This document shows, piece by piece, positions 1 through 64,000 of a stretch of 64,000 nucleotides of DNA. Each line of letters begins with the position of its first letter. Within the stretch, counting starts at the first letter, position 1. The stretch is taken from the IMG/VR virus record IMGVR_UViG_3300045996_001613, positions 1 through 64,000 of that record; one strand, given 5' to 3'. Source of the stretch: a virus. The position numbers and the translations under genes were made by a program. The notes under the pieces are model-generated. The model had not been told where the DNA came from. It saw only the letters and a list, made by a program, of their open reading frames with translations, and did not search any database.

Positions 1-53
1 AAAATGATGTCGCGGCGGAAATATTCGCCATCTTCTACGAAGAATCTACTCAA
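1..53 (-). CDS. 5' end of a gene running off the left edge (tail assembly chaperone position)
   Basis: On the minus strand a TTG at 53 opens a frame (MSRFFVEDGEYFRRDII) that continues past the window edge. A purine-rich ribosome site (AGGGAGAGAG) lies just upstream, and a strong promoter lies 40-70 bases upstream. In siphoviruses the gene after the tail tube is usually the tail assembly chaperone, but 17 residues cannot prove this. An alternative ATG at 32 in another frame is possible. Confidence 0.4.
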   Translation of the reverse strand, partial: MSRFFVEDGEYFRRDII

Positions 54-94
54 TGCTCTCTCCCTCCCCAGGAAGTAATCAGGTTACGAGAAGC

Positions 95-122
95 ATTGTA
101 CTCTCCTTGGTACTGTTGTCAA
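95..122 (-). promoter_or_regulatory. Sigma70-type promoter TTGACA-N16-TACAAT
   Basis: Read on the minus strand, TTGACA (122-117) and TACAAT (100-95) are separated by 16 bases, close to consensus. It lies downstream of the tail tube gene and would give the tail genes left of the window their own transcript. The bases after the -10 (TACAATGCTT) match those at the other late promoter near 10964. Confidence 0.75.
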
Positions 123-136
123 CTTTTGCATGGAGA

Positions 137-164
137 AGGGGGAGGCGCTAAAGCGACTCCCCCT
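137..164 (-). terminator. Hairpin after the tail tube gene
   Basis: AGGGGGAG (137-144) pairs perfectly with CTCCCCCT (157-164), and CGCT/AGCG can extend the stem inside. It sits between the tail tube stop and the next promoter. There is no U-run after it in the minus direction, so termination may be partial, or the stem may protect the tail tube mRNA. Confidence 0.55.
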
Positions 165-183
165 CTTCAAACGACTCCGCTAC

Positions 184-1203
184 TTAGGTAGTGGGTGCGC
201 GATACACGTCCCCATCGTTGTCGTTGGTGATCGAGATCTCCATGAAGCCCGTCCCCGACTCGGTAAGAACCGGAGCAGCCGTAACCTCGACGCCGTTCAG
301 CGTCTCGCCCGCGTCAATCTCGACGGGGGCCTCGGTGTACTGCAGCCTCTTTAGGTCCACTTCAAAGGTGAACTTGTGGATTCCGGAAATCACTCCACCC
401 TCAGCCTTCAGCCGCAGACGCACATCCTCCGGCGTGTCGAGCAGAGACCGGCGATAGTGGCCCACGATGTCAGCCGCGGGGGTGAACGTTACCTCAGGCT
501 CGATGTTGCCCTCCGGCAGGTTCTCGACCTCCTTGGAGCCCAACACGAACTGGTCGGTGACGATGTTGTTGGAGTAGTCCAACGAGTAGTCGAGCAGAGG
601 CACCGATACCTCCGACCCGGCACCCACCGTCATGAGAGCCGACACCTGATGGTAGACCCACTTCCGCGTCAGGTCCTGCGGGATACCCGCGGGCTCGGTG
701 GCGGTGGGATCGAGGAGATATCCTACACAGGCAATCGTTGCCATGAGGTAGGCGTTGGCCTCGACCGATAGGTTCATCTCGTTACCCTTGACGCCGACAA
801 ACTTGTCGATTATGTCCACGTCCGGGTCCTTGTTGATCGTCCAGATCGTAGCAGGCAGCGGCCCCGGATTACCCCCGGCAATCGGGTTCCACACGTGCTT
901 CCAGACCGTGTCCGCGAGGACTACCGTGGTCGTGGGAGGACCCAAGACCATGCTGAGGAACAGGCCGAAGCTGTCGGGCCTAGCCGCAAGCTCGATGTCA
1001 CCCTCATAGACGCGTCCACCATACTCCTGCGCCGTCGGAGCCCGAGACCCTACGGTCTCGTCCAACTCGACAGCCTCGCGACTCAGTGTCAGCCCCTCGG
1101 TCGCCACAGGCGGAGAGAGGATGTTGGTCGCGGTTCCAGCGCGAGGCGTCTTGAGAGCCCCGTCCTCCTGCAATGCCGCATATACCCTATCAGCTTTGCT
1201 CAT
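184..1203 (-). CDS. Major tail tube protein
   Basis: A 339-residue acidic protein that should polymerise into the tail tube. It lies directly after the head-tail connector genes and before a promoter and the tail chaperone position, which is where the tube gene sits in siphoviruses. The sequence is beta-rich with a C-terminal Ig-like stretch (GTGFMEISITNDNDG). It begins at ATG 1203, with GGAATAAGACATG upstream. A strong hairpin follows the stop, as expected for a very highly expressed gene. Assignment rests on position and length; no catalytic motif applies. Confidence 0.75.
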   Translation of the reverse strand: MSKADRVYAALQEDGALKTPRAGTATNILSPPVATEGLTLSREAVELDETVGSRAPTAQEYGGRVYEGDIELAARPDSFGLFLSMVLGPPTTTVVLADTVWKHVWNPIAGGNPGPLPATIWTINKDPDVDIIDKFVGVKGNEMNLSVEANAYLMATIACVGYLLDPTATEPAGIPQDLTRKWVYHQVSALMTVGAGSEVSVPLLDYSLDYSNNIVTDQFVLGSKEVENLPEGNIEPEVTFTPAADIVGHYRRSLLDTPEDVRLRLKAEGGVISGIHKFTFEVDLKRLQYTEAPVEIDAGETLNGVEVTAAPVLTESGTGFMEISITNDNDGDVYRAPTT

Positions 1204-1213
1204 GTCTTATTCC

Positions 1214-1534
1214 TTACTCTTCCTCAGAGCCCTGCTCTGACCCTCCAGAGACCACGGCACTCTCATTGAATGCCTCCATGGACCCCTTGTCACCACGCAC
1301 CGCAGCCTTCTCGTCGTCTTCCAACGCCTCGCGCTGCTCCGCGATCTTTTCCGAGATGGACTTGTCGCCCTCGCGGGACCATCCCTCAAAGATATCGAGA
1401 TAACGTGCTGTCTCCTCGTCTACCTCTATCTCCAACCCGTTCTGCGCGTAACGACTTCCGTCGTTGTACATCGCGATAGGGTCGAACGCGAGGTTGTCGG
1501 GACCGCTGTACTTCATGCTTACTGAGTCAGCCAT
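1214..1534 (-). CDS. Small acidic protein of the head-tail cassette
   Basis: 106 residues, very acidic at the C terminus (ends GSEQGSEEE). It sits between the tail terminator candidate and the tail tube, 10 bases upstream of the tube gene. The starting ATG at 1534 directly abuts the preceding stop, so it is translated as part of the same mRNA. Family not recognised. A charged linker or assembly factor is possible, but that is inference from position only. Confidence 0.6.
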   Translation of the reverse strand: MADSVSMKYSGPDNLAFDPIAMYNDGSRYAQNGLEIEVDEETARYLDIFEGWSREGDKSISEKIAEQREALEDDEKAAVRGDKGSMEAFNESAVVSGGSEQGSEEE

Positions 1535-1951
1535 TTAGATACCCTCCTCGGCTCTTACGCCGATCCTCGTACTCTTGACGAGGTTTGATTCCACAGGAAA
1601 CGGTCTCCCGCCGTTTTCCCAAAACATCCTCTCTACCAGCCCGTTAAGCCCTAGTAGATTGGCCTCAACTTCCTGCTCCAACTTACGCTTGCGTATGTCG
1701 AGCACTACGTCTTGGATCATCTTGTGCGCCCTGTACGAATTGTCGCTTGGCACATATATATCGAATGTGTAGAGGTACGTGACCTCCACTATACGGGTTG
1801 CGAACTCACTGTCCTGCGGCCAGTCGAAGGACAGAACCCCAACCGGGGAGTTCGTTGTGGGGTATACCCCAACCTCCACTTCATTCAGATGCGGAGCCTT
1901 CACGAGGAACTTCTGTAGAGCCGTCTCTATGACATCGAGGTTACCGGCCAT
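1535..1951 (-). CDS. Probable tail terminator / tail completion protein
   Basis: 138 residues with a compact alpha/beta pattern, in the slot between the HK97-gp10-like protein and the tail tube, where the tail terminator (lambda gpU/SPP1 gp17 role) normally lies. It starts at ATG 1951, overlapping the previous gene by 11 bases. Such proteins form a hexameric ring that caps the tail and joins it to the head. Function is inferred from gene order. Confidence 0.55.
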   Translation of the reverse strand: MAGNLDVIETALQKFLVKAPHLNEVEVGVYPTTNSPVGVLSFDWPQDSEFATRIVEVTYLYTFDIYVPSDNSYRAHKMIQDVVLDIRKRKLEQEVEANLLGLNGLVERMFWENGGRPFPVESNLVKSTRIGVRAEEGI

Positions 1952-2456
1952 TCAGCGCCCTCACGATCTCTTGGTTGATGTTCTCTCTCATCTCGTCACT
2001 CGCCTCACTTAATGAGTCTTGCATAACCGGATCAGGCTTCTGTCCCGGATGAGTAACGTATGGGAGTGTCATCCACCTACCCATTCTCTCCCAATAGAAC
2101 CGCATCGTGTACCCCCTGCGTGGCGCAATGACGCGCTCGGGTGGAGCCGTGTCCCATGCACCTGCCCCAAGTTGGGGAAGCACTCCGTGTTCTACCCGGC
2201 TGGCATTGGGCCTGCGGTTGAATACCGAGAAGGTTAGATCCCTATCCCGTACCCCCGAGGCCTCAAAGCCCTGCAAAGTGTGTCCGGTTCGATTGTGTCC
2301 TCGTCGGACCCAATTCTCCCTTACCCTACCTAGTAGGATAACACGATTTCGTTCCTGTGCGCGACGTATCGCGTCACGAAAGTCGGGAGTAGGTAGCTGC
2401 CTGCCGAATATGAATCGGGCCTCGGATTTCACCCGCGTTCTGCGTACAGTCGCCAT
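1941..2456 (-). CDS. HK97-gp10-like neck protein
   Basis: 171 residues. The stretch VTHPGQKPDPVM near the C terminus matches the THPG-x-KP signature of the HK97 gp10 family of head-tail joining proteins, followed by a predicted long helix with REN..QEI. The N terminus is Arg/Lys-rich. It starts one base after the previous stop (2457), so coupling is tight. It is likely a head-tail interface component. Confidence 0.7.
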   Translation of the reverse strand: MATVRRTRVKSEARFIFGRQLPTPDFRDAIRRAQERNRVILLGRVRENWVRRGHNRTGHTLQGFEASGVRDRDLTFSVFNRRPNASRVEHGVLPQLGAGAWDTAPPERVIAPRRGYTMRFYWERMGRWMTLPYVTHPGQKPDPVMQDSLSEASDEMRENINQEIVRALNGR

Positions 2457-3113
2457 CTATCGCCGTATCCCTCTAGGTGCCTTCCATGCCCGGAGCGCCG
2501 GCATTACCTCTGGCGGAAGTCTGTCGGGCATAAGCCCGATTACCGCGGGAGCGCCACCCTGCGCGAACGCTTGGGTGTACTGTGCTATGCCCCCCTTGTA
2601 CCACAGGCTCACAGCGCGAGCCGTCTGGAAATCAATCTCCTTCGGAACTTCCAGATATCCCCATGTACCCGTAACCTTGATGGTCATAGGGTACTGCTGG
2701 AAGTATGCACTCTTGTACGGACCTTTCAGGTTGACCGTGAAGAAGTCCGAGTGCTGCTCTGGCAGAGTCCGCGGATCTATCGGCTCAGATAGCCTCAAGT
2801 ATTGCCCCTTGCGGGGGTACCGCGACTCGGGTAGCAACCTATATTCGATTGTCAAGTCTTCCTCGTCTACTACCGAGGAAATTGTGACCGACTCGTCCAA
2901 GTAGACTATTCGGTCCTTCCACACGAGGAATTCTCGTGTCTCTGCGGGGAGTGGATCGGCTATGGTGAACAGACGCTTGGTTTCATGCCGGATCGCCTCA
3001 GAAGCCGCGGGAATCAAGATGTTCCCTATGAGTTCATCTCGGTCTTCCCTTTCCTCCTGTAGTAGAGCCTTAACATTATCAAGTGTCGTCAGGTTCTCTA
3101 ATTCCTCAGCCAC
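2457..3113 (-). CDS. Head-tail connector (gp6-like adaptor)
   Basis: 218 residues. The N-terminal helices (TLDNVKALL followed by ILIPAASEAIRHETKR) look like the opening of gp6/gp15-type adaptor proteins that dock under the portal as a dodecameric ring. The middle is beta-rich, with a WKDRIVYLDE segment. It follows the capsid-proximal genes and overlaps its neighbour at 3113 by one base. Connector role is inferred from order plus the N-terminal pattern. Confidence 0.6.
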   Translation of the reverse strand: MAEELENLTTLDNVKALLQEEREDRDELIGNILIPAASEAIRHETKRLFTIADPLPAETREFLVWKDRIVYLDESVTISSVVDEEDLTIEYRLLPESRYPRKGQYLRLSEPIDPRTLPEQHSDFFTVNLKGPYKSAYFQQYPMTIKVTGTWGYLEVPKEIDFQTARAVSLWYKGGIAQYTQAFAQGGAPAVIGLMPDRLPPEVMPALRAWKAPRGIRR

Positions 3114-3403
3114 TACCGTATCCCGTATCGGTCTTCGTATTCTGCTAGGGCGTCCGGATCAAGTGCTTCCGATAATCTGGACACCTTCTCCTGCTTAGGA
3201 GTTTGGTATCCGGTGCCCCGTACGCGCTGCTCGCGCATGATCTCCGCAAGTTGCTTGACCGTGAAGCGATTCAAGCGATCCTCCGGAGCCTCCGGCCTGT
3301 GCGCCGGGGTGCGAGCCTCTATGACCTTGGTGTCATAGAAGGCGGGTGTGACTGCATTGCAGCCACACTGCCCTCTCGGGCCTTGACAGTCGTGCCAAGA
3401 CAC
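3113..3403 (-). CDS. Small Cys-containing protein with SAP/HeH-like helix pair
   Basis: The start chosen is GTG 3403, four bases after the upstream stop, giving 96 residues. The frame stays open further upstream, but there it overlaps the previous gene out of frame. The N terminus carries a WHDC..CGCNAVTP cluster with three Cys. The second half (FTVKQLAEIMREQRV) resembles the start of SAP/HeH nucleic-acid-binding helical hairpins. Location between capsid and connectors suggests a minor head component. No firm family. Confidence 0.5.
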   Translation of the reverse strand: MSWHDCQGPRGQCGCNAVTPAFYDTKVIEARTPAHRPEAPEDRLNRFTVKQLAEIMREQRVRGTGYQTPKQEKVSRLSEALDPDALAEYEDRYGIR

Positions 3404-3407
3404 GAAA

Positions 3408-3896
3408 TTACCGGCTGGGAACTCGCTGTCCGGCCTTCGAGTCCTCCGAGGACTCTCCAGACTCGGACTCGTCCGCGTCGGTGCCCTCGTTGGTCGACTC
3501 CTGTGGAGCCTGCCTGAGAGTGTTCGCCTCTGCACCCAAACGGAACGCGGGGTTCACCGGCTCGGGCTGCACGCCCGACTCACCAGTGGGATCACTGATG
3601 TCCGTATCACCCGCGGGGGAGTTGTTGGACGCAAACGCGTCTCCGAACTTCTGCCCCTGAGAAGACGAGGCACGAAGCGACTCGTCCACGGCGCTCACAC
3701 GATCATTGGTGGCCTCCGAGACCTCCTGATCGTATGCCTCCTGATCTTCCTCGTTGGCGTACTCGGCCTTGCCCTCACTAACGAGCTTCTTGGCGCTGTC
3801 GTCCGACGCGTCCACGTACTCCAGACCGAAGGCGTAGCTCTTGGAGCCATCTTCCTTCTCGTACGGAGTGTCTACTTTTGCTAAAACTTTAGCCAT
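3408..3896 (-). CDS. Acidic capsid-proximal protein of unknown role
   Basis: 162 residues. The N terminus (MAKVLAKVDTPYE) and YAFGLEYVD segment look folded; residues 60-162 are rich in Asp, Glu, Ser and Asn and probably disordered. It lies immediately downstream of the major capsid gene beyond a perfect hairpin, with an excellent ribosome site (TAGGAGACAGCATG). Comparable acidic proteins next to capsid genes act as decoration or accessory head proteins, but this is not demonstrable here. Confidence 0.6.
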   Translation of the reverse strand: MAKVLAKVDTPYEKEDGSKSYAFGLEYVDASDDSAKKLVSEGKAEYANEEDQEAYDQEVSEATNDRVSAVDESLRASSSQGQKFGDAFASNNSPAGDTDISDPTGESGVQPEPVNPAFRLGAEANTLRQAPQESTNEGTDADESESGESSEDSKAGQRVPSR

Positions 3897-3913
3897 GCTG
3901 TCTCCTAGTGGTA

Positions 3914-3939
3914 TTGAGGGGGATGCCTCTCCCCCTCAA
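3914..3939 (-). terminator. Attenuating hairpin after the capsid gene
   Basis: TTGAGGGGGA (3914-3923) and TCCCCCTCAA (3930-3939) form a perfect 10-bp stem with a 6-base loop between the capsid stop and the next ribosome site. There is no U-run. It is likely a partial terminator or an mRNA 3'-end stabiliser that sets capsid levels above those of connector genes. Confidence 0.6.
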
Positions 3940-3951
3940 CTACTCCCCACC

Positions 3952-5445
3952 TTATACGGTGGTGAATGTGCCCTTGACGAATGCCTGCGGACGGATGGGA
4001 GCCATGCCCAACCTCTGCTCGGCCAGCACCGCGAGCATGTTGCTCGTGAAGAAGTCCTTGTGCTGGTCGGCAACCCTCACCGATGCATCCTCGCGGTCGA
4101 GCAGGTAGATACCCTGATCGAAGGCTCCGAGGAGGAAGGCGTTCTCCCTGATGCTCGTGGTCACGCGGACATTGAGCCTCCACAGACGCTCGATCCCACC
4201 GTCGACGACAGTCACCCACACATAGTGATTGTCGGTCCCCTTGGCAAGCTCGATATCCTCCCAATCGTTCGGGTGGATGAGCAGTGCGCTCGGGGGGAAC
4301 TGGCTGATCTGCGTCTTGGTGATGGCCCGACGGATGTGGTCGAGACGCCACACACCGTTCGCGTCAGCGGTTCCGGATGCTTGGTTGGCAAGCACCTGCA
4401 CGTTGGGGTTGTTCATAATCCCCTGCAAATTGGGGGAAACACCGTTTCCGTAGAGCAACTGCAACTCGACGCTAAGGTCGAGACCGGCAAGCAGCCTGTT
4501 GTTGATCAGTCCCTGCAACTGCGGTGCGTCAGAGAGAGTCTGGCGGTGCACTACCATGTAGTGCGCAACCGTCCCAATGGGGTACGACTTCTCCGTGAAC
4601 CCGAGCAGCGAGGCTTCGGGCTTCTGGGCACCGTGAGGCGTCATGCCTATCGCGTCCGCAACGACCGGATCGTTCGCGGCATAGGCAGCGCCCGTCGCGC
4701 TAGAGATGGTGACAACCCTCGTGGTCTCGTTGATCGCGGTAATGACCTTCGCGGCACTACGGGTCTGCGGAGCCGCAGCCGTAGCAAGGAAGATCTCCTG
4801 CCCCACGAAGAGACCGGACGTGGACTTAACCGTGATCGTGGTCGCGACGTTGGTCGCGGGCGCGTCCAACTCGGTATACACGTTCGCGTATCCCAACTCC
4901 TCGATGTAGGACACCGTGTCGGAGTTGGTCTGGATCACCGGAATCAACTGACGAATGTCGTTGACACGCTCCGGCTGGCTTATGATGCCTAGATCCTGCG
5001 GCTCGATGAGATGTCCCATCTGGCCGTATCCGGGACCATCTGTCGAGGTCAGAGCCTTGCGGCTCCTGTAGGGCTCAAAGCCCTGGAATCCCACGATGTC
5101 CGACTGCCCGCGGCCACCAGAAGCGATGAACTTCTTGAATGCCTCAGACCCGACGAACTCGGCCCCGATGTTCTTGCGCTCGACCCGGCCACCGAGGACG
5201 CGACCGTCCTCCGCGTTGATCTTGTTTACCTCTGCCTTTATCTCTTCCAGAGATCCAGTCAGATCCTCAAGACGGGAGTTGTACTCACCCATCTTGTTCA
5301 CTACGGCTTCGTCAACCGTAGTCCGAACGCCATCCTTGATTTCTTGGAACTGGCGCTCCTGCTCCTTGACGACGTCCTTCATCTCACCCGAGACGCGGTT
5401 GACCTCGCCAATTATCTGATCTCTAACAGTCTCAAGACCACTCAT
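3952..5445 (-). CDS. Major capsid protein, HK97 fold
   Basis: 497 residues. The first ~100 residues are a charged coiled coil (VKEQERQFQEIKDGV), typical of the delta/scaffold domain removed by the prohead protease. The shell domain follows (LIEPQDLGIISQPERVNDIR, then SYPIGTVAHYMVVHRQTLSDAPQL) and the protein ends with a typical capsid tail (RLGMAPIRPQAFVKG). A Ser/Thr-Ala-rich insertion around residues 195-270 (TITVKST..VVTISSATGAAY) reads like an added beta domain. It lies next to the prohead protease and is followed by a hairpin. Confidence 0.93.
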   Translation of the reverse strand: MSGLETVRDQIIGEVNRVSGEMKDVVKEQERQFQEIKDGVRTTVDEAVVNKMGEYNSRLEDLTGSLEEIKAEVNKINAEDGRVLGGRVERKNIGAEFVGSEAFKKFIASGGRGQSDIVGFQGFEPYRSRKALTSTDGPGYGQMGHLIEPQDLGIISQPERVNDIRQLIPVIQTNSDTVSYIEELGYANVYTELDAPATNVATTITVKSTSGLFVGQEIFLATAAAPQTRSAAKVITAINETTRVVTISSATGAAYAANDPVVADAIGMTPHGAQKPEASLLGFTEKSYPIGTVAHYMVVHRQTLSDAPQLQGLINNRLLAGLDLSVELQLLYGNGVSPNLQGIMNNPNVQVLANQASGTADANGVWRLDHIRRAITKTQISQFPPSALLIHPNDWEDIELAKGTDNHYVWVTVVDGGIERLWRLNVRVTTSIRENAFLLGAFDQGIYLLDREDASVRVADQHKDFFTSNMLAVLAEQRLGMAPIRPQAFVKGTFTTV

Positions 5446-5453
5446 ACTCTCTC

Positions 5454-6248
5454 CTACTTAATGCTCAGTCCGCTGAGTTCCTTACTCAGCAGTATTCCGT
5501 CGAGTGCCGACTGCAGGGCGTCTTCCTCTTGCTTGGTAAGTACCTGCGGGTCGTCCTCCACCACTGGCGTCTCTGGCGTCTCGGGAGTGCTCTTTACCTG
5601 CGGCTTCCGAGAGTGTGCCTTGAGTGCCCTGCGATCCTCTTCACTGCCATAGAGAAGGGTCTTGAAATCGGAGAGGATGCTAAGTGCTGCATCCAGATCT
5701 CGCTCATCAATATCCTCTAGCTCGTTGGCCCGTTCAAGAATCTGATCCTTGCCCATTGCCTTCACCGTGAGAGCCATATCGTGATACTTCGCGACCTGTG
5801 CAATTCTCGCGGCCTCGTTCGCGGGGAACATCACAGGGGAGAACTCGTAGAGCTTCACTTCCTGAATGTGCCGAGTCCACGTATCTTCCTCGTACCACGC
5901 TTTGCCCTTGGGTATCGTGAACCCTACTGAGAGGGACTTCACCACACCGTCGCGCATGTATACAAGGCGATCCTTGTTCTCCTGTGTGTCGCTGGCCTCG
6001 CCAACCACCCACAGCCCGGTCTCGTCTTCAAACATCTTGGTCGGCATCCCGAACGGATCACGATGCCCCCACAAAATGACTATTTCATTGGAGCCCGCGG
6101 GACCCCTCTCCAAGACGGTCTTGCGATAGCAGCCCTTCTCCATGATGTCGCCAACAAGATCTTCATTGCCAAACGTGCTGCAATATCCTTCAAATTGACG
6201 CTTCTGGAGATTGACCTTAACTTCCCAATCAATGTACTTTACGATCAT
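5454..6248 (-). CDS. HK97-family prohead protease (peptidase S78)
   Basis: About 264 residues from ATG 6248. The motif order fits the family: FEGYCSTFGNEDLVGDIMEKG, then ILWGHRDPFGMPT with the expected catalytic His, then KSLSVGFTIPKG with the catalytic Ser, and EVKLYEFSPVMFPANEAA. It should cleave the capsid delta domain and scaffold during prohead maturation. A GTG at 6296 extends the frame, but that region contains a perfect hairpin, so the inner ATG is preferred. The C-terminal 100 residues are acidic and may act as scaffold. Confidence 0.9.
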   Translation of the reverse strand: MIVKYIDWEVKVNLQKRQFEGYCSTFGNEDLVGDIMEKGCYRKTVLERGPAGSNEIVILWGHRDPFGMPTKMFEDETGLWVVGEASDTQENKDRLVYMRDGVVKSLSVGFTIPKGKAWYEEDTWTRHIQEVKLYEFSPVMFPANEAARIAQVAKYHDMALTVKAMGKDQILERANELEDIDERDLDAALSILSDFKTLLYGSEEDRRALKAHSRKPQVKSTPETPETPVVEDDPQVLTKQEEDALQSALDGILLSKELSGLSIK

Positions 6249-6292
6249 GCTTTCCAAGGCAGAACCACCTTGCTGAAATAATGCAAAGACCT

Positions 6293-6315
6293 GCACGTCT
6301 CATCCCGAGACGTGC
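6293..6315 (-). promoter_or_regulatory. 9-bp inverted repeat before the prohead protease
   Basis: GCACGTCTC (6293-6301) and GAGACGTGC (6307-6315) are exact inverted repeats with a 5-base spacer. In the minus direction the stem lies in the leader of the prohead protease gene, downstream of the 33-residue basic gene. It may be a transcript 3' end, an attenuator or a protein-binding palindrome; no U-run follows. Confidence 0.5.
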
Positions 6316-6407
6316 CGGGTCCATGCTCCCCATCCCCTTGTACCGTAGTACAAGACCAAGCATAGCATTCGACATATTTAGTGTCAACTGCTACGTAAGG
6401 TTTTAGT

Positions 6408-6509
6408 TTACTTCTTGCGCTTGCCACGCTTTGAACGCTTGCCACCGCGTCCGCCGCCACCACGCATGCGTGCGCGACCGTAGGCAGATATCTTGCGCTT
6501 GGTCTCCAT
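6408..6509 (-). CDS. 33-residue Arg/Lys/Gly-rich mini-protein
   Basis: METKRKISAYGRARMRGGGG continues as RGGKRSKRGKRKK. It is preceded by one of the best ribosome sites in the window (AGGGGGTGAAC-ATG), so translation is likely although the gene is tiny. About half of the residues are Arg or Lys, separated by a Gly run, like RGG boxes or protamine-like DNA-binding peptides. It lies between the HslV-like peptidase and the prohead protease. A nucleic-acid or scaffold interaction is plausible inference. Confidence 0.65.
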   Translation of the reverse strand: METKRKISAYGRARMRGGGGRGGKRSKRGKRKK

Positions 6510-6524
6510 GTTCACCCCCTAGAA

Positions 6525-6971
6525 TTAATACAGGGACTCTTCGTGAACCTCCCCACCGGAGTAGACGTCCACACTAATAGCCATCTCTACTGCCTCACGA
6601 GGACTCATTCCGTATCGCAGTGCAGCCAACGCGGGTGCGCTTCCGGTACCGATGGCATGAAACTCTTCCCTGACAGGCACCCCTATCCCCTGCCAATCAT
6701 ACAGGTACAGCCCCGACCTTGACAAGACCAAAGCCACCATTCCCTCGTCTTCGTACCTAGGGAGGCTGTCGCGGTCAGCCCCGTCCCTAAACCACTTTAC
6801 AAACGCGGCACAGTCAAAGATCCCGCCAGTCGCCCCGATTAACGCATTGTGATTTCTGTTGTCTACCCGGTGTATCTTCCTTAGTGGGTAGGGCAGTCCA
6901 TTACCCGCGGTCCCCTGAGAGTCCGCGGCCATCTTCACCAGTGGTCTCCTCTGTGCCACGATTGTTGTCAT
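6525..6971 (-). CDS. HslV/proteasome-like Ntn-hydrolase peptidase
   Basis: 148 residues from ATG 6971 (AGAGAGGATAGAGAG upstream), overlapping the portal 3' end by 71 bases. It begins MTTIVAQ, so Thr2 becomes the N-terminal nucleophile after Met removal. It then shows the family's AADSQ (catalytic Asp), LRKIHRV (catalytic Lys), NALIGATGG, and late AIGTGSAPALAALR plus SPREAVEMA, all aligning by eye with HslV. No HslU-type ATPase was seen nearby. Placement between portal and prohead protease suggests a role in head assembly or scaffold turnover. Confidence 0.88.
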   Translation of the reverse strand: MTTIVAQRRPLVKMAADSQGTAGNGLPYPLRKIHRVDNRNHNALIGATGGIFDCAAFVKWFRDGADRDSLPRYEDEGMVALVLSRSGLYLYDWQGIGVPVREEFHAIGTGSAPALAALRYGMSPREAVEMAISVDVYSGGEVHEESLY

Positions 6972-8535
6972 TCTCTCTATCCTCTCTCTTGATCTCCTCG
7001 CGTATCTTTCGCAAATACTCCTGCGCTTTCTTGCGCCGCTTCTCGGTCTCCTCATCCGTCTGCGACGTATCCGTGTTAGGCGATCCCGCGGGGTTGTCCT
7101 GATCGGGGTTGTCCGACTCCCCTCCGTCGGGTCCGCTGTTGGGATCTCCTGATCCCGCGGGCTTCGTCTCTTCCTTGATAACGTTCTCCACGCTTCGCGA
7201 AGACGCCGGCAGGAATCCAACGTCCAACCCCTCCAACTCAGCATCGTAGAACCCGAGGCGCAATCTGCGGTTGAGTGCCTTGAATGGCACACCCTGACGC
7301 CCAAGTAGCACAGTGGACTTGGCCTTCTCGTGGAAGTTCTCCTGCAGCGCGTCCACGTTCATTGTGTCGTACCACAGAAGTATGTCTCCACCGAACTCCG
7401 CGGCCAGAGAACGGTTCAAGGCAGATTGCACGCGGTCGAGAGCCGGTATCACCAGATCGGTCCAATGCACCCGGCGGATCTCCTTCATCTCGGCTCCACC
7501 GCCGGACTGAGCCCCGGCTATGCGGGGGTCGACGCCAAACAGAGCACAGATAGCCTCGCGGTTCATCTTACGGCTGTTGATGAAGTCCATCTCTACCGGG
7601 GTCAAGGACAACTGGTAGTACTTCGCATTGTTTCCGATTAGCATCGGAGTCCGGGCGTTGTCCCGACCGTAGTACTGGATACGCATCTGATCGCGCATCA
7701 TTTCAAACTCGGTCTCGTCAATCTCGTCTTGGATCGCGAACACGCCGTCGGGTGCTGCGCGATTCTCTAGCGATTGCTTCTGCCACTTCACCGCTTCCAC
7801 GTCCATGTCAATAGTCATGGCCGCGGCCTTCAATATAGAGGCACCCCAATACAGGCTCGCGGGGTCGGGCAGCATCAGGTGCACGAGGTCTTCGTTCGGT
7901 ATCTTGCGGGGCTCGCGCTCGTCGGGAACGGTCATTTCGTAGTGCTTGATGAATTTCTGCTTGTCTGGCACCGGATTGAAGATGTCAGGAGGCATCACCC
8001 ACAACTCTAGCGGTAGACCCTCGGTCCCTCCGGTGACTCTGTTGGGGGCTCTAACCTTGGTTATTATGGAGTTTCCGCCTAGAAGGACGTGCTGGAAAAT
8101 CCTCTCGATCATGGTCTGCCTGTCGAGGAACGGGTTGGGTTTTTCCACCAATAGCTCTAGCGGGTGATCCGGCTCAGGCTCTAGGAAGTCCGACTTGGTG
8201 ATTCCATGCACACTATGTATATACGCGGCACGCTCACTGTCCGTGATGCCTTTCAGTTCCCACTGGAATTTCTTCTTCGCCTCGCGGCTGGAAAATCTCG
8301 AGACTCGCCACGGAACACTCGACGCGGGAGTTGCAATGCGATCTACGCAGATCTTTACCCACTCACTACGGTTGAACCCCTCTTCGATCCCCTTCTCCGT
8401 GGTCCACTTGGTCCACTTGGGCATGCTCCATACTCGGGAGGGCACGAGGACCCCTGCCCCGACCGACTTTCGCACGAGGCTCGGGTCTCCCGCGAGTGCG
8501 CGAGTGATCAGATTGAGGAATGGATTACCGGCCAT
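6901..8535 (-). CDS. Portal protein, HK97-type
   Basis: 544 residues. Portal signatures include the clip/wing region HPLELLVEKPNPFLDR, a LLGGNSIITKVRAP strand, the LELWVMPPDIFNPVPD stretch, a PDPASLYWGASILKAA segment, and EAICALFGVDPRI with the stem helix after it. The last ~90 residues are a hydrophilic, probably disordered tail (GSGDPNSGPDGGESDNPDQD), into which the next gene overlaps. It forms the dodecameric DNA channel at the capsid vertex and docks the terminase. Confidence 0.92.
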   Translation of the reverse strand: MAGNPFLNLITRALAGDPSLVRKSVGAGVLVPSRVWSMPKWTKWTTEKGIEEGFNRSEWVKICVDRIATPASSVPWRVSRFSSREAKKKFQWELKGITDSERAAYIHSVHGITKSDFLEPEPDHPLELLVEKPNPFLDRQTMIERIFQHVLLGGNSIITKVRAPNRVTGGTEGLPLELWVMPPDIFNPVPDKQKFIKHYEMTVPDEREPRKIPNEDLVHLMLPDPASLYWGASILKAAAMTIDMDVEAVKWQKQSLENRAAPDGVFAIQDEIDETEFEMMRDQMRIQYYGRDNARTPMLIGNNAKYYQLSLTPVEMDFINSRKMNREAICALFGVDPRIAGAQSGGGAEMKEIRRVHWTDLVIPALDRVQSALNRSLAAEFGGDILLWYDTMNVDALQENFHEKAKSTVLLGRQGVPFKALNRRLRLGFYDAELEGLDVGFLPASSRSVENVIKEETKPAGSGDPNSGPDGGESDNPDQDNPAGSPNTDTSQTDEETEKRRKKAQEYLRKIREEIKREDRENDNNRGTEETTGEDGRGLSGDRG

Positions 8536-8791
8536 TTCTCCCCCTCATGACATCATACTGGTCTAGTGCGTCTCGCAGCATGCCCTTCGCGTCCCACGGA
8601 GATGCATATTTGTGACCACCATCCGTCGTGTAGATGTCTACCAGTGCACGCTCTCCGTCTACGTTAATCACGTCTATTACCATTCCAACCTTGACTACTA
8701 CAGCGCCGTCCTCGGCCATACTGGTACTTGCAGCCACTGCTTCTGCGGTGTCATGGATCAGTTCACCGATGCTTTGCGGACTCTCTTCCAT
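8525..8791 (-). CDS. Hypothetical 88-residue protein before the portal
   Basis: ATG 8791 is chosen because it overlaps the preceding stop (TAATG) and has GGAGGATGGAGGCAG upstream. The ORF can be opened further upstream, but that would overlap the zinc protein. The sequence has an Ala-rich helix and a beta-like second half (VGMVIDVINVDGERALVDIYTTD). It overlaps the portal start by 11 bases. Family not recognised. Confidence 0.6.
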   Translation of the reverse strand: MEESPQSIGELIHDTAEAVAASTSMAEDGAVVVKVGMVIDVINVDGERALVDIYTTDGGHKYASPWDAKGMLRDALDQYDVMRGRNGR

Positions 8792-9003
8792 TACACTGCC
8801 TCCATCCTCCTGTCGGGCATCTGATCCCAACAAATATCGCATAGCCAAATGGCTTTGCCTTCCTTATTCATCCCAACGGGTCCCCACCCGTACTTCTCTA
8901 TGCAATGCAATATTGCATATAATTCTGACTTGCCTTGGTGGGTCTCAGTGTGACCACACTTATTGCAACTCAGTGTAACAGTTGGTCTTGTTCTTTTCGC
9001 CAC
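8791..9003 (-). CDS. Small zinc-ribbon protein next to the terminase
   Basis: 70 residues from GTG 9003, one base after the large-terminase stop, with GCGAGG upstream. A TTG at 9018 is an alternative. CNKCGH near the N terminus and LCDICWDQMP near the C terminus give two CxxC pairs, enough for one zinc ribbon. HNH-type residues are absent. Role unknown; a nucleic-acid or terminase partner is possible. Confidence 0.65.
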   Translation of the reverse strand: MAKRTRPTVTLSCNKCGHTETHQGKSELYAILHCIEKYGWGPVGMNKEGKAIWLCDICWDQMPDRRMEAV

Positions 9004-9004
9004 G

Positions 9005-10423
9005 CTAGATCCTCGCAATCAGTAGCCTGCCACTCCGCTTGCTGTTAGCTTCTTCCGCGAGTGCTCCGGCAACTACGGAGTCTGGCGTATGGTCATTGCC
9101 GTACAACATGTCGACGGTCAGATATTTGTGCTCCTCGTACATGAATTTGATGTAGGGAAACTCGTACTCCAACGCCTGACACTTGCCGACATACCTGTTG
9201 AGTAGCTTGTCCCTCCTCTTCTTGTTGCGGAAGTCCACCGGCTCCGAGTCCGTAAGCATGTAATCCTCGACCACCGACCCTATTCCGGTAACGTCGTGTG
9301 CGCTCTTTCCTCCAAACCGTTCTACCCTCTCGTCATGTTTCGCCACCATGTCCGGCCACTTGCGGCGACCGAGACGCATCCACGCGACCAGACGGTCGGG
9401 GCCTCCGCGACGGCGCTTCATCGAATGGATAACCGTCCAGTCAGAAGACTTGGCCCAATCCGTTCCGTGATAGTAGTCGTGCCCGTCGCCCATCATGGTG
9501 CCGGGTACGATGATCTCCTCGCCCTCGGCTCCTTCAAAGACTCCGAGTTCCCGTAGGAATAGTCCGGACAGGGTCTCTTCATCAAAGATCCTGCCCTCGG
9601 GATTCGGCTCTTGACCCTCGTACTCTGAGAGCCACATCGCCGCGGGAATCTCAGACTTCTTGTCCTCAACCTCCTGATCGTCCAGCCATCCACCGTTAGA
9701 CTGAAGGTTCTCCCTGTAGCACCACTCGTAGTATCCCCAACCGTTCATCTGCGCACGGCTGATAGCCTCGGTCATGGTCCCGTCTATATGCTGGTGAGTG
9801 GACGAACACACCGTCTGCGCCGGAACGTCGTTCGCGGCCATTGTCTGACCCATCGCGGAGTCGAAGATACTTTGGTCCATCTCGTCAATCTCGTCGAGCC
9901 GTAGCCTCTGAGGGTGTGGCCCACGGACAGATGTAGCAGATGCCATCAGAGCCCGAATGTACGCACCGTTGTCCAAGCGGATCTCCCTCTTGAACGATCC
10001 GAGCACCATGCTCGTCGGGGCGAACTTCGCGTCGAAGAACTTACCCTTTACTCGGGTGGAGGTACCCTGCAGATACCCCTGCACGTTCTGCGACTGCTCG
10101 CCAGATCCTCCGAGAAGGTTGATCATCGCGCCCATCGTGATCGCCTCTGTCAGGGTGAGTAGCGCGAGTAGCACTGTCTTGCCACCGAATCCTCGGGACG
10201 CTTTCCATACCGCGATGCGGTCGCGGGCGAAGTATGCATTAGCAAACGCGGTAAAGGGGGCTACGTGATGGGAGCATATCTGTTTCCGGGGTATGTCGAA
10301 TCCCAGGTATATCTCAACCCAATCATGCAGCCAGTCGTCGGTTTGGGGGCGTACGGTACGATACCGCTTAATCGCTTTCTTGCGGTCGCTCTCGTTGAGA
10401 CCCCTTAAATAGTTCTTCAGCAA
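9005..10423 (-). CDS. Terminase large subunit
   Basis: 472 residues. The N-terminal ATPase has a Walker A-like ASRGFGGKT (residues 75-83) and Walker B LRLDEID (Asp177-Glu178). The C-terminal RNase H-like nuclease shows GTDWAKSSDWTVI, HDVTGIG and HTPDSVVAGALA, supplying the acidic residues. It packages DNA through the portal. The start at 10423 overlaps the small subunit by 56 bases; an internal start is possible but less well supported. Confidence 0.93.
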   Translation of the reverse strand: MLKNYLRGLNESDRKKAIKRYRTVRPQTDDWLHDWVEIYLGFDIPRKQICSHHVAPFTAFANAYFARDRIAVWKASRGFGGKTVLLALLTLTEAITMGAMINLLGGSGEQSQNVQGYLQGTSTRVKGKFFDAKFAPTSMVLGSFKREIRLDNGAYIRALMASATSVRGPHPQRLRLDEIDEMDQSIFDSAMGQTMAANDVPAQTVCSSTHQHIDGTMTEAISRAQMNGWGYYEWCYRENLQSNGGWLDDQEVEDKKSEIPAAMWLSEYEGQEPNPEGRIFDEETLSGLFLRELGVFEGAEGEEIIVPGTMMGDGHDYYHGTDWAKSSDWTVIHSMKRRRGGPDRLVAWMRLGRRKWPDMVAKHDERVERFGGKSAHDVTGIGSVVEDYMLTDSEPVDFRNKKRRDKLLNRYVGKCQALEYEFPYIKFMYEEHKYLTVDMLYGNDHTPDSVVAGALAEEANSKRSGRLLIARI

Positions 10424-10937
10424 GTTGATCCTCTGACATCCTGTCCAACTCTTCTTCCGGGGTCTGTCCCTGCGTGTCGTCGGACAGGTGTTTGGCTATG
10501 TCGAGTTGGATACGTAGGAGGTTCGATATTCCCGCGAGGGTGATCTTGTCCGGATCGACCTCTTGCACCTTGCTCATCAGCAAGTCTAGGGTGTTCTGCA
10601 CGGTGTCGAAGTTCTCGTATAGCTGAGTACGGAGTCGTTCGATACTCATGGCCTGCCGCTTGGCCTCCTGCTTGACACCCTGCTCTATCCCCTTGCGACG
10701 CTGCGCCGAGAGATGTGTGTCAAATGCGGTGGCACGATCTACCCAATCAAATCTGCGGCTCCACGCGAGGAAGGAACTGGACGGCTTGGGGCCGGAGGCA
10801 TTTTCGTGGTGCTCCTTGTACCTAGTCCACGCATTGTCCATATTCCGGACACGCGGGTCCAACAGCATGTAGCACTCAAACGCCTTATATTGGAGGGACG
10901 ATTCGTCCTCCCGTTTATCCCATGCCTCTTTAGCCAT
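10368..10937 (-). CDS. Terminase small subunit
   Basis: 189 residues. The N-terminal part (WDKREDESSLQYKAFECYM, then SFLAWSRRFDWVDRATAFD) matches the pattern of phage small terminases of Gram-positive hosts, in which a DNA-binding domain precedes a long helix for ring formation (SIERLRTQLYENFDTVQNTL). It is the first gene of the leftward late operon, behind a promoter at 10964-10992. It should recognise the packaging site. Confidence 0.8.
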   Translation of the reverse strand: MAKEAWDKREDESSLQYKAFECYMLLDPRVRNMDNAWTRYKEHHENASGPKPSSSFLAWSRRFDWVDRATAFDTHLSAQRRKGIEQGVKQEAKRQAMSIERLRTQLYENFDTVQNTLDLLMSKVQEVDPDKITLAGISNLLRIQLDIAKHLSDDTQGQTPEEELDRMSEDQLAEELFKGSQRERPQESD

Positions 10938-10963
10938 ACACCCTCCCCCGAGGTAACGAAAGC

Positions 10964-10992
10964 ATTGTACTTCTACCTAGGGTATTCCACAA
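10964..10992 (-). promoter_or_regulatory. Late leftward promoter TTGTGG-N17-TACAAT
   Basis: On the minus strand TTGTGG (10992-10987) and TACAAT (10969-10964) are 17 bases apart, 27 bases before the small terminase start. The bases from the -10 on (TACAATGCTT, then CGTTACCT) resemble those at the 95-122 promoter (TACAATGCTT, CGTAACCT), which suggests shared late regulation. Confidence 0.7.
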
Positions 10993-11022
10993 GTCGGGGG
11001 TAGGAAAGGAATGCTCATCGGT

Positions 11023-11028
11023 TATAAT
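11023..11028 (+). promoter_or_regulatory. -10 box TATAAT of the first rightward operon
   Basis: A perfect TATAAT ends 7 bases before ATG 11036, so the transcript would start at or next to the start codon (leaderless). No good -35 is visible. The rightward and leftward promoters diverge from this 100-bp gap. Confidence 0.65.
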
Positions 11029-11035
11029 GAGGATC

Positions 11036-11299
11036 ATGGACAAGCCATATGAAGAACTAGGTTGGGATAACTACAGCGGAGAGGCAAAGTGGTATACATT
11101 CAGGTCGAAGCCGATTGATTCGGGAGACTTCCTCGACGTTGAAGAACTTGCAGAGGCATTGTCAAACATCACCCTGAAGCGCTTGGTGGGTGAGCCCCTT
11201 AACACCTCAGAAGCCAACATCCTAGCCTTCACCCTAAACGCGGACTCATGCGCGATGGGGGCAAGATACGGACCCTACACACCGGAGGAAGAGGAATGA
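11036..11299 (+). CDS. Hypothetical protein, first gene of the rightward operon
   Basis: 87 residues from ATG 11036 (an in-frame ATG at 11027 overlaps the -10 box and is rejected). It is acidic, with a helical middle (DVEELAEALSNITLKRLVG), and ends YTPEEEE. It overlaps the next gene by 4 bases (ATGA). Family not recognised. As a probably leaderless first gene it may be expressed early. Confidence 0.6.
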   Translation: MDKPYEELGWDNYSGEAKWYTFRSKPIDSGDFLDVEELAEALSNITLKRLVGEPLNTSEANILAFTLNADSCAMGARYGPYTPEEEE

Positions 11300-11553
11300 A
11301 TCCTAAATACGTATTTACGCTGGGACAGGACACCGAGTCGGTGCAGTTCCGAATCAACGATGATGTCAACGACATAATCGTCAATAGCAACAGCCTGTCT
11401 GCTCAGAACATCAAGATGGGAGACCTAGCCGAGGTTCGGATGGACGGAGTGTCCGTATTCGGTATTTTGATCGGGGACAAGTCCAAAAAAGAAAACGGCA
11501 ACTGGTGGTTCCAACTGCTCCGAGTTAATCCCGGCGCAAATGCCGAGGAATAG
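11296..11553 (+). CDS. Hypothetical small beta-rich protein
   Basis: 85 residues, starting at ATG 11296 inside the previous stop, with GAAGAGGA upstream. The second half (GDLAEVRMDGVSVFGILIGDK..NGNWWFQLLRV) reads as a five-strand SH3-like barrel. The last 14 bases overlap the next gene. Function unknown. Confidence 0.6.
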   Translation: MNPKYVFTLGQDTESVQFRINDDVNDIIVNSNSLSAQNIKMGDLAEVRMDGVSVFGILIGDKSKKENGNWWFQLLRVNPGANAEE

Positions 11554-11899
11554 AATCACCGTAAAACGTGTCCGAGAGGCGTACGCCCGGAAGCCGTTTT
11601 ATCCGATCTCAGGAGTTTTCCGAGATGGTCAAGCAGGGCGTTGTCCAATATCAGCCGTTGCGTCTGCTGAACGTCGGTCTGTATCCTATTACGCCCTTTC
11701 CGGAGTCAAGGATGGCAGCGACTACCTACGTCGTCTATCCGAAAGACTCGGAATATCCGAACAGTACCTCAAGTCCTTCGTAGATGGATACGACGGCATC
11801 CACGACTTCGACCCCGGAAGGCATACCAAGACTGGTTACGGTGACGGGTCAAGAGTACGAGCCCACATACCTCCGGAGGTGGATTATGTCGAAGGCTGA
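11540..11899 (+). CDS. Hypothetical protein, paralogue of the gene at 34523
   Basis: 119 residues. By eye it aligns along its length with the protein at 34523-34933: ITVKRVREAYARKPFYPISG versus LTPARIVSTLNDHPHIYLSG at the N terminus, and RLGISEQYLKSFVDGYDG versus RLLGTPEDYLKGLLDGFVD later. So this phage carries a diverged duplicate family. No catalytic motif is visible. Overlaps its neighbours by 14 bases on each side. Confidence 0.65.
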   Translation: MPRNRITVKRVREAYARKPFYPISGVFRDGQAGRCPISAVASAERRSVSYYALSGVKDGSDYLRRLSERLGISEQYLKSFVDGYDGIHDFDPGRHTKTGYGDGSRVRAHIPPEVDYVEG

Positions 11900-12620
11900 C
11901 AATGTTACGCTCGGGATAAATAAATCTTGGAGGTCTCCTCCGATGCTAGAGTCTAGCCAGATCGACTTCTACCACCGATACTGCCGGGATTGCAAGCATC
12001 GCTTCGTGACCGACGATATAGAGAGGTTGGTCTGCGACCTCTGCCGAGAGAAGCGCATGGAGGCTCGGATAACGGATCTGTCCCTTCCGGGGGAATTGCA
12101 CGTCTATCACTGCGCCGAGTGCGACCTAGACTCTGTAGACTCTAGCTTCTGCCACCGCTGCGAGCCTGAGTGGTGTAACAAGGAGCGCGAGTATTCTCAG
12201 CAACAACACAACAAGCGAAGAATCCAAACCCTCAGCAAAGAGACGGTGTTCTGCTATCACTGCGGAGCCGGTCGAGACAAGCAGCATATGGATACCTTTG
12301 CCAAAGACGGGACGCTGCACTACCTGTGTAACCCCTCGACGTCGCAGGGGTGGAAGTGCATCGAAGCGGTGGTGCCTGAGCATATCCGCAGGGGCACCAG
12401 TGACATGCAGACCGAGATGGAGCGATACTTGGATCAGATCCAGAGTGAGATTGAGGATCAGATTGACAACTTGAACAAGGCGCAGTCGTCTATGGCGAGG
12501 GACATGTACGTCACCCCTATCGAAAGATCCTCGTCAATGGTAAAATTCACCGTATGTTGTATGGGATTCACGACGTGGGCCGTACTACTGGCGATAATAA
12601 TCCAGAGGTTCTTGATGTAG
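11886..12620 (+). CDS. Multi-zinc-ribbon protein with a C-terminal membrane anchor
   Basis: 244 residues from ATG 11886 (GGAGGTGGATT-ATG). It has five Cys pairs: YCRDCKHRF, VCDLCREKR, YHCAECDL, FCHRCEPEWC and FCYHCGAG, so probably two or three zinc ribbons. A helical coiled region follows (MQTEMERYLDQIQSEIEDQI) and then a terminal hydrophobic segment (CCMGFTTWAVLLAIIIQRFL) that would anchor it in the membrane, leaving the ribbons in the cytoplasm. No family is recognised. Confidence 0.7.
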   Translation: MSKADNVTLGINKSWRSPPMLESSQIDFYHRYCRDCKHRFVTDDIERLVCDLCREKRMEARITDLSLPGELHVYHCAECDLDSVDSSFCHRCEPEWCNKEREYSQQQHNKRRIQTLSKETVFCYHCGAGRDKQHMDTFAKDGTLHYLCNPSTSQGWKCIEAVVPEHIRRGTSDMQTEMERYLDQIQSEIEDQIDNLNKAQSSMARDMYVTPIERSSSMVKFTVCCMGFTTWAVLLAIIIQRFLM

Positions 12621-12655
12621 CCGAACTCGTGTACAGGATCGGAGAGCGTGCCCCC

Positions 12656-12886
12656 ATGGGAGTGTTAAAGAGAACGAGATTCAAAGAGGGATCGTATGTG
12701 CAAGTGCTTTTTGGCCGCAGCTACGGTGCACGCGGCACGGTGGAGATCCGTCCTCAGAACCTCTCCGAGAGGTCGACCATCGCGATCCGGATGGATGGGG
12801 ACGATGATCAGACCTTGAAATACTTCACCCCCGAGATGCTTATGGAGGTCGAGGAACTTGAGGGACACGAGGGAAGGGAGCTTTAG
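12656..12886 (+). CDS. Small KOW/SH3-like protein
   Basis: 76 residues from ATG 12656, with GGAGAG nine bases upstream; the frame extends upstream to 12554 inside the previous gene. RFKEGSYVQVLFGRSYGARG then TVEIRP resembles KOW/SH3-like barrels. A similar arrangement occurs in the protein at 30650 (RRGTVTNVKNHSQGQ), suggesting another duplicated family. Confidence 0.5.
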   Translation: MGVLKRTRFKEGSYVQVLFGRSYGARGTVEIRPQNLSERSTIAIRMDGDDDQTLKYFTPEMLMEVEELEGHEGREL

Positions 12887-12890
12887 GATA

Positions 12891-13412
12891 GTGGTGGTGC
12901 AGAAGCCGCAAGTCTACCTCGACGGGGCTATGATGCTGTACTGCAAGGGTGTAGCAATCAAGAGGAACGAGTATGAGGATGAACATGGACACATGGTCAA
13001 GAACCCCAATATTCAGGACGATCCTGACAAGAGCTATCATACTCATATGGTCGGGGCTATGGCGGAGGCTGCGGTGTCTCTTTACTACGGGATATCTCCA
13101 GATCTGACATACCGTACCGACGGCAAGGGGGGACGGGAAAAGGACCTTGTGATCAAGGATCGCACGGTCGAGGTCAAGGCGACAGAAAGGCCCGGACCCG
13201 CGAGGCTGATCGTGCCCAAGGGCAGGCTAAGAGAGTCTGATGTGTACTTCCTCGTGTATGTCAACATATCAGGACGGGTGTGCGTACTCAGAGGGTGGGC
13301 CGAGTGGCAGAGGGTCAGGGACTTCAATGAGCCCGAGGACAGGAAGCCGGGGGCTCTGAGGGGCAAGGGACTGTACACGGTACACGAAAGCAAACTACGG
13401 AGAGTCAAGTGA
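12891..13412 (+). CDS. PD-(D/E)XK-like nuclease or nuclease-fold protein
   Basis: About 173 residues. GTG 12891 follows the previous stop; an upstream TTG at 12858 is possible. The segment GAMAEAAVSLYYG (helix with Glu), then KDLVIKDRTVEVKATERPG (Asp, then E-V-K) matches the PD-(D/E)XK core order of restriction-like endonucleases. The rest is basic and beta-rich. It could act in DNA degradation, repair or host defence. No methyltransferase partner is adjacent. Confidence 0.6.
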   Translation: MVVQKPQVYLDGAMMLYCKGVAIKRNEYEDEHGHMVKNPNIQDDPDKSYHTHMVGAMAEAAVSLYYGISPDLTYRTDGKGGREKDLVIKDRTVEVKATERPGPARLIVPKGRLRESDVYFLVYVNISGRVCVLRGWAEWQRVRDFNEPEDRKPGALRGKGLYTVHESKLRRVK

Positions 13413-13618
13413 GCGTGAGGAAGGTTGGAGATTCCGTCTTGGAGATATTGGAGTCTGGGCCTGCAACGTGGCCGCAGATCAAGTCAAACATATGGTCAGA
13501 TGAGCGTTTGAAAGTAAAGATCGCAATGTTCAACTTAGTTGATAGCGGACAGGTAATCGTAGACCGTAATTCGACGGTAGGGGAAACATACTACCTATTA
13601 CGAAGGGACATGATGTAG
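13409..13618 (+). CDS. Small winged-helix protein
   Basis: 69 residues from GTG 13409, which overlaps the previous stop and has CGGAGAG upstream. The helix-turn-helix pattern (VLEILESGPATWPQIKSNIW), then LKVKIAMFNLVDSGQVIVDR and a wing (TVGETYYLL) fit a minimal winged-helix DNA-binding domain. It may be a transcription regulator of this operon. Confidence 0.6.
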   Translation: MSVRKVGDSVLEILESGPATWPQIKSNIWSDERLKVKIAMFNLVDSGQVIVDRNSTVGETYYLLRRDMM

Positions 13619-13619
13619 C

Positions 13620-13910
13620 ATGGCAAACATCGAAGTAACCGAGATGAAGCAGGTCCAAGTGACGTCCAAGAATCTCACGGACATCCTAAAGTCGTCCACA
13701 CAGGTCGCGGACGTGGAGGAGAGTATGGGATTCCAGATGGTAGACATGGTCTTCCCGCCACCGCAAAGGGGAGGCGGCTTGATCATGTACTTTCAGCGCA
13801 GCAAGGGTGGCGGCGGTGGAGGCGGAAACGATGGTGGACAGGACCCCACTCCCGAGTATCCCGACGCGATGCCATACCCACACCCCTTCGCGGGAATGTT
13901 TGGAGGGTAG
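13620..13910 (+). CDS. Hypothetical protein with Gly-rich tail
   Basis: 96 residues. The N-terminal 60 residues look folded (NIEVTEMKQVQVTSKNLTDI). Then come a run of seven Gly and a Pro-rich terminus (PYPHPFAGMFGG). It starts one base after the previous stop. Family not recognised; the low-complexity tail suggests a flexible linker or an interaction peptide. Confidence 0.6.
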   Translation: MANIEVTEMKQVQVTSKNLTDILKSSTQVADVEESMGFQMVDMVFPPPQRGGGLIMYFQRSKGGGGGGGNDGGQDPTPEYPDAMPYPHPFAGMFGG

Positions 13911-13913
13911 CGC

Positions 13914-14192
13914 GTGTACTTTGAGTTCGGGGCAAAGATAGTCCGGGTTATCGACGGGGATTCCGCGATAGTGGACTCCTACGTCACCAAGCAGGATGAA
14001 GTGACGCGTATCCGTTTCAAGGATCGCTTCTCCGCGGAACTGGATGATCCGGACGCTACGCAGCGGGATATTGCCGCGGCGGAAAAGAAGGCCGCGGAAG
14101 AGATGTTCCCGGTCGGGTGTGAAGTGAAGCTGACCAACACGCGAGCACACTGGACATATGACCGGCTGGAAGCGAGGGTGGATCGCACATGA
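13914..14192 (+). CDS. Miniature staphylococcal-nuclease-like protein
   Basis: 92 residues from GTG 13914. AKIVRVIDGDSAIVD corresponds to the SNase strand with the metal-binding Asp (VIDGD), TRIRFKDRFSAEL to the Arg/Asp/Glu catalytic strand (R..D..E), and TYDRLEARV to the second catalytic Arg region (YGR in the family). It is much shorter than usual (about 140 residues), lacking most of the C-terminal helices. It could be a functional DNase/RNase or a degenerate OB domain. Confidence 0.6.
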   Translation: MYFEFGAKIVRVIDGDSAIVDSYVTKQDEVTRIRFKDRFSAELDDPDATQRDIAAAEKKAAEEMFPVGCEVKLTNTRAHWTYDRLEARVDRT

Positions 14193-14299
14193 GTGGGTCC
14201 GAGCAGGTCCCCTCGGAGACGCTGATCACTGGACATCACGTAGCGGTGAGACGCTACACTGAGAACGAGGAGCCGATATTATGGAACGAGAGAGCGTAG
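14189..14299 (+). CDS. 36-residue hydrophilic peptide
   Basis: MSGSEQVPSETLITGHHVAV is its first part. It starts in an ATGA overlap with the preceding stop and its end overlaps the next gene by 19 bases. No family. The coupling on both sides is the main reason to call it. Confidence 0.45.
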   Translation: MSGSEQVPSETLITGHHVAVRRYTENEEPILWNERA

Positions 14300-14418
14300 T
14301 GGAGAAGTTCATGATGGTCGTGTTGGGTTTTGTCGCGGCCCTGTTTGTGTTGGGGCTCGGGGCCTTGGCTATGGAGATGCTGACGAACCCGGCCTGTGTG
14401 TTGGCGGTCTGCTCGTGA
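14281..14418 (+). CDS. 45-residue single-pass membrane protein
   Basis: A charged N terminus (MERESVVEKF) is followed by a long hydrophobic segment (MMVVLGFVAALFVLGLGALA) and a short tail with two Cys. GAGGAG lies nine bases upstream of ATG 14281. It overlaps the next gene by GTGA. Likely a small inner-membrane protein; role unknown. Confidence 0.55.
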   Translation: MERESVVEKFMMVVLGFVAALFVLGLGALAMEMLTNPACVLAVCS

Positions 14419-14522
14419 GGACCTTTCACGCGGTGTGTGTATTGCTTGCGATTGCCTCGTTTGTGATCGCGATGCTATACGCATATGGCCTCATGTTTCA
14501 CGGCATGGGACCTCTGCCTTGA
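14415..14522 (+). CDS. 35-residue membrane peptide
   Basis: GTG 14415 overlaps the previous stop. The sequence MRTFHAVCVLLAIASFVIAM continues into YAYGLMFHG, a signal-anchor-like hydrophobic stretch with a basic start. Last gene of this run; about 130 bases of non-coding DNA follow. Confidence 0.5.
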   Translation: MRTFHAVCVLLAIASFVIAMLYAYGLMFHGMGPLP

Positions 14523-14654
14523 CTTACACTGTAACGGTGTACCAGAGCTAGATCTTGACAAAAGATTTCCTGGGCCGGAAAATGGAGTCCCAAGGAGGGA
14601 GGGGTTTGGGACATTCTCCGAGTCAGGACTGACTAAGAGATTGGTTGTTATTGA
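14523..14654 (+). other. Non-coding gap with two inverted repeats
   Basis: No gene seen. GTCCCAA (14587-14593) and TTGGGAC (14606-14612) form a 7-bp stem whose loop is the purine run GGAGGGAGGGGT. AGTCA/TGACT forms a second small hairpin near 14621-14634. A TTGACA at 14553-14558 could be a -35, but its -10 is poor. Could be a transcript end plus a new leader. Confidence 0.35.
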
Positions 14655-14936
14655 ATGGCTGTAACAGAAAGAGATCTCCCCGCGAACGAAGTGAGCACTC
14701 CCGGTAGGGGCAAAGTGCTGCCCTTTTTTAAGTCTATGATTGACGCTATTCTTGAGCCCTCAAGGAGGGCTCGGTATGTCCAAGACAGAAGAGGGTTCAT
14801 ATGGAGGAGAACAGCGCACTTGGCCCACCTCGGCAAGATAGCTAGCAAGGAAGACCCGATCCGGTTAGAGGTGATCGGGTGGACCACCCGAGAGATCCAG
14901 AGATACATGGCAGAACTCAAGACACTTGGTAAATAG
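14655..14936 (+). CDS. Hypothetical basic protein
   Basis: 93 residues from ATG 14655. Basic and helical, with aromatic residues (RYVQDRRGFIWRRTAHLAHL), ending GWTTREIQRYMAELKTLGK. No strong ribosome site. No family recognised. Located just before the surface-protein gene but probably separate from it, since that gene has its own promoter. Confidence 0.55.
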   Translation: MAVTERDLPANEVSTPGRGKVLPFFKSMIDAILEPSRRARYVQDRRGFIWRRTAHLAHLGKIASKEDPIRLEVIGWTTREIQRYMAELKTLGK

Positions 14937-14938
14937 CA

Positions 14939-14967
14939 TTGGCACCGACCACTATATGTGGTAGGGT
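14939..14967 (+). promoter_or_regulatory. Promoter TTGGCA-N17-TAGGGT for the LPxTG gene
   Basis: TTGGCA (14939-14944) and TAGGGT (14962-14967) are 17 bases apart. The resulting leader of about 40 bases ends in ACAGGAGGTAAC before ATG 15015. The -10 is imperfect. Confidence 0.4.
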
Positions 14968-15014
14968 GAGAGTGTGAAGAAAGTCGTCCATATAAGAAAA
15001 CAGGAGGTAACTTT

Positions 15015-15302
15015 ATGAAGAAACTGTTTGTAGTTCTAGCAATGATGGCAATGCTGTTGGCCGTCGCGGTGCCAGTGGTGGCACAGTCTGGCTCTCCCGA
15101 GCCTACGTCGCAGTACCAGTACAGCGCAAGCGCCTCGGCAAGCTCTGCACCCTCGGCGCAGTACAGCCAGTATCCCAACGAAGCACAGTATGGTGACGCT
15201 AGCGCCGGGTTCCTCCCGGATACGGGTGGGATACCACTCGCTGCGGTTGCCGGTGCTTTGCTGGTTGCAGGTGGTCTGATCGCACGGAAGATCGTTAGGT
15301 AG
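15015..15302 (+). CDS. LPxTG surface protein with signal peptide
   Basis: 95 residues. The N-terminal signal peptide (MKKLFVVLAMMAMLLAVAVP, cleavage after VVAQ) leads to a Gln/Tyr/Ser/Ala-rich low-complexity region with SASAS and QYSQY repeats. The end is a full sortase sorting signal: LPDTG (residues 67-71), a hydrophobic stretch (IPLAAVAGALLVAGGLIA) and the basic tail RKIVR. A host sortase would link it to the cell wall. It has its own promoter and an intrinsic terminator, like a moron gene. It could mask receptors or alter the host surface. Confidence 0.85.
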   Translation: MKKLFVVLAMMAMLLAVAVPVVAQSGSPEPTSQYQYSASASASSAPSAQYSQYPNEAQYGDASAGFLPDTGGIPLAAVAGALLVAGGLIARKIVR

Positions 15303-15324
15303 CACCAACCAAAGGACGGCTTTG

Positions 15325-15354
15325 AAGGGACCCCTTCGGGGGTCCTTTTCTTTA
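15325..15354 (+). terminator. Intrinsic terminator after the LPxTG gene
   Basis: AAGGGACCCC-TTC-GGGGGTCCTT followed by TTCTTT is a textbook rho-independent terminator rightward. The A-rich flank means it can also act on the convergent HNH gene, which stops at 15352. Confidence 0.85.
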
Positions 15355-15681
15355 CCCGTTTTCGTAGTGGAATCGTCGGTGGCAGTTGGCGCAGAGGACG
15401 TCGCACTTTGCGATCTCGGCTAGGATCTTGGCTAGGGTGAATCCCCTGTGTACCATGTCGCAGATCTTGTGTTCCTTGAAGTCCTCGTCCCTATGGTGAA
15501 AGTCCAGCACCGCGGGATGGTTCTCTCCACAGTTCTCGCAGCCGCGTTTGACCTTGATATCCAAGACCTGAGCGTGACGTTCTCTACGCCTCGCCTTGAC
15601 TCTATTGTGGTAATCGTTCGTGTGGTCGCGGTAGTGTTGTCGCTGCGCCTCTAGTTGCCGTGCCCGATCCTTGTATGGCAT
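15352..15681 (-). CDS. HNH endonuclease
   Basis: 109 residues from ATG 15681. The N terminus is basic. The core shows CENCG, AVLDFHHRDE (the H-H of the HNH motif), and LCANCHRRFHYENG with the second Cys pair and final catalytic His. It is a free-standing homing-type HNH next to tRNA genes. A TATACT box (15688-15683) lies two bases before the ATG, too close for normal initiation at it, so transcription may come from the tRNA promoter upstream. Confidence 0.85.
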   Translation of the reverse strand: MPYKDRARQLEAQRQHYRDHTNDYHNRVKARRRERHAQVLDIKVKRGCENCGENHPAVLDFHHRDEDFKEHKICDMVHRGFTLAKILAEIAKCDVLCANCHRRFHYENG

Positions 15682-15704
15682 GTCAATAGTATACACGAAA
15701 ATAG

Positions 15705-15778
15705 TCAGGAGGGGGGAGGCTCGAACTCCCTCATTGTGGGCCACAACCACAAGCTCTAACCCGGTAAGCTACCTCCTG
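15705..15778 (-). tRNA. tRNA-His (GTG)
   Basis: The minus strand folds with D-stem GCTT/GAGC, anticodon stem TGTGG/CCACA around loop TTGTGGC (anticodon GT G at 34-36), and T-arm GGGAG-TTCGAGC-CTCCC. The acceptor CAGGAGG/CCTCCTG pairs only if one extra C is left between T-stem and acceptor (a run of six C), and the usual extra 5' G of tRNA-His is not evident. It may be slightly degenerate. Confidence 0.75.
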
Positions 15779-15782
15779 AAAG

Positions 15783-15854
15783 TGGTCGGAGGTAGGTTTG
15801 AACTACCGTCTCCGGGATTTCACTCCGGCGCTATACCTCCTCAGCTACCCGACC
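15783..15854 (-). tRNA. tRNA-Phe (GAA)
   Basis: Acceptor GGTCGGG/TCCGACC with A73, D-arm GCTG/TAGC, anticodon loop GTGAAAT (GAA at 34-36), T-arm GGTAG-TTCAAAC-CTACC. One A-C mismatch closes the anticodon stem. No encoded CCA. Confidence 0.85.
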
Positions 15855-16010
15855 GCGTAGGTGTTACTACGGATGTCGGGGGCTAAATCGGTAGTTCAGG
15901 TTGAATGTTTTAAGAAGGAACGAGAGCCAGACAGATGTCAACGGTAAGCAGACGGCGAGCAAAGGAGGAAACGAAAAAATCTCGCCAGACGTCCGACTCT
16001 CATTCATGGC

Positions 16011-16040
16011 TGTATAGTACCACATACGCGGTTCTGTCAA
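16011..16040 (-). promoter_or_regulatory. Promoter of the tRNA-HNH unit
   Basis: On the minus strand TTGACA (16040-16035) precedes TGGTACTAT and TATACA; the spacing is 15 to TACTAT or 18 to TATACA. It is 155 bases upstream of tRNA-Phe. The interval 15855-16010 holds no gene. Confidence 0.6.
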
Positions 16041-16056
16041 CCATAGTTTTCGGCAA

Positions 16057-16089
16057 TAAAAATATCCGGGGCTTAATACAACCCCGGAT
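16057..16089 (-). terminator. Intrinsic terminator, leftward
   Basis: ATCCGGGG (16089-16082 read on minus) pairs with CCCCGGAT (16071-16064), followed by ATTTTTATT. It ends the transcript of the NlpC/P60 gene and the 30-residue ORF after it. Confidence 0.8.
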
Positions 16090-16115
16090 ACCCGATTCCT
16101 ATGATGCTTAGTATG

Positions 16116-16208
16116 CTACCGGCCCCTGGACCTATACTTCACGTTGAACCCCATCATGCGTAGCCAGTAGTTCCTCCACTGCACGTATGCCGCGAGTGCG
16201 CTTACCAT
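16116..16208 (-). CDS. 30-residue basic aromatic peptide
   Basis: MVSALAAYVQWRNYWLRMMG then FNVKYRSRGR. GAAGAGGAC lies directly upstream of ATG 16208. It follows the NlpC/P60 gene and precedes a terminator, so it is the last gene of that unit. An amphipathic, membrane-active peptide is possible. Confidence 0.4.
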   Translation of the reverse strand: MVSALAAYVQWRNYWLRMMGFNVKYRSRGR

Positions 16209-16231
16209 GTCCTCTTCACCATCATGACCTC

Positions 16232-16711
16232 CTATGGACGAACTCTACGGGCTCCATCATACCCTATAAGGTAGCGTCTTTCACTCTCGACCACGGCCCC
16301 AAAGTAGTTGCTTGCGTGGACAATTTTGCCCCGGCCTGTGGCTATTCCCACATGCGTCGGGGGACCCGCGGGACCATTCTCATCGTAGAACAGTACGTCT
16401 CCGGGACGGACCCTGCGGGGTTGCCATCCGTAGTACTTTTGCCCGAGGGGGGAGTATCCGATGGACACTCCCGTCGCGGCCCTGACCGCGTAGCCGGTCA
16501 ACTCACTACAGGTCCACGCGCCTCCGCTGTACCCGTAGGGGTCTCCGATCTGAGAACGGGCCTTCGCGACAATTGCCTTGCCGTACTTGTACCCCCCGCC
16601 TCGTGCGTCTGCCTCCTTCGGCTGAACGTCTGCAAGCATCACGCTGGCAATGCATATTATCGCAATGCACAGTGCTATGAATACAAACTTGAACACCTTG
16701 CTCGCCAACAT
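16232..16711 (-). CDS. Exported NlpC/P60 cell-wall peptidase
   Basis: 159 residues from ATG 16711 (GGAGG eleven bases upstream; ATG 16729 is an alternative). An N-terminal membrane/signal segment (FVFIALCIAIICIASVMLA) precedes the catalytic domain: AWTCSELTGYAVRAATG with Cys68, then RVRPGDVLFYD, THVGIATG with His120 and KIVHASN. The domain cleaves peptidoglycan stem peptides. It lies far from the lysis genes in the exported-protein island, so it may remodel the wall during infection rather than lyse the cell. Confidence 0.85.
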   Translation of the reverse strand: MLASKVFKFVFIALCIAIICIASVMLADVQPKEADARGGGYKYGKAIVAKARSQIGDPYGYSGGAWTCSELTGYAVRAATGVSIGYSPLGQKYYGWQPRRVRPGDVLFYDENGPAGPPTHVGIATGRGKIVHASNYFGAVVESERRYLIGYDGARRVRP

Positions 16712-16825
16712 GATGCTGCTTACCTCCATCTGTCCGCTTCTTTATAACAAAATGATAACAACGAACTAGCGGGGCGAAAAGGGGTGTAACGGAAACTTAA
16801 TAATCAACACATAGAAGTCAATAGA

Positions 16826-16850
16826 AGGGGGAGAGCCGGAGCCCTCCCCT
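16826..16850 (-). terminator. Hairpin after the 61-residue secreted protein
   Basis: AGGGG (16826-16830) and CCCCT (16846-16850) close a GC-rich stem. The minus-strand bases after it (TCTATTGACTTCTATG) are T-rich but not a clean run. The same bases supply a possible TTGACT -35 for the next leftward gene. Confidence 0.45.
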
Positions 16851-16866
16851 ATAACGGAAGTGCATG

Positions 16867-17052
16867 TTAGTCACACTTCTTGAGACCGCCAACAGACGTG
16901 TCAGCGTTCTGACCCGGCGGACACTTGCCCGTGGGATTCAGGTCGGGGTTACCTCGACCCGGACCCTCGTCTATCGCGCCCATGGCGGACGGAACAAACG
17001 AGGCCATTGCGAACAGAGTCGCGCCCATCAGAGTTGCTATCCTACGCTTCAT
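16867..17052 (-). CDS. Small secreted protein
   Basis: 61 residues from ATG 17052, with GGGAGG at the right distance (GTG 17058 would leave no spacing). A signal peptide (MKRRIATLMGATLFAMASFV, cleavage after AMG) leads to a short Gly/Pro-rich mature part with two Cys (GKCPPGQ..GLKKCD). One disulfide is possible. Family not recognised. Own promoter upstream and hairpin downstream. Confidence 0.65.
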   Translation of the reverse strand: MKRRIATLMGATLFAMASFVPSAMGAIDEGPGRGNPDLNPTGKCPPGQNADTSVGGLKKCD

Positions 17053-17069
17053 ATACACCTCCCAACACA

Positions 17070-17113
17070 GAGCCTACGCGATCATTGTACTACTTTGCGC
17101 GTAGGCTCCTCAA
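17070..17113 (-). promoter_or_regulatory. Promoter inside an 11-bp inverted repeat
   Basis: GAGCCTACGCG (17070-17080) and CGCGTAGGCTC (17098-17108) are perfect inverted repeats flanking a minus-strand TACAAT (17089-17084). TTGAGG (17113-17108) is 18 bases upstream. The palindrome could be an operator or the terminator of the RlpA-like gene, with the promoter of the next gene in its loop. Confidence 0.55.
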
Positions 17114-17127
17114 CTGACAGTGTATGT

Positions 17128-17559
17128 CTACTTGTTTGCGTAGTAGGGATCGTATCCCTGATTGATGCGGTACCGTACCTCGCCGTGCCCCGCGTAGGTC
17201 AGACCGATCTTGTCTGAGACGATCTGGTTCATGTCGAGCACTCGTCCCGTCCACACCGCGGGGCCGTAGTCGGTCACGGTGACGCCGTGTGCGCAGACCT
17301 GATAGCAGATGGTCAGCTTGGTGCCGGGGGGCAGTGTACGGCTCGCTACGGTCCAATCTTCCCACGTCAGTACATCTCCGTAGGCTGTGGTGTTCCCGTG
17401 TAGCGCGTAATACGATGCCTGTCCGTAGTACCACTCACCGTACGCTTGGGCTGGTGAGGGGTTGAGTCCCGCGGCCACTACCACTAGCGATAGCATGCCT
17501 CCTATGATGCGGTCTCGCCACCGCTTGCGCTTGCGTGCGAAGTCTCCAAACTTGTGCAT
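17128..17559 (-). CDS. Exported RlpA-like double-psi beta-barrel protein
   Basis: 143 residues with AAGGAGGGAACT before ATG 17559. A basic N terminus and signal segment (IIGGMLSLVVVAAGLNPSPA) precede a DPBB domain: YYGQASYYALHGNTTAYGD, SRTLPPGTKLTICY, VTVTDYGPAVWTGRVLDM. These resemble RlpA/resuscitation-factor-like wall-active domains. Two Cys (CYQVC) may form a disulfide. Likely acts on or binds peptidoglycan. Confidence 0.75.
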   Translation of the reverse strand: MHKFGDFARKRKRWRDRIIGGMLSLVVVAAGLNPSPAQAYGEWYYGQASYYALHGNTTAYGDVLTWEDWTVASRTLPPGTKLTICYQVCAHGVTVTDYGPAVWTGRVLDMNQIVSDKIGLTYAGHGEVRYRINQGYDPYYANK

Positions 17560-17595
17560 AGTTCCCTCCTTGGGATTGCTTACGCTGTCAGTATA

Positions 17596-17970
17596 TCAGG
17601 CTCCGCGACCGATGCGACCCCTTGGAAATCTACTAGGGTCTTTCCACGGAGCTAGGTCGTAGCCGAAGTAGTTCGGCGGCGGCGGCAAGGTGGTCGTGGG
17701 GCTTCTCGCTCCTTCAACAACGAACCCACTCTCAATCTCCACCGCGTCACGTAGGAAGAATGATCCCTCCTCTCCGGGCTGATCCTCGTACGAAAGCTCC
17801 AGCCCCTCTTGCTCACACACTCTCATCAGCATCTTGAAGTCCCAATGGGTGAGCGCCGTCGACCATATCTCGATCTTCCACTCCCCGTTAGCAAGGGGTA
17901 GGGTGCAGGTGGACGCGACGTGAGCCTCTGACAACTGTTCCGCGATCCTCATTGCCTTCTCTTTATTCAT
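17596..17970 (-). CDS. Hypothetical protein with Pro-rich tail
   Basis: 124 residues. The N terminal two thirds (EKAMRIAEQLSEAHV..KMLMRVCEQEGLELSYED) look like a small alpha/beta domain; the tail is Pro-rich (TTTLPPPPNYFG). The ATG lies six bases after the -10, with no ribosome site, so the mRNA is probably leaderless. Family not recognised; no signal peptide. Confidence 0.6.
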   Translation of the reverse strand: MNKEKAMRIAEQLSEAHVASTCTLPLANGEWKIEIWSTALTHWDFKMLMRVCEQEGLELSYEDQPGEEGSFFLRDAVEIESGFVVEGARSPTTTLPPPPNYFGYDLAPWKDPSRFPRGRIGRGA

Positions 17971-17976
17971 GCAACC

Positions 17977-18004
17977 ATCATACCACGACGGAAACTTCGG
18001 TCAA
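17977..18004 (-). promoter_or_regulatory. Promoter TTGACC-N16-TGGTATGAT
   Basis: TTGACC (18004-17999) and TATGAT (17982-17977) with an extended TGG before the -10. The predicted start falls at ATG 17970. The -35 is part of a GTCAATAGT element (plus strand 18000-18008). Confidence 0.7.
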
Positions 18005-18021
18005 TAGTATCGGGAAAAGAG

Positions 18022-18045
18022 GAGACCCGAGGGGCCTCGGGTCTC
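18022..18045 (-). terminator. Intrinsic terminator, leftward
   Basis: GAGACCCGAGG (18022-18032) and CCTCGGGTCTC (18035-18045) form an 11-bp stem with a tiny loop, followed on minus by CTCTTTTCCC. It ends the 18063-18566 unit. Confidence 0.8.
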
Positions 18046-18062
18046 AGTTTAGGTCCTACGAC

Positions 18063-18272
18063 CTAGTGTATGTCGCCGTGTGCGCTGTTCTCTGACACCT
18101 TCTCCGGTAGGCACAGGGGATGCGGCTGCTTGGCCGACTGCCCATGGTTGTGCTCATACCGCGTGACGCCGTTGCCCTTCGTGTTACACTCGTTATGCGC
18201 GAGTGCTGGCATCGCAAACATCGGCACCATGAAGGCCGCGGTCACTATTAGCGTGGCTATTTTCCTCGTCAT
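18063..18272 (-). CDS. Small secreted protein with His/Cys-rich mature part
   Basis: 69 residues with GAGGAGGTGAGTA before ATG 18272. A signal peptide (MTRKIATLIVTAAFMVPMFA, cleavage after ALA) leads to HNECNTKGNGVTRYEHNHG and LCLPEK. The two Cys and several His suggest a metal site or disulfide. Reminiscent of short secreted excalibur/YHYH-type proteins, but not firmly assignable. Confidence 0.65.
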   Translation of the reverse strand: MTRKIATLIVTAAFMVPMFAMPALAHNECNTKGNGVTRYEHNHGQSAKQPHPLCLPEKVSENSAHGDIH

Positions 18273-18313
18273 TACTCACCTCCTCGTTGGTCGAATTGGA
18301 AAATCCTCCAGTT

Positions 18314-18379
18314 TTAGAGGAGGATAATCAACAGTATTACGATCAAAAGTAGTACTACAACTCCGCCTATGGGATACAT
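18314..18379 (-). CDS. 21-residue transmembrane peptide
   Basis: MYPIGGVVVLLLIVILLIIL plus a final Leu: essentially one membrane helix. It has GGCGGTGAGTAGGGC before ATG 18379 and lies between two genes of the same unit. Similar tiny hydrophobic peptides exist in bacterial genomes (short YPIGG-LLLL proteins). A membrane or toxin-like role is possible. Confidence 0.5.
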   Translation of the reverse strand: MYPIGGVVVLLLIVILLIILL

Positions 18380-18386
18380 GCCCTAC

Positions 18387-18566
18387 TCACCGCCTTTGGG
18401 ATTCAGATAGCTCGTCTTTTACCGCGTCCTTTACCCCGCCGGAGCCCGATTCGGACTCCTCCTCGGGCGTTGGCTTAGGGGACGGAGACCTTACCGCTTG
18501 CTCCAACTCGTCCCTTACGTTATCCCTTACTCCGCCTGACCCTGTTTTGCTTCTGTCTTTATCCAT
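18387..18566 (-). CDS. 59-residue hydrophilic protein with internal repeat
   Basis: From ATG 18566, six bases after a TACGAT box, so leaderless. Two related units, GSGGVRDNVRDELEQ and GSGGVKDAVKDELSES, are joined by a Pro/Glu/Ser linker. Probably helical and soluble. No family recognised. Confidence 0.55.
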   Translation of the reverse strand: MDKDRSKTGSGGVRDNVRDELEQAVRSPSPKPTPEEESESGSGGVKDAVKDELSESQRR

Positions 18567-18572
18567 GGATAC

Positions 18573-18578
18573 ATCGTA
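18573..18578 (-). promoter_or_regulatory. Extended -10 TGGTACGAT
   Basis: TACGAT (18578-18573 on minus) with TGG upstream. A GTCAATAGT element (18596-18588) lies 9 bases upstream, inside the -35 to -10 spacer. Predicted start falls at ATG 18566. Confidence 0.6.
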
Positions 18579-18748
18579 CCACATCTTACTATTGACCTGA
18601 ACGTGGATTTTTGGGGAATAAATTTGAAGGGTAGAGAGGGGATTTTCCGACCTTGCAACTTTTGCTACCCCACCCATACCCAGGCTCATGTAACCGCCGG
18701 CACATTCTCGAGATGTAACACGCGTATCAATTCCGTATATTGCGAATT

Positions 18749-18764
18749 TGTGAACGGATTCACA
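18749..18764 (+). promoter_or_regulatory. Crp-like palindrome TGTGA-N6-TCACA, copy 1
   Basis: TGTGAACGGATTCACA. Its centre (18756.5) is 41.5 bases before ATG 18798, where a start of transcription is predicted from the weak extended -10 TGCGAGTCT (18783-18791). Spacing is that of class II activation by Crp-family proteins. Confidence 0.65.
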
Positions 18765-18797
18765 ACGGGCACCCTTGAAATGTGCGAGTCTCACGGT

Positions 18798-19607
18798 ATG
18801 AACGAAATCAGCCAACAGAAAGGCACAGAAATTGCAAGCAAGCTCGCGGCGCACAATACCGCGGGTATATCGCCGCGTATCGCGGATTTCTCAGGATCTG
18901 GCAGGACTAACCATGTACGTACTACGTACGCGGGAGAAGGGAATATAGACGTGTCTCAGGCAAGGCTTACTTTGGAGCTTGACTCCAAGGGTATCGCGAA
19001 AACTCCTGTTAAGTCTATTGATATAGAAGCATTTAAGTCTAACCTCATGAGCACATTCCGCAGTGCTACTAAGCAAGATGTATTGGATGGTCTTGCATGG
19101 TATGACACGGCTCTTGATTTCGTTAAGGCTCTTGCTGCTGGTAGCTCATATAGCATAGAGCAATGTGCTGCTGTAGTAGCAGCATGCAGCATGGGTACCA
19201 AGTGGGACGCTAATAAGACTATCGCAATTAAGGCTTTAGCAGAGCATAAAGCTAATAAGCCTATAACCGCGGGATGGGCGCACAAGAACAATATGTGTCA
19301 AGACATATTGGATGGTAAGCCTTGGGACGATACCCTTAAGGGTAAGACCGTGGACAAGGGTCACGGCAACAAGATCTATAACTTCTGCCTGAACATCTTG
19401 GGCGATGATAAGGCTTTCACTGCTGATATGTGGATGGCAAGGGCTGCATACGCAGACTGCATCAATGCTGATAAGGCAAGCGCCCCAAGCGGTAAGGTAC
19501 ATGATGCCATCTGTGAGGCAGGCAAGGAATGCGCCGATATCGTGGGTCTCGCACCCCGCAAATTTCAGGCCGCGGTGTGGGTAAGGGTAAGGGGTGAGGC
19601 TTATTAA
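18798..19607 (+). CDS. DUF7178-like phage protein (possible HhH nucleic-acid enzyme fold)
   Basis: 269 residues from ATG 18798. The C-terminal 190 residues carry a recognisable phage-protein pattern: QCAAVVAACSMGTKWDANKT, then MCQDILDG and KIYNFCLNILGDDKAFTADMWMARAA. The order (AAV-A-S..W..N, K...IL, F..NI.GD...D.W..RA) is seen in a widespread actinophage family of unknown function whose helices resemble HhH DNA glycosylases; that link is tentative. The gene is AT-richer than its neighbours with atypical codons (many GCT, AAG, TAT), suggesting recent acquisition. Confidence 0.65.
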   Translation: MNEISQQKGTEIASKLAAHNTAGISPRIADFSGSGRTNHVRTTYAGEGNIDVSQARLTLELDSKGIAKTPVKSIDIEAFKSNLMSTFRSATKQDVLDGLAWYDTALDFVKALAAGSSYSIEQCAAVVAACSMGTKWDANKTIAIKALAEHKANKPITAGWAHKNNMCQDILDGKPWDDTLKGKTVDKGHGNKIYNFCLNILGDDKAFTADMWMARAAYADCINADKASAPSGKVHDAICEAGKECADIVGLAPRKFQAAVWVRVRGEAY

Positions 19608-19680
19608 GATAAGGGTATCAAGGGTATGAGGGTCATACCCTTATTGCACACAAGACTAGTGAACAAAGGAGATAAGGGTT

Positions 19681-19956
19681 ATGGTTATTGAGTTCTTTAT
19701 AACGGATGATACAGAAGGGATCGAGTACGGTCCGTTCGGCACCCCGCAAGAGGCTTATGATATAGATGTATCAATGGATATGTATAAGCCTGCAGTAGTA
19801 CGCCGGATAGATTGTGACTATCGTTCCGATGTTGAGGTAGACCGGGATGGGAATGATAAGCCTAGCTTAGACGCCCACTACGATAGGCTTAACGCTCGCG
19901 ATAGGGCTACGTACGGTATGAGCCCGCAGCAGATAGAGCGACACGACAGTATGTAA
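19681..19956 (+). CDS. Hypothetical 91-residue protein
   Basis: The start follows AAAGGAGATAAGGGTT. The N terminus (MVIEFFITDDTEGIEYGPFG, then TPQEAYD) looks like a small alpha/beta domain; the C terminus (DRLNARDRATYGMSPQQIER) is helical and polar. Same AT-rich style as the previous gene. Family not recognised. Confidence 0.6.
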   Translation: MVIEFFITDDTEGIEYGPFGTPQEAYDIDVSMDMYKPAVVRRIDCDYRSDVEVDRDGNDKPSLDAHYDRLNARDRATYGMSPQQIERHDSM

Positions 19957-20050
19957 CAAATGTATCCAGGGTGTAGCGTGCACCACGGCGTACGGGGCGA
20001 ACCCACTACACCCACTAGTAATAAGGGCTACGAGGTCAGGAGATAAGGGT

Positions 20051-20125
20051 ATGTCCGCCACAACAGTCGAGGTCAAGAAGTACGGTGCATGCACCATCCG
20101 TATCAAGGTTACAGTGGTACGATGA
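20051..20125 (+). CDS. 24-residue leader peptide coupled to the next gene
   Basis: MSATTVEVKKYGACTIRIKV then TVVR. The ribosome site and leader (AGGAGATAAGGGT-ATG) match that of the gene at 19681. The stop TGA overlaps the start of the next gene (ATGA), so it probably serves translational coupling. Confidence 0.5.
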   Translation: MSATTVEVKKYGACTIRIKVTVVR

Positions 20126-20505
20126 TAGCCTACAGGATCTATGAAGAAAGGGACGGGCAACTGTACCCACTGCAGCACAAGACACGCACCCCGGTACCCT
20201 TGAACGAATGGATGCAAGCAGACGTAAAGATGGCGCGTGATGGGTCAGGCAACAGATGGTACAAGGCGGGCTTCCACTCTGTACCTCGTATCGAAGATGC
20301 CGAGGCTTATATGCAGCATTTCAGGTCAGCCCGTCGCGAGAGGTTAAGGGTCGTCGAGGTCGAGGTTAGCAACACATGGAGCAAGGACCACTCGCCTGCC
20401 CCTGTGATCCTGTCGGAGTACATGTTGGTTAAGGGTATCGTAACTACGCAAAACACAGATTTCAATCCGAGGTCTCAGAGCTGTGATCTCGGGGAGGAGG
20501 CATAG
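20122..20505 (+). CDS. Hypothetical 127-residue protein
   Basis: ATG 20122 overlaps the leader peptide stop; an upstream ATG at 20089 is out of context. MIAYRIYEERDGQLYPLQHK and NRWYKAGFHSVPRIEDAEAY give a beta-alpha pattern, and ERLRVVEVEVSN looks like a core strand. Several actinophage genomes carry proteins of this style, but no function is known to me. Confidence 0.6.
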   Translation: MIAYRIYEERDGQLYPLQHKTRTPVPLNEWMQADVKMARDGSGNRWYKAGFHSVPRIEDAEAYMQHFRSARRERLRVVEVEVSNTWSKDHSPAPVILSEYMLVKGIVTTQNTDFNPRSQSCDLGEEA

Positions 20506-20506
20506 C

Positions 20507-20692
20507 ATGCTAGCGCAGGACGTAAAGCCTTTGGAGCGTGAGCTTCTGGACCACCTGTATCAGGTGTTGCTTGAAGCAGAGAACGATGAGCTACCGAACC
20601 CAGACCGGATACGCAAGGCACGCGCCGACTATGCCGCATGCGAGGAATGGTATGCAAGGAAGTACAGCGTAGACATGGAGGTTGCATCGTAA
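20507..20692 (+). CDS. Hypothetical helical protein
   Basis: 61 residues from ATG 20507, preceded by GGGGAGGAGG. Acidic and helical (LERELLDHLYQVLLEAENDE, then DRIRKARADYAACEEWYARK). Its stop overlaps the next start (TAATG). Not recognised. Confidence 0.6.
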   Translation: MLAQDVKPLERELLDHLYQVLLEAENDELPNPDRIRKARADYAACEEWYARKYSVDMEVAS

Positions 20693-20829
20693 TGCATGTT
20701 GCGAAGTACGAGATCAAGGCAGACGGGCGCAGGGTCGGCGTCGCGGATAAGCCTGATCAGGCCAGCGACGCGAGGAAGAAGTATCGCAACTATGGCTACA
20801 AGGTGGAGGTCAAGAAGTTCAGAGTGTGA
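20692..20829 (+). CDS. 45-residue basic protein
   Basis: MHVAKYEIKADGRRVGVADK, then a Lys/Arg-rich end (RKKYRNYGYKVEVKKFRV). It starts in a TAATG overlap. A beta-hairpin plus helix layout is possible. Its 3' end overlaps the Crp-like palindrome at 20825 by five bases. Confidence 0.55.
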   Translation: MHVAKYEIKADGRRVGVADKPDQASDARKKYRNYGYKVEVKKFRV

Positions 20830-20840
20830 ACGAATTCACA
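20825..20840 (+). promoter_or_regulatory. Crp-like palindrome, copy 2, with downstream promoter
   Basis: TGTGAACGAATTCACA, centre 20832.5. A -10 TAGACT lies at 20862-20867, predicting a start near 20874, so the site centres at about -41.5. GTCAACGGTAACGG follows at the start site. Confidence 0.7.
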
Positions 20841-20901
20841 GCGGGGGATAAGGGTAGGGCTTAGACTAGTGTCAACGGTAACGGAACGAACGGAGGACAG
20901 G

Positions 20902-21138
20902 ATGCAGTACCTAGACCGGAACTACAGCAGCAAGGCCGCAGTCAAGAGGGCTCTGGCCGAGGGTGCCGAGATCAGGGTCAACGTGGTTGAGCCGCAGATC
21001 TCGGGCCGCAGCGTCAAGAGCAAGAAGTTCGGCACCGTGACCGAGCACACCGTCGCGGGTCCATGGTTTCCCCAGCCGCATAGCTGGTACGGCAACGTCC
21101 GCGTCAACGACGCGGGCCTCGTGGTCGAGGTCAAGTAA
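20902..21138 (+). CDS. Hypothetical beta-rich protein
   Basis: 78 residues from ATG 20902 (AACGGAGGACAGG upstream); GTG 20869 is rejected because it lies upstream of the predicted transcript start. NYSSKAAVKRALAEGAEIRV resembles a short helix-strand unit, then repeated strands (GTVTEHTVAGPW, GNVRVNDAGLVVEVK). First gene of a Crp-site-controlled unit. Function unknown. Confidence 0.6.
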   Translation: MQYLDRNYSSKAAVKRALAEGAEIRVNVVEPQISGRSVKSKKFGTVTEHTVAGPWFPQPHSWYGNVRVNDAGLVVEVK

Positions 21139-21380
21139 TGGCGCAGACCGACGAGACCAAGGCGATCAAGGCAAAGGTACGGGCCGCGAAGCAGAATCTG
21201 CAGAAGGCAGAGAGGCTGATCCTCGACGCGGAAAAGGGCGAGGTCAGCGTGCACATCGGTAGCCTACTGGCCGCGGGATACGCGATGATGGCAACACACG
21301 ACGCGCAGGACGCGGAGCGCAACGCTCGCGGACTGCACGCGGCGACGGAGGACAGCTACCACGAGGAGGTCTCGGCGTAA
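21138..21380 (+). CDS. Hypothetical helical protein
   Basis: 80 residues, coupled through TAATG. Long Ala/Lys-rich helices (AIKAKVRAAKQNLQKAERLI, then HDAQDAERNARGLHAATEDS) suggest a helical hairpin or coiled coil. Not recognised. Confidence 0.6.
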   Translation: MAQTDETKAIKAKVRAAKQNLQKAERLILDAEKGEVSVHIGSLLAAGYAMMATHDAQDAERNARGLHAATEDSYHEEVSA

Positions 21381-21412
21381 CGCCGGGACCTCTCTACCCG
21401 AAGGGAGCAGCA

Positions 21413-21865
21413 ATGCCAGCCATCACCCCGGAGCAGATAGACCAGAAGTTCGGCGGACAGTACTCCGAGAACTACACCTTAGGCGTACGCCATGGGGTCA
21501 AGGCCGAGACCAGCGTAGTGCACGCGACCATCGGTCGCGCAGAGGACAACCTGTTCGCCACGACCGAGGCGCAGTGGGACTACCTCGACGGTTGGGTTCA
21601 GGGGCGCGTCGAGTGGGACGCGGCGGTTGAGGGCGATCAGGTCTACGAGCAGTATGCTCGGATGTTCACGGACGGCAAGTTCGACGTGACAGACATGGTG
21701 CGATTCTTCCTCGCGGACCTCGCGACGGAGGACGTGTACATCGCGATACCCGCGGCAGGCGACCCGTTCGCGGCTGCTCTGCGCGAGGCCGAGTGCGATA
21801 TGCTGGCTCTGTACCTCGACGACAAAATCACTGCCGACCAGTACCTCTATGCGAGGGGAGCGTAA
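21413..21865 (+). CDS. Hypothetical acidic helical protein
   Basis: 150 residues, with GAAGGGAGCAGC before ATG 21413. Rich in Asp, Glu and Ala with aromatic residues (AQWDYLDGWVQGRVEWDAAV). No motif or membrane segment. Family not recognised. Confidence 0.6.
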   Translation: MPAITPEQIDQKFGGQYSENYTLGVRHGVKAETSVVHATIGRAEDNLFATTEAQWDYLDGWVQGRVEWDAAVEGDQVYEQYARMFTDGKFDVTDMVRFFLADLATEDVYIAIPAAGDPFAAALREAECDMLALYLDDKITADQYLYARGA

Positions 21866-21866
21866 G

Positions 21867-22106
21867 ATGGAGCAGAAGTACGTCGTAGCCGAGCAAGACC
21901 CGAGCCTCAGCCCGAGCCGTGAACTCGGGCTGTCCTCCTCCGGTGTACGGATGGACCTGTACTCAGCCCTGTCGACGGCTGCGGAAGCAGCCCGCAGGTA
22001 CGGCACAGCACATGAGGTCCGCGTCGTGACCCGCGAGTATGACTCCGGCACGTTCGCGGTCGGGGCCAGCCGGTACACCGTCGACCCCTCGGAGGTCAGC
22101 GCATGA
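21867..22106 (+). CDS. Hypothetical 79-residue protein
   Basis: ATG 21867 follows GAGGGGAGCG; the previous stop is two bases away. MEQKYVVAEQDPSLSPSREL, then a helix (LYSALSTAAEAARRYG) and two strands (EVRVVTREYDSGTFAVGASR). Overlaps the next gene by 4 bases. Confidence 0.6.
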   Translation: MEQKYVVAEQDPSLSPSRELGLSSSGVRMDLYSALSTAAEAARRYGTAHEVRVVTREYDSGTFAVGASRYTVDPSEVSA

Positions 22107-22324
22107 GCATGACTCTGACGGACGTACGCAACGCGGTACCAGCCATGACCGACGGCATGCTGGTGGAGCTATACTGCCAGTACAGCACCTTTGCCGACCG
22201 TAACCCTGACTCCGACGAGGGGCGATACAAGGCGAAAATGGAGATCGTAGACGCGGAGTCTAAGAAGAGGCACCGTCCACACGTGGACGCGAAGAAGGCG
22301 ACGAAGTGGGGGTATTGGAAGTGA
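22103..22324 (+). CDS. Hypothetical 73-residue protein
   Basis: MSMTLTDVRNAVPAMTDGML, then LYCQYSTFADRNPDSDEG and a basic end (KKRHRPHVDAKKATKWGYWK). The layout (MTDxxLxxLYxxY..) resembles short phage proteins of unknown role, also seen in the 27429 gene (YELCSLYCDYHEW). Coupled on both sides. Confidence 0.6.
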   Translation: MSMTLTDVRNAVPAMTDGMLVELYCQYSTFADRNPDSDEGRYKAKMEIVDAESKKRHRPHVDAKKATKWGYWK

Positions 22325-23049
22325 ACATCGCAGTGCTATTCGACGGCGCAGGGCTCGCACGACTCGGGCTAGAGCAGGCGGGGCATACGTGCACCGGATA
22401 CGAGCTAGATCCGTGGAAGCACTACCTCTCGCAGTTCGTGGGCTCGGGGAATTCCGTGCTCGCGGACGTACGCGACGTGGACCTGTCCCCCTACGATGCA
22501 GTGTGGGCATCGCCCCCGTGCCAGTGGCACAGCAGCGCACGCACGCAAGGGGACCCGGTCTCGGGCTTCGCGACCGATCTCCTAGAGTGGTCTCTGAACC
22601 TCGACGTGGGTGTCCTGTGGGTGGAGAACATCATGAGCCAGACTGCCAGCCTCAATACGTGGGGCACCAAGTACAACGCGGCTCAGTTCCTATCCGTCCC
22701 CATCCAGAATCGCAACCGCATCGTCGGCGGTCACTATCGCGAGCCGTTTGTGTACGCGAGCTACCGGCGTACGTTCGCGGGGATCTGCCCCTGCATCACG
22801 GCCAGCGAGTACAAGGGCTGCGCCTCCGACACGCGCAGGGCGTCGCGCTACTACGGGCGTCGCCTGACTGTCGGGGAGTGTGCCGACCATCAGGGGCTCA
22901 CCATTCCCCCCGAGTGGCACACCGTACCCGAGGGATTCACGCCGGGACGTTGGAGGCAGAATCTCTACGAGGCGATTGGTAACGGGGTCCCCGTCTACAT
23001 GGCGCGTGGCTTCGGTGAGATGTACCCGGCGAAATCCAGGGGATTGTAA
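22321..23049 (+). CDS. DNA (cytosine-5) methyltransferase-like protein, compact form
   Basis: 242 residues from GTG 22321, overlapping the previous stop. Motif I is FDGAGLARLGLEQAG, motif IV ASPPCQWHS with Cys67 of the PCQ loop, motif VI WVENI, and motif X is EAIGNGVPVYMARGF. The region between VI and X is short and carries CPCITASEY. It is smaller than the second methyltransferase at 40744, so the target domain may be reduced. Probable role is protection from host restriction. Confidence 0.85.
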   Translation: MNIAVLFDGAGLARLGLEQAGHTCTGYELDPWKHYLSQFVGSGNSVLADVRDVDLSPYDAVWASPPCQWHSSARTQGDPVSGFATDLLEWSLNLDVGVLWVENIMSQTASLNTWGTKYNAAQFLSVPIQNRNRIVGGHYREPFVYASYRRTFAGICPCITASEYKGCASDTRRASRYYGRRLTVGECADHQGLTIPPEWHTVPEGFTPGRWRQNLYEAIGNGVPVYMARGFGEMYPAKSRGL

Positions 23050-23070
23050 CTGCCGGCACAAGCTCGAGAT

Positions 23071-23086
23071 TGTGAACGAATTCACA
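23071..23086 (+). promoter_or_regulatory. Crp-like palindrome, copy 3, with downstream promoter
   Basis: TGTGAACGAATTCACA, centre 23078.5. A -10 GATAAT at 23108-23113 predicts a start near 23120, again about -41.5. Directly upstream lies TGCCGGCACAAGCTCGAGAT, a variant of the segment at 18696. Confidence 0.7.
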
Positions 23087-23119
23087 GACAACGGTAGCCG
23101 AGTAGGAGATAATGCGGGA

Positions 23120-23486
23120 GCAATGAGAAGGACAACGACAAGGGGAGAGACATGTGAACTCAGAGGGGCGAGCCTGACGGTCCTGACCCCAACAGGCGAG
23201 ACGGTCGGAGTACCAGACCGGCGGGGATGTGGGCGCGAGCCCGTGCATGAAAGAGAGCACACCCAGCGAGGGCCGCTGGTAAGGAGGCTCACATCCCCTG
23301 ATGGCGAGGCAGATACGGGCGCAGTGGTGCGAACGGCTCATGGGGCTGATCACCCCGGCAAGCCTAGTAGCACGGTGAAAATCCCACGGCTAACTGCCGT
23401 GCCGATGGCGACAATGGGGCTGATCACCCCGGAGTCGACCGGGAAAGCTGCGCCGGTATCTGCCCCGACCACGAATGGAGGAGCAC
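23120..23486 (+). ncRNA. Structured non-coding leader or RNA gene
   Basis: About 370 bases with no supported gene (a long open frame here lacks a ribosome site and codon bias). It contains a four-way junction: GGGGATGT (23223-23230) pairs with ACATCCCC (23291-23298), enclosing GGGC-GCGA-GCCC with a GNRA loop (23231-23242), GTGC/GCAC (23243-23260) and CCAGCG/CGCTGG (23263-23279). Further hairpins are GCACGG/CCGTGC (23370-23402) and two copies of a GGGG..CCCC element. It begins at the predicted start of the Crp-site promoter and leads into the 60-residue gene. Confidence 0.6.
23340..23432 (+). repeat. 19-bp direct repeat, each copy a small hairpin
   Basis: ATGGGGCTGATCACCCCGG occurs exactly at 23340-23358 and 23414-23432, 74 bases apart. 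GGGG and CCCC can pair around CTGATCA. The GCACGG/CCGTGC hairpin lies between the two copies. Confidence 0.8.
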
Positions 23487-23669
23487 ATGAGACCGCCAGC
23501 ACGACATACGGTGGACGGGGTGCACAAGCGCACCGGGATGATAGTCACGGTGAAGCTGGGCTTCGCCTCTCACCGGGATGCGCACAACTACATAACCAAG
23601 CACCTGACCGAACTGCACGTCAGGGGAATAGACCCGGTGCACGTCGGGACGGACAGGACGGGCGCGTAA
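23487..23669 (+). CDS. Hypothetical 60-residue protein in the RNA locus
   Basis: AATGGAGGAGCAC precedes ATG 23487. KRTGMIVTVKLGFASHRDAH, then NYITKHLTELHVRGIDPVHV looks like a small beta-alpha-beta fold. Its last ten bases overlap the 5' end of the tmRNA-like element, so the RNA 5' end must be processed or the gene is dispensable. Function unknown. Confidence 0.55.
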   Translation: MRPPARHTVDGVHKRTGMIVTVKLGFASHRDAHNYITKHLTELHVRGIDPVHVGTDRTGA

Positions 23670-23738
23670 TGGGTTCGACGGGTGCAACGGGCGCGAGCGC
23701 CCAACACCCGGAGGAGAGTTCGATTCTCTCCGCGTCCA
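23660..23738 (+). ncRNA. tmRNA-like RNA lacking the mRNA domain
   Basis: Acceptor GGGCGCG (23660-23666) pairs with CGCGTCC (23731-23737) in 7 bp with a G3:U70 wobble, followed by A73 and CTA in place of CCA. The 5' side then reads GGGTTCGACGGG, the conserved D-region sequence of tmRNAs. The T-arm is GAGAG-TTCGATT-CTCTC. Where tmRNA has a long mRNA domain, there is only GGGTG/CACCC closing a GGGCG-CGAG-CGCCC hairpin; no tag frame fits. G3:U70 is the identity element for alanyl-tRNA synthetase. No SmpB gene was seen. Confidence 0.75.
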
Positions 23739-23746
23739 CTACGAGT

Positions 23747-23867
23747 CCCGGCATGGTACGGGAGAGACACGCTGAAACACCACGCACGGCCACTGCGGTA
23801 GTCATGACCCGCATGCTTTCAAAGTGTCTCTGGTTGAATATACGCGACTCTCCCACACCATGCCGGG
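23747..23867 (+). ncRNA. Long imperfect hairpin after the tmRNA-like RNA
   Basis: CCCGGCATGGT (23747-23757) pairs with ACCATGCCGGG (23857-23867), then a 2x2 internal loop, then GGGAGAG (23760-23766) with CTCTCCC (23848-23854). Inside, AGAGACAC and GTGTCTCT offer a competing pairing. It may be a processing signal, a terminator or part of the same RNA. It overlaps no supported gene. Confidence 0.6.
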
Positions 23868-23904
23868 GCTCGGCTGTAGTCAACACCGACCGGGAGGTCT
23901 GACC

Positions 23905-24039
23905 GTGGACACTATGGACCTGCACAACTGGCGTGAATGGAGCGCAGAGCAGTTCGCCCTCGACGCGGAGGCCGAGGTCTCCGAGGACGAGATAGCCGCG
24001 AGCTACGCGGCCACGAACCCCCACGAGGAGGTAGAGTAA
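23905..24039 (+). CDS. 44-residue acidic protein
   Basis: GTG 23905 has GGGAGG seven bases upstream; ATG 23914 is an alternative. The sequence (DLHNWREWSAEQFALDAEAE, ending NPHEEVE) is helical and strongly acidic. Coupled to the next gene by TAATGA. Function unknown; small acidic phage proteins sometimes mimic DNA. Confidence 0.5.
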   Translation: MDTMDLHNWREWSAEQFALDAEAEVSEDEIAASYAATNPHEEVE

Positions 24040-24236
24040 TGACCGGAGTACACGGCCCACTGGTCGTCCGCGAGGTCTGGATCGTCGGGCCAGTGATGTC
24101 GGAGTTCGTCGGCTTCATGAACCGCGTAAATTCCCGCATCAAGGTCGGCAGGATAGCCGAGCTAAATGGGTGGGAGGTATGGGATCGCGAGATAAACGAG
24201 ACACACGACACCTTTTGGCTGAGGGAGGCATCATGA
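24039..24236 (+). CDS. Hypothetical 65-residue protein
   Basis: MTGVHGPLVVREVWIVGPVM, then NRVNSRIKVGRIAELNGWEV and a polar end. It begins in TAATGA and ends in an ATGA overlap. Alpha/beta, no motif recognised. Confidence 0.55.
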   Translation: MTGVHGPLVVREVWIVGPVMSEFVGFMNRVNSRIKVGRIAELNGWEVWDREINETHDTFWLREAS

Positions 24237-24400
24237 CCACCACGAGCATCGCGAAGGCCCGCCAACAACTCAAGCGGCAGTACCGGAAGATATCGACCGG
24301 CGTGCTCTATGGATGGATGGCCGTCTACCTCGTCGAGGACAACGAGTACATGTGCACCACAATCCGCGAGGTACTGCGGGAGAGGGGCGAGCAGATATGA
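24233..24400 (+). CDS. Hypothetical 55-residue basic protein
   Basis: MTTTSIAKARQQLKRQYRKI, then LYGWMAVYLVEDNEYMCTTI. Basic N-terminal helix followed by strands. Overlaps neighbours on both sides by 4 bases. Not recognised. Confidence 0.55.
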   Translation: MTTTSIAKARQQLKRQYRKISTGVLYGWMAVYLVEDNEYMCTTIREVLRERGEQI

Positions 24401-24750
24401 TGCACCTAGAGTGGCATCTGGACAAGCTGAACGACGCGGCTAACGAACTAGCCCACAACGCCAAGCACCGCGAACTGACCGAGGAGGAGATCGTCGAGTT
24501 CAAGCAGGAGTTCACCGACCAGATCCGCAACCTGCAGGACGAGGTATCGTCCCTCGGAGGACACCTGACCGACGCGGTAAACGAACTGTACGAAATGCTG
24601 CCGAAGTGCGAACAGTGCGACGAGATCCTGACCGAGGACAACATCGCGGACACGGCAGACCTACGAGACGCGAAGGTCTGCGCCGACTGCCAGTACGACA
24701 TGGACCCCATGAACGACGTGAACTACGTCGGTCACCCGATGCACTACTAA
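24397..24750 (+). CDS. Coiled-coil protein with zinc ribbon
   Basis: 117 residues. A long helix (HLDKLNDAANELAHNAKHRE, then EFKQEFTDQIRNLQDEV) precedes KCEQCDEIL and VCADCQYDM, two CxxC pairs. The layout (dimerising coil plus ribbon) resembles DksA/TraR-type proteins in outline only. A nucleic-acid or RNA polymerase partner is conceivable. Confidence 0.65.
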   Translation: MMHLEWHLDKLNDAANELAHNAKHRELTEEEIVEFKQEFTDQIRNLQDEVSSLGGHLTDAVNELYEMLPKCEQCDEILTEDNIADTADLRDAKVCADCQYDMDPMNDVNYVGHPMHY

Positions 24751-24751
24751 T

Positions 24752-24767
24752 TGTGAATTCGTTCACA
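24752..24767 (+). promoter_or_regulatory. Crp-like palindrome, copy 4, with downstream promoter
   Basis: TGTGAATTCGTTCACA, the reverse complement of copies 2 and 3, centre 24759.5. An extended -10 TGTTACACT ends at 24793, predicting a start near 24800, so the site centres at about -40.5. GTCAACGGTAAGG again covers the start. Confidence 0.7.
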
Positions 24768-24830
24768 GATATCACGGCACAATTTGTTACACTTGAGGTC
24801 AACGGTAAGGACGATCAGGAGGTAGGCAAG

Positions 24831-25451
24831 ATGCAGTACAAGGTGGACCCGAAGATCCAAAAGCTCTGCGACGAGGGCGTGAAGTACATCGCGGAGTTCT
24901 TGGATCTAGTCGACACCCGCAAGCTGTACGAGTTCAAGATCCGGCAGTCTGATAGCGCACGCGCCATCCCCTGCGCGTATGGCAACTGCAAGTCTCCGCG
25001 TCGCTCGTCGATTCTCGGTGGCGGCAGCGGCCAGACCGCGGGATTCCGCATCTCAGTCTCCCTCAAGGGCAGCGACGACGATTTCCCGTGGGCTCCGGGC
25101 TCGTGGGGTCGACGGGGCTATCTCCGGCACGCGGGTGAAATCCACCACGGACATGTAGGCACTACGCTAGCCGAGCAGATGGTCTTCGTGTCCGGTCACG
25201 AGTTCCTGCACTACGCGGCCCTGTCGGGGCTGTGTCCGGTGCGATACAGCCAAGAGTACAACGCGGATCGGTTCGGATACGATATGATGCATTCCTTCCG
25301 AGAAGGCGTCGATCCGGTCTTCCTCGCGGAACACTTCGATACCAACATCTGCCACGACCCCGGACACTACGCGCATCAGGTGCCTACGCGAATCGCGCAT
25401 CAGCGAGCACCGTACGCGGCACTGCCCCCGACCATACGGAAGGGGATCTAG
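24831..25451 (+). CDS. Zinc metallopeptidase-like protein (HExxH..NAD)
   Basis: 206 residues with AGGAGGTAGGCAAG before ATG 24831. QMVFVSGHEFLHYAALSG contains HEFLH (residues 123-127), and EYNADRFGY (142-150) gives the third ligand Glu and the NAD pattern of M48/M56-like gluzincins. The N-terminal half has several Cys (PCAYGNCKS). It lacks membrane helices. First gene of a Crp-site-controlled unit. Target unknown. Confidence 0.7.
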   Translation: MQYKVDPKIQKLCDEGVKYIAEFLDLVDTRKLYEFKIRQSDSARAIPCAYGNCKSPRRSSILGGGSGQTAGFRISVSLKGSDDDFPWAPGSWGRRGYLRHAGEIHHGHVGTTLAEQMVFVSGHEFLHYAALSGLCPVRYSQEYNADRFGYDMMHSFREGVDPVFLAEHFDTNICHDPGHYAHQVPTRIAHQRAPYAALPPTIRKGI

Positions 25452-25561
25452 TGGCCGTCACGCTGATCGCGATGCTGTTCATCGCGGTGTTCATCGGGCT
25501 ACTGACCAAGCTGCCGGTAAGGTTCACCAACGAGTTCACAGGGGAGGACACCGATGATTGA
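25451..25561 (+). CDS. 36-residue membrane protein
   Basis: GTG 25451 follows the previous stop, with GGAAGGGG upstream. MAVTLIAMLFIAVFIGLLTK is one membrane helix; the tail (RFTNEFTGEDTDD) is acidic. Overlaps the next gene by 8 bases. Confidence 0.5.
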   Translation: MAVTLIAMLFIAVFIGLLTKLPVRFTNEFTGEDTDD

Positions 25562-26132
25562 TCCGATGAACGTCACCGACTTCGACCGCAGCGATGCAGA
25601 GCTAGAGGAGTTCTTTCTCTTCGCTGTGCTGGTCGCGAACAAGAACTCCGATAGGATGGCTCGGGCTCTGGATTTTCTGCTCCGGCAGGGTGAGCCGGGA
25701 GACTCCCCCTTTGACACGATCAGGCGCATGGTACTCGACGGCTCGATGCCCCTCCGCCTGATTCAGGCGAAGACCGGAGAGTATGGTCGACGCCTCAAGA
25801 CCCTGACCGAGGTCGCGACCGGCATGGTGCCAAACCTCCGCAATGCGGAGCCGGAGGACCTAGAGCAGATCCACGGCGTCGGGCTCAAGACGGCACGATT
25901 CTTCCTCATGCACAGCAGGCGCAACAGCCAGTACGCCGCGATAGACACTCACATCCTCAAGTACATGAGGGAGTTCTATGGGCACAAAGTTCCCAACCGT
26001 ACGCCCACCAACCGGGAGGAGTACCGGGAGCTAGAGGAATGGTTTGTCTTGCAGTGCGCCATCGAGGGCGTCACCCCCGCGGCGAAGGACCTAGAGGTAT
26101 GGAAGCTATACAGTGGGAGAGTAAGCGCATGA
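25554..26132 (+). CDS. HhH-GPD DNA glycosylase/lyase (EndoIII-like)
   Basis: 192 residues. The helix-hairpin-helix EQIHGVGLKTARFFLMHSR carries Lys112 in the EndoIII catalytic-Lys position, and AAIDTHILKYMRE carries the catalytic Asp131. The C-terminal FeS cluster of EndoIII is absent (no Cys quartet). It should excise damaged or modified bases and cut the strand. In a phage with two cytosine methyltransferases it may repair DNA or act on host DNA. Confidence 0.85.
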   Translation: MIDPMNVTDFDRSDAELEEFFLFAVLVANKNSDRMARALDFLLRQGEPGDSPFDTIRRMVLDGSMPLRLIQAKTGEYGRRLKTLTEVATGMVPNLRNAEPEDLEQIHGVGLKTARFFLMHSRRNSQYAAIDTHILKYMREFYGHKVPNRTPTNREEYRELEEWFVLQCAIEGVTPAAKDLEVWKLYSGRVSA

Positions 26133-26437
26133 GCACCACGATAGACGGACAGAAGACTCGCGTCTCCATGGATGGCACGCTGCCCTCGGAGATAGAGGGT
26201 GCCGAGCACATCAGCACCCTGCGAGCCGGAGGACGTGGCCGCAGAACATGGTACCGGGCTCTGTACTACGTAGAGCAGGGGTACGTGGTCTACGACTACG
26301 CCTACCATGACCGGATGCCAGACGCGACAGTCGGCTGGCTCAAGGGATACATGGACCGGGAGACTGTGGGCCGCGAGCACGCGGAGTTCTCGGAGGCACT
26401 GACCGCGAGGGACGATGCGAAAGGGGGTGAAGAGTGA
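26129..26437 (+). CDS. Hypothetical 102-residue protein
   Basis: Starts in an ATGA overlap. EHISTLRAGGRGRRTWYRAL, then YYVEQGYVVYDYAYHDRM: a strand-rich core with many Tyr. The tail is acidic. No motif identified. Confidence 0.6.
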   Translation: MSTTIDGQKTRVSMDGTLPSEIEGAEHISTLRAGGRGRRTWYRALYYVEQGYVVYDYAYHDRMPDATVGWLKGYMDRETVGREHAEFSEALTARDDAKGGEE

Positions 26438-26526
26438 GCAGGATCACCGACCTCGTACTGACCGTAGTCCTCGGGCCACTGATTATCTACGGGATAGCCA
26501 CAACTGTAATCGAAATTCTTCTCTAG
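26434..26526 (+). CDS. 30-residue membrane peptide
   Basis: GTG 26434 overlaps the previous stop. MSRITDLVLTVVLGPLIIYG continues to IATTVIEILL; similar in pattern (xxD-V-V..G-P-I-I) to the membrane part of the 29167 gene. Likely a single-pass membrane peptide. Confidence 0.5.
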   Translation: MSRITDLVLTVVLGPLIIYGIATTVIEILL

Positions 26527-26536
26527 GAGGCTAGTG

Positions 26537-27169
26537 ATGCAGGATACACAACCGTACCTCGCGACCGAGTGGGGAGGCCAGCAGTGGATTATCTTTGCGA
26601 AGGCGTACCCCCACGCGATGAATAAGGCGAACAAGGTAGGCATAGACCACAAGTATCTCCGGGAGATAGAGGAAGATGAGTATCCGGTCTCGTGGGACAA
26701 GGTCGGAGAGTACAGCTACCTCTCGTCGGGAAGTGCCGAGGTATGGCGCGTGTTCGACTACTGCCCCTTTGCTTCGACCCTCGACGGGTCACACCTGCCC
26801 GACGAGGAGCCGGGAGAGGTTGAGGGTGAGGACCTGACCCCTCCGTACATCAGCATGGGCTTGCCGGTCTTCCGCGTACGTGTGGAGCCCTTCGCAACCG
26901 GCGACGGATGGTCTGCCACTGTGCTGCTGTGGAAGAGAGAGGACGGCACGGGTCCGCAGGGCATGGACCCCGACGCGATACTCACGTCTCTCTCCAGTGA
27001 AGCGTTCTTCGCCTACCTCAACATCAAGCAGACCCTCGACAGCATGGGCGTGGCCGGGTTCATCGAGCCCGAGTTCGCACCACATGGATCACGCAAGGGG
27101 TTCTACAACATGGACTCCACGCAAGAGAGAATGCCACTCCAGGCACAAACCAATCAAGGAGGCAAGTAA
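26537..27169 (+). CDS. Hypothetical 210-residue protein
   Basis: CTAGGAGGCTAGTG precedes ATG 26537. Features include YLATEWGGQQWIIFAKAYPH, a long acidic loop (DEEPGEVEGEDLTPP) and YLNIKQTLDSMGVAGFIEPE. Alpha/beta without membrane segments. Family not recognised. One of the longer genes of this small-gene block. Confidence 0.6.
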   Translation: MQDTQPYLATEWGGQQWIIFAKAYPHAMNKANKVGIDHKYLREIEEDEYPVSWDKVGEYSYLSSGSAEVWRVFDYCPFASTLDGSHLPDEEPGEVEGEDLTPPYISMGLPVFRVRVEPFATGDGWSATVLLWKREDGTGPQGMDPDAILTSLSSEAFFAYLNIKQTLDSMGVAGFIEPEFAPHGSRKGFYNMDSTQERMPLQAQTNQGGK

Positions 27170-27429
27170 TGGCAAGACGAGAACTCGCGACCGCGATTGT
27201 GTCCGACACGATCCTGACCGTAGTCCGCAGGGACGTGGGCGACTACGCGCTAGAGATCGAGTACCCGAACGGGGATACCCTCAAGTACGGGTCCCTCGAC
27301 GTGCGTGATGTGTTCACCAGCATGGGCGACGAAGTGCGCCTGCTACTCCACAAGGAGGGGACGTTCAGCGAGGAAGAGAAGCACTTCCTCAAGATTATGG
27401 ACCGGCTTCCCGAGTCGGAGGAGGCGTGA
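27169..27429 (+). CDS. Hypothetical 86-residue protein
   Basis: Coupled via TAATG with GGAGGCAAG upstream. LATAIVSDTILTVVRRDVGD, then YALEIEYPNGDTLKYGSLDV: beta-rich start and helical, acidic end. Not recognised. Confidence 0.6.
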   Translation: MARRELATAIVSDTILTVVRRDVGDYALEIEYPNGDTLKYGSLDVRDVFTSMGDEVRLLLHKEGTFSEEEKHFLKIMDRLPESEEA

Positions 27430-27620
27430 TGTACGAGGACCGTAGCGACTACGAGTTGTGCTCACTCTACTGCGACTACCACGAGTGGTTGGAAACAGGT
27501 AGCGATATAAAGCCCAACGTAAGGGAGAAATACGAAAACCACTTGGCCGAGATTATGCGAGAGATCGCACGTCGTTACAAGTGGGCGACGCAGACGGCAC
27601 ACTACAAGAAGGGGCAGTGA
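27429..27620 (+). CDS. Hypothetical 63-residue protein
   Basis: ATG 27429 lies in TGATG. SDYELCSLYCDYHEWLETGS, then VREKYENHLAEIMREIARRY: similar in style to the 22103 protein (short acidic helix, YC-Y core, basic helix). Perhaps a duplicated small helical family. Confidence 0.55.
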   Translation: MYEDRSDYELCSLYCDYHEWLETGSDIKPNVREKYENHLAEIMREIARRYKWATQTAHYKKGQ

Positions 27621-27856
27621 TGGATTGCAAGCACCCCAAGGTGGCGCAGAGGTACGGCGTTACCGAACAGCCGCGGCACATCCCCGACGTGTTCACCGGA
27701 CTATGGCCGCAGTGGTACCAGTTCTGTACCCACTGCGGTGATCTGGTCGATGAACGGTGGGTACATCCCGACAAACTGACCGACGGGCAGTTATTCACCC
27801 TACTGATGAGCAATGCGGAGTGCGACGCTGTAGTACAACAATACGAGAGTCAATAG
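27620..27856 (+). CDS. Small CxxxH/CxxC zinc-binding protein
   Basis: 78 residues, TGATG start. DCKHPK near the N terminus and FCTHCGDLVDER supply Cys/His ligands for one zinc. The end (VVQQYESQ) is nearly the same as that of the next gene (VVQYESQ) because a 45-bp DNA segment is duplicated over both gene ends. Confidence 0.6.
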   Translation: MDCKHPKVAQRYGVTEQPRHIPDVFTGLWPQWYQFCTHCGDLVDERWVHPDKLTDGQLFTLLMSNAECDAVVQQYESQ

Positions 27857-28265
27857 TGGGAGGTAGCATGAACACCGTCGAGCAGGCGATACGTGCCAGC
27901 CTGACCCCCGAGCTATTAAAGCCGGAGTACCGGGGGTCAGACCGGCCATACGCGGGCCACTGCTACGTCGCGAGTGAGGCGTACTGGCATCTCCGTGGTC
28001 GCAGCCACGGCTACATCCCCCACCGGATCAAGCACGAGGGGTCGACGCACTGGTACCTCATGCGCCGCAACACCGGAGAGGTCATAGACCTGACCGCGGA
28101 GCAGTTCGAGACATCTGTTCCATACTCCGAGGGTGTGGGCTGCGGCTTCCTAACAAGCAAGCCGAGCAAGAGGGCACAGACCGTGATAGACCGGGTGCTA
28201 CTTCGCTTACTGATGCCCACTGTAGTACAATACGAGAGTCAATAGTAGGAGGTAACGTGAACACC
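27828..28265 (+). repeat. Duplicated gene-junction promoter segment
   Basis: 27828-27876 and 28220-28265 are near-identical: CTGTAGTACAA(CAA)TACGAG, AGTCAATAGT, then a GGAGGTA ribosome site and RTGAACACC start. The second copy has a clean TACAAT (28226-28231). The start predicted from each -10 falls on GTCAATAGT. Confidence 0.75.
27868..28245 (+). CDS. YunG-like protein
   Basis: 125 residues from ATG 27868 (GGGAGGTAGC). GHCYVASEAYWHLRGRSHGY, then THWYLMRR and GEVIDLTAEQF match the YunG-family pattern (Cys-Ala-Ser in a helix, H-W-x-L strand, D-T-x-x-Q-F). The Cys and His could form a papain-like dyad, but the biochemical role of the family is unknown to me. Confidence 0.65.
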   Translation: MNTVEQAIRASLTPELLKPEYRGSDRPYAGHCYVASEAYWHLRGRSHGYIPHRIKHEGSTHWYLMRRNTGEVIDLTAEQFETSVPYSEGVGCGFLTSKPSKRAQTVIDRVLLRLLMPTVVQYESQ

Positions 28266-28835
28266 ATCGAGCGCAAGCAGAAGATAGAGGAACTGGTTGG
28301 AGAGGTCCTGATGCACGTGCGTGCCGACCTCACCCACGCGGAGAGCAATCTGCGCCTTCTCCGCCGCCAGTCGTCCGACAACAACGTGGACTGGTTTCTC
28401 GGAAACATCACGAAGCAGGCCACCCTAGCTGCGGCATCGCTGCAGGTCATGCTCAAACAACTAGACGAGAAGGGACTGACCACCGCGGAACTTGCGGCTG
28501 CGGTCGAGGAGAGGGAGTCCTTTCAGGAGGCATTGGAGTCCAGCCCTCAGGTCACGCCCGCGATGCTGCAGGACTGGTTCGGGGACAACCCCTCTGACGG
28601 GATGGCGAAGTACGGGGATGGTGGGATCGAAATCAACCCCGATCTCGGGGCCGAGTACAAGAGTGCATTGGGGGAGCACCAAAAGGCACAGGAGGAGATC
28701 GCGAAAGCCCGGCGGTTCCTCGACGTGGAGTCCGTAGTCGGGTATTCCAACGTCAGCCAGTGCGAGGAGACGGACGAGCCCCACGAGATCGAGGCGTTGG
28801 GTGACCCGTCCAACCCGGAGGAGGTCTCCCACTAG
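28257..28835 (+). CDS. Hypothetical helical protein
   Basis: 192 residues, GTG start after GGAGGTAAC and its own promoter. Mostly helical (IERKQKIEELVGEVLMHVRA; HQKAQEEIAKARRFL), with an acidic C terminus. No motif. Its first residues (MNTIE) mirror those of the preceding gene (MNTVE) because of the duplicated DNA. Confidence 0.6.
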   Translation: MNTIERKQKIEELVGEVLMHVRADLTHAESNLRLLRRQSSDNNVDWFLGNITKQATLAAASLQVMLKQLDEKGLTTAELAAAVEERESFQEALESSPQVTPAMLQDWFGDNPSDGMAKYGDGGIEINPDLGAEYKSALGEHQKAQEEIAKARRFLDVESVVGYSNVSQCEETDEPHEIEALGDPSNPEEVSH

Positions 28836-29170
28836 TGGGAGACCTGATCTACTTCCCCGGCTCTGATCCGGAGGAAAGGGAGAAGCGTGCTCGCAAGCTA
28901 GAGCGTGCGCGTAACAACCTCTTGGATATCTTCGACCATCTTGGCCTCGACGAGGCGAGGGTAGAGTACCTAGAGCTACTAGAAGAGGCGAAGAAACAGC
29001 GTCTCACGATTGAGTTCTTGGAGCGCAAGCATAGGATGGTCTCCAAGAACATACACGCCTACGAGCAGGAAGAGAGAATCGTTCTCAAGTTCGACAAGAC
29101 GGGGAGGTACGTAGGGTACGTGGATAGGGACACCGGGGAATTGAAGAAACATGTACGGGAGGAGACGTGA
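28835..29170 (+). CDS. Coiled-coil protein
   Basis: 111 residues from GTG 28835 in a TAGTG overlap. Highly charged helices (EREKRARKLERARNNLLDIF; YLELLEEAKKQRLTIEFLER), then a small beta end (RIVLKFDKTGRYVGYVDRDT). Not recognised. Confidence 0.6.
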   Translation: MGDLIYFPGSDPEEREKRARKLERARNNLLDIFDHLGLDEARVEYLELLEEAKKQRLTIEFLERKHRMVSKNIHAYEQEERIVLKFDKTGRYVGYVDRDTGELKKHVREET

Positions 29171-29298
29171 GGCACTGCTACTGCATCGGTCGCTGCCGGT
29201 GTCGAGCAGGATGCCTCGACGTAGTGATCAGCGTAATCTTTGGACCCATCATCATCCTGTGCATTGTGCTCGGGCTGATCGAGTGGCTGTTCGGATAG
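29167..29298 (+). CDS. 43-residue Cys-rich membrane protein
   Basis: GTG 29167 overlaps the previous stop. MRHCYCIGRCRCRAGCL packs five Cys in 16 residues before a membrane helix (VVISVIFGPIIILCIVLGLI). The Cys cluster could bind a metal at the membrane surface. No family known to me. Confidence 0.55.
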   Translation: MRHCYCIGRCRCRAGCLDVVISVIFGPIIILCIVLGLIEWLFG

Positions 29299-29305
29299 GA
29301 GATTA

Positions 29306-29476
29306 ATGGTAGATACAGTTGAGTCCACGCCGCTGACCAAGATGCTCGACGAGGGTATCACGGCGCTGACGAAGGAAGAACTGATCGGACTGTGGGGGTA
29401 CTGCCGGAAGCACGGATACACCGCGACCGCGGAGTTAGCGGTCGAGGAGATGGGGGATAGGGGGATGGAACTGTGA
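29306..29476 (+). CDS. Hypothetical 56-residue protein
   Basis: TAGGAGATTA precedes ATG 29306. TKMLDEGITALTKEELIGLW, then YCRKHGYTATAELAVEEMGD: helical, acidic. Overlaps the next gene by GTGA. Confidence 0.5.
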   Translation: MVDTVESTPLTKMLDEGITALTKEELIGLWGYCRKHGYTATAELAVEEMGDRGMEL

Positions 29477-29577
29477 CGAAGAAGCAGTTTTTGCTGGTGC
29501 TCTTGGTCGGCGCGATAAATGGAATGCTGCTCGGTCTGATCCTGGGCATGCTGTACACGTGGAATATCTACAACTAG
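29473..29577 (+). CDS. 34-residue membrane peptide
   Basis: GTG 29473 overlaps the previous stop. MTKKQFLLVLLVGAINGMLL continues GLILGMLYTWNIYN: one hydrophobic helix with a basic start. Likely membrane-inserted. Confidence 0.5.
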   Translation: MTKKQFLLVLLVGAINGMLLGLILGMLYTWNIYN

Positions 29578-29585
29578 GAGAGCAT

Positions 29586-29960
29586 ATGACTGAAACGAGG
29601 AAGTCGCCAAAGACGAAGTGCGACGCGACCGGATACGTGCTCGGACAGCCGATTCGCGAGACCTTTGAGCACGACACGGACACCGGGCTCAGTGCCAACA
29701 GGCAGGCAGTGCTGTGGGCTCAGGAGAAGGGCGTCTCCGTACTAGAGACCGCGAAGCCCCCGTACCGCAACAAGGACAGGAACTACTACGCGACCAACCC
29801 CTCGACAGGGAAGATGAATCGGATCTCGTTCAACAAGGCGAAGATCATTACGGCTATGATCCCAGCCATGTTCGCGGAAGAGGGTGCCGAGTCGGAGGAG
29901 GACAAGCGCCAGATCGTCGAGAGAGTGATCCGACGGGAGATCTCGGGGGTACCCGAGTAA
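29586..29960 (+). CDS. Hypothetical 124-residue protein
   Basis: ATG 29586 follows AGGAGAGCAT. Basic and polar (TRKSPKTKCDATGYVLGQPI; PPYRNKDRNYYATNPSTGKM), with an acidic C-terminal helix (EEGAESEEDKRQIVERVIRR). Not recognised. TAATGA couples it to the next gene. Confidence 0.6.
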   Translation: MTETRKSPKTKCDATGYVLGQPIRETFEHDTDTGLSANRQAVLWAQEKGVSVLETAKPPYRNKDRNYYATNPSTGKMNRISFNKAKIITAMIPAMFAEEGAESEEDKRQIVERVIRREISGVPE

Positions 29961-30169
29961 TGACGCTCCTGTTTGCGTTTATCCTTTGGTTTGCCCTGAT
30001 GTGCTGCATGGCGGGTCCGTACCTCATGCTTCTGGTATGGGCATGCAACACCGCATGGGGGAAGAGATCTCCGCAATGGGTGTGGGGTGGCTCAATAGTC
30101 GTGGGGTATCCCCTACTGATGTGCGTTGCCGCGTACGTAGCAGGCTACTGGTACGTGATGCACTCATGA
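29960..30169 (+). CDS. Two-helix membrane protein
   Basis: 69 residues. MTLLFAFILWFALMCCMAGP continues hydrophobic to LVWACN; after a short polar loop (WGKRSPQWVW) comes GGSIVVGYPLLMCVAAYVAG. Part of a run of small membrane proteins (29167, 29473, 29960, 30166). It is far from the lysis genes, so a holin role is uncertain. Confidence 0.6.
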   Translation: MTLLFAFILWFALMCCMAGPYLMLLVWACNTAWGKRSPQWVWGGSIVVGYPLLMCVAAYVAGYWYVMHS

Positions 30170-30378
30170 CCACCTTTGAGAAGCTGTACGAGATCTATGG
30201 TATCTGGCTGGCTCTGCTGTTTACGCTGTTACTCGCGGGCGCGTGGGCCATGATCGAGATGTCCAAGTGGGCCGACCGAGAGGGGAGCATCAACGCGGTG
30301 GTCGTGGTGATTGCGTACGTGGTGCTCTGCATCGCGTGCACGTACGTGATAGTGACGTTGTGGGGGTTACCTGTATGA
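30166..30378 (+). CDS. Two-helix membrane protein
   Basis: 70 residues, ATGA overlap. YGIWLALLFTLLLAGAWAMI and AVVVVIAYVVLCIACTYVIV are membrane helices, with a charged loop between (EMSKWADREGS). Coupled with its neighbours; may form a complex with the preceding protein. Confidence 0.6.
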   Translation: MTTFEKLYEIYGIWLALLFTLLLAGAWAMIEMSKWADREGSINAVVVVIAYVVLCIACTYVIVTLWGLPV

Positions 30379-30659
30379 AGCTGGTCTACTGCCGAGAGTG
30401 CCAAGACGTATTCAAGCTCACTACCAAGGAACTCCGGTTCTGCGAATGCGGAGAAAGTGCCGGCAGTTACAAGCCGGATGGACTGCATGCGCTGATCTAC
30501 GGTGCCGCGATACCCCTCGGCTTTGACAACGGATCGCTCCTACGTGCCTTGCAACAAAGAGCACCAGGGGATTTCAAGCGCCCGAGGTATGGCACGAGGT
30601 TTGAGGCGTTCGTGATCCCCCACCAGACCCCGACCGTGAATGGAGGCAGATGGACGTAA
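30375..30659 (+). CDS. Zinc-ribbon protein with conserved phage pattern
   Basis: 94 residues. VYCRECQDVFKLTTKELRFC, then ECGESAGSYKPDGLHALIYG: the CRECQ..RFCECG..SGSY pattern with a following hydrophobic strand recurs in many phage and environmental proteins of unknown function. One zinc is likely. Confidence 0.65.
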   Translation: MKLVYCRECQDVFKLTTKELRFCECGESAGSYKPDGLHALIYGAAIPLGFDNGSLLRALQQRAPGDFKRPRYGTRFEAFVIPHQTPTVNGGRWT

Positions 30660-30889
30660 TGAAGACGCCGCGGTTCCGTAAAGAAATGGAGGTCGAGATC
30701 TGCCCCTTCCAACATGGCCGAATCTGTGCCGACGAGGACATTCTGCGTCTGGATGGACGACGGGGCACGGTAACCAATGTCAAGAATCACTCCCAAGGAC
30801 AGATCGTGTATGTACACGTCGAAATGGAGAGGGCCGCGATAGCCTACCTCACCGAGATACTGAAACCCATGGTTGAAAGTCAACGGTAG
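30650..30889 (+). CDS. Small KOW/SH3-like protein
   Basis: 79 residues, GGAGGCAG before ATG 30650, overlapping the previous gene by 10 bases. Core EMEVEICPF, RLDGRRGTVTNVKNHSQGQI then VYVHVEM. Resembles the 12656 protein. A KOW-type RNA or ribosome contact is possible but unproven. Confidence 0.5.
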   Translation: MDVMKTPRFRKEMEVEICPFQHGRICADEDILRLDGRRGTVTNVKNHSQGQIVYVHVEMERAAIAYLTEILKPMVESQR

Positions 30890-30900
30890 TCGAGTACAAT
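30873..30900 (+). promoter_or_regulatory. Promoter TTGAAA-N16-TACAAT
   Basis: TTGAAA (30873-30878) and TACAAT (30895-30900). GTCAATAGT follows at 30911-30919, just after the predicted start. The leader holds a small TGTCG/CGACA hairpin (30933-30948). Confidence 0.65.
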
Positions 30901-30961
30901 AGGTACAAGCGTCAATAGTGGCGCAGTAGCCATGTCGTGCAAGCGACACAAGGAGGCGAAC

Positions 30962-31252
30962 ATGGCGGAAAAGGTAGCGAGCACGCGACACTTCGTGTGC
31001 TCACCGGCAGTGGCGATGGGCCTCGCGAGGACCCTAGTCACCGGACTGCGGGACGAGGTTGCGGTCAAGTGCTTCAACCGTGAGCCGCAGAAAATGGCGG
31101 AAGCCCTGATGGAGTGGGCTGAGGAGAAGCGCATCCTCAAGGGCGAAGACCCCAACGACAACCTGCTTGCGTGGGCCATGCGTGAGGGACGGGGCAAGTG
31201 GAACCCCGACCCTGATCGGTACCAGCGCAACGCGGATCTGGTGGCGGCGTGA
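30962..31252 (+). CDS. Hypothetical 96-residue protein
   Basis: CAAGGAGGCGAAC precedes ATG 30962. HFVCSPAVAMGLARTLVTGL, then QKMAEALMEWAEEKRILKGE: helical. First gene after its own promoter. Not recognised. Confidence 0.6.
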   Translation: MAEKVASTRHFVCSPAVAMGLARTLVTGLRDEVAVKCFNREPQKMAEALMEWAEEKRILKGEDPNDNLLAWAMREGRGKWNPDPDRYQRNADLVAA

Positions 31253-31560
31253 GCCTATATCAGGCTCTCATGCAGGAGGCGGAGGCACAACTGGCCTCTG
31301 CCTCCTCTTCTATGGACAAGCTGGATACAGTGATGTTCTGCCTCGGTCTCGACGACGAGGACTTTGAGGAAGAGGGGTATGAGGGTCGAGGCGAAGCCGA
31401 GGATATAGCCTTGGTTCACATACGCGGGGTTCAGGGGTCTTGGGGCCGCATGCTGGATCTCTTTGAGGCCGCGGTGATGCGAAGGATAGGAGACGCCCGT
31501 GAAGAAGGCGATACACGTATCCAAGGAGAGGATCAAGGCAAACCGGAAAGCGGGGAATAA
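31249..31560 (+). CDS. Hypothetical acidic protein
   Basis: 103 residues, GTGA overlap. SLYQALMQEAEAQLASASSS, an acidic middle (LDDEDFEEEGYEGRGEAED) and a helix (GRMLDLFEAAVMRRIGDA). The tail overlaps the next gene by 62 bases. Confidence 0.55.
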   Translation: MSLYQALMQEAEAQLASASSSMDKLDTVMFCLGLDDEDFEEEGYEGRGEAEDIALVHIRGVQGSWGRMLDLFEAAVMRRIGDAREEGDTRIQGEDQGKPESGE

Positions 31561-31750
31561 CTTCCCCTTCATTCGCGTGATCGCGGCGTCCGGTCGGGAC
31601 GGCTTCGGGCACAAGGCGTACTGGAACGGGCCGACCCTGTTGAGGAACTTCGCGAACCTCCCGGATGGGGAGCAGCATGTCCACGTCGAGACGGACGCAC
31701 TGGTCTTACTCACGAACGAAATATCCGGGGAAGAGCAGGTGTTTGAGTGA
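31499..31750 (+). CDS. Hypothetical 83-residue protein
   Basis: GTG 31499 with GGATAGGAGACGCC upstream. Basic start (KKAIHVSKERIKANRKAGNN) and a strand-rich end (GEQHVHVETDALVLLTNEIS). Large overlap with the preceding gene, but the ribosome site supports it. Confidence 0.55.
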   Translation: MKKAIHVSKERIKANRKAGNNFPFIRVIAASGRDGFGHKAYWNGPTLLRNFANLPDGEQHVHVETDALVLLTNEISGEEQVFE

Positions 31751-32115
31751 TCACCGAGGAGCAGTTCGGCAAGCTGCCACGCTATGTGCAGCACGAACTT
31801 GAGAAGCTACGTGCCGACGTAGCGTGGTATAAGCATAAGTACGAGGCGATCAGCGGAAAGACCTCTCGCGTGTTTGTCAACCGTCGCCTCGGCTCTGAGA
31901 ACCCCGGCAACCTACACCTGCCGGAGGACGAGAGCATCACCTTCAAGGTGGAGGACGATACACATTACGTCGGGGATGGCGCGTACATCGAGGTTGAGCT
32001 ATCGAGTAGCCGGGACCACATCGAGGTTCGTGGACGAGACGGATTGCTCACGGCCCTCGACAGCAGCAACCGCATGCGGATCTACCACGGTAGGTCCCTG
32101 ACACCACTACGCTAG
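31747..32115 (+). CDS. Hypothetical protein of a common actinophage type (DUF7239-like)
   Basis: 122 residues, GTGA overlap. KLPRYVQHELEKLRADVAWY, then KHKYE is the characteristic N-terminal helix of a family common in actinophages (L-P-x-x-V-Q-x-E-I-x-x-L-R). A beta-rich C-terminal half follows (ESITFKVEDDTHYVGDGAYI). The family's function is unknown to me. Confidence 0.6.
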   Translation: MITEEQFGKLPRYVQHELEKLRADVAWYKHKYEAISGKTSRVFVNRRLGSENPGNLHLPEDESITFKVEDDTHYVGDGAYIEVELSSSRDHIEVRGRDGLLTALDSSNRMRIYHGRSLTPLR

Positions 32116-32123
32116 GAGGCAAC

Positions 32124-33347
32124 ATGACTGACACACTCATGGCACCCGAAGACTTCCTTACTGCAGCACTATCGGAGCAGGAGAGGGAAGAGAAGAAGGA
32201 ATTGGAACTACGCCACGAGAAGCGGTTACAGAACGGGTCCGCGATCAAGAACACCCTCCCCTACAAGGCGTTCGCGGCCCTCGGCGTGGACCCCGAAGAG
32301 GTTGTGACGACCGAGGGGACCTCAGAGGTATACACCACCGGATCATTCGTGATCGAGGGCGAGCGCATGGAGGTACAGTTCAACTGCTCGTCCGGCTCCG
32401 CCATGCGCCCTTCCGTGACCTTTACCATCCTCGACGTGCGATCTGACATCAACCTCACATCAGGCGTCGAGTACTTCGAGACAAATGTTACGAGGGTGGG
32501 TCGGGCCATTGCTCGGGCTCTGGTCAACATACGCACTATCCGGGACGCGGAACGTCGGCGCAAGGTGGACGTGATCAAGAACTACATACCTCAGCGGTTG
32601 GAGAAGGACCGCAATGCGGCCCGACAGAGGTTACATGACCTGAATCAGAGGGTCGCGGACGACACGGTGGAACTGGAAGAAGATGTCAAGACGGCCCTGT
32701 TCGCCGCGATCAAGGACGAGTTTGAGACGGTGGACAACCTGTACACGCAACGGGCCAAGGCCGCGGCTCAGGTCATGCAGCTTGCCCGAGCATACGCACA
32801 GGATCTCAACCGTTACGAGGGAGAGGTATTCGCGTGGGCGTCCAACAATACGGAGAAGCTGTGGTCTCCGTGGTCGGCACTCAAGATCGAGTACACCAAG
32901 GTCGCGGCCAACCTTGCATTCCCGGAGTTCTACAACGAGTACGAGGAGTTTCCCAACCTTGAACTAACCGACGAGATAGTGGTCCTGCCCGAGAAGGCGA
33001 ACGGCTGGTATCAGGAGATCAACTCCTACGGAGAGGTCAAGCTGATAGACGTACACGGGATCGTCAAGACCGAGCCTCTGAAATTCTCTGCCCCGTCCAC
33101 AGACCGGAAGCTGAGGTTCCACCAGACGTACAAGTGCTCGACTCCGGGTCGGACCTACTACGTGAACGTTCCACCCCTCGTCGAGGAAGAACCGACCGAG
33201 GTCCCCGTTGCTCCGGTCAACTGGCGGGAGAGGGTAGACATTGTAGACCTGTCGTCCATGCCCGACGAGACGATAGACTCGATCTACTCCGCGGGTGGCA
33301 ATAGGATCATAGAGGTTCTACGCAACGCTCTGGTCTACTGGCTGTAA
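32124..33347 (+). CDS. Large hypothetical coiled-coil protein
   Basis: 407 residues with CTAGGAGGCAAC before ATG 32124. A charged N-terminal helix (SEQEREEKKELELRHEKRLQ), a beta domain (EVYTTGSFVIEGERMEVQFN), a long coiled coil (AERRRKVDVIKNYIPQRLEK; LHDLNQRVADDTVELEEDV) and a beta-rich C terminus. No enzyme motif. The largest gene of the middle block; role unknown. Confidence 0.6.
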   Translation: MTDTLMAPEDFLTAALSEQEREEKKELELRHEKRLQNGSAIKNTLPYKAFAALGVDPEEVVTTEGTSEVYTTGSFVIEGERMEVQFNCSSGSAMRPSVTFTILDVRSDINLTSGVEYFETNVTRVGRAIARALVNIRTIRDAERRRKVDVIKNYIPQRLEKDRNAARQRLHDLNQRVADDTVELEEDVKTALFAAIKDEFETVDNLYTQRAKAAAQVMQLARAYAQDLNRYEGEVFAWASNNTEKLWSPWSALKIEYTKVAANLAFPEFYNEYEEFPNLELTDEIVVLPEKANGWYQEINSYGEVKLIDVHGIVKTEPLKFSAPSTDRKLRFHQTYKCSTPGRTYYVNVPPLVEEEPTEVPVAPVNWRERVDIVDLSSMPDETIDSIYSAGGNRIIEVLRNALVYWL

Positions 33348-33352
33348 ACAAA

Positions 33353-33371
33353 GTAGCGTTTACGCTACAAT
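33353..33371 (+). promoter_or_regulatory. Palindrome over the -10 of the HTH gene
   Basis: GTAGCG-TTTA-CGCTAC (33353-33368) overlaps TACAAT (33366-33371). GTCAATAG lies at the predicted start (33379). A repressor bound here would block the promoter of the DNA-binding protein gene that follows, so autoregulation is likely. Confidence 0.6.
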
Positions 33372-33398
33372 GGTAGCAGTCAATAGACAGGAGACAGT

Positions 33399-33641
33399 AT
33401 GCACAAGAGAACGCTACCCTCTCTGGCCGAATTTATAGGGGTTACGAAGCAGAGGGTGCACAAGCTGAAGGACGAAGGGCGTATACCTAGCGCCGTGCAG
33501 GGAGTTGGCGGCAGATATACGGTAGATTGGGACCCACAGATTTTGCGTGGAAATCGCGAGCGTCCGGGTCCTGTGACCGAGTTCATCAAAGATTGGGAGA
33601 TGCGTAATAGCGTATCCCCGGAGGACAACACACTCACATGA
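33399..33641 (+). CDS. Helix-turn-helix protein (AlpA/excisionase-like)
   Basis: 80 residues, ACAGGAGACAGT before ATG 33399. PSLAEFIGVTKQRVHKLKDE, then GRIPSAVQGVGGRYTVDWDP is the MerR/HTH_17-type fold in which the wing follows at once, as in AlpA and excisionases. With no integrase present, a transcription role is more likely. Confidence 0.75.
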   Translation: MHKRTLPSLAEFIGVTKQRVHKLKDEGRIPSAVQGVGGRYTVDWDPQILRGNRERPGPVTEFIKDWEMRNSVSPEDNTLT

Positions 33642-34048
33642 GCGTCGCACATATGATCATCGCCTCGGCGGGGTTAGGAATAACATTCGCATTCCTAACC
33701 CTGATCTCTTGGTACGTGATCACCACGGAGAGGTTCCGCCTCGACTTACGGTACAGACTCACCAAGTTCAAGCTCAAGTTGAAGTTTAAGAGGGATGAAG
33801 TCACCTGCGTTATATGCGGAGGCAAGGGTACATATCCCGCGGACGGGGCGTTCGGTAAGATCCAAGTCGAGTGCACCCGATGCGATGGCGATGGGTTCGC
33901 ATACGTCTACACCTACCGCTTCAAGTGGTGGACACCGTCCGACTCTGAGGGATTCCACGCGGACCAGGATCTCGTCGAAGCCGTGCTCGGGAAGTCCTCG
34001 GAGCACGTCATGACTAAAGAGATGGCTGAAGCAACGAGGGAGAGGTAG
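33638..34048 (+). CDS. Membrane-anchored DnaJ-type zinc-finger protein
   Basis: 136 residues. An N-terminal membrane helix (IIASAGLGITFAFLTLISWY) and a basic stretch lead to CVICGGKG and CTRCDGDG, two CxxCxGxG motifs as in the DnaJ cysteine-rich domain. A J domain is absent. It may bind unfolded protein or zinc at the membrane. Confidence 0.7.
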   Translation: MSVAHMIIASAGLGITFAFLTLISWYVITTERFRLDLRYRLTKFKLKLKFKRDEVTCVICGGKGTYPADGAFGKIQVECTRCDGDGFAYVYTYRFKWWTPSDSEGFHADQDLVEAVLGKSSEHVMTKEMAEATRER

Positions 34049-34050
34049 CG

Positions 34051-34263
34051 ATGCAACAGACGCAGATGCTTCGACTCTACATGAAGTCAGGGAACATCGT
34101 CGAGATACCCGCGGCAGACTGGCACCTAGAGGGGAGCGTGGAGGGCTTGTTTAGGCTCAGGTGGGAGGTCTCGGACGATTCCGCTGAGAACCCCCTGCTG
34201 ACCAAGCTGATATGGGTGTCCCTGCCAGATATCGAAGCCGTAGTGGTACAGGATGTATCGTGA
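34051..34263 (+). CDS. Hypothetical 70-residue beta-rich protein
   Basis: GAGGGAGAGGTAGCG precedes ATG 34051. QMLRLYMKSGNIVEIPAADW and LTKLIWVSLPDIEAVVVQDV: probably a small beta barrel with a central loop. Not recognised. Confidence 0.55.
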   Translation: MQQTQMLRLYMKSGNIVEIPAADWHLEGSVEGLFRLRWEVSDDSAENPLLTKLIWVSLPDIEAVVVQDVS

Positions 34264-34529
34264 CCTCCATGACACTGCGCCGTAACGGTAAGTGGCTCAC
34301 CCTACAGGCTCCCATCCCCTTCCACACACCCCACTTTACCGTTGACTGGTGCAAGAAGATCGCGTATACTATGCGTCAACGGAAGGCGTCCAGAGAAAGG
34401 ATAGAAGAGGCATTGCGGAAGTACGAGGTAGAGGACCCCGATACGCAATGGGGCGTCGGGGAAGACACTATCCAGCGCATACTTGAAGAGGTATGCCCCA
34501 CCCCGAAGGAGGAGCAGACTCTATGGTAG
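34260..34529 (+). CDS. Hypothetical 89-residue protein
   Basis: GTG 34260 overlaps the previous stop. MTLRRNGKWLTLQAPIPFHT, then CKKIAYTMRQRKASRERIEE: basic, with a helical end. Overlaps the next gene by 7 bases. Confidence 0.55.
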   Translation: MTSMTLRRNGKWLTLQAPIPFHTPHFTVDWCKKIAYTMRQRKASRERIEEALRKYEVEDPDTQWGVGEDTIQRILEEVCPTPKEEQTLW

Positions 34530-34933
34530 AAGACTACCCACGTCTGACCCCGGCACGCATCGTTTCGACGCTGAACGATCACCCCCACATCTACCTTTCA
34601 GGCAGTGTGTGGCACGAGAGGTATAAGGGGGACGGCGACCGCAAGGACGATATCCGGCTTGGCCCGGTTAGCTTCCTTCTCGCCTCGGAGAAGGGGTTGA
34701 CCAGCGTGGTCGAGGTATACGCGGGCTCCGCAGGGGTTCCCGCGTATGTAAGAGAGAGGGTGTCCCGTCTTTTAGGCACCCCAGAGGACTACCTAAAGGG
34801 ACTCCTTGATGGGTTCGTTGATCCAGACGGACAGTTCGATCTAATGTGGGGAGACTATGCGATAGGGTTTATCGACGGCAATGTGGCCGCGGACCTGATC
34901 GAAGGCATAGACCCCGAACGGGAGGCAAGTTAA
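34523..34933 (+). CDS. Paralogue of the 11540 protein
   Basis: 136 residues, GGAGGAGCAGACTCT before ATG 34523. IRLGPVSFLLASEKG, then RLLGTPEDYLKGLLDGFVDP and WGDYAIGFIDGNV; see the 11540 entry for the alignment. The C-terminal FDLMWGDYAIGFIDG part is longer here. Function unknown. Confidence 0.65.
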   Translation: MVEDYPRLTPARIVSTLNDHPHIYLSGSVWHERYKGDGDRKDDIRLGPVSFLLASEKGLTSVVEVYAGSAGVPAYVRERVSRLLGTPEDYLKGLLDGFVDPDGQFDLMWGDYAIGFIDGNVAADLIEGIDPEREAS

Positions 34934-35412
34934 TGGAATACGTCACGAGTGTGGTGCTCGGAGAAGAGTACGAGTACAAACCGCTGAACATCAAGGGTAT
35001 CGCGAACGGCGTCAGCTTCTTCCAGCACGGCTGCGACCGCGTAGGGTTGGAGTACAACAACAGCGGTAGCATCGAGTTCATCGGCGTGGACGCTCTGTCC
35101 CTTGAGCCGAAGGACAACTCGACCTACGTCTCGGATGTAGTGGTCGGCAAGGAGTACAAGGACAAGCAGACCTCGATCAAGGGCATCGTTACAGCCCTCA
35201 CCTTCTACCAGCACGGGCAGGAGAGGGCTGAGTTGGAGTGGACCCACAAGGGAGAGGTCAAGACCGCGACGTTCGACGTCGAGCGTTTAGAGGGCAAGCC
35301 CGAGCAGTCTTCCATCTTCGGGCCGCGAAGTGAGCCGGTCTCTTCTCCGAAGTCAGGTGGTCCCGGACGCGGCGTGTCCAATGTCCGCCGCGGCGCAATC
35401 ACAAGGAGGTAG
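34933..35412 (+). CDS. Protein with two repeated SH3-like domains
   Basis: 159 residues. Residues 1-60 (YVTSVVLGEEYEYKPLNIKG..FFQHGCDRVGLEY) are repeated at 66-123 (YVSDVVVGKEYKDKQTSIKG..FYQHGQERAELEW), a clear internal duplication. The Gly/Arg/Ser-rich tail (GGPGRGVSNVRRGAITRR) may bind nucleic acid. Coupled via TAATG. Confidence 0.65.
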   Translation: MEYVTSVVLGEEYEYKPLNIKGIANGVSFFQHGCDRVGLEYNNSGSIEFIGVDALSLEPKDNSTYVSDVVVGKEYKDKQTSIKGIVTALTFYQHGQERAELEWTHKGEVKTATFDVERLEGKPEQSSIFGPRSEPVSSPKSGGPGRGVSNVRRGAITRR

Positions 35413-35414
35413 CA

Positions 35415-36086
35415 GTGCGCTACGCATTCTTCGGAAAGATGGGAAGCGGTAAGACTACCGCTGCTCAGTACCTCGTAGAGGAGCACGGCTTCAAACGCGT
35501 ATCCTTTGCGTCTCCTCTCAAGAAGATAGGAGAGCTAAAGGACATTCTCGTCCCCGACATGTACTACGATTGGCTGTACAAGTGGGCGATGGACCTTCTG
35601 CCCGACCGGGTATACGGCATGCATTTTACCGGATGGATGGAGGGTAAAAGCACGCGGGAGTGGCTAGTGGATAGGTGGATCGAGGACTTCCAAGAGTCCA
35701 AGGACACACGTGAACTACTCCAACGCATCGGCACCGACTCCGGTCGGAAGGCCAACCCGGAGATCTGGATCAACTACTTCGCGAGACACCTGCCTGATGG
35801 CAACCTCGTGGTAGATGATCTCAGGTTCCTCAACGAGGCGCAGGCACTCCGGGACCTGTCGTTCAAGCTGATCAAGCTAGAGCAGCCCGAAGAGGATCGC
35901 GTCGTACGCCTCGCGACGAGGGACGGGTTCTTCGACCCGGCTACGCAGGGCCACGCCAGCGAGACAGAGTTGTCCAACATCGAGGCCGACGCAGCCATCT
36001 TCAATGACAGGTACCTCGACCTCGACCAGTTCCATGCCGTGCTGGACGAGTTGGTACGGACCCGTCACGTACACGTTGGGGCCTAA
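35415..36086 (+). CDS. Deoxynucleoside monophosphate kinase
   Basis: 223 residues from GTG 35415 (AGGAGGTAGCA). The P-loop GKMGSGKT (residues 7-14) opens the protein; KRVSFASPLK and ELLQRIGTDSGRKANPEIWI match the dNMP kinase substrate and lid region seen in T4 gp1-like and phage kinases, and VVDDLRFLNEAQAL carries the Walker B-like acidic residues. It would phosphorylate dNMPs for phage DNA synthesis, next to a nucleotidase and the replication genes. Confidence 0.85.
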   Translation: MRYAFFGKMGSGKTTAAQYLVEEHGFKRVSFASPLKKIGELKDILVPDMYYDWLYKWAMDLLPDRVYGMHFTGWMEGKSTREWLVDRWIEDFQESKDTRELLQRIGTDSGRKANPEIWINYFARHLPDGNLVVDDLRFLNEAQALRDLSFKLIKLEQPEEDRVVRLATRDGFFDPATQGHASETELSNIEADAAIFNDRYLDLDQFHAVLDELVRTRHVHVGA

Positions 36087-36087
36087 C

Positions 36088-36711
36088 ATGCACATCCTAG
36101 GGATGGACATAGACAGCACAATCTGGGACTCCACCCTGTTCTATCACGACGCTCTTGAGGACATGGGTTATCCGAGGCTGTCACACGAGGACTTCATCTC
36201 ATGGGACTACCACTTCGACCGCTTTCCTCGCGAGGTAGTGTTGGAGATGTTTCGCCGTGCTCTCGATCCGAGCCGTCTGGACGAACGCCCCCTCTATCCC
36301 CATGTAGTAGAGGCGATACGTACGCTACGTGAAGACGTAGGGGTACAGATACACTTCATCACCCACAACGCGGAGCCTGACGCTCTGCGTACGCCGCTAA
36401 AGAAATGGCTCGCGGGGCGATTTGGGGGAGACGTGGGCCTCAGTACGTTCCACTTAAAGACGCCCAAGCTGCGTAAGCTGAACCAACTTGGGGCATTTGG
36501 CATGGTAGACGACAAGCCCGCATTCGCGGTCGAGGTCGCGGACGCGGGTCTCTGGTCCGCGTCCAAGGTACATCCGTACAACAAAGACGTTGTGCTGAAG
36601 GACGACAGGATCTTCGCCTTTAACGATTGGAGGGAGGTACCGTATGCGGTAGCACTCGCGATTGAGGGACGTGCGATACAGCAACTACAGACCATAGGAG
36701 GTCGAACATGA
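36088..36711 (+). CDS. HAD-family 5'-nucleotidase
   Basis: 207 residues from ATG 36088. Motif I GMDIDSTIWDST (nucleophile Asp7, acid Asp9), motif II-like IHFITHNAEP, and motif IV-like GMVDDKPAF fit deoxyribonucleotidases of the HAD superfamily. With the adjacent dNMP kinase it could tune nucleotide pools. It overlaps the next gene by 4 bases. Confidence 0.75.
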   Translation: MHILGMDIDSTIWDSTLFYHDALEDMGYPRLSHEDFISWDYHFDRFPREVVLEMFRRALDPSRLDERPLYPHVVEAIRTLREDVGVQIHFITHNAEPDALRTPLKKWLAGRFGGDVGLSTFHLKTPKLRKLNQLGAFGMVDDKPAFAVEVADAGLWSASKVHPYNKDVVLKDDRIFAFNDWREVPYAVALAIEGRAIQQLQTIGGRT

Positions 36712-37079
36712 GCACGACATTGACGACAGAGATAGAGGCGCAGGGGCTCGTCGCGGATACCGCGAGGGTCCTGGACTCGGTGAACGACGGATGGTGGAGG
36801 CGCATGAAGGACACGGGTCCGGGGTTCTCCGTCTTCTCCGCGGATAACTGCCCCTTACAGCAGATCTACGGAAGCTACATAGTAGGCCGCGAGGTACTGG
36901 AGGAGCAGCACGGCGTAGATCCGTCCCTGCTGCAGGGCACCGTATGTGCGCATTATGAAGATCCGTGGTTCGTCGAAGCGTGGCGCGAGGAGATCGCCAA
37001 GCGCAACAAAGAAGACGAGGTTCACGCGCTTACCACCGAGGAGGCGGAGGAACGCGAACTAGTCCTCGCGACTAGATAA
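36708..37079 (+). CDS. Hypothetical 123-residue protein
   Basis: GGAGGTCGAAC precedes ATG 36708. VLDSVNDGWWRRMKDTGPGF, SADNCPLQQIYGSYIVGREV and CAHYEDPWFVEAWREEIAKR. Aromatic and acidic. This pattern (G-W..R.N....SGY.CVL.Q) is seen in small phage proteins of unknown role. Last gene before a strong hairpin. Confidence 0.6.
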   Translation: MSTTLTTEIEAQGLVADTARVLDSVNDGWWRRMKDTGPGFSVFSADNCPLQQIYGSYIVGREVLEEQHGVDPSLLQGTVCAHYEDPWFVEAWREEIAKRNKEDEVHALTTEEAEERELVLATR

Positions 37080-37096
37080 TACGATAGCCGATAGTT

Positions 37097-37140
37097 AGTG
37101 GGGTCGGGGGCTTGGTCGCCCCGCAACAGCCGACCCCACT
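37097..37140 (+). terminator. Strong hairpin before the replication genes
   Basis: AGTGGGGTCGG (37097-37107) and CCGACCCCACT (37130-37140) pair perfectly; GGGC/GCCC pair inside. GCTTTAG follows, so a rho-independent terminator is possible though the U-run is weak. Alternatively it is a structured leader. Confidence 0.65.
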
Positions 37141-37166
37141 GCTTTAGCGATCCATAAAGGAGGACC

Positions 37167-37844
37167 GTGGCTTCTGAGGGGTACTACACCAAATTCTCGA
37201 ACTACGTCTTCGATCACATCATGCCCGAGTTGAGCCCCGCGGCTTTCAAGGTACTGATGTTCATCATACGCAGGACCCTCGGCTGGAGAAAGGAGTGCGA
37301 CGAGATCTCCTATTCTCAGTTCATGGAGGGCACCGGCATCGGATCGGAGCACACCATCAAGAAGGCTATAGACGAACTAGATAGCAAGGGCTACATCAAG
37401 GTAGACCGCGACCGGGGTGTGAGTAATTTCTACTCAATTAATACTCAAGTTTTGAGTGTCACGACCACTGTAGAAAGTGCAGAGGATACCACTGCACAAA
37501 GTGCAGAGGATGGCGGGGGGACCTCTGCAGAAAGTGCAGACACAAAAGAAAGTGGTAGGAAACCTTCGGTTTCCAACGATGAAGACATAGCTGTGACCGA
37601 GTTGCAGCGATGCGATAAGTTCCCCGATGAATACAAACCCAACATCCAGATGATCAGGCGCATTGCAAAGGATTACCCAAAGGTGAACGTAATCATGGCC
37701 GTGTCCTCCGCGGTCAACGCGATAGACGAGGGGGAAAAAGTACGTAGTCCCTACGGATTCCTGCGGTATTATTTCAAGAGAGAAGATGCGCTAAGAAAGA
37801 AATCATGGGAGGAACAGTACGCTGATGCAAACATCGTCAACTAA
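37167..37844 (+). CDS. Replication initiator (phage O / DnaD-like)
   Basis: 225 residues from GTG 37167 (AAAGGAGGACC). The N-terminal winged helix (YYTKFSNYVFDHIMPELSPA; LMFIIRRTLGWRKECDEISY; HTIKKAIDELDSKGYIKVDR) matches lambda O-type initiators. A flexible repetitive linker (residues ~98-130, with SAED/SAES units) precedes a C-terminal domain (MIRRIAKDYPKVNVIMAVSS). It is followed at once by the helicase gene, the O-P-like layout. Confidence 0.85.
   Translation: MASEGYYTKFSNYVFDHIMPELSPAAFKVLMFIIRRTLGWRKECDEISYSQFMEGTGIGSEHTIKKAIDELDSKGYIKVDRDRGVSNFYSINTQVLSVTTTVESAEDTTAQSAEDGGGTSAESADTKESGRKPSVSNDEDIAVTELQRCDKFPDEYKPNIQMIRRIAKDYPKVNVIMAVSSAVNAIDEGEKVRSPYGFLRYYFKREDALRKKSWEEQYADANIVN
37420..37560 (+). 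other. Probable replication origin inside the initiator gene
   Basis: Three exact AAAGTGCAGA iterons (37474-37483, 37498-37507, 37531-37540) lie in the linker of the initiator gene, each part of a CTGCA-AAA-GTGCAG-like palindrome. An AT-rich stretch with repeated ACTCAA/TTGAGT (37421-37458) precedes them. Lambda ori has the same arrangement within gene O. Confidence 0.65.
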
Positions 37845-37849
37845 CTGCT

Positions 37850-39166
37850 ATGCCTGATCGACCCTCGTTCCGCCACAACCTAGACGCCGAAGACTACATC
37901 CTCGGAGCCATGATCACCAATCAGGGTATCCGCAAGCAGGCACTATCGGAGATGACACCCAAGGACTTCTACTCCGAGCAGAACCGCAACATCTTCATCG
38001 CCCTCACCGGACTGCATCAGTCCTCTCCGACCGTATCCGGTTGGGTAAACCCGAGAGATCTGGCCCTCGACAGCGTAGACGCGAGGAAGGTTGCGAACCT
38101 CATGGCCGCAGAGCCCTCGACGATCCGGTGGCGCGACTCCATGCAAGAGGTACGGCGACTCTCACAGATCCGGGATCTGGCTACCAATATGGCCGGTCTC
38201 AGCAAGGCGCTGATGGAGGAGGAGGACCCCGAGGCCATCGCGTCACGCTTCATGGGTACCCTAGAGGGACTGTTGTCCGGATCGCTGGCGCAGGGTGCCG
38301 AACACATATCAACGAAAACGCCGGCCTTTCTTGAGATTGCCAAGGAGGTACGAGAGAAGAAGGGACTCGTCGGCATACCCTCTCGTTTGCCTATACTCGA
38401 TAGGCATCTTCGGGGCTTCCGTCAAGGACACAACGTAGTGGTAGGAGCCCGCAGCGGACACGGCAAGACCACGCTCGCGACCACCATCGTCAAGAACGTC
38501 GCCTTACAGGGATACCGAGTGCTCGTGCAGTCTACGGAAATGACCCACGAGCAGTACATCGAACTCTTGGCCTGCGCCCATGCCAACGTATCCGAGCAGC
38601 AGTGGCAAGATGGCGAGATCAATGACGCCAAGTGGCGGCAGATCGAGAAGGCCACCGAGAAGCTAAATGACCTAGCCATCTATACCGACGACTACGCAGG
38701 AGCCACGCCCGACATGCTACGTCGCAACATCGTACGTGTGCAGCCTGACCTCGTGGTCATAGACTACCTACAGCGCATGAAGCTACCCCATACCCTCCGC
38801 GGACGGAGTGAGTACGAGGATGTCAGTACCCTGTCACTGGAAGTGGATCGGCTGAAGGGGATCTACAATGTGCCGCTGATCACCGTAGTGCAGTTGAGCC
38901 GCAAGTCGGAGGACCGCGATGATCACAGGCCCAGGATTTCCGATATCCGTTCCTCGGGACAGATCGAGCAGGATGCGAACACCATCCTACTGCTACATCG
39001 TCCGTCCAAGTATGACGAGGATGCGCCCTCTGATATGTCCATGCTGGAATGTGTGAAGAATCGCAGAGGTGCAGAGGACTGGACGATAAAGTTATACAAG
39101 CCCGGAGGCGTGCCGTTCTTGACCGACGATAAGGGAAGGGGTGTAGGGTATGGCGCTGAGTATTAA
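37850..39166 (+). CDS. dnaB: Replicative DNA helicase, DnaB family
   Basis: 438 residues. The N-terminal domain (DAEDYILGAMITNQGIRKQA) is typical of DnaB. Walker A GARSGHGKT (199-207), the TEMTHEQYIELL segment, Walker B VVIDYLQRMK, and the later VVQLSRKSEDRDDHRP and RSSGQIEQDANTILLLHR follow in the family order. It unwinds DNA at the fork, loaded by the initiator next door. Confidence 0.93.
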   Translation: MPDRPSFRHNLDAEDYILGAMITNQGIRKQALSEMTPKDFYSEQNRNIFIALTGLHQSSPTVSGWVNPRDLALDSVDARKVANLMAAEPSTIRWRDSMQEVRRLSQIRDLATNMAGLSKALMEEEDPEAIASRFMGTLEGLLSGSLAQGAEHISTKTPAFLEIAKEVREKKGLVGIPSRLPILDRHLRGFRQGHNVVVGARSGHGKTTLATTIVKNVALQGYRVLVQSTEMTHEQYIELLACAHANVSEQQWQDGEINDAKWRQIEKATEKLNDLAIYTDDYAGATPDMLRRNIVRVQPDLVVIDYLQRMKLPHTLRGRSEYEDVSTLSLEVDRLKGIYNVPLITVVQLSRKSEDRDDHRPRISDIRSSGQIEQDANTILLLHRPSKYDEDAPSDMSMLECVKNRRGAEDWTIKLYKPGGVPFLTDDKGRGVGYGAEY

Positions 39167-39413
39167 GATAGACCCACAGGAGGTATGGAGTAGGATCTAT
39201 GAGGAGTACTGGCGCAAGTTCTCCGAGATATCCGACGTCTCCCTTGTAGAAGACGAGGACCTACAAGGGGCAATGAGGGACGCGATGATGTCCATGACAC
39301 CCGAGTGGAAGGGAATAGAGACGCACGAGGATCTGGCCTCGACGATCTTCGACACGAGAGAAGTGATGGAGTTGACACTGAAGACGCAAAGGAGTAAGCG
39401 GCATGCGAGTTAA
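39150..39413 (+). CDS. Hypothetical 87-residue protein
   Basis: Overlaps the helicase by 17 bases. Helical and acidic (EVWSRIYEEYWRKFSEISDV; MRDAMMSMTPEWKGIETHED). Possibly a helicase partner by position only. Overlaps the next gene by 11 bases. Confidence 0.55.
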   Translation: MALSIKIDPQEVWSRIYEEYWRKFSEISDVSLVEDEDLQGAMRDAMMSMTPEWKGIETHEDLASTIFDTREVMELTLKTQRSKRHAS

Positions 39414-39783
39414 GCCACACCTGAAGTACAACGACACGCAGGCAAGGTGCTCGTCCTGCAAACAGTGGAAGGATCACGACTGCTTCTACCAGCGACACAT
39501 AGGCGACACCGGACCTCCCGTATGGCCGCGGTGCAAGAAGTGCCGGGGCGTCGAGGAGGGCAAGTACCGTCCTAGCAAGAAGGATGCACAGAAGCCTAGT
39601 CCGGGTCTATGCGCGAATGGGACAGACTGCGTATGGTTTGAGCAGTTGGAGCAGCCAGCCCCCCTGCGTAAAACGGGTCGAGTGCACAACGTATGCGAGT
39701 CCTGCAACAGCCGCCGCATAGAAGGAGATGTCGCGAAGGCGCAGGAGAAAGCAGAGAAGGCTAAAAGGGCACAAAGGTATTGA
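39403..39783 (+). CDS. Cys-rich zinc-finger protein
   Basis: 126 residues. ARCSSCKQWKDHDCFYQRHI, then RCKKCRG gives the CxxCKxxK...F...CKxC pattern of phage zinc modules; CANGTDC and NVCESCNSRRIEG add a second set. The tail is a basic/Ala helix (AKAQEKAEKAKRAQRY). The first module is common ahead of endonuclease VII-type domains, but the nuclease part is missing here. Confidence 0.65.
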   Translation: MRVKPHLKYNDTQARCSSCKQWKDHDCFYQRHIGDTGPPVWPRCKKCRGVEEGKYRPSKKDAQKPSPGLCANGTDCVWFEQLEQPAPLRKTGRVHNVCESCNSRRIEGDVAKAQEKAEKAKRAQRY

Positions 39784-39808
39784 GTAAAGGCGGAGTCAAT
39801 GGTATAAT
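39780..39808 (+). promoter_or_regulatory. SSB promoter TTGAGT-N17-TGGTATAAT
   Basis: TTGAGT (39780-39785) and a perfect TATAAT (39803-39808) with TGG extension; a GTCAATGG element fills the spacer. The predicted start is at or next to ATG 39816. Confidence 0.75.
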
Positions 39809-39815
39809 GCTCTGC

Positions 39816-39854
39816 ATGGTACGAAGCGACAGAAAGGATTACGCACTATGGTGA
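39816..39854 (+). CDS. 12-residue leader peptide upstream of ssb
   Basis: MVRSDRKDYALW. Its ATG is at the predicted transcript start and its stop overlaps the ssb start by 7 bases, so it could couple ssb translation to a leaderless initiation event. Very short, so called with caution. Confidence 0.35.
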   Translation: MVRSDRKDYALW

Positions 39855-40234
39855 GTTTCAACCGTACCGTTCTCGCCGGGAACTTGACTCGTGACCCCGA
39901 GTTAAGGCACACCAAGGACGGCGTCGCCGTCGTCAACTTGGGACTGGCAGTCAACAGGGTCCGGTCGAAGAATGAGGAAGTGGACTTCTTCGACGTGACG
40001 GCTTGGAGAGAGTTGGCCGAGACAATCGCCAACTACAAGAAGAAGGGTGATCCCATCCTCCTTGAGGGCCGTCTGCAGTACCGTACGTGGGAGGACAAGG
40101 ACACCGGGGCCAAGCGGTCCAAGGTGGACGTTGTTGCCGACTCCGTACAGTTCCTCGGTCGAGGCGGAGCCGCGGAGGATAGCGGCAACGACACGACGGT
40201 GGATGAATCCGACTTTGAGGACATTCCCTTCTAG
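39848..40234 (+). CDS. ssb: Single-stranded DNA-binding protein
   Basis: 128 residues. OB fold: FNRTVLAGNLTRDPELRHTK, then VDFFDVTAWRELAETIANYK and ILLEGRLQYRTWEDKDTGAK. The acidic tip DFEDIPF is the classical C-terminal protein-interaction motif. AAAGGA lies nine bases before ATG 39848. Followed by an intrinsic terminator. Confidence 0.93.
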   Translation: MVSFNRTVLAGNLTRDPELRHTKDGVAVVNLGLAVNRVRSKNEEVDFFDVTAWRELAETIANYKKKGDPILLEGRLQYRTWEDKDTGAKRSKVDVVADSVQFLGRGGAAEDSGNDTTVDESDFEDIPF

Positions 40235-40272
40235 GCGGACAGGGACCGTGGACCTCACACGTAGGTTGGATT

Positions 40273-40303
40273 GGGCGACGCTACTTCCTTGCGTCGCCCC
40301 TTT
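40273..40303 (+). terminator. Terminator after ssb
   Basis: GGGCGACGC (40273-40281) and GCGTCGCCC (40291-40299) followed by CTTTGC. The stem is strong, the U-run short. Confidence 0.65.
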
Positions 40304-40318
40304 GCTATTGGAGGACAG

Positions 40319-40498
40319 TTGAGTAAGAAGCGCAACGGAATCAGGATCTTGCCTATCGGGTTGAAATGGCAGAGCATCATCGCGACGGACGCAGTAATGA
40401 CCCTGCGGGGCAAGAAGGGCTACGCGATTCCTCTCATCACGTTGGGAGACTATGGGATAGTCCTTATGAGCCAGAAGAAGAAACATCGCAATGCATAG
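40319..40498 (+). CDS. Hypothetical 59-residue basic protein
   Basis: TTG 40319 is preceded by ATTGGAGGACAG, the best ribosome site in the frame. KKRNGIRILPIGLKWQSIIA, then YAIPLITLGDYGIVLMSQKK: basic ends and a beta core. Not recognised. Confidence 0.55.
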   Translation: MSKKRNGIRILPIGLKWQSIIATDAVMTLRGKKGYAIPLITLGDYGIVLMSQKKKHRNA

Positions 40499-40751
40499 GC
40501 CACTGCCGATTACGCCCCTTGGGGCCGTGTGGATCGGACTGTACAACGCTACCATTTGCTCCGACCTCCGTTCCGCGGGGGCCTCGGACGTTGTAGAGGT
40601 TCTACCTCCGGGCCACGAACTGTCTATAGGGGAAGTGCAGGAGATTCTTGTCTCGCTGTGGGAAGATGGTTGGTTGCGGCTATATCAGATAGACCACTCG
40701 GGGGAACTTATGTTCTGTTTTCTTAGCACCCCCGATCCTGTTCATGTCTAA
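40491..40751 (+). CDS. Hypothetical 86-residue protein
   Basis: ITPLGAVWIGLYNATICSDL, then GHELSIGEVQEILVSLWEDG and YQIDHSGELMFCF: a possible small winged helix. Overlaps both neighbours by 8 bases. Confidence 0.55.
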   Translation: MHRPLPITPLGAVWIGLYNATICSDLRSAGASDVVEVLPPGHELSIGEVQEILVSLWEDGWLRLYQIDHSGELMFCFLSTPDPVHV

Positions 40752-41727
40752 ACTCACACACCTAGACCTCTTCGCGGGTATCGCGGGGTTTACATATGGG
40801 TTTGAACGTGCTGGATTAGAGACCGTCGGGTTCTCCGAGATTGACAATTTGCCCAACAGGGTACTAGCTCGTCGATATCCGGGGATTCGCAACGAAGGAG
40901 ACATACATGGAATGGACGGCAGAGACTACCGAGGGGTCGACATCGTCACCTTCGGATCGCCGTGCCAAGACTTCTCACTGGCAGGAGAGCGCCGTGGACT
41001 TGACGGAGGTAAAAGCGGCATCCTACGCGAAGCCCTCCGAATCGTTCGCGACGCCCGACCACGACTCGCTATTTGGGAGAACGTCCCCGGTGCCCTTACC
41101 TCTAACAAGCGATGGGACTTTGCTGCCGTACTCGACGCGCTGGCTGAACTCGGGGCGATGGACATCGCGTGGCGAGTCTTGGACGCGCAATTCTTCGGAG
41201 TCCCCCAGCGTCGTAAGAGAGTCTTCCTTGTCGCGGATTTTGCAGGATTCCGTGCCGAGAAAATACTTTTTGACTCCAGTCGGAGCCCGCGGCCTACTCG
41301 CACGGTCCGAGCGCAGGGGCAAGAAATTGCCGGTACTCTTGGTGGAGGCTCTGGAGATCGCGGCTGGGCACCGGACACCGACCGAATGACGTTTATACCC
41401 GTGGGCACGCGCAACGGGGAGCAGAAGTTCATCGTGGAGGACGAGTCCCTACCCATCGCGATACACCTGACGCAGGACCCCATACATGGATACATTGCGC
41501 CGTGCATGTCCGCGGGAAATAAGCAGGGCTGCGCTACCATCGGGGTCTTCGACGGTGTAGGAGTGCGTCGACTCACGCCTCTGGAATGCGAGAGGCTGCA
41601 GGGCTTCCCGGATGGGTGGACCGATGTGGACGGGGCCAAGGACAATAAGAGATACAAAGCCCTCGGAAATGCTGTGTCTCCGGCGCAAACGACGTGGCTA
41701 GGGGAGCAGGTGGCACATGCCCTATAG
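40744..41727 (+). CDS. DNA (cytosine-5) methyltransferase
   Basis: 327 residues with the complete motif set: I (HLDLFAGIAGFTYGFERAGL), IV with catalytic Cys74 (TFGSPCQDFSLAG), VI (IWENVPG), VIII (VPQRRKRVFLVADF), a target domain, and IX-X (LTPLECERLQGFPDGWT; YKALGNAVSP). Full-length orphan enzyme with no restriction endonuclease adjacent; probably protects phage DNA from host restriction. Confidence 0.93.
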   Translation: MSKLTHLDLFAGIAGFTYGFERAGLETVGFSEIDNLPNRVLARRYPGIRNEGDIHGMDGRDYRGVDIVTFGSPCQDFSLAGERRGLDGGKSGILREALRIVRDARPRLAIWENVPGALTSNKRWDFAAVLDALAELGAMDIAWRVLDAQFFGVPQRRKRVFLVADFAGFRAEKILFDSSRSPRPTRTVRAQGQEIAGTLGGGSGDRGWAPDTDRMTFIPVGTRNGEQKFIVEDESLPIAIHLTQDPIHGYIAPCMSAGNKQGCATIGVFDGVGVRRLTPLECERLQGFPDGWTDVDGAKDNKRYKALGNAVSPAQTTWLGEQVAHAL

Positions 41728-42484
41728 TCGCGGTAAGCCCCTGATACAGATGTGGACCGACGGGTCGGTGCAGAAGCAGCACGGCCCCGGCGGGTACGGG
41801 GTGGTGATCCGATCCGGGTCCTACTACAACGAGACCTCAGGGGGTATGGGTTCCGCAACGAGTCAGCGTATGGAGCTAGTCGCGGCGTACGAGGGCATCA
41901 GGTTTGTCGAGTCCCTGTCTAGGTCAGGCGGCGTGCAGCAGATCGAGGTGCGCTCGGACAGCAAGTACCTCGTCGAGCAGATCTACTCGCCCAAGGTATT
42001 GAGACTCTACCAAGATGGCAGCTTGCATACTATTGCTAACGGGGACATGTGGGACAAGCTGTTGCAGCTACGCCAGTTCCACAACATCGAGTGGATCAAG
42101 GTCCCCGGACACGCGGGCATCGAGGAAAACGAGAGAGCACACGAACTGGCAAGAGAAGCGGTAGAATCAATAGTAGAGAAGACGAGGCTAGAGAAAGAGA
42201 AGGAGCAGAAGGATGTTGACCACGGTCGCAGCCTATATCGCTACATTGTGGAGAAGGGGATTGAAGATCCCGCGAAGGTCACAGCGACAAATCCTCGCAA
42301 CAAGAGAAGAGAAGAGGCGAAACTTCTCAATGTTCTTGGACCCGATGCTCATGTCCTTTTCTCCACCACCATCACAAAGAAGGCACTATGGCAGGGATAC
42401 GGGAAGCAGGGGAATCAGAGCAAGTATCCGCCGATGGATGTCGTAAGTATATGGGATGTACAACCGATCAAGGAGTGGGAGTGA
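41717..42484 (+). CDS. Ribonuclease HI with C-terminal extension
   Basis: 255 residues. MWTDGSVQKQHGPGGYGVVI (first Asp), SQRMELVAAYEG (Glu), EVRSDSKYLVEQI (second Asp) and WIKVPGHAGIEENERAHELA fit RNase HI. The fourth catalytic position, Asp in ERCDELA of E. coli, is His here. A charged linker and an extra domain of about 90 residues follow (PPMDVVSIWDVQPIKEWE at the end). Likely removes RNA primers. Confidence 0.85.
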   Translation: MPYSRGKPLIQMWTDGSVQKQHGPGGYGVVIRSGSYYNETSGGMGSATSQRMELVAAYEGIRFVESLSRSGGVQQIEVRSDSKYLVEQIYSPKVLRLYQDGSLHTIANGDMWDKLLQLRQFHNIEWIKVPGHAGIEENERAHELAREAVESIVEKTRLEKEKEQKDVDHGRSLYRYIVEKGIEDPAKVTATNPRNKRREEAKLLNVLGPDAHVLFSTTITKKALWQGYGKQGNQSKYPPMDVVSIWDVQPIKEWE

Positions 42485-42735
42485 CAGACAAACAGGATAA
42501 GGCGAGAGTCAGGGCAGAGGAAGAGGCTGAGATCCTAGCAGCCCAAGCCGAGCAGGAGAGGGAGCAGATCGAGCAAGAGTATCGAGACCTCGCAAGGTAC
42601 ACCATGGTGTACTTCAACGCTCTGCTAACCTTTGGAGCCAAGCGTAGGGATATCATGATTTGTATGCTTGGCTTCCTTAACGAGGAGATCAAGCAGGTGC
42701 ATGACCGACGTCGCGAGCGTCTGGAGGACGAGTGA
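42481..42735 (+). CDS. Coiled-coil protein
   Basis: 84 residues, GTGA overlap. ARVRAEEEAEILAAQAEQER is a strong coiled coil; then a hydrophobic helix (YTMVYFNALLTFGAKRRDIM). Not recognised. Confidence 0.55.
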   Translation: MTDKQDKARVRAEEEAEILAAQAEQEREQIEQEYRDLARYTMVYFNALLTFGAKRRDIMICMLGFLNEEIKQVHDRRRERLEDE

Positions 42736-42977
42736 TCGAGACACAAGATGTGTACAACGCGGGCGTGCCGGAAGGAGGGGCGACAGATCTGGCTATGAAT
42801 CTGGCGAAGGAGATGTCCGAACGTGGCGTAAGCGACGGGGCTGTGGTAAAGAGGATCATGGAGATCTTAGAGAACCCCTCTGAGGGATTCCTGAGTGGAC
42901 CGTGGGAAGCGCAAATGTTTGCGCGTGAGATATGGGACTTGAAGCGTACAGGGCGCTTCACAACAGAAGGGACGTAG
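42732..42977 (+). CDS. Hypothetical 81-residue protein
   Basis: GTG 42732, overlap with previous stop. DLAMNLAKEMSERGVSDGAV, then VVKRIMEILENPSEGFLSGP: helical. Not recognised. Confidence 0.55.
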   Translation: MIETQDVYNAGVPEGGATDLAMNLAKEMSERGVSDGAVVKRIMEILENPSEGFLSGPWEAQMFAREIWDLKRTGRFTTEGT

Positions 42978-42978
42978 C

Positions 42979-43446
42979 ATGAGGGTTAGCAAGGAAAAAC
43001 TCGAGAATCAGGGCGTGTGGGCTGAGGGGCTAGGCCCGGAGTATGACGACTACAAGGAGATGTTCGCGCTGGACAACCTCGTGGACGTGTTCACCGGGGA
43101 GCAGTTGAAGGGCAGGCTGCACCAGAAGGTCGAGGAGGGAAAGAAGGGATGGGACGATCCGGAAACGGACTACGACTTTGAGGCTCTGATATCTCAAGCC
43201 GCGGGAGCCGGTAAGTGGGTAGACGTAGCGGTGTACGCCATGCTCGCATGGAATGACGAGCAGCCCGACGAGGATATATCGCCGCAAGACCTACCGGCGC
43301 AGCCTGATGGACCCGAGACCTTCGCGGGAGCGTCCCCGCCGGTTAGCTTTGACGGCGACGGCACCGCGATACGGGGGCTTGAAGCTCGTCCTGAGGGGAT
43401 AGAGAACGAGGCGGAGGGTCCTGGGGGCAGGTCTCGGGGTCACTAG
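42979..43446 (+). CDS. Hypothetical acidic protein
   Basis: 155 residues. A folded N-terminal part (EMFALDNLVDVFTGEQLKGR; ALISQAAGAGKWVDVAVYAM) and a disordered acidic, Pro/Gly-rich tail. Precedes the RNA ligase gene by two bases. Not recognised. Confidence 0.55.
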   Translation: MRVSKEKLENQGVWAEGLGPEYDDYKEMFALDNLVDVFTGEQLKGRLHQKVEEGKKGWDDPETDYDFEALISQAAGAGKWVDVAVYAMLAWNDEQPDEDISPQDLPAQPDGPETFAGASPPVSFDGDGTAIRGLEARPEGIENEAEGPGGRSRGH

Positions 43447-43448
43447 TC

Positions 43449-44855
43449 TTGGCGTATAAGGCGATCATAGCGCGAGTCTACACCCGTCCACACCCCAACG
43501 CGGATCGCATCCAGCTTGGGGAGTGCCGCGGCTATCAGGTAATCGTGGGCAAGGATGTAGAGGACGGGACCCTCGGAGTCCTGTTCCCTCCGGACGGTCA
43601 GTTGTCCCACGAGTTCTGCCTTGCGAATGAATTGTATGCAAGGCACCCCGAGACCGGGGAGAAGATGAAGGGGTTCTTTGACAAGAACCGTAGGGTCAGG
43701 GCTCAGAAGTTTCGCGGAGAGAAGTCAGAGGCGTTCTGGACGGGTCTGGAGAGCATTTACAAGATGGCGGGACTGCGGGACTGGCGGAAGGATCTACCCG
43801 AGGGCAAGGAACTCGACGAGTACCTTGGCATGTCCCTATGTCAGAAGTACGTCACCCCCGCGACGCGCAGGGCTCAGGCCAACAAACAGCAGGCGGCTCG
43901 ACGTGAGCTACCGAATTTCCACAAGCACTTCGACACGGATCAGTTGAAGAGGGAGATAGACTACATACCCGAGGGGGCGTTGCTGTACTTCACGGAGAAG
44001 TTACATGGCACGTCTCAGCGCAGCGCATACCTCACGGTCGAGTCTGACCACAAGCTGCCGTGGTTGCAGAGGCTCGGGTTGTGGTTGAGCCGCATTCCTT
44101 TTGCACCCCCAACGCAAGACGAACACCTGCTAGGCACGCGCAACGTAGTCCTCGGTCGGTACGAGGGCAAGAGCTACTACGGATCTGAGGGGTTTCGGTA
44201 TCGGCACCATGACCGCATTAAGGACAAGCTGCACCTTGGAGAGACGGTGTACTACGAGGTTGTCGGGTTTACCGGGCCTATCTCAGGAGTGCCCGAAGAC
44301 CCCTTCCGGGCGTGGGACGCGAACGTCGCGCCGATCATGCCCGCGGTCAGCACCAAGGCGCTAAGAGACCATTGGGTGTCTTCTCCTGATCAGAAGGTTG
44401 CCGAAAGCGTCAAGGGCCGGTTTCCCGAGATGTACGGCGACACTATGTGGTACACGTACGGCAATTGGGAAGCGGACAGTCCTGCAGCCCCTCGTGCGAT
44501 GGGTGGATCGGAGATCTACGTCTACCGCATCACGCAGCAGAATGCGCAGGGCATCGTGCTCGACCTATCGTGGGAACAGGTGAAGGGACGGTGCGAGGAG
44601 TTGGGCGTCCCGCATGTGCCAGAACTGGCGGCACACAAGCACCACTGGAGAACGGAAGCCCTTATGGAACATGCGGAACAACTGGCCGAGGGACCCTCGA
44701 CACTCGACAGGACTCACATACGCGAAGGCGTATGTGTCCGTTGGGAGAAGGGAAAGAAGATAGGTATACTAAAGCACAAGTCATTCGAGTTTCTAGTGCT
44801 GGAGGGCGTGGTGAAGACCGACGAGAACTATGTAGACTTGGAGGAATCCTCGTGA
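43449..44855 (+). CDS. RNA ligase with N-terminal tRNA-binding-like OB domain
   Basis: 468 residues from TTG 43449. Residues 1-60 (KAIIARVYTRPHPNADRIQL; YQVIVGKDVEDGTLGVLFPP) resemble the EMAP/tRNA-binding OB fold. The nucleotidyltransferase core has motif I FTEKLHGTSQRS with Lys184, then VLGRYEGKSY, TVYYEVVGFTG and EGVCVRWEKGKKIGILKHKS (motif V). This layout matches Deinococcus DraRnl/Rnl5-type ligases. It may reseal tRNAs cut by host anticodon nucleases; the phage also carries its own tRNAs. No polynucleotide kinase was found. The start codon and weak ribosome site suggest low expression. Confidence 0.85.
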   Translation: MAYKAIIARVYTRPHPNADRIQLGECRGYQVIVGKDVEDGTLGVLFPPDGQLSHEFCLANELYARHPETGEKMKGFFDKNRRVRAQKFRGEKSEAFWTGLESIYKMAGLRDWRKDLPEGKELDEYLGMSLCQKYVTPATRRAQANKQQAARRELPNFHKHFDTDQLKREIDYIPEGALLYFTEKLHGTSQRSAYLTVESDHKLPWLQRLGLWLSRIPFAPPTQDEHLLGTRNVVLGRYEGKSYYGSEGFRYRHHDRIKDKLHLGETVYYEVVGFTGPISGVPEDPFRAWDANVAPIMPAVSTKALRDHWVSSPDQKVAESVKGRFPEMYGDTMWYTYGNWEADSPAAPRAMGGSEIYVYRITQQNAQGIVLDLSWEQVKGRCEELGVPHVPELAAHKHHWRTEALMEHAEQLAEGPSTLDRTHIREGVCVRWEKGKKIGILKHKSFEFLVLEGVVKTDENYVDLEESS

Positions 44856-45070
44856 GGGTGCGTGCGAAGAATAAAGAGGGAGTGACCATGGTGGTGCAGG
44901 AGGCCACGAATGCCACGATATACTCCTCTCGTATCCACCCCTCGGGCAGGGCGCTCCACGTCGAAGACGATCCGTTCCTCGACAAGCTGGTGTTGACGTT
45001 CCACGCGGAAGAGATACGGCAGCGCGTGAACTCCGCGGGGGAGATCGAGATCACCGTAGGCGGCAACTAG
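44852..45070 (+). CDS. Hypothetical 72-residue protein
   Basis: GTG 44852, GTGA overlap with the ligase. NKEGVTMVVQEATNATIYSS, then LHVEDDPFLDKLVLTFHAEE: small beta-alpha fold. Not recognised. Confidence 0.55.
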   Translation: MRVRAKNKEGVTMVVQEATNATIYSSRIHPSGRALHVEDDPFLDKLVLTFHAEEIRQRVNSAGEIEITVGGN

Positions 45071-45363
45071 TGGAGAGCTACGTACAGGTCCTCTTCTATC
45101 ACTCCAACTCGTTTCTACACGGCGGCGGCGGTTCAATCTTGGCTGAAGCTAACATGGTGGTGCTGCCCCGTGAGGGAGAGTACGTAATTGTGAATGGCTG
45201 GGGGCGCGAGGGATTTGGAATCAGTCCGTATCTAAGAGCTAGGGTAACTGCGGTGGAACACCGGGTATTTGACCATACGGCGCGACAGCCGAGTGGCACC
45301 GCGTATGTGTACATCACACCAGTTGGAGGAGAAGAGAATGACGGGGAGAGTTCGGAAGATTGA
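45070..45363 (+). CDS. Hypothetical 97-residue protein
   Basis: GTG in TAGTG. SYVQVLFYHSNSFLHGGGGS, then GEYVIVNGWGREGFGISPYL: beta-rich, followed by an acidic tail. Overlaps the next gene by 26 bases. Confidence 0.55.
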   Translation: MESYVQVLFYHSNSFLHGGGGSILAEANMVVLPREGEYVIVNGWGREGFGISPYLRARVTAVEHRVFDHTARQPSGTAYVYITPVGGEENDGESSED

Positions 45364-45559
45364 GTGCAATCGCGACCGAGCAGCAACGCCGGAGGTCAGG
45401 AGGAAGATCAGCGGAGGCGGTGAGCACGAGGTCCTGATCATCCATGCGGACGTAGCGTACGCGGAGCATGAAAATGGGCGCGAAGGATTCTTCTGCATAG
45501 TATGCGGGGACGGCCCACTTACTCGTGTGCGTTCAGATAACAAATACACATCGAGGTAG
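45338..45559 (+). CDS. Hypothetical 73-residue protein
   Basis: GGAGGAGAAGAGA precedes ATG 45338. RKIECNRDRAATPEVRRKIS, then HEVLIIHADVAYAEHENGRE and CIVCGDG: one CxxC. Not recognised. Confidence 0.55.
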   Translation: MTGRVRKIECNRDRAATPEVRRKISGGGEHEVLIIHADVAYAEHENGREGFFCIVCGDGPLTRVRSDNKYTSR

Positions 45560-45562
45560 ACA

Positions 45563-45862
45563 ATGGAGTTACTGATTCCCGGATGGATGGTTCTGTCCGC
45601 AGCGGCTCTCGGGGGTGCTGCGGGTGGGTTCGTTGTGGTGGGCCTGGTATGGCGCGAATACACGCGCATGGACATGGCTCGGCACAACTACATGGCCCGC
45701 ATGCTCACGGAACTGCGTAGCAAGCATAATGACTGGTCGGATCTCAGTGGAGAGGACATCTTCCGAGACGGCAAATACAGCCTATCTGAAAGAATTATGC
45801 ACCACCTGTTAGATCGACTATACGCGAGGGGTCGACCGTCAAAACCCACAAACAAGCCATAA
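45563..45862 (+). CDS. Single-pass membrane protein
   Basis: 99 residues. An N-terminal membrane helix (MVLSAAALGGAAGGFVVVGL) and a soluble basic C terminus (MARMLTELRSKHNDWSDLSG). Not recognised; may recruit a partner to the membrane. Confidence 0.6.
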   Translation: MELLIPGWMVLSAAALGGAAGGFVVVGLVWREYTRMDMARHNYMARMLTELRSKHNDWSDLSGEDIFRDGKYSLSERIMHHLLDRLYARGRPSKPTNKP

Positions 45863-45880
45863 TAGGTGTAGAATGCATAT

Positions 45881-46240
45881 GTGAGTCGTCAGATCACATT
45901 CTGGTACGTTGGGGATATAGCTTCCAAATCAAACTACCGATTCGGGTACTCCAAGAAGGCGAAGGATGCGTGGGCGAAGATCAAGACCTACGAGACCAAG
46001 ATCGGGGAACTTGCGAACGAGGCCATGGTCCAGAAGGGATTTGTCTCTCGTAGGGGAGATGTAAAAGTGTCAATAGTAGCGTATAATCAGAAGGTTGACA
46101 TAGACAACGTGTTCAAGGCAACACTCGATGGCATGGAGGGTATATGCTACCTAAAGGATTCTCAGGTCTCTTCGGTCGCAGCAAGAAAGGCGAAGGACAA
46201 GAAGGGGAAGCGGGCGAGGATAACAGTGACTTGGCTCTAG
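45881..46240 (+). CDS. RusA-like Holliday junction resolvase
   Basis: 119 residues from GTG 45881. The family motif KVDIDNVFKATLDGMEG then ICYLKDSQVSSV supplies the conserved D-x-D-N..K...D..... and D-x-x-V residues. C-terminal basic patch KAKDKKGKRARITV. It resolves branched DNA in recombination or before packaging. The 3' end overlaps the next gene by 97 bases. Confidence 0.85.
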   Translation: MSRQITFWYVGDIASKSNYRFGYSKKAKDAWAKIKTYETKIGELANEAMVQKGFVSRRGDVKVSIVAYNQKVDIDNVFKATLDGMEGICYLKDSQVSSVAARKAKDKKGKRARITVTWL

Positions 46241-46470
46241 CCTCTCCGGGCAACGCACTCAAGTCCGTGGCTCATGCCTTCCGCGTAGTATTCTATGTGT
46301 TAGTAGTGATAATCTTCACTCTTTCCATAATGGGCGCTGGCATACACCTTGCCTTTCATGGGGTTGAAGTATCCTCAGACGCCTCGACGTGGTGGGGTGT
46401 GTGGTGGGGCGTCTTGTATACAGGGGCAGGGCTAGCACTGGTGGTCAGCATAGTGAAGTTGGGAGACTAA
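46144..46470 (+). CDS. Membrane protein overlapping the resolvase gene
   Basis: 108 residues. ATG 46144 has GGAGGGTAT just upstream, so the large overlap is probably real. Hydrophilic N terminus, then membrane helices VFYVLVVIIFTLSIMGAGIH and WGVLYTGAGLALVVSIVKL. A TATAAT at 46082-46087 with an upstream GTCAATAGT could drive it separately. Confidence 0.6.
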   Translation: MLPKGFSGLFGRSKKGEGQEGEAGEDNSDLALASPGNALKSVAHAFRVVFYVLVVIIFTLSIMGAGIHLAFHGVEVSSDASTWWGVWWGVLYTGAGLALVVSIVKLGD

Positions 46471-46471
46471 C

Positions 46472-46981
46472 ATGGCAGGTTTTAACCTAGAGAACTACAC
46501 AGGGTACGAGGCGGCACTAGATCAGGTACATAAGCTGGGGATCTCAAAGACTGACAGCAATGTGGTGCAGTTTCCCAATGAGGACAATGGGTGGACCGCG
46601 GTGGTGAAGGCCACTATCGTGCTGTCCGATGGCAGAGAGTTTAATGCCCTCGGAGACGCGAACTCAGACAGCATCAAGAGTGGGAGCATCAAGCCACACT
46701 ATATCCGCATGGCGGAGACTAGGGCTAAGGGGCGCGTGTACCGGGAGGCGATCAACGACGGTGGCGACCCGGATCTAGGGTCTGGAAAGATAAGCGGACA
46801 GCAGGCTGAGGATCTGATACTCAAGTCTCTCGACGTTCTCGGACAGGGTGGCCCCACTAGGGTCGCGCAGAGATACGGCAAGGACTACGTCGCGGATCTT
46901 ACTATGAAGGAAGCCGTACACGCGGGCAACATGCTCGACCGGCAGGTCGAAGAAGCCGCGGCAAAGGACGGTGAGGCATAG
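46472..46981 (+). CDS. Possible recombination / single-strand annealing-type protein
   Basis: 169 residues. ATIVLSDGREFNALGDANSD, then IRMAETRAKGRVYREAIN resembles a stretch (h-I-R-M-A-E-T-R-A-K-x-R-x-L-R) common in phage recombination proteins of the Rad52/ERF-like group, but the match is partial. A helical C-terminal half follows. Position after RusA fits recombination. Last gene of the rightward block. Confidence 0.5.
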   Translation: MAGFNLENYTGYEAALDQVHKLGISKTDSNVVQFPNEDNGWTAVVKATIVLSDGREFNALGDANSDSIKSGSIKPHYIRMAETRAKGRVYREAINDGGDPDLGSGKISGQQAEDLILKSLDVLGQGGPTRVAQRYGKDYVADLTMKEAVHAGNMLDRQVEEAAAKDGEA

Positions 46982-47108
46982 CACCGCTTGTAGGTGCTAT
47001 CGAAGGTTGAGGGGCGCGAGAGAGCCCGAGAGAGATCGGGTGCGCCGTAGCAGGACGCTACGGCAACCGGACAGATGTCCGGAAAGCGAGGAGACGACAC
47101 CCCTCCTT
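46980..47108 (+). ncRNA. Branched structured RNA at the end of the rightward block
   Basis: Five stems can form: AGCACC/GGTGCT (46980-46998), an outer GAGG(GG)/(CC)CCTC (47009-47014 with 47100-47105), GGCGC/GCGCC (47013-47017 with 47042-47046) capped by CCCGA/TCGGG, CCGTAGC/GCTACGG (47045-47063) and CCGGAC/GTCCGG (47067-47082). Unpaired joins are rich in GAGAGA and GGAGACGACA. No coding frame. CTTTCCCTTCC follows the outer stem, so it may also end transcription. Confidence 0.65.
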
Positions 47109-47154
47109 TCCCTTCCGCCTTGCATTCTATGCTAAGTCAATGGAATACGTCAAG

Positions 47155-47216
47155 GAATAGGAAAGGCCCCCGGTGGAAGGGGCCTACCCGGTTACTTGGC
47201 TGATCACATTATACCA
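47155..47216 (-). ncRNA. Leftward mini-transcription unit 3
   Basis: Extended -10 TGGTATAAT (47216-47208), predicted start near 47201, and terminator AGGCCCC/GGGGCCT (47085+100 to 47165, i.e. 47185-47165) with TTTCC after it. The RNA would be about 45 nt and has no ORF. Confidence 0.5.
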
Positions 47217-47217
47217 C

Positions 47218-47291
47218 AAGAAAAGCCCCCGGCCTCACTCGGGGGCTTATGCAGGAGAAGAACTCCTACGCTGAACGATAGTATTATACCA
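47218..47291 (-). ncRNA. Leftward mini-transcription unit 2
   Basis: Extended -10 TGGTATAAT (47291-47283), predicted start near 47276, an AGGAG/CTCCT hairpin (47267-47253), and terminator GCCCCCG/CGGGGGC (47246-47225) with TTTTCTT. RNA of about 58 nt without an ORF. Confidence 0.55.
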
Positions 47292-47299
47292 TAGGATAG

Positions 47300-47378
47300 C
47301 CAAAAGCCCCTCAACCAGAGGGGCCTCAGCCGTGGGACTGATTATGTGTCCTCACCTTTGCGCATACAGAGTATATCA
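47300..47378 (-). ncRNA. Leftward mini-transcription unit 1
   Basis: Extended -10 TGATATACT (47378-47370) just after the palindrome CACACTC-TA-GAGTGTG (47378-47395), predicted start near 47363, and terminator GCCCCTC/GAGGGGC (47324-47306) with TTTT. It also terminates the beta-helix gene. RNA of about 60 nt without an ORF. Confidence 0.5.
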
Positions 47379-47429
47379 CACTCTAGAGTGTGGTGTCCTC
47401 CGGTCGAATTATCGGACCCATTACACCCC

Positions 47430-48428
47430 TTACTGGTTATTAGCGCAGCGCACTATGTTATCGGGCAGTTCGCAGCCCTTGAACGTCTCCCCGTTGAAGT
47501 CATTGTTCACCACGTCTATGTTAGACAGGTTTACGCGATCCGACCGGCCCGAGTCTGACGCAATCCCCGCGAGGTTCTTGGCGTTGTTGTCAAACACGTT
47601 GCCCTGCACCAGCGCGTTCTGAGAGTCGCGTATACTGACGCCTCCGCGGGTAGCCTCGGTCGAGTTGCCATGTATGTAGTTATCCTCGATCAGAGCCCCG
47701 CCGCTGCAGTTCTCATAGCGCACACCGCCGCGTGTGTTGCCTTCTACGTCGACGTTATGAATCCAGAACCCGTTAGGATGGGTGGAACTTGGTGTGCAGC
47801 GCACGTCTCCCCATATGCCGTTGCCCTCATTGTCGTGCGCCCATCCACCGGACACCTCGATCACATTGATCGACTTGATACCCGAGGACGTGAAGCCGAG
47901 GGCCGCGGCGGAACCGTTGTTGTCGAACTCGACGTCAAAGAACTTGCCATTGGCGTTACTTACGCCCATAGCTTCATTGTTCGTGAACCGAGAGTTACGG
48001 ACCACGGTGTTCTGTCCCGCGGAGCCTAGAGCTAATCCTGCACCACTGCCCGCGGACCCATCAAAGTTAGCCCCCTGTACTTGCACCCAATTTTGCGCAT
48101 AGGGACCCTCCTTTGGCTTGATCACCTGATCGACGTTGTTAGTGCCGTTGACGATGCTAGTGATGTTCTCCGGATTGGTGCCGGCGACCGGACGGTTAGA
48201 CACGGTGCCGGGTACCCCCACGAGTTCGTCTCCCTTGCGGGGCGCGATGGTCGCGGAAGTATTGTACGTACAGGACCCGAGCTTGAATGTGGTGCCGATG
48301 TCCTTGGCGTCGTTATTCACCACATTCGCGAGGTTCGACCCGCAGGGCACGTTGACCGTACGCGAAGCGCCCATCGAGAAGACCGCGACCACCGCGATCA
48401 TCAGGGCTATTAGCATTACTTTCCTCAT
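47430..48428 (-). CDS. Secreted right-handed beta-helix protein
   Basis: 332 residues, AAGGGAGGAATGA before ATG 48428. A signal peptide (MRKVMLIALMIAVVAVFSMG) leads to a domain full of pectate-lyase-like turns (NTVVRNSRFTNNEAMGVSNA; IWIHNVDVEGNTRGG pattern; ALIEDNYIHGNSTEATRGGV). Such folds bind or cleave polysaccharides. It is exported by the infected cell, not obviously a tail part: it lies beside tRNAs with its own terminator. May alter the host envelope or exclude other phages. Confidence 0.75.
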   Translation of the reverse strand: MRKVMLIALMIAVVAVFSMGASRTVNVPCGSNLANVVNNDAKDIGTTFKLGSCTYNTSATIAPRKGDELVGVPGTVSNRPVAGTNPENITSIVNGTNNVDQVIKPKEGPYAQNWVQVQGANFDGSAGSGAGLALGSAGQNTVVRNSRFTNNEAMGVSNANGKFFDVEFDNNGSAAALGFTSSGIKSINVIEVSGGWAHDNEGNGIWGDVRCTPSSTHPNGFWIHNVDVEGNTRGGVRYENCSGGALIEDNYIHGNSTEATRGGVSIRDSQNALVQGNVFDNNAKNLAGIASDSGRSDRVNLSNIDVVNNDFNGETFKGCELPDNIVRCANNQ

Positions 48429-48580
48429 TCATTCCTCCCTTGTTCGGACAGTTGCTTTTCATTCATTTTACGCTGCTTGCGTGACTCTTTCCACGTCTTG
48501 TGTCTTTGGCGCATGGCAAACAGGGTACCCAGCGCAGTGATAGTACCCGTTATGCACAGATAGAATTCTACAGAAGTCAT
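48425..48580 (-). CDS. 51-residue single-pass membrane protein
   Basis: ATG 48580 follows AGGAATCTA; the longer frame would run into tRNA-Pro. A membrane helix (VEFYLCITGTITALGTLFAM) and a highly basic tail (RQRHKTWKESRKQRK). It overlaps the beta-helix gene by ATGA, so the two are co-translated. Confidence 0.6.
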   Translation of the reverse strand: MTSVEFYLCITGTITALGTLFAMRQRHKTWKESRKQRKMNEKQLSEQGRNE

Positions 48581-48591
48581 TAGATTCCTAG

Positions 48592-48663
48592 TTGGGTATG
48601 TGGGGGTCGAACCCACCATTTCCGAGTTCCGAACCCGGAGTCACACCCCGCGACTTATACCCA
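48592..48663 (-). tRNA. tRNA-Pro (CGG)
   Basis: Acceptor TGGGTAT/ATACCCA with A73, anticodon arm CCGGG-TTCGGAA-CTCGG (anticodon CGG), T-arm GTGGG-TTCGACC-CCCAC. The D-stem is short. It reads the CCG codon, frequent in high-GC genomes. Confidence 0.85.
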
Positions 48664-48843
48664 GCGATTACTCTGAACGTATATCGCTAGGTCGTGGTCG
48701 ATGTGAGTTTCCTGTGGTGATGTCCATAGGCCCATGATAACACATGATACGGCGCAGGCTCCCTCGTAACACACCTACGCCCTGAAGAGGACTCCATACG
48801 GGGAGTCGAACCCCACGCCTCTCCACCCGGTCCACACCCTACG
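48664..48843 (-). other. tRNA spacer with an isolated T-arm
   Basis: No gene. GTGGGG-TTCGACT-CCCCGT (48816-48798 on minus) looks like a tRNA T-arm, but the 5' acceptor strand that would match TATGGAG is absent and the space to tRNA-Met is too short. Probably a decayed tRNA. Confidence 0.45.
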
Positions 48844-48915
48844 TCGCGGGCTTGGGAATCGAACCCAATATCTCCGGCGTATGAAACCGGCGAGTTACCA
48901 TTTCTCCTGCCCGCA
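48844..48915 (-). tRNA. tRNA-Met (CAT)
   Basis: Acceptor TGCGGGC/GCCCGCG (U1-G72 wobble), D-stem GAG/CTC, anticodon arm CCGGT-TTCATAC-GCCGG, T-arm TTGGG-TTCGATT-CCCAA, A73. CAT could also be a lysidine-modified Ile tRNA. Confidence 0.85.
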
Positions 48916-49156
48916 ATGTGCCGGACGCGCCCTCGCTTCCCGGCGTGGGTACCCCGCTATGTCCACCCTTCCGTTTTACGGCCAAGGGCACGGCACCCGT
49001 CCCAATTTAGGCCGGACTCACCCCTCTGCTATCCGACTTGGGCCACTCCTCTTCACCTCGCGTGACCTCGCCCAACCGCGGCCTCCCACCATACGTACCG
49101 CGTATTTACAGGAACCGTCGGATGTCCCGCAACCCGTCCCACAGTGGAGACTCGTG
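48916..49156. other. 240-bp gap without a recognised gene
   Basis: GC-rich, between tRNA-Met and tRNA-Asn. No tRNA T-loop, ribosome site or convincing frame was found on either strand. It may be transcribed spacer or hold a degenerate tRNA. Confidence 0.4.
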
Positions 49157-49229
49157 CTGCGACGGTAGGAATCGAACCTACAACCTTCGCCTTAACAGGG
49201 CGCTGCTCTGCCTGTTGAGCTACACCGCA
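49157..49229 (-). tRNA. tRNA-Asn (GTT)
   Basis: Acceptor TGCGGTG/CGTCGCA with G73 (typical for Asn), D-arm GCTC..GAGC, anticodon arm GCGCC-CTGTTAA-GGCGA, T-arm GTAGG-TTCGATT-CCTAC. Confidence 0.9.
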
Positions 49230-49295
49230 ATATTTCATTGTGGAGGGATCGCCCGCAACACGCCTCCAATGCGCCCCTACCCTAAAGCAAACCGA

Positions 49296-49715
49296 TCATG
49301 ACGCACCCGCCGCAAAGTTTCTGCCAAGGTATTCTATAGCCCTCGCGAGGTTTTGTCTATTATCCTTCATGAGCCCTATGCCGGTGTTGCAACTGTTGCA
49401 GAGAACCCCTCTCACAATATCCGTATCGTGGCAGTGGTCCACACGCATATTATTATTGTCGAGTTCTACGCTACAGATCGGGCATATGCTGCCTTGGTTT
49501 GCCACGATCTCGTCGCGTTCTTCTAAGGTCATGTTGTACTTATGTTTGAGATTAGCACGAAGCCGATACTCCCCCGAGTTCCAGTGCTTGATGCACTTGG
49601 AGCACTTCCAACGTGGATTGGCGAGAGCCGGTGTGCGCTGATAGGTAGTGAGTCCGTGGTGCTTACAGACCCTGTACGTGTATTCAAGAATGGGGGCGTT
49701 ACGCCTCTTTCTCAT
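49296..49715 (-). CDS. Endonuclease VII-type HNH nuclease
   Basis: 139 residues. N-terminal zinc module (KCSKCIKHW), then the family core LKHKYNMTLEERDEIVANQG, CPICSVELD, MRVDHCHDTDIVRGVLCNSC and NTGIGLMKDN. Cuts branched or mismatched DNA, or acts as a homing nuclease. Coupled by ATGA to the preceding gene and adjacent to tRNA-Asn, a usual position for mobile nucleases. Confidence 0.85.
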   Translation of the reverse strand: MRKRRNAPILEYTYRVCKHHGLTTYQRTPALANPRWKCSKCIKHWNSGEYRLRANLKHKYNMTLEERDEIVANQGSICPICSVELDNNNMRVDHCHDTDIVRGVLCNSCNTGIGLMKDNRQNLARAIEYLGRNFAAGAS

Positions 49716-49966
49716 GCGCCACGCCCCCCTAGATTAATGCCGGTCCCTCGGGCACAACCGCGAATGATCGCGGCCCCTACGTCCGCTGACTCATGACCGG
49801 CCCTACCAACGTATTGCGGCGGCAACATTGAGATGGAGCCGCCGATAATATCAAGTTCAAGCCGGAGAGCCACTGTCGGTATCGGGAAGATCAGGCGACA
49901 GGAAACCCAGGATTTTTTTTCTCGCGGATTTTTCAACTCCTGCCGTTGACTCTCCGGCCCACCCAT
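49712..49966 (-). CDS. Hypothetical 84-residue protein
   Basis: ATG 49966 has the strong ribosome site AAGGAGGGGGAGAGTAGT; the stop overlaps the nuclease start. QRQELKNPREKKSWVSCRLI, then ELDIIGGSISMLPPQYVGRA. A run of eight A within the gene (minus strand) is a slippage risk. Not recognised; could be part of the nuclease mobile unit. Confidence 0.5.
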   Translation of the reverse strand: MGGPESQRQELKNPREKKSWVSCRLIFPIPTVALRLELDIIGGSISMLPPQYVGRAGHESADVGAAIIRGCARGTGINLGGRGA

Positions 49967-49989
49967 ACTACTCTCCCCCTCCTTAGATT

Positions 49990-51015
49990 TCAAGACCCAC
50001 TTTTGAACCGTACATTGTGCTGGTCCTCTATGTACCCGTCCTCGTCCAGCCGGTACGCGACCGACCCGACGCGGCTGGCAACCCGTAGTTCCTCCTCGTA
50101 GTCGTCGCCCTCCGCGATGGCTGGGAGCCGTATTAATTCCATCTCCGCGGCCTCGGAGACCTCGCGGTGGTGAAGATGCCCGATGTAGTAGTAGTAGTGC
50201 TCGACGAAGGCGCGATCCTCCACGCTGGCAACCATACTGACAGCCGTACGACTCTTCTCATGGGCCGAGGGGCTGCTTAGGGAGTTGATTCCCTTGCCGT
50301 GGTCAAAGAAGTGCATGCACTTCCCCTCCTTGAACCACACTTTCTGATCGTTGCGGACGTTGACAGTGACGCCGGGAACGTTTCTATACCATGCGTCTAC
50401 TTCTCTATAAGTCAGGTGGAGAAAGATGTGATCGTGGTTGCCCTCGGTGAACTCTATCTCCACCTCGTCACAGACCTCCCGGAGCCTGTCTATGCGATAC
50501 TTCTCCGCCGCGGAACCCTCCTCTATGACCTTCTTGGCCCGCGTATCTTGGTGAAGTTGCGTGCCCGACTGCGTCTGCCCGTCAATCGCGTGCCAGAAGT
50601 CCCCGATATTTGTAGCGTAGATCTTCCGGCAGTGTCCGGGCTGGCGCAAGATCCACGCGGCTACATCGTCCGCGGTCTCACGTATGCGCTGACACGCGAT
50701 GTGGGTGTCGTAGTCCTCTCCCCACCCCTCCTTGCCCCACACGTACTTGCCTATGTGGGGATCGGCTATAGGTGCATGACACACCCAATCGGGACCCTCG
50801 TCTTTGACGTACTTGACCTTGCGTGGGCGCTTCTCCTCCTCACGCACAAAGCCCTCGTGAATGGCTTCTGCTGCCACGATGGACAGTTCCCGCCAGTCAT
50901 AGAGGGCTGCTTGTATTTTCTGTAGTTCGGTGTTTGCGCTAGTGAGTCTACTTTGGAATCGCTTTAGATCCCTCCGGTGTGCATCGTGGCTATACCACCA
51001 CTGTGCGCTTGCCAC
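49990..51015 (-). CDS. Calcineurin-type metallophosphoesterase
   Basis: 341 residues from GTG 51015 (GGGAGGTCCGA). An N-terminal coiled region precedes the fold: APIADPHIGKYVWG (motif D-x-H), NIGDFWHA (GD), TEGNHDHIF (GNHD), then DHGKG and YIGHLHHREV (GH-x-H). It may be a nuclease or phosphodiesterase; similar proteins in actinophages and Bacillus phages lack a known substrate. Own promoter upstream. Confidence 0.85.
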   Translation of the reverse strand: MASAQWWYSHDAHRRDLKRFQSRLTSANTELQKIQAALYDWRELSIVAAEAIHEGFVREEEKRPRKVKYVKDEGPDWVCHAPIADPHIGKYVWGKEGWGEDYDTHIACQRIRETADDVAAWILRQPGHCRKIYATNIGDFWHAIDGQTQSGTQLHQDTRAKKVIEEGSAAEKYRIDRLREVCDEVEIEFTEGNHDHIFLHLTYREVDAWYRNVPGVTVNVRNDQKVWFKEGKCMHFFDHGKGINSLSSPSAHEKSRTAVSMVASVEDRAFVEHYYYYIGHLHHREVSEAAEMELIRLPAIAEGDDYEEELRVASRVGSVAYRLDEDGYIEDQHNVRFKSGS

Positions 51016-51050
51016 TCGGACCTCCCGTATACCGCTTACACGTCGGGAGT

Positions 51051-51070
51051 ATTATACCTCAACTATTGAC
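51051..51070 (-). promoter_or_regulatory. TATAAT with upstream GTCAATAGT
   Basis: On minus, GTCAATAGT (51070-51062) lies five bases before TATAAT (51056-51051). The leader of about 30 bases ends at the GTG 51015. No clear -35. Confidence 0.65.
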
Positions 51071-51076
51071 GATTCT

Positions 51077-51481
51077 CTAGTTGAAATTTCCTTTAACGAT
51101 AGACTGTGGATTGTAGATCAGCGTGTCCAGCATGTCCCTTAGCTCTCGGCGCTGCTCTCTGTAGGACGGAACACGAGGATCGGATAGCCGGAAGGTGTTG
51201 GGTGCCATAGAGTAGTCTATGACTACCGGGATGTCCATGAACGAAGTGCTCTTTTCGCGCTCCAGACCACGAAGGAACGCACGAGCCATCGCCCCTTCGA
51301 GGTTTTTAAGCATGATACGATTAATCTCTTTTTCCAGCGCATCGCGGTCCTCTTCGTCCATGTTCTCTAGCATCTTACTCAGCTTGGGGGCGTCCGCATC
51401 TTGCACGGTCTTGAGGAAAGGGGCGAAGTCTCCGCCACCCTTCCCTCTCCTGAGACCGGGGTCTCCCGCATTAGGCATCAA
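51077..51481 (-). CDS. Hypothetical 134-residue protein
   Basis: Gly/Arg-rich N terminus, then helices (LSKMLENMDEEDRDALEKEI; MLKNLEGAMARAFLRGLERE) and an Arg-rich end (YREQRRELRDMLDTLI). Overlaps the holin candidate by 11 bases. Not recognised. Confidence 0.55.
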   Translation of the reverse strand: MMPNAGDPGLRRGKGGGDFAPFLKTVQDADAPKLSKMLENMDEEDRDALEKEINRIMLKNLEGAMARAFLRGLEREKSTSFMDIPVVIDYSMAPNTFRLSDPRVPSYREQRRELRDMLDTLIYNPQSIVKGNFN

Positions 51482-51719
51482 AACGATCCCCCTTGCGTCC
51501 GGGCTTTATCCCGAGGGATGCCTTGGAGCGCGTGTAACGCTGTGCCGTTAGCCCCGCGAGCACCTGCACGACCACTACTAGGGTCGCAAGTTGCTCCTCG
51601 GTGAGTGCGTTGTCCACGCCCGTCAGCGCGATTACCCCCGCGTTGATCGCCGCGGCAATAGCCTGACTAACCGGAATAGGATACTGCTTGAGCAGTTTCT
51701 TGATCTTCCTCATATTCAT
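51471..51719 (-). CDS. Holin candidate
   Basis: 82 residues. A basic start (MNMRKIKKLLKQYP), two hydrophobic segments (VSQAIAAAINAGVIALTGVD and LATLVVVVQVLAGLTAQRYT) around a short polar turn, then a basic tail: class II holin topology. It directly follows the transglycosylase gene (ATGA overlap), the usual lysis arrangement. Dual start MNM is notable, as dual-start holins exist. Confidence 0.6.
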   Translation of the reverse strand: MNMRKIKKLLKQYPIPVSQAIAAAINAGVIALTGVDNALTEEQLATLVVVVQVLAGLTAQRYTRSKASLGIKPGRKGDRFDA

Positions 51720-52366
51720 TGCTTACCTCCTCTCTGCTGACCTATCACGGCCATTACATCTTTAGTTGGTGCGTCGGGAGCCGTGACCCGACTAAGACGG
51801 TTTTTCCAATGTCGCTCTAGCCGAGCGAAGTCTACATCATAGGGGTTGTCCGGGTTGTTCGACCGTCCATTGCCATCGTTGTACGCCTCGATAGCGTTTA
51901 GGTAGTCATACCGCGACAAGAGGCTGTCGAGGAATCTGATCGCGACGCGCAGTTGGTAACGAACAACGTGTGCCCCACCTTCACGGTTCGCCTCGATTAC
52001 GAAGTCCTTCATCGTAAGCTGTGGGACTCCGACGCCGTTCTGTCCCCCACCTTCCTCGATATTAAGAAGCAGAGCAACCACCCGGTCCTGGGTCACCGGC
52101 ACGCGGCAATACGGGGGCTCCTCGGTCCACGAGGGTCCCCAATCGCATCCAAAGATGTTCCTAGCCCCACTCTCCTTTTCCGCGAGGGCCGCGATCCGGG
52201 CTACATTGATACGCTTGCTATTAAACTGCCGTACCTCGCTGACTAGGATGCTGCCGATAGGCTCATATGGACCTAGCCAGTCGTAGTGATTGGCAAAGTA
52301 GCGGTCAATTATCTGCACCTTGGCAGAATCCCTTACGCCGAACTCTAGTCTCGATCCGCCTCGCAT
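51716..52366 (-). CDS. Endolysin: lytic transglycosylase/lysozyme fold
   Basis: 216 residues from ATG 52366 (GAGGGAGTGGTA, TAATG overlap). ARIAALAEKESGARNIFGCD holds the likely catalytic Glu (E63 or E65); GVGVPQLTMKDF is the G-x-x-QLT motif of SLT domains; AIEAYNDGNGR follows as in goose-type lysozymes. No signal peptide, so it should need a holin. Cleaves the peptidoglycan sugar backbone. Confidence 0.75.
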   Translation of the reverse strand: MRGGSRLEFGVRDSAKVQIIDRYFANHYDWLGPYEPIGSILVSEVRQFNSKRINVARIAALAEKESGARNIFGCDWGPSWTEEPPYCRVPVTQDRVVALLLNIEEGGGQNGVGVPQLTMKDFVIEANREGGAHVVRYQLRVAIRFLDSLLSRYDYLNAIEAYNDGNGRSNNPDNPYDVDFARLERHWKNRLSRVTAPDAPTKDVMAVIGQQRGGKQ

Positions 52367-52959
52367 TACCACTCCCTCAGCCTGACCTGTGCAGCCCAAT
52401 CGAGCACAGTGATGTGTATATGGTAGTCATGCCTCGCGTCAGACCCCGCGGGTCCCGGCGGCGAGCCCTCCCACCACGTCTGGAACGTCACCGGGTTACG
52501 CACCCACATGCGACCCCGGTATATCGCCCACCAGATGTCCGGGGGGCTCTCATCGTTGAAGATATGCGACCACACCGCGGCACCTACATCTAGGGGCAGT
52601 GGATCTCCACGCCCCCCAAACCCCCATATGTCGTAGGAGGTCATATCCCTGTTCCACTCCGGCGGGTGTTGGAAGTACGTGTTTGCCCATATCTTGCCCT
52701 TGAATTGAGGCAGGTTCACCAGTTGGTGCAGATAGCTCTCGACGTCCGGGGGTCGCCAGTTGTAGTTCGTGGGGTGCGCCTTTACATACGGACCCGCGGT
52801 CGACCCGTCCTTACCCACACCGGGCTGCAAGATCACGGCCCGACGCCGCAGCGCCGCGTGCGTGTCTTCCTGCTGCTTGCGCTGTCTATTTCTGCGCTGT
52901 TTCAGGTTGCGCTTGCGCTGCTGGCGACGTAGTACGCGCTTCTGGCGCTTGGTAACCAC
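52366..52959 (-). CDS. Protein with polybasic N terminus
   Basis: About 197 residues; GTG 52959 follows the previous stop by two bases. KRQKRVLRRQQRKRNLKQRR opens the protein, then a domain rich in Trp/Tyr/His (IWWAIYRGRMWVRN; HDYHIHITVLDW). Not recognised. Being between two hydrolase genes, it may take part in lysis or wall binding; the basic part could also bind nucleic acid. Confidence 0.5.
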   Translation of the reverse strand: MVTKRQKRVLRRQQRKRNLKQRRNRQRKQQEDTHAALRRRAVILQPGVGKDGSTAGPYVKAHPTNYNWRPPDVESYLHQLVNLPQFKGKIWANTYFQHPPEWNRDMTSYDIWGFGGRGDPLPLDVGAAVWSHIFNDESPPDIWWAIYRGRMWVRNPVTFQTWWEGSPPGPAGSDARHDYHIHITVLDWAAQVRLREW

Positions 52960-52961
52960 TG

Positions 52962-53648
52962 CTACGCAGCCTTGGGCTCCGTTGAGGAGCAGCCTGTCCA
53001 TCCAGAGAGATAGGAGAGTTCCCGCATGGTGCGATCATGCATGTACACGATGCCGCCGTCCCCGTAGTCCGTTCCCCACGAGTTCTGGAATATCCAGATA
53101 GTGTTTCCGTCATGGAGTACGTAGAATCCTATGCAAAGTATCGCATGTCCTCCAACGAGAGGTCCGGTGGGGTAAATGAAGTTGTACCGATCCGGCTCGT
53201 ACATCCCGTCGAACCAGCGCATCGTCATGACCACTGGCCCCTTGTTCATTCTCATCCAGAGCTTTACGTCGTCGAGTGTTCTTGCCCACACGAATCTCTC
53301 GATGTATCCATAGCCGCGATAGATCTTCGCGCCCGCCTGATTACTGGTCCCCTCTTCTGGGGGCGTGTCGGCAAACTCGTCTATCGCTTGCGCCTCGGGA
53401 TAGAAGCGGAAGGCGTCCTCGTCGGTCAGGAGCGTCGCGGGCACGCGAGGCCCCGCGTTGATCTTGTGCGCCCATGCAAAGAGCACACAGGCCCCCTCCT
53501 GACCCTGATTCAGAGTGGGTCCGGGATCGTAGAATGGTGACGTCTGTATAGTGGCGGTCGCGGGGAACTCCGCGGCCATGAGATAGTTTAGAGCACGCTC
53601 ATCTACAACGTACTTCGCTCCCAATCCTTTACGTCCACGTTTACTCAT
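52962..53648 (-). CDS. Papain-like (C1A) cysteine peptidase
   Basis: 228 residues. Gln48 in LNQGQEGACVLFAWA with Cys54, His168 in GGHAILCIGF and Asn189 in FQNSWGTDYGDGG form the complete papain set with correct spacing. No propeptide or signal peptide is evident. The -10 lies six bases before ATG 53648, so the mRNA is leaderless. May digest a host or virion protein at lysis or act on peptide cross-bridges. Confidence 0.88.
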   Translation of the reverse strand: MSKRGRKGLGAKYVVDERALNYLMAAEFPATATIQTSPFYDPGPTLNQGQEGACVLFAWAHKINAGPRVPATLLTDEDAFRFYPEAQAIDEFADTPPEEGTSNQAGAKIYRGYGYIERFVWARTLDDVKLWMRMNKGPVVMTMRWFDGMYEPDRYNFIYPTGPLVGGHAILCIGFYVLHDGNTIWIFQNSWGTDYGDGGIVYMHDRTMRELSYLSGWTGCSSTEPKAA

Positions 53649-53654
53649 AATGGT

Positions 53655-53682
53655 ATTGTACCAACCTTTGCTTTTATTGTAA
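53655..53682 (-). promoter_or_regulatory. Promoter TTACAA-N16-TGGTACAAT
   Basis: TTACAA (53682-53677) and TACAAT (53660-53655) with TGG extension; initiation predicted at or next to the peptidase ATG. Confidence 0.7.
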
Positions 53683-54135
53683 CTAAGAGCCGTTCCTTCG
53701 TTCTCTTTGCCTCGCTATGTACATGTACCACCGTCGACGATAGTTTCGTATCCCCAAAAGTATCACGAACAGTAGAATCTGGATCGCGCCCATAAGCATC
53801 TCGGTACTTATGAGTAGAGAAGATATAAATATGGCACGGTCCTCTCCCGACTCGGTAGTGGGAGGGATCATAATCGCGATCAGTCCCGCGGAGGTAATAA
53901 CCAGATCCATAGGAACAAAGACCACGGACATAATGAACAAGCGAAAGGACAGGAATATAGAGCTATCACTTAGTATTTTCTCGGACTCCGTGGGCATGTC
54001 CGCTAATAGTCCAGCCCTCTCAGCAAGGTTTACTTGCCACTCTTCCCATGCTAGCAAGGGGATTATGACAGAAAGTATCAGGAGTAGGAATCCTATGCCT
54101 GTCCATGTATACGCGAGATAATCTGTTGCAGTCAC
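53683..54135 (-). CDS. Membrane protein with three hydrophobic segments
   Basis: 150 residues, GTG start in TAGTG. Helices WTGIGFLLLILSVIIPLLAW, FLSFRLFIMSVVFVPMDLVI (with following SAGLIAIMIPP) and LMGAIQILLFVILLGIRNY; basic C terminus (RRRWYMYIARQRERRNGS). Part of a three-gene membrane cluster between fibres and lysins; holin or antiholin role possible. Confidence 0.65.
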   Translation of the reverse strand: MTATDYLAYTWTGIGFLLLILSVIIPLLAWEEWQVNLAERAGLLADMPTESEKILSDSSIFLSFRLFIMSVVFVPMDLVITSAGLIAIMIPPTTESGEDRAIFISSLLISTEMLMGAIQILLFVILLGIRNYRRRWYMYIARQRERRNGS

Positions 54136-54401
54136 TACGATCCCTTCTTATCTTTAATTGACGCCTCCTTCGCCAAGGCTATTTCCCTTATGCGGAGGAC
54201 GTGCTGCTCAATCCTCTCGGCGCTGGTTTTTACGTTGTTAGTCTCTTTGCGTATTGCTTCTAGGTCTCTCTCGCTTAGATCGCCCTCTACCTCAAAGGTC
54301 TCGAATGCACGGTCTTCTTTGCAGAACAGATACCATACCCCCCCTCCTATAGACATTCCGAAGACCAAAATCGCAATGATTTGAAATATAACTATCGTCA
54401 C
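54135..54401 (-). CDS. Membrane-anchored coiled-coil protein
   Basis: 88 residues. N-terminal helix (IVIFQIIAILVFGMSIGGGV) then an acidic coiled coil (SERDLEAIRKETNNVKTSAE; RIEQHVLRIREIALAKEA). Resembles holin-associated or spanin-like proteins in topology only. Confidence 0.6.
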   Translation of the reverse strand: MTIVIFQIIAILVFGMSIGGGVWYLFCKEDRAFETFEVEGDLSERDLEAIRKETNNVKTSAERIEQHVLRIREIALAKEASIKDKKGS

Positions 54402-54739
54402 TCTGGGCCTCCCTTGCTCAGTCTTCTGACATAAAGATCGGCCAACTCCACTGTAGCCCTCTGTCCCGCTTGGATAGCGGGTATGATCGAGTCACGATAC
54501 TGCGCCACCGTCGTTTCCAAGCTGGAAATGCGACTATTCTGGCTATCTATCGTCTTGTCGCGATCTTCTATGCGCTTGTCCTTCTCTTTATTGAGCAGCC
54601 AGAACAAAGCGGCGATGGCCGACAGTATAGGCAAAACCAGCGTGGTAATCAACCACTGCGGAGGGATTGTAAAGCCTCCGGATGATACTTGGATTAGAAG
54701 TCCCACTTGCGCCCCCTCGGTTATCAGGCAGTCTACCAT
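54398..54739 (-). CDS. Membrane-anchored coiled-coil protein (holin-like)
   Basis: 113 residues. One membrane helix (LITTLVLPILSAIAALFWLL) with a charged coiled coil after it (DKRIEDRDKTIDSQNSRISS). Similar membrane-plus-coil proteins are encoded next to holins in actinophages. Overlaps the next gene by ATGA. Confidence 0.6.
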   Translation of the reverse strand: MVDCLITEGAQVGLLIQVSSGGFTIPPQWLITTLVLPILSAIAALFWLLNKEKDKRIEDRDKTIDSQNSRISSLETTVAQYRDSIIPAIQAGQRATVELADLYVRRLSKGGPE

Positions 54740-54755
54740 TTAATAAAACTTAAAA

Positions 54756-56039
54756 CTACGCCTCGCCGCGAATACCAACCATTCCCACCAGATCGATGCC
54801 TTCCGCGGCAGGAGGAGTGCCTGAGGCGATTGGGGGTAGGGTCAGAGACGTAGTGCTGGTACGCATATTGGTGTTGTGGCCGGTTGCTGTTCCCGCGGTG
54901 ACCGTTTGCCAAATAATCTGTATTAACAGATATTCGTTGGCAAATACGACGTCACTAGCAGGCGTGAGTATTGCCGAGAGGTGAGTGTCCCCGTTCGTCT
55001 GTGCAGCGGGCCACGTTACTTGGTCGCTGACCACGTCGGACCCTATCTGTGTGGGGCTGGACCCGGTTGCGCTTGCACTTCTGAAAAAGCGCACTCTGAT
55101 CGAGTGGGCTCCGGCTGACGCGGCGGTCCCCTTGCCGTGCCATAGGAAGTGCCAAGGCTTACCCGCGGGCAACGTCTTACTCAGTGGACCCACCACGATG
55201 CAGTCTCCACGAGCCGCGTCAGGCAAGGATGAGGGTATCGTAGTTACGAAGGAGGCACGAGGGATGATGAAGTTAGAGTCCATTAGAGCGTATCTGGGAA
55301 CCGGCGTGCTGTTGCCGTAGTTAAATCCGGTCCCTCCTCCCGCCGAGTCTATCGGACTGTCGTCAGACGTCGAATGGTGGTTGTTTACTCCCGACTCTAC
55401 TAATGGGGTAGCCAACCACTTGCGATCTATTGTCTCGGCTTCGGTGTCGGGATGCAGTATGACCGTAAACGCGGACCATGCAGATGAAGTGATGGTTATA
55501 CTGGAGTCTCCACACAGCCCCTCGGAGGCTAGGTTCTCAGAAGCTATCTGGCAGGACCTCACGGCACCATTCTGCTCCTGATGCACCGTGCCCGTCGCGG
55601 GGTCGCCCATAGCGTTAACTGAGTTGCACGCCCATCCCCGTACGAGAAGCGAATTTGCCGCGTAGCTGTACGTGCCGGGTGCTGTGGCCGTTGTGCTGTT
55701 TGCATTTCCCGTTTTGGGCCTAAAGTTTGCAATGGCTCGTGTCACGTGGCAGTTTTGAAAGGCCCCCGCGACCCAATTACCTACAGTGGCAGCGCTAATG
55801 GTAAAGCTCCAACTGGTCTCTCCGGCCCCAGCTTTACCCCACAGTGCGTAAAAGTTGTTGTTGCCGACGTTCTGCGCTCGTACTGAGGCCCATCCCGTCG
55901 GTTGCACTGTGACAAGAGCAGCGCTGTCCAGTATCAGGAAGGCGACAATCCAGTCCCCCTCTTGTGCACCCGGTACGCTGACAGCTTGGGTAGTAGAGGA
56001 GGCGTTAGACCCCTTGTTGGATGTCCGGAGGGACGGCAT
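54756..56039 (-). CDS. Tail fibre / surface adhesion protein with jelly-roll-like repeats
   Basis: 427 residues from ATG 56039 (TAATG with the sulfatase stop). Beta-rich Ala/Ser/Thr-rich sequence (WIVAFLILDSAALVTVQPTG; SWSFTISAATVGNWVAGAFQ), no catalytic motif. Position between the sulfatase and the lysis cluster fits an accessory adsorption protein. Confidence 0.6.
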   Translation of the reverse strand: MPSLRTSNKGSNASSTTQAVSVPGAQEGDWIVAFLILDSAALVTVQPTGWASVRAQNVGNNNFYALWGKAGAGETSWSFTISAATVGNWVAGAFQNCHVTRAIANFRPKTGNANSTTATAPGTYSYAANSLLVRGWACNSVNAMGDPATGTVHQEQNGAVRSCQIASENLASEGLCGDSSITITSSAWSAFTVILHPDTEAETIDRKWLATPLVESGVNNHHSTSDDSPIDSAGGGTGFNYGNSTPVPRYALMDSNFIIPRASFVTTIPSSLPDAARGDCIVVGPLSKTLPAGKPWHFLWHGKGTAASAGAHSIRVRFFRSASATGSSPTQIGSDVVSDQVTWPAAQTNGDTHLSAILTPASDVVFANEYLLIQIIWQTVTAGTATGHNTNMRTSTTSLTLPPIASGTPPAAEGIDLVGMVGIRGEA

Positions 56040-57337
56040 TACGCCTCTGTGACGCGGCAGGTGTTTCCGCGGCATGTAACCATCGAGTTCAGTATGGGCT
56101 GGAGCCAGGACTTAACCTGCTGGCCCTCTGCAGTATTGACAATGTTGGTCAACTCGTAGGGGTCCGCGTCGTCCCCGCCTATATCAAAGATCAGAATGGG
56201 CTCAGTTTTATTGGAGCGCTGAATGTAGGCGTACGCTTCGTTGGTTTGGTAGTCCATTGTACGGAGCATTTTCCAGCCTGATCCCGTAGATTCAATTAAC
56301 ACCTTGGTGCGCCAATCAGTAGGTACAACACCCGAGAAGGTGGGCACTAGGCTGCGCCCGTCCCAATCGGACCACGAGGCCCCTGCGAGGTCTGCAATGG
56401 TCGTAGGTATGTCTATGTGGGAGACTAGGGCAGGGCTCTTGACTCCCGCGGGAATCGTGGGACCCGTCGCGGTAAACGGAATCTTTACGGTTTCGTTCCA
56501 CCACTTATCTTTCTGGTACTGGTCGTGCTCGCCTAGCAGATAGCCGTTGTCGGCAACGTGTATTACGTAGGTGTTCTCCAGTTGTCCATTAGCCGCCAGA
56601 CTGGTGTAGATGCGGTCGATAGCCTCATCCAACTCCTGCACCTCCTCCAGCTTCCCTTCTTGTACCTGCTGCTGGGCCTCCCTCTCCGCGGGGCTCATCC
56701 CCGTCATGTTGGGGGTGATGGCTAAGGGAGTATCATCATGCAGGTGTTCGTACTCGGGCTCCGGCTTGTACGGGCTGTGAGGGCTTAGGTACGAAGCCGT
56801 GATAAAGAAGGGCTCGGGCCGGGTTGACTGCTGATTAAGAAACGACTCCACCCTGCTAGTGATAAGCTCAGAGCTATAGTGAGGCGGCTGGGCGAAGGTC
56901 CTAACTGTGCCAAACTCATTAAAGGTGTGAGACGGCTCGGTGTCGACAATCTTGTTTGCATGCACGAACCATGCACTCTGATCGTAGCCGGGGGGCAGGT
57001 CCAAGGGCATGTTGAAGTAACCGTTTTGGATCTTGCCAAAGTATCCCACTCGATACCCCATCGACTGCAACCGAGTGGCGGGAGTGTCGAGCAGTAGCCC
57101 CTTACTCTTTCCTGCAGAGTATCCGGTGTCCGTGTTGACTGTAACCCGGTGGGTGTGCTGGTGTTTGCCACAGATCATCGTCCATCGCGTCGGTGTGCAC
57201 AGAGGGGTCGAGCAAAACCCGTTATCGTAGTCTATGCCGCCGTCCACCATGTGATGAAACTTCTTGGGCATGACGTCGCGATGGTGGGTGTACTTCTTGG
57301 GATCATCGTCGGAAATCAACAGTACTATGTTGAACAT
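56039..57337 (-). CDS. Sulfatase in the tail-fibre cassette
   Basis: 432 residues, AAAGGTGCAAC before ATG 57337. The N-terminal metal site is LLISDDDPKK (D10-D12); the modification motif is PLCTPTR, i.e. C47-x-P-x-R51, which hosts convert to formylglycine; YVIHVADNGYLLGEHDQYQK is the typical C-terminal metal/active-site block (DNG..GEH). It would remove sulfate esters from a polysaccharide. No signal peptide, and it lies among fibre genes, so it is probably a virion-borne or lysate enzyme. Confidence 0.85.
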   Translation of the reverse strand: MFNIVLLISDDDPKKYTHHRDVMPKKFHHMVDGGIDYDNGFCSTPLCTPTRWTMICGKHQHTHRVTVNTDTGYSAGKSKGLLLDTPATRLQSMGYRVGYFGKIQNGYFNMPLDLPPGYDQSAWFVHANKIVDTEPSHTFNEFGTVRTFAQPPHYSSELITSRVESFLNQQSTRPEPFFITASYLSPHSPYKPEPEYEHLHDDTPLAITPNMTGMSPAEREAQQQVQEGKLEEVQELDEAIDRIYTSLAANGQLENTYVIHVADNGYLLGEHDQYQKDKWWNETVKIPFTATGPTIPAGVKSPALVSHIDIPTTIADLAGASWSDWDGRSLVPTFSGVVPTDWRTKVLIESTGSGWKMLRTMDYQTNEAYAYIQRSNKTEPILIFDIGGDDADPYELTNIVNTAEGQQVKSWLQPILNSMVTCRGNTCRVTEA

Positions 57338-57368
57338 GTTGCACCTTTCTTTGGTATATGTGTTTGGT

Positions 57369-58421
57369 TTAGTAGGTTCCCCTCACCTTCACGGTGAGAT
57401 TGGCACCCGTCGTGCCGGTCCCTACTTGGTCTATGTCACAGGTGATTATCGACCCTACCCCCGGCTGCGTAATGTCCGGCAGGGCAGCGTTCACGCGATA
57501 GTTTCCCGCGGGAGTTATAGCCGGTCGATTGCCCTGCGTAGTGTACAGAGTAGTCTTTGCCCCCGTGCTCAGGTTGACCGAGTTTATATCCACAATCACA
57601 TTTTGAGTGGTCGGCTTGGTATCACAGTAGATAGACACCTCTGTGATAGTGGGCGTACCGCTGTTGGGCAGGTGCTCCCCACCCACTCCGACTTGCGTTG
57701 CGAGGTTGCCTCCATAGAAAAACGTTGCATTCCACTCTCGGGTAGTGGGTGCCCTCGCGTCTGATAGCCTAGAATCGTTTCCTGCCGCGGCCTGCTGCGC
57801 CCCGGTGCCGAGGGTACGGAACGAGGGTATTGCTGCCGCCGCGTCAGAGGGGAGGCGTACCCATCTGCCGACTCCTGCCCCGCCATAGTTCGCGTCCCAC
57901 ACTAGAAGGGCTCGGCTGTTGGGGGAGAACTGCCCTCCGCCAACTACTCGACTGGTAGCCTCGGTTGCGTTCAGGGAAAGGGTGAAGGCAGAACGGTTGA
58001 CCACGTGTATGAATTGACCGTCAAATCCCCCCGCGTCAACTGTTACGCCGGTCCTGTCTGCGGTGGCTGTGACAAGTATTACGCCGTCGGTTCCTACCGC
58101 TATGGCTCCCGAGGCCGCAATGGTCTGCAGGGCTCGTACCGAGGGGCGTACCGGATCTGCGCCTCCCCATCCGTGGCTAGATCCGTGGCTAGTGGGCGTT
58201 CTCGCGTCTGACAGCCTAGAATCGTTCCCCGCCGCGGCCTGTTGAGCACCAGTACCGAGAGTGCGAAGGGAGCCGGTGGCTGCAGCCGCGTCCACGGCCA
58301 TTGCGTCTCCCCCTCCCGGCTGGTGCGACGAAGCGTGGGAAGCGGGTGCTTCGCCAGCCTTACTTAGGTTGACCCCGTTGTGCGTAGGACGATCTGGACC
58401 AAAGAAGTCGTGATCACCCAT
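57369..58421 (-). CDS. Tail fibre protein with duplicated GTGAQQAAAGNDSRLSD unit
   Basis: 350 residues. LGTGAQQAAAGNDSRLSDAR appears twice (near residues 54 and 204), a motif common in phage fibres. Between them lie PVRPSVRALQTIAASGAIAV and a beta domain; the C terminus (GEHLPNSGTPTITEVSIYCD) is a head domain that may bind the receptor. Confidence 0.8.
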   Translation of the reverse strand: MGDHDFFGPDRPTHNGVNLSKAGEAPASHASSHQPGGGDAMAVDAAAATGSLRTLGTGAQQAAAGNDSRLSDARTPTSHGSSHGWGGADPVRPSVRALQTIAASGAIAVGTDGVILVTATADRTGVTVDAGGFDGQFIHVVNRSAFTLSLNATEATSRVVGGGQFSPNSRALLVWDANYGGAGVGRWVRLPSDAAAAIPSFRTLGTGAQQAAAGNDSRLSDARAPTTREWNATFFYGGNLATQVGVGGEHLPNSGTPTITEVSIYCDTKPTTQNVIVDINSVNLSTGAKTTLYTTQGNRPAITPAGNYRVNAALPDITQPGVGSIITCDIDQVGTGTTGANLTVKVRGTY

Positions 58422-59219
58422 TTATCCGCCTAGTATTACAACGCGAAACTGGTCCGTAGTGGGAGCCGTGCCATACATCAGGCGCACTGTGTTCGTGTCC
58501 GGTCGACGGACTCCCGGCTGGGCCGAGGCCCACGGGGTAGAGTTGTAGTACACCTCTACCCCGACATCCCTAGATCCGAAGTTGTGGGTGATGTCTATCT
58601 GGGTCGCGGACCCGTTGCCCACATTTGAGGCAAACTTCTTGGCCCTCGCGTTTATCAGGTTCGTGATGGTGGTGGAGAAGTTGGCATCGTCCCCTAGGGC
58701 CGCGGCTAACTCGTTTAGTGTATCGAGGGTGCCGGGAGACGAATCCACGAGGTTCGATATCGCGGTGTCTACATAGCTTTCCGAGGCCAAGTTCGCGACG
58801 GCTGTAGCAATCTGTCCGAACGCCGCGGCGTCCGTATTTGCCGTGCCGTTTGCGAGGTTGACAATCTTCTGTGAGTTAAGGTCAACACTAGCCGTGGGGT
58901 CAGCCATGTCCGACCATTTCTGCGCTAGTACTGCCGTCGCGAAGTCCGAGATGGTCGCGGCAAGCTGTGATCCCGTATGGTTGGCTCGCGCCAGATAGTA
59001 CGTGCCGTCCTGACCGTCCAAGGTCTCCGCATCCCCGCCGCCTCCCGCGGTGCCAAGTGTTATAACGGTGCTCCCGTCATACACCTTGACCGCGTTGGCC
59101 GAGGAGTCCCACCAGATCGACCCCTCCGTAGGCGTGCCGTGGTTTCCCGCGATAAGCTGGAGAACCAAGTTTAGCGCCTGATGCTTGTTGAACTCTACAT
59201 TATAAAGAAACTCTGTCAT
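58422..59219 (-). CDS. Tail fibre protein
   Basis: 265 residues, one base after the previous gene. Collagen-free fibre repeats (LDGQDGTYYLARANHTGSQL, then ISDFATAVLAQ), ESYVDTAISNLVDSSPGTLD, and a C-terminal domain (DITHNFGSRDVGVEVYYNST) also found in other phage fibres. Confidence 0.8.
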   Translation of the reverse strand: MTEFLYNVEFNKHQALNLVLQLIAGNHGTPTEGSIWWDSSANAVKVYDGSTVITLGTAGGGGDAETLDGQDGTYYLARANHTGSQLAATISDFATAVLAQKWSDMADPTASVDLNSQKIVNLANGTANTDAAAFGQIATAVANLASESYVDTAISNLVDSSPGTLDTLNELAAALGDDANFSTTITNLINARAKKFASNVGNGSATQIDITHNFGSRDVGVEVYYNSTPWASAQPGVRRPDTNTVRLMYGTAPTTDQFRVVILGG

Positions 59220-59231
59220 GATCCCTTTCCC

Positions 59232-59645
59232 CTAGTTACAGGACGCGGTACCGCTAAATGGTGCGCTAAAGTACAACGTCAATTGGTTGGAACTGTTGAA
59301 TACAACCCGTCCCTCCACCTTTTTCCCCGACGAATCCATTACAGTTACCGCGGGATATTTACCTAGATTGTGATTGACGGTCCATGTGGCAGATGCAGCA
59401 CCCTGCTCGTGCAGGTATTCCGCGTCTCCTCCGCCTCCGCCTTCCCCCTCGGCTACCGCTTCCCATGCGGAGCCCGTCCACACCTTGAGGGTAAGGCCCA
59501 CCCCATCGTCAATCCAGAAGTTTACTTGCGAGGGGTCGGGCGCAACGTTACCCTGATACAGTTTACCACGAGTTCCGTCTGCCAATGCATAGATAGGCAT
59601 GTCGTCGAAGTTGCCGGCACGCGCTATTACCTTCCCCTCGGTCAT
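59232..59645 (-). CDS. Short tail fibre / tip protein
   Basis: 137 residues. GTRGKLYQGNVAPDPSQVNF, then a Gly hinge and a C-terminal domain WTVNHNLGKYPAVTVMDSSG, a variant of the tip domain at the end of the previous fibre (NFGSRDVGVEVYY). Likely another copy of a modular receptor-binding unit. Confidence 0.7.
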   Translation of the reverse strand: MTEGKVIARAGNFDDMPIYALADGTRGKLYQGNVAPDPSQVNFWIDDGVGLTLKVWTGSAWEAVAEGEGGGGGDAEYLHEQGAASATWTVNHNLGKYPAVTVMDSSGKKVEGRVVFNSSNQLTLYFSAPFSGTASCN

Positions 59646-59995
59646 TACGCCTTCCTTGCTTCCGCGGTTATGAGCACGAGGTCCACTGGACGGTAGTCGT
59701 CGGACGTTCTACCCTCAATATCTATGAGGTACTTGCCCTTGCCCTTGTCGAGCAAAATGCGGAATCTCCACTCTCCGGGCCGGTCGGTGGGCTCTACGTC
59801 CCCATCCGTCAGGGTAAATACCTCCTGCGTCTTGTCCGGGTAAGTGACGGTGACGATGATCTCAGATACCTGAGCACCCGACAGCCACGCGGGATCGTTG
59901 GGACTCTCCTCCCGGTCGGGCTTCTCCGGGCTAATGCGCCTATCCCACATCTCCCATCGTACAGTTTGCGTCTCGTTTACGTATTGCTTTGCCAT
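59645..59995 (-). CDS. Minor tail protein
   Basis: 116 residues. QTVRWEMWDRRISPEKPDRE, then EIIVTVTYPDKTQEVFTLTD and GKGKYLIDIEG: an Ig-like beta sandwich. Overlaps the fibre gene by one base. Structural role inferred from position. Confidence 0.6.
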   Translation of the reverse strand: MAKQYVNETQTVRWEMWDRRISPEKPDREESPNDPAWLSGAQVSEIIVTVTYPDKTQEVFTLTDGDVEPTDRPGEWRFRILLDKGKGKYLIDIEGRTSDDYRPVDLVLITAEARKA

Positions 59996-60337
59996 CTATT
60001 CCCCCGGCTCCAGTGTGGCCTCGCCGCTGATCTCCTGAAATATCTCTATATCAGACCCAATCTCATTGTCATGAGTCGCGGTTGCTGCTATCTCCTGATC
60101 CACCACGGCACTACCCTCCAATTCCCCGAACATCTCCGCGGACATCGCGGGCTGCTCCGGCGTATCTATCTCGACGGGAACCCACACTACCGGCTGGTCG
60201 TCCTCGTTGTACTCCACCAGCCCAACCGCGGGCCGGACCACCACCTGCCCGTCTTCATTCTCGTAGGCCGCGTACGAGTCCTCTGTGCGTATTACTACCT
60301 GACCCTGCGCGTTTAGCCACGTATACGGATCGGGCAT
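59996..60337 (-). CDS. Acidic tail-associated protein
   Basis: 113 residues. PYTWLNAQGQVVIRTEDSYA, then repeated short beta units (EDGQVVVRPAVG) and a very acidic C terminus. One base from each neighbour. Not recognised. Confidence 0.55.
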   Translation of the reverse strand: MPDPYTWLNAQGQVVIRTEDSYAAYENEDGQVVVRPAVGLVEYNEDDQPVVWVPVEIDTPEQPAMSAEMFGELEGSAVVDQEIAATATHDNEIGSDIEIFQEISGEATLEPGE

Positions 60338-60987
60338 TACAGCCTCACAATACGGTTTGGCCCCTCGTCAAATATGTACACCTTGTCCGTGCCATTGAGG
60401 GTCATGGGGAATCCGGAGTTGACGACACGAGGCATCGCGACCGAATTGACCGCGACCGGGGCCGGGAGCGCGTCCACGGACACACTGCGAGACCCGACCG
60501 TCGCGGCGGCGGAGAGTGTCGCAGTCACTCCCCCTCCGAAGTCTAACACGGTCCCATCGGCAAGGGAACCGGAGAGCCGGTCTACCTTCAGCGTAGTATC
60601 CCCGGCACTCGCGGCCTCCGCGACGATCACCGGGTATTTACCGTCGAGGTACATCAGTATCGGGCTAGTGCTGTCGATGGGCGCACCCGTCCCGATCCTG
60701 CGAAAGATCACGATGCCCTCCGCGGGAGTGGCGCTAGTCGGTACGCTAGGAAAGAGCAGGTCATTCGCGTCCAAGGCACCGTTGACCACACTGCGCCCTG
60801 ACATGAGGATCTTGTCGTTCGTTACTGCACTGGAGGTAAAGTGTGGAGACACCGAACTGACAAATTCATGGTTCGCGTAGTCTGGTACATAGGTACCCCG
60901 TACCAATGCAGCCCAAATAGTAGAGGTCACCCAATTCGTGTCACCATTCAGTAGTTTGCTCGCGCCTTTACGGTATAGACCACTCAC
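60337..60987 (-). CDS. Tail structural protein
   Basis: 216 residues from GTG 60987 (GGAGGTACCGTA; TAGTG overlap). SKLLNGDTNWVTSTIWAALV, then VIVAEAASAGDTTLKVDRLS and VGSRSVSVDALPAPV: two beta domains of the type in phage tail decorations. The start of the family (L-N...W.. TI..LV) resembles minor tail proteins. Confidence 0.6.
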   Translation of the reverse strand: MSGLYRKGASKLLNGDTNWVTSTIWAALVRGTYVPDYANHEFVSSVSPHFTSSAVTNDKILMSGRSVVNGALDANDLLFPSVPTSATPAEGIVIFRRIGTGAPIDSTSPILMYLDGKYPVIVAEAASAGDTTLKVDRLSGSLADGTVLDFGGGVTATLSAAATVGSRSVSVDALPAPVAVNSVAMPRVVNSGFPMTLNGTDKVYIFDEGPNRIVRL

Positions 60988-61541
60988 TACGGTACCTCCA
61001 ATATCGCGGTAACCCAGCACCACACGCCGGGGTCGGTGTCCTCTTCGATATCGCCCGGAGAAGGACCCGAACCCTGGATCTCTTGTCCCGCGTGTAGAAT
61101 CTTTCGCGTCGGTTGCAATACGGCTCCTCGTGAGGGTATCTCGGTAGTATGGATGGGATACTGCCCAAAATATAGCTTGGGGGTCGCGGCAGCGGGCGTA
61201 TCGTTGAACAACTCGTACTCAATGATGAATAAACGACATCCCGCGGGCACGACATACAATACCTCGGCGTATGGCTCGGTCTGTTCCGTGTTTTCAACCG
61301 GCAGCACGCCCTTAAACGCGGCTATTCCGTGGTCTCCCGAGCCATTGCTCGGCGGCGGTGCGTCTGTATAGAGGGTGCGATCAATATATATGGGTGCGTT
61401 ACCCGAGCCCCCGCCTATCGTGCGCATAGCAAATGTGCCTAGGTGGTAGTCGGGCAGAGGATCGTAGGTGAATTGAAGGGGGCTTCCACGCACTATGGCG
61501 GAGGAAACTGACCTCGTGGGTTTCGTCCCAAAATCTGTCAT
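60987..61541 (-). CDS. Tail structural protein
   Basis: 184 residues. RTIGGGSGNAPIYIDRTLYT, then YVVPAGCRLFIIEYELFNDT and PAAATPKLYFGQYPI: a beta sandwich with the VPAG-x-x-L-x-I-x pattern common in phage tail and head-fibre domains. Structural role by context. Confidence 0.6.
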   Translation of the reverse strand: MTDFGTKPTRSVSSAIVRGSPLQFTYDPLPDYHLGTFAMRTIGGGSGNAPIYIDRTLYTDAPPPSNGSGDHGIAAFKGVLPVENTEQTEPYAEVLYVVPAGCRLFIIEYELFNDTPAAATPKLYFGQYPIHTTEIPSRGAVLQPTRKILHAGQEIQGSGPSPGDIEEDTDPGVWCWVTAILEVP

Positions 61542-61544
61542 GCG

Positions 61545-62489
61545 TTACGTAGCGTCTCTCTTCATCCACATATTACTTGCGCTGCTTGGCCCTGTTCCCG
61601 TAGCCCTTACATAGACATCAGCGCCGAGGGTCACGGTGTCTCCATTACGCGCTGTACTGCTCTGAGCTAGGATGTACCAGTCATACGCTTGCCCGCGATA
61701 TTGACCGTATAGGGTGGCTCCGCCACCGTGCTCTATCCTCGGTCTTCCCACCAAGATGCTGTCGCCGTGCAGACGGTCAACGTCGGTGTTATTTATGCCG
61801 CCAAGGGTAGGCTGCAAGGGGGTCGTAGTGGATGTTAGTTGAAAGTTGCTTGACTGCGACAGGGTTACGGTAGGCATCCTTGATATACCGCCGGACACAC
61901 CCGAGGTAGCCATACCAGTATCGTTCCCTCGCCACGCATAGAGGGGGAAGGGTTCCGACGGACTACTCGTCATGAGGCTCTCAAACAGACCCAGAGACGC
62001 CCCATCGTCCGTAGTTCCAAACTTGACATACACGTTAAGCTGGTCCTTGGTGGCTCTGATGTAGTACTCTAGTCCGGTAGTGGACAAGGCTCCGTTAGGG
62101 CCGAAATAGGTAACGCTGGTAGAGTCTATCGTGTACCCGTTGACCTCGTCGCCCCAACTCCCGTTCGCGTTGGGAGCCCCCGCAGATGAGCTTCCCTTGA
62201 CCGGGCGTATGGCCTTCTTGTTGGTCGCGTCCCATACCTCAAAACACTTCATGCGTACAAATTGCGCACCCCCACGATAGATTGCGCAGTAGAAGTCGGA
62301 CCCAAACGAGTTTGGATTAGTGACCCCCGATCCGCGATTGCGCCATATTCGATACGGGATGGTAGCAACCGTCACCTCTTCGACGAACTCCCACTGTCCG
62401 GTGTGATCGTTTAGTGTCCCCTCTATCTGTGCTAACAGTGCCGCCGCGGGGTCCGCGGTTGGTGCTATGCTTCCTTCACGAAATGCCAT
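61545..62489 (-). CDS. Tail structural / receptor-binding protein
   Basis: 314 residues. VATIPYRIWRNRGSGVTNPN, FYCAIYRGGAQFVRMKCFEV, then a long beta-rich C terminus (VDRLHGDSILVGRPRIEHGG; QYRGQAYDWYILAQSST). Probably a lectin-like surface module. No enzyme motif. Confidence 0.6.
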   Translation of the reverse strand: MAFREGSIAPTADPAAALLAQIEGTLNDHTGQWEFVEEVTVATIPYRIWRNRGSGVTNPNSFGSDFYCAIYRGGAQFVRMKCFEVWDATNKKAIRPVKGSSSAGAPNANGSWGDEVNGYTIDSTSVTYFGPNGALSTTGLEYYIRATKDQLNVYVKFGTTDDGASLGLFESLMTSSPSEPFPLYAWRGNDTGMATSGVSGGISRMPTVTLSQSSNFQLTSTTTPLQPTLGGINNTDVDRLHGDSILVGRPRIEHGGGATLYGQYRGQAYDWYILAQSSTARNGDTVTLGADVYVRATGTGPSSASNMWMKRDAT

Positions 62490-62504
62490 TGAAATCTCTC
62501 TCCC

Positions 62505-63329
62505 CTAATGTAATATGCCCCATTTTAGCTTACTTGCATACCTTGCACCACCGTCACCACCGCCGCCGGTAATGTCTATAACCGTCTGGTTACTGGAGTT
62601 GTCGTCCCACGCATTTACGCCGGGACCCCTGAAGTCCATGTTGGGACGCTGTGTCAATGGTACGCCCTCGTTTTCTATGATGTGCCCGCCGCTTTGCTGG
62701 ATTGCTTCGACGATAGTTACATCGCCCACGGCACTGTCGGTCAGGTTGAAGTGGTCGTCCCTAAACCTCAACCTCGACCTCTGGCTCATAGAGGTTCCGC
62801 CGTCTTGGATGATGTGGCCTGCGAGCTTCGCTTCCAAGGGGTCGAGCATCGCGTCCGTCTCCGCCTCGGTGTAGTAGCGCGTGTCGTGGTTGTGCGTGGT
62901 GCTCGACTTAGTCGCGAGTAGTGCGTCTATCTCGGCATCGGAGTAGGTCTCGGCCTTGGTGTAGTAGTTGTCCAGAGCAGCGCCGACTTGCTCCCCGCCG
63001 AAGTCCTCGTGGAAGTACAGGACCTCCAACGTCGTGCCTGCAGGGATATTGGTGTTGGTTACCGTACCCGCGGCGTAGTTGATGGTGTAATTAGTCCCCT
63101 TGGTGTATACCAAACCATCCGACTGCCGGCGGACCTTCTCAGAATTCTTCACTAGGGTGGTGAATTCCAAGTCTATTAGTCCCGCGGCAGATGGAGCCGT
63201 CTTAACCTCGCTGTAATACTTCTCGGTCTCAGTCGAGCCCCCGAGCTTGATCATAGTCGAGTTGGCTTCGGGGTCCTGTCTCCGGCTCTTGCCGGTCTTC
63301 ATTCGTGCTAGTGAGTGTGGTACGGGCAC
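62505..63329 (-). CDS. Tail fibre protein with YYTKAET repeats
   Basis: 274 residues. NYYTKAETYSDAEIDALLAT and RYYTEAETDAMLDPL are the classic fibre-shaft repeats; the two GGHII-type units (KLAGHIIQDGGTSMSQRSRL; SGGHIIENEGVPLTQRPNMD) form a second duplicated module. It is the attachment-proximal fibre. Confidence 0.8.
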   Translation of the reverse strand: MPVPHSLARMKTGKSRRQDPEANSTMIKLGGSTETEKYYSEVKTAPSAAGLIDLEFTTLVKNSEKVRRQSDGLVYTKGTNYTINYAAGTVTNTNIPAGTTLEVLYFHEDFGGEQVGAALDNYYTKAETYSDAEIDALLATKSSTTHNHDTRYYTEAETDAMLDPLEAKLAGHIIQDGGTSMSQRSRLRFRDDHFNLTDSAVGDVTIVEAIQQSGGHIIENEGVPLTQRPNMDFRGPGVNAWDDNSSNQTVIDITGGGGDGGARYASKLKWGILH

Positions 63330-64000
63330 TAGACTCCCCCTATCCCCATCGCGCTAATTGTTGGCGGCGACACCGCCACGGCCCTGCCGAGGAAGTAGTC
63401 CGCGTACCCGGAGTCCCGGTTGGCTAGACCCTGCTGGTGCGCCACTGCGCCATCCACGACTCCCTTGAATACACATTCGTGTATGCTGAGGTTTCCGTTA
63501 CTACTAAGGGAGTGGACGGTCTTCATTATCATGAACCTCATGTAGAAGTTTCTCGACGGCTTTGCGACGATTATCTGGTGTCTAAACCTCGCACGCATGT
63601 TTAGGGGCGTGGCTATGGTGACATTAAGCCCGGTCTTCATCATCGCGGCCTGCTGCTTCGCGTGATCTATGCATTGCTGGTCGGTCCACTCCGGGAGTGC
63701 CTGAATACGCAGAATGCTCGTCGGATCTACCGAGAACATTGTATCAACCGGCTCCAGCCACGAAAAGGAGGGGATCGCGACTACGCCACCCCGTACGCTC
63801 TCGGGCCTATAGACCTCGACGCCGAAGTGCACCTCCATCGCGTCGTAGTTGCGGGTAAACTCGATCAGGTCTATGTACTCATTATGCACCCAAAAGATGT
63901 CTAGTGGCTCGGGAGGCACGATCTCAATGTTGTAGTCACCGGGGTCGAAGACCACGTAACCGAGATAATCCGCCAGCCACCAGATCGCATCCCATATCCT
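63329..64000 (-). CDS. Minor tail / baseplate protein, 5' end beyond the window
   Basis: The frame is open to the right edge (upstream residues IWDAIWWLADYLGYVVFDPG), so the true start lies outside. The visible 223 residues include NYDAMEVHFGVEVYRPESVR and RHQIIVAKPSRNFYMRFMIM. Just before the fibre genes, so probably a distal-tail or baseplate protein. The next gene to the right should be the remaining tail genes. Confidence 0.65.
   Translation of the reverse strand, partial: RIWDAIWWLADYLGYVVFDPGDYNIEIVPPEPLDIFWVHNEYIDLIEFTRNYDAMEVHFGVEVYRPESVRGGVVAIPSFSWLEPVDTMFSVDPTSILRIQALPEWTDQQCIDHAKQQAAMMKTGLNVTIATPLNMRARFRHQIIVAKPSRNFYMRFMIMKTVHSLSSNGNLSIHECVFKGVVDGAVAHQQGLANRDSGYADYFLGRAVAVSPPTISAMGIGGV

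What the first reader, a model, noticed from the sequence alone, without database searches (positions are those of the whole stretch)
15015..15302. Sortase-anchored LPDTG surface protein encoded by a phage
Signal peptide, low-complexity stalk and a complete LPDTG-hydrophobic-basic sorting signal in 95 residues, with its own promoter and terminator. It would coat the infected cell wall through host sortase and could block superinfection or change adhesion. It also implies a Gram-positive host with class-matching sortase.
Basis: partly seen in the sequence, partly recalled or inferred. Interest (0 to 1): 0.72.

Follow-up and report, generated by a model that had tools for sequence, protein, structure and literature searches.

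The report
Phage copy of host wall-anchor protein
A complete soil phage carries a tiny gene for a protein that looks made to be fixed to its host's cell wall, and the gene, down to its transcription stop signal, matches a family of wall proteins of Rubrobacter-like bacteria, so the phage probably took it from its host, perhaps to change the surface of infected cells.

Summary
ORF 15015-15302 (+) encodes 95 residues: signal peptide, 42-residue Ser/Ala/Gln/Tyr stalk, and LPDTG + hydrophobic stretch + basic tail. It has a strong Shine-Dalgarno and terminator; its own promoter is only a weak match. The record is a complete-looking phage genome (83,577 bp, exact 127-bp end repeat) without a detectable tyrosine integrase.

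What is new here is its origin. Among 396 Actinomycetota genomes, 36 have homologs: 33 lie in one family of 39 genomes, 3 elsewhere. One family genome has exactly the published length of Rubrobacter xylanophilus DSM 9941. Host proteins share the signal peptide, QYQY/SASA stalks and 62-79% of the sorting signal. The DNA match runs into the terminator. All 25 host genomes tested have 4-23 sortases. The phage protein lacks the two-Cys region of most host members.

Two family genomes carry prophages with related tail genes; one also bears a different LPNTG gene beside its integrase.

So sortase anchoring of a captured host gene is well supported by sequence; blocking superinfection is untested. 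Phage-borne LPXTG proteins are known (SasX), so this is a new variant of a known kind.

The parts
15015..15302 (+). CDS of the 95-aa LPDTG protein (P0001)
   Evidence: homologous to Rubrobacteraceae LPXTG proteins
15015..15086 (+). signal peptide MKKLFVVLAMMAMLLAVAVPVVAQ (10-14 of 24 residues identical to host proteins)
   Evidence: cleavage after VVA is inferred from the sequence
15087..15212 (+). low-complexity stalk, 42 residues rich in Ser, Ala, Gln, Tyr
   Evidence: sequence; QYQYS and SASA runs also in host stalks; profile score of this part alone only 6.9 bits
15213..15299 (+). sorting signal LPDTGG + hydrophobic stretch + RKIVR
   Evidence: TIGR01167 16.6 bits vs cut-off 15.9; 18-23 of 29 residues identical to host; 38.0 bits to host profile
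15002..15007 (+). Shine-Dalgarno AGGAGG; ACAGGAGGTA also precedes several host genes
15325..15350 (+). intrinsic terminator with CCCCTTCGGGG core, the only such core in the window; same loop in several host genes
14939..14967 (+). weak candidate promoter TTGGCA-17-TAGGGT
   Evidence: consensus match only
14555..14583 (+). better candidate promoter TTGACA-17-GAAAAT, like those of host LPXTG genes
   Evidence: 0.06 expected by chance in the window; consensus match only
14655..14936 (+). 93-aa ORF of unknown function between that promoter and the LPDTG gene
   Evidence: coding status uncertain
15352..15681 (-). HNH-like protein bordering the variable place; conserved in relative L004
   Evidence: 70%; HNH reading is by eye, no Pfam hit
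15704..15854 (-). tRNA-His (15704-15778) and tRNA-Phe (15782-15854)

Best explanation
The gene is an accessory transcription unit derived from a Rubrobacteraceae host (shown by homology of signal peptide, sorting signal and 3' terminator). In the infected cell the protein would be exported by Sec, cleaved after VVA, held by its C-terminal hydrophobic stretch, and joined to the wall by a host sortase that cuts between T and G of LPDTG. This leaves about 46 residues of Ser/Ala/Gln/Tyr stalk on the surface (inferred, about 85% likely if the gene is expressed). Because the two-Cys region of most host members is missing, the most likely role is a bulk change of the infected cell's surface, by adding domain-less stalks in place of or among host coat proteins, which would lower adsorption of further phages (inferred, about 35%).
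For: Homologs in 33 of 39 genomes of one family and only 3 of the other genomes in a 396-genome phylum sample, those 3 without the C-terminal part. 67.3 bits to the host profile vs shuffle maximum 42.1. DNA match through the stop codon into the terminator, 70% over 15213-15353. Shared CCCCTTCGGGG loop and ACAGGAGGTA. All 25 host-lineage genomes tested have 4-23 sortases. Host identity supported by tail-gene homologs found only in prophages of this family, 2 of 396 genomes, and by G077's 3,225,748-bp chromosome. Absent from the nearest relative at the same place, so accessory.
Against: No expression, export or wall-linkage data. The motif scores only borderline in general models. Only one phage copy is known, so selection cannot be tested. 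The stalk has no binding domain. No CRISPR spacer ties this phage to a host genome.
Confidence: 0.75

Rival explanations
1. Sortase decoy: a minimal substrate that occupies the host sortase, so that other sortase-anchored proteins, perhaps phage receptors, are displayed less.
For: The protein is reduced to export and sorting signals plus a spacer; hosts have many sortase substrates and sortases.
Against: 4-23 sortases per genome make saturation hard. No sign of exceptional expression. Host genomes hold short domain-less versions of their own, 89 and 109 aa.
Confidence: 0.15
2. Passenger: a host gene picked up at a hotspot beside an HNH-like gene and tRNAs, without benefit to the phage.
For: Single known viral copy, absent in the nearest relative, variable place.
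Against: The frame and all signals are intact although identity to hosts has fallen to about 50% in the signal peptide and 62-79% in the sorting signal, and GC content (0.59) is nearer the phage's (0.567) than most host copies', which suggests long residence. A related prophage has its own LPNTG gene.
Confidence: 0.15
3. Membrane protein only: exported and held by the C-terminal hydrophobic stretch, not linked to the wall.
For: Borderline anchor-model scores; one host relative has LPQSG in place of LPxTG.
Against: LPDTGG is intact and occurs in host members; host genomes have sortases.
Confidence: 0.1
4. Chance ORF in a GC-rich region that happens to resemble a sorting signal.
For: TIGR01167 rings loosely in all 14 control genomes; a 252-aa antisense ORF covers the place.
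Against: 67.3 bits vs shuffle maximum 42.1; homologs concentrated in one bacterial family; DNA homology includes the terminator.
Confidence: 0.01

Closest known systems
Small multicopy LPXTG proteins of Rubrobacteraceae (MKKVMLLAAMLAMVLAAAAPALAQ...LPETGGASLLALGAGALLVAGGLLARRIVR)
   Same: Signal peptide, stalk composition, sorting signal, Shine-Dalgarno, terminator loop
   Different: Host copies are mostly 141-235 aa with a two-Cys region; the phage copy is 95 aa without it
SasX, LPXTG surface protein of the phiSPbeta-like prophage of MRSA ST239 (PMC10232760)
   Same: Phage-borne gene for a cell-wall-anchored protein
   Different: SasX sits on a prophage and acts in colonisation and aggregation; here a stalk-only protein in a phage without a detected tyrosine integrase; no sequence comparison was made
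LPNTG excalibur-like protein in the G145 prophage
   Same: Sortase-substrate gene inside a phage of the same host family, among accessory genes
   Different: Different mature part; next to an integrase and a lipoprotein nuclease; reading of excalibur is by eye
Membrane- or lipoprotein-type superinfection exclusion proteins of Gram-positive phages (Sie2009, Ltp; from memory)
   Same: Small phage proteins exported to the cell envelope
   Different: Those are membrane- or lipid-anchored with demonstrated exclusion; no sequence relation was tested here

Membership tests
Sortase substrates (LPXTG proteins) | N-terminal signal peptide | tested here: met
   MKK + hydrophobic run + VVAQ; homologous to host signal peptides, 10-14 of 24 identical; no SignalP available
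Sortase substrates (LPXTG proteins) | C-terminal LPXTG + hydrophobic stretch + basic tail | tested here: met
   LPDTGG...RKIVR; TIGR01167 16.6 vs 15.9 in the genome scan but 13.9 in the protein scan; 18-23 of 29 identical to host
Sortase substrates (LPXTG proteins) | Sortase available in the host | tested here: met
   PF04203 in 25 of 25 host-lineage genomes, 4-23 copies; the host itself is inferred
Sortase substrates (LPXTG proteins) | Covalent linkage to the wall | not testable with these tools
   needs wall fractionation
Rubrobacteraceae small LPXTG family | Homologous ends | tested here: met
   67.3 bits vs shuffle maximum 42.1
Rubrobacteraceae small LPXTG family | Two-Cys region between signal peptide and stalk | tested here: not met
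   absent in P0001; also absent in two short host versions, so it is not universal in the family
Lysogenic-conversion gene (SasX-like) | Carried by a temperate phage | tested here: inconclusive
   no PF00589 match in the record, which has a 127-bp end repeat; serine integrases and plasmid-like maintenance were not searched across the whole genome
Superinfection exclusion proteins | Blocks adsorption or DNA entry of other phages | not testable with these tools
   needs adsorption and plating assays

The most novel reading that the evidence does not exclude
Phages of Rubrobacteraceae repeatedly take up host sortase substrates, and this phage without a detectable integrase uses a stripped stalk version to rebuild the wall coat of the infected cell during lytic growth, so that infected cells differ on their surface from their neighbours.
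Probability: 0.25. Interest if true: 0.7.

Novelty: new variant of a known kind. Interest (0 to 1): 0.45.

Why it matters
Phage-borne sortase substrates known to me come mostly from prophages of pathogens. Here a complete-looking phage without a detected tyrosine integrase holds a stalk-only host mimic together with the host-type terminator. It ties an unassigned soil phage to Rubrobacteraceae, desert-soil bacteria linked to viruses by CRISPR spacers in metagenomes (PMC8269230). It also offers a small, testable gene for the question of how phages change the surface of cells they infect.

Tried and rejected
tblastn-based searches for relatives of P0001, of a host member and of the host alignment found nothing, but they are not informative: with filtering on, tblastn misses even the true host/phage pair. 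They were replaced by a six-frame genome search and by DNA patterns, which recover 51 host sites (C-terminal) and 33 host or own sites (signal peptide) among sequences already held and find none in viral contigs.

Host identification by terminase gave only MAGs of six unlike taxa, probably mis-binned phage contigs, and was dropped.

LPXTG-model hits in four related phage records are membrane stretches without the motif.

Short DNA matches (29-51 bases) between the phage and Rubrobacteraceae were looked at as possible CRISPR spacers for the first 20 kb; no array is visible by eye. An automatic repeat search failed on coordinates and was not repeated. For 20001-40000 and 44001-64000 the matches were judged by length and identity only; 40001-44000 and 64001-83577 were not searched.

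NlpC/P60 and DPBB queries gave no viral relatives by single-protein scan, although L004 has both, so these scans are insensitive too.

No structure prediction was run: the mature part is low-complexity and would fold poorly.

Full report
Observation. The 95-codon ORF at 15015-15302 (+) is as described: signal peptide, low-complexity stalk, LPDTG sorting signal, AGGAGG at 15002-15007, and a hairpin terminator at 15325-15350 (-21.9 kcal/mol). Its own promoter is only a weak match (TTGGCA-17-TAGGGT, 14939-14967). A TTGACA-17-GAAAAT site at 14555-14583 is the only one of its type in the window and resembles the promoters of the host genes described below. Domain models alone are borderline: TIGR01167 gives 13.9 or 16.6 bits against 15.9, and Pfam Gram_pos_anchor misses.

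Genome. The record is a virus of 83,577 bp with an exact 127-bp terminal repeat, which argues for a complete, circularly assembled genome. It has terminase, portal, DnaB, SSB, RNase H, RusA, cytosine methylases, RNA ligase and a 3,499-aa tape-measure-like protein. No tyrosine integrase was found. Terminase relatives are contigs of IMG/VR. The nearest, L002-L004 (apparently fragments of one phage type; terminase 71%), keeps the neighbouring HNH-like gene and, in L004, the secreted NlpC/P60 and DPBB proteins, but has no LPXTG gene at that place. The gene is therefore an accessory in a variable spot beside an HNH-like gene and tRNA-His/tRNA-Phe.

Origin. P0001 was searched in 396 genomes drawn evenly from Actinomycetota: 36 matched. 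33 of these belong to one family of 39 held genomes. The other three match within residues 3-72 only. The family's G077 has a chromosome of 3,225,748 bp, the published size of Rubrobacter xylanophilus DSM 9941 (NC_008148; PMC4510606 and PMC5405348). I take the family to be Rubrobacteraceae.

Homology. Host proteins read MKKVMLLAAMLAMVLAAAAPALAQ ... QYQYSAPAA or SASASA ... LPETGGASLLALGAGALLVAGGLLARRIVR. P0001 shares 10-14 of 24 signal-peptide residues and 18-23 of 29 sorting-signal residues. It scores 67.3 bits against a 13-protein host profile; 1000 region-wise shuffles reach at most 42.1. The middle part alone scores only 6.9 bits, so the homology claim rests on the two ends. With the profile, 39 of 39 family genomes have members, often several (that profile included P0001 as one of 14 rows). 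The DNA match to a host gene (15213-15353, 70%, E 4e-5) runs past the stop codon into the terminator. CCCCTTCGGGG occurs once in the window (0.03 expected), while several host copies end in the same loop. Most host proteins have a two-Cys region that the phage protein lacks, but two short host versions without it (89 and 109 aa) were seen.

Host and sortase. All 25 host-lineage genomes tested carry sortase PF04203, 4 to 23 copies. Independent support for the host: phage gene g1 (184-1203) has homologs in only 2 of 396 genomes, both in this family. Both lie in prophages with integrases and further related tail genes. No CRISPR spacer was recognised among DNA matches to 60 kb of the phage. Published work links Rubrobacter MAGs to viruses by spacers in Atacama soil (PMC8269230).

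A second case. In the G145 prophage, between a lipoprotein nuclease gene that is shared with the G155 prophage and the integrase, lies a gene for an excalibur-like LPNTG protein (G145:C6:48515-48958). Its mature part does not resemble P0001, and it was not seen in the G155 prophage. Phages of this host family thus appear to have taken up sortase substrates at least twice.

Mechanism. Shown: homology, intact frame, signals, host sortases. Inferred: export, sortase cleavage between T and G, wall display of a 46-residue stalk. Less certain: the purpose. A change of the infected cell's surface that lowers adsorption is my first choice (about 35%); sortase decoy and passenger are the main rivals.

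Uniqueness. Exact-pattern scans of viral contigs, with patterns that do match host genes already held, found no other viral copy. Earlier tblastn scans had no power for this protein. Phage-borne LPXTG proteins as such are known, e.g. SasX (PMC10232760). The new points are the stalk-only form, the capture with terminator, and the phage without a detected integrase.

Noticed in passing
L156:12515-12958 (G145:C6:48515-48958) and L156:11519-12514: A Rubrobacteraceae prophage with tail genes related to this phage carries an excalibur-like LPNTG protein and a lipoprotein thermonuclease-like protein next to its integrase: a possible lysogenic-conversion pair.
   Followed up: partly
window 56039-57337 (-): Sulfatase (PF00884, E 5e-35, plus PF16347) with a CTPTR motif encoded among tail genes; might act on sulfated glycans.
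   Followed up: no
window 16232-16711 (-) and 17128-17559 (-): NlpC/P60 and double-psi beta-barrel proteins, both with signal peptides, conserved in the relative L004; the DPBB protein has homologs in 35 of 39 Rubrobacteraceae genomes.
   Followed up: partly
window 47430-48428 (-): Secreted right-handed beta-helix protein (PF13229); in L004 its homolog lies next to the HNH-like gene near the place of the LPDTG gene, so it has moved.
   Followed up: no
window 16867-17052 (-) and 18063-18272 (-): Two more small ORFs with signal-peptide-like starts near the LPDTG gene, without family matches.
   Followed up: no
window 63329-64000 continuing in L001, and L001 (genome 67579-71691, -): Very large tail proteins; that at 67579-71691 looks by eye to have RCC1-like repeats.
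   Followed up: no
window 39848-40000: The SSB gene matches DNA of most Rubrobacteraceae genomes at 69-76% identity, presumably their SSB genes; further hint at the host.
   Followed up: no
window 48591-49229 (-): tRNA-Pro, tRNA-Met and tRNA-Asn genes in a gene-poor stretch; 49156-49237 and 48837-48909 match DNA of Rubrobacteraceae genomes at 75-82%.
   Followed up: no

Follow-up and report, generated by a model that had tools for sequence, protein, structure and literature searches.

Phage-encoded RNAs reduced to the tRNA-like domain of tmRNA recur as a short size class and may act as decoys in host ribosome rescue

An 82-base RNA at 23660-23741 (+) in phage DNA has the tRNA-like domain (TLD) of a tmRNA with a shortened helix 2 and without the mRNA domain, a description well supported by its fold and family assignment. 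The DNA analysed, here called the window, comprises positions 1 to 64,000 of IMG/VR record IMGVR_UViG_3300045996_001613. Mycobacterium phage DS6A, the sole phage known to carry a TLD-only tmRNA, could pass for a curiosity, but the form now recurs in dozens of phage contigs. We see about an even chance that these RNAs constitute a widespread, largely unannotated phage class, selected for alanylation and SmpB binding, that silences or co-opts host ribosome rescue, and that trans-translation is a recurrent phage target.

The locus reads, in order, GGGCGCG-TAATGGG-TTCGAC-GGGTGCAACGGGCGCGAGCGCCCAACACCC-GGA-G-GAGAGTTCGATTCTCTC-CGCGTCC-A-CTA. The acceptor has 7 bp (GGGCGCG/CGCGTCC) and includes G3:U70, the alanine identity pair; the D-region sequence is GGGTTCGACGGG, and helix 2 (CGGGTG/CACCCG) encloses a GGGCG-CGAG-CGCCC hairpin. 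A73, at 23738, is followed by CTA (23739-23741), so that the gene has no encoded CCA, which would be added by the host. The 7-bp acceptor with G3:U70, A73, the D-region, the T-arm and the capped stem had all been placed here by a first-pass annotation, and each is confirmed in the sequence. The parts are as follows, the first G of GGA (23710) doubling as the closing base of helix 2:

23660..23738 (+), mature mini-tmRNA body, 79 nt (RF00023, 55.7 bits; leave-one-out model R2, 70.9 bits; fold)
23660..23666 (+), acceptor stem 5' strand GGGCGCG, including G3 (sequence; pairs invariant or covarying in 58 relatives)
23667..23678 (+), reduced, stemless D-loop TAATGGGTTCGA, with the putative U17 and G19 equivalents of the SmpB site (sequence; contacts from PMC8363625, mapped by counting)
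23679..23684 (+), helix 2 5' strand CGGGTG (fold; covariation)
23689..23702 (+), inner hairpin GGGCG-CGAG-CGCCC, in place of the tag and pseudoknot domain (sequence, fold)
23705..23710 (+), helix 2 3' strand CACCCG (fold; covariation)
23710..23712 (+), GGA motif, its A putatively corresponding to A334 of the SmpB pocket in E. coli tmRNA (conservation; PMC8363625)
23714..23730 (+), T-arm GAGAG-TTCGATT-CTCTC with a 5-bp stem (sequence; covariation)
23731..23738 (+), acceptor stem 3' strand CGCGTCC (U70) and discriminator A73 (sequence; conservation in relatives)

A permissive Rfam scan of 601 bases revealed that the tmRNA family RF00023 matches 23660-23741 end to end, with 55.7 bits (E 3.5e-21; curated cut-off, 47 bits) and with the entire pseudoknot and tag (mRNA) domain deleted from the alignment. 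The insert of about 30 nt between the helix 2 strands and the closing motif leaves no room for a tag frame or a pseudoknot ring; both the ring and a tag frame with its stop are absent. With model R2, a covariance model built on 20 other phage mini-tmRNAs and not on the window, the RNA reaches 70.9 bits (E 3.5e-18); under this model, no tested mini-tmRNA of 65-88 nt falls below 51 bits and no tRNA exceeds 31. The minimum-energy fold (z -2.75) contains the acceptor, helix 2 with its inner hairpin and the T-arm, while the D-stem and anticodon arm of tRNAs (RF00005) are absent. The earlier reading of the locus, a tmRNA TLD that carries the alanine identity pair but lacks an mRNA domain, therefore stands, the covariance models scoring it as tmRNA and not as tRNA or random sequence. 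A whole-window cmscan with fast filters missed the RNA, ARAGORN made no call at it, and there is no second RF00023 match in the 83.6-kb (83,577-base) virus record. A pseudoknot between the D-loop and the insert (GGTTT with AAACC) found no support, own-sequence complementarity being 5.02 versus 4.96 for swapped inserts. The AAA.CC motif is enriched in mini-tmRNA inserts (29/52, versus 2.7 in shuffles).

The neighbouring genes are those of a tailed phage, encoding a portal, a major head protein, a prohead protease, a tail tube, a DnaB helicase, an RNA ligase and two DNA methyltransferases. The RNA ligase gene (phrog_968) lies at 43449-44855 (+), and Streptomyces phages with mini-tmRNAs also have an RNA ligase near tRNA genes. 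Directly 3' of the mini-tmRNA there is a highly stable hairpin of some 130 nt (23742-23872, +; dG -64.3 kcal/mol, z -4.9), for which the whole-window scan with fast filters returned no Rfam family at its cut-off. Upstream, some 430 nt (23050-23480, +) without a convincing gene contain two copies of GGGGCTGATCACCCC and a GCACGG/GCCGTGC stem, and are possibly a further structured RNA. In the phage collection, the region had no near-identical DNA relatives and a distant search setting gave short chance matches only; likewise, the exact long pattern of the window RNA had no match in IMG/VR.

A related phage (contig 3300045996_002301, here L003), with 80% identity in the neighbouring methyltransferase and 65% in the portal protein, carries a 134-nt tmRNA-like version at 10387-10520 (+). 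Its acceptor, including G3:U70, is the same as that of the window RNA, the CCA is encoded and the helix 2 insert is longer. Four of the five pairs of its T-stem (CCCGG/CCGGG) are changed on both sides with respect to the window, and the structure is kept; these are the compensatory stem changes that the first-pass annotation had named as a test in homologous phages. Since R2 gives this RNA only 31 bits, aligned over the 3' part, its membership is based on RF00023 and on the shared genes. The insert contains GCA GCG TAA (Ala-Ala-stop), which could be a minimal tag or chance; two-residue Ala-Ala tags are reported in some bacterial tmRNAs (PMC11915505). Additionally, GACCCCAACAGGCGA is common to window positions 23186-23200 and to L003 near 10620.

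Pattern scans of IMG/VR showed how far the form extends. A first pattern (TTCGACNGG, gap 16-76, GTTCGANTC, TCCA), which imposes U70, C71, C72 and A73, matched 87 contigs. The collection came to 58 distinct sequences that measure 65-88 nt and have all seven acceptor pairs, nearly all from IMG/VR and including the window and one bacterial MAG contig; a few further full-acceptor RNAs have 108-121 nt. A gap of 78-138 returned just five full-acceptor contigs (126-140 nt), and a gap of 286-346, the range of ordinary tmRNAs, more than 120 matches, not checked singly; these counts indicate that the short form is a separate size class. Scanning by exact pattern makes the class look smaller than it is and constrains its D- and T-loop sequences, and the relatives are mostly metagenome contigs of unknown host. 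The RF00023 cut-off was exceeded in 43/50 class records, with one strong match per record. ARAGORN called no mini-tmRNA in the loci scanned, so that these genes go unannotated. Four phage RNAs of 126-140 nt, in L242 (1623-1762, +), L247 (11474-11613, -), L246 (4715-4853, -) and L254 (10684-10809, +), have tmRNA ends and a mid-sized insert, and score 57-64 bits with model R1. The isolated, sequenced phages found with mini-tmRNAs, all of them unannotated, are:

Streptomyces phage LuckySocke, 17977-18057
Streptomyces phage pSt2308, 33356-33436
Streptomyces phage BRock, 97140-97220, minus strand
Streptomyces phage GiJojo, 17025-17104, found by BLAST only
Stenotrophomonas phage Jojan60, 37722-37804, minus strand

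In bacterial and archaeal assemblies (one genome per species), three of the 120 matches listed had all seven acceptor pairs: a Prochlorococcus single-cell contig (viral in IMG/VR), a tRNA-crowded Bacillota MAG contig and a weak Oscillibacter case. The last one, at 2280-2400 (-) of the Oscillibacter valericigenes Sjm18-20 chromosome record (L164), is a 121-nt tmRNA-like RNA with a full acceptor and G3:U70, weak under model R1 (31 bits), which could be in a prophage. Most matches from bacterial genomes were rejected as mini-tmRNAs; among those checked, two are 3' ends of full-length tmRNAs and one is a tRNA. We also discarded cyanophages S-CRM01 (L223, 1999-2200) and S-CAM1 (L228, 1989-2100), where the 3' half precedes the 5' half and the BLAST matches, read by eye, are apparently unannotated permuted (two-piece) tmRNA genes; mycobacteriophages Validus and Milly, in which a tmRNA-like 3' end stands alone ahead of the integrase gene, probably attP; and the crAss-like cr50_1, with an annotated full-length (496-nt) tmRNA. 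Gordonia phage GMA2 is convincing for the 3' half only.

Sequence variation among the 58 RNAs is unevenly distributed: G1-C72, G2-C71, G3:U70 and A73 are invariant (58/58), acceptor pairs 4-7 and the T-stem show many pair types with zero mismatches, and the helix 2 strands of each RNA pair far better than swapped ones do. In an alignment of 18 sequences, 319/319 base-pair cells are paired and the covariation score is 0.757 (shuffles, 0.176; slid registers, no higher than 0.13), with compensatory change in all three helices; the acceptor pair count is partly built in because a full acceptor was a selection criterion, of which helix 2 and most of the T-stem are free. A second scan, with U70, C71, C72 and A73 replaced by GGA in the pattern, matched 79 contigs and added one full-acceptor RNA, which looks like an ordinary tRNA. 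Left free in this way, U70 and A73 were lacking in no mini-tmRNA, indicating that alanine identity is a property of the class. GGA occurs in 56/58 RNAs, and its A in 58/58; free in the first scan, it was present in 72/74 full-acceptor viral matches. The E. coli tmRNA accommodates SmpB Trp122 in a pocket made of A15, U17 and A334, and its G19 is strongly conserved (PMC8363625). By counting, the equivalents of U17 and G19 would be in TTCGAC, and that of A334 would be the A of GGA; the putative U17 and G19 equivalents are kept in L003 (GTTGAC) and BRock (TTTTGAC), both found outside the TTCGAC pattern. That the bases for alanine identity and the SmpB site are fixed while the stems drift by compensatory change points to a selected function.

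As to this function, we rate somewhat above even the probability that the mini-tmRNA is an alanylated TLD decoy, occupying host SmpB, EF-Tu or stalled ribosomes and dampening trans-translation. The sequence, fold, homology and conservation of the RNA are shown here; we infer that it would be transcribed in the window phage, charged and bound by SmpB, with an effect on the host. Trimming and CCA addition would fall to host enzymes, and charging through G3:U70 and A73 to host AlaRS; host SmpB would then bind its elbow and EF-Tu would deliver it to stalled ribosomes. With no template to offer, the RNA could neither tag nor terminate, and so would compete with the host's own tmRNA for SmpB, for EF-Tu and for stalled ribosomes, reducing trans-translation during infection. 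No SmpB gene was found in the 50 class records searched, many of them fragments; given also the one strong RF00023 match in each, host SmpB is presumably used. The decoy reading draws on two published results: a crystal structure shows SmpB, EF-Tu and a stalled ribosome bound by a tmRNA fragment that lacks the mRNA domain (PMC3968760, PMC8363625), and, according to PMC4131195 and PMC11915505, a DS6A-like TLD molecule strongly inhibits tmRNA in E. coli, chargeable or not, perhaps via SmpB titration. Because this inhibition is independent of charging, SmpB titration alone leaves the invariant alanine identity unexplained; this identity fits a decoy reaching stalled ribosomes as an EF-Tu complex, or a tag-free rescue.

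In tag-free rescue, which we regard as possible if rather unlikely, the charged mini-tmRNA with SmpB would take the nascent chain on non-stop ribosomes and free both without a degradation tag, aided by host factors such as peptidyl-tRNA hydrolase, ArfA/ArfB or RQC and sparing phage proteins from proteolysis. This resembles the role proposed for organellar tmRNAs without a CDS, whose mitochondrial members persist alongside SmpB and have a presumed role in dealing with incomplete mRNAs (PMC11915505), and the invariant G3:U70 and A73 imply that charging matters, for which pure SmpB titration has no need. Nevertheless, the mini-tmRNA has no template or stop codon, and the sole published test of the kind (PMC4131195, PMC11915505) gave tmRNA inhibition.

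The other readings have little standing. The first-pass annotation had offered a decoy or a relic, and the decoy is the best explanation; a functionless, decaying relic of a full-length tmRNA, suggested by the loss of the mRNA domain, is very improbable given the strong compensatory evolution among the 58 sequences, with perfect pairing in the 18 aligned ones and invariant identity bases, and the wide recurrence as a separate size class. There is only a very slim chance that the RNA is half of a split tmRNA with the tag domain on another RNA: the strong hairpin at 23742-23872 directly follows it (z -4.9), but the single RF00023 match runs end to end with a hairpin of its own to close it, the other members of the class are complete in themselves and, by eye, the same hairpin sequence is not seen in L003. 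The ssrA gene is a frequent integration site for phages and islands, and the tmRNA-like 3' ends of Validus and Milly lie beside an integrase; still, an attP site with a piece of a host tmRNA gene is hardly credible here, as both halves are present, joined by a capped helix, and no tyrosine integrase or serine recombinase domain was found in the 83.6-kb record, which may be incomplete. We give equally little credence to an ordinary but odd tRNA: the ends are tRNA-like and a good part of the class lies in or beside tRNA arrays, whereas the D-stem and anticodon arm are missing, ARAGORN is silent and R2 separates mini-tmRNAs from tRNAs.

The recurrence suggests that phages repeatedly interfere with or re-use trans-translation, the main bacterial ribosome-rescue pathway. 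The isolated carriers LuckySocke, BRock and Jojan60 make the function directly testable, and a natural alanyl-TLD would be a clean reagent for the fate of a stalled ribosome given a template-less tmRNA.

The first-pass annotation knew of no tag-less tmRNA in phages; in this it was mistaken, since the tmRNA of Mycobacterium phage DS6A (tmID 11587) is listed as "TLD only" (Mao et al., 2009, cited in PMC4131195 and PMC11915505). Judged by its description in PMC4131195, it and the window RNA are both phage-encoded tmRNAs with little more than the TLD. The 2025 tmRNA database contains 79 phage tmRNAs and names DS6A for its TLD-only form; its main protocol takes ARAGORN and BLAST matches, rejects truncated forms and requires three CCA positions (PMC11915505), which may be the reason why the class went unseen. 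A literature search omitting most subscription journals found no paper describing the class. Bacterial tmRNA (RF00023) shares with the window RNA the acceptor with G3:U70, A73, the stemless D-loop, the T-arm, the start of helix 2 and GGA, but has pseudoknots and a tag frame in 230-400 nt, whereas the window RNA has neither in 82 nt. The CDS-less tmRNAs of plastids (Mallomonadaceae, ~65 bp) and mitochondria (jakobids, oomycetes) also lack the tag frame, although they are organellar and work with a nucleus-encoded SmpB, the mitochondrial ones being usually permuted (PMC11915505). The TLD fragment with SmpB and EF-Tu on the Thermus ribosome (PDB 4ABR/4ABS, PMC3968760) shows that the mRNA domain is dispensable for binding, but it is an artificial truncation, whereas the window RNA is a natural gene. 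Thus, a TLD-only phage tmRNA was already known from DS6A; what is new is how widely the class occurs, together with its invariant alanine identity and SmpB site.
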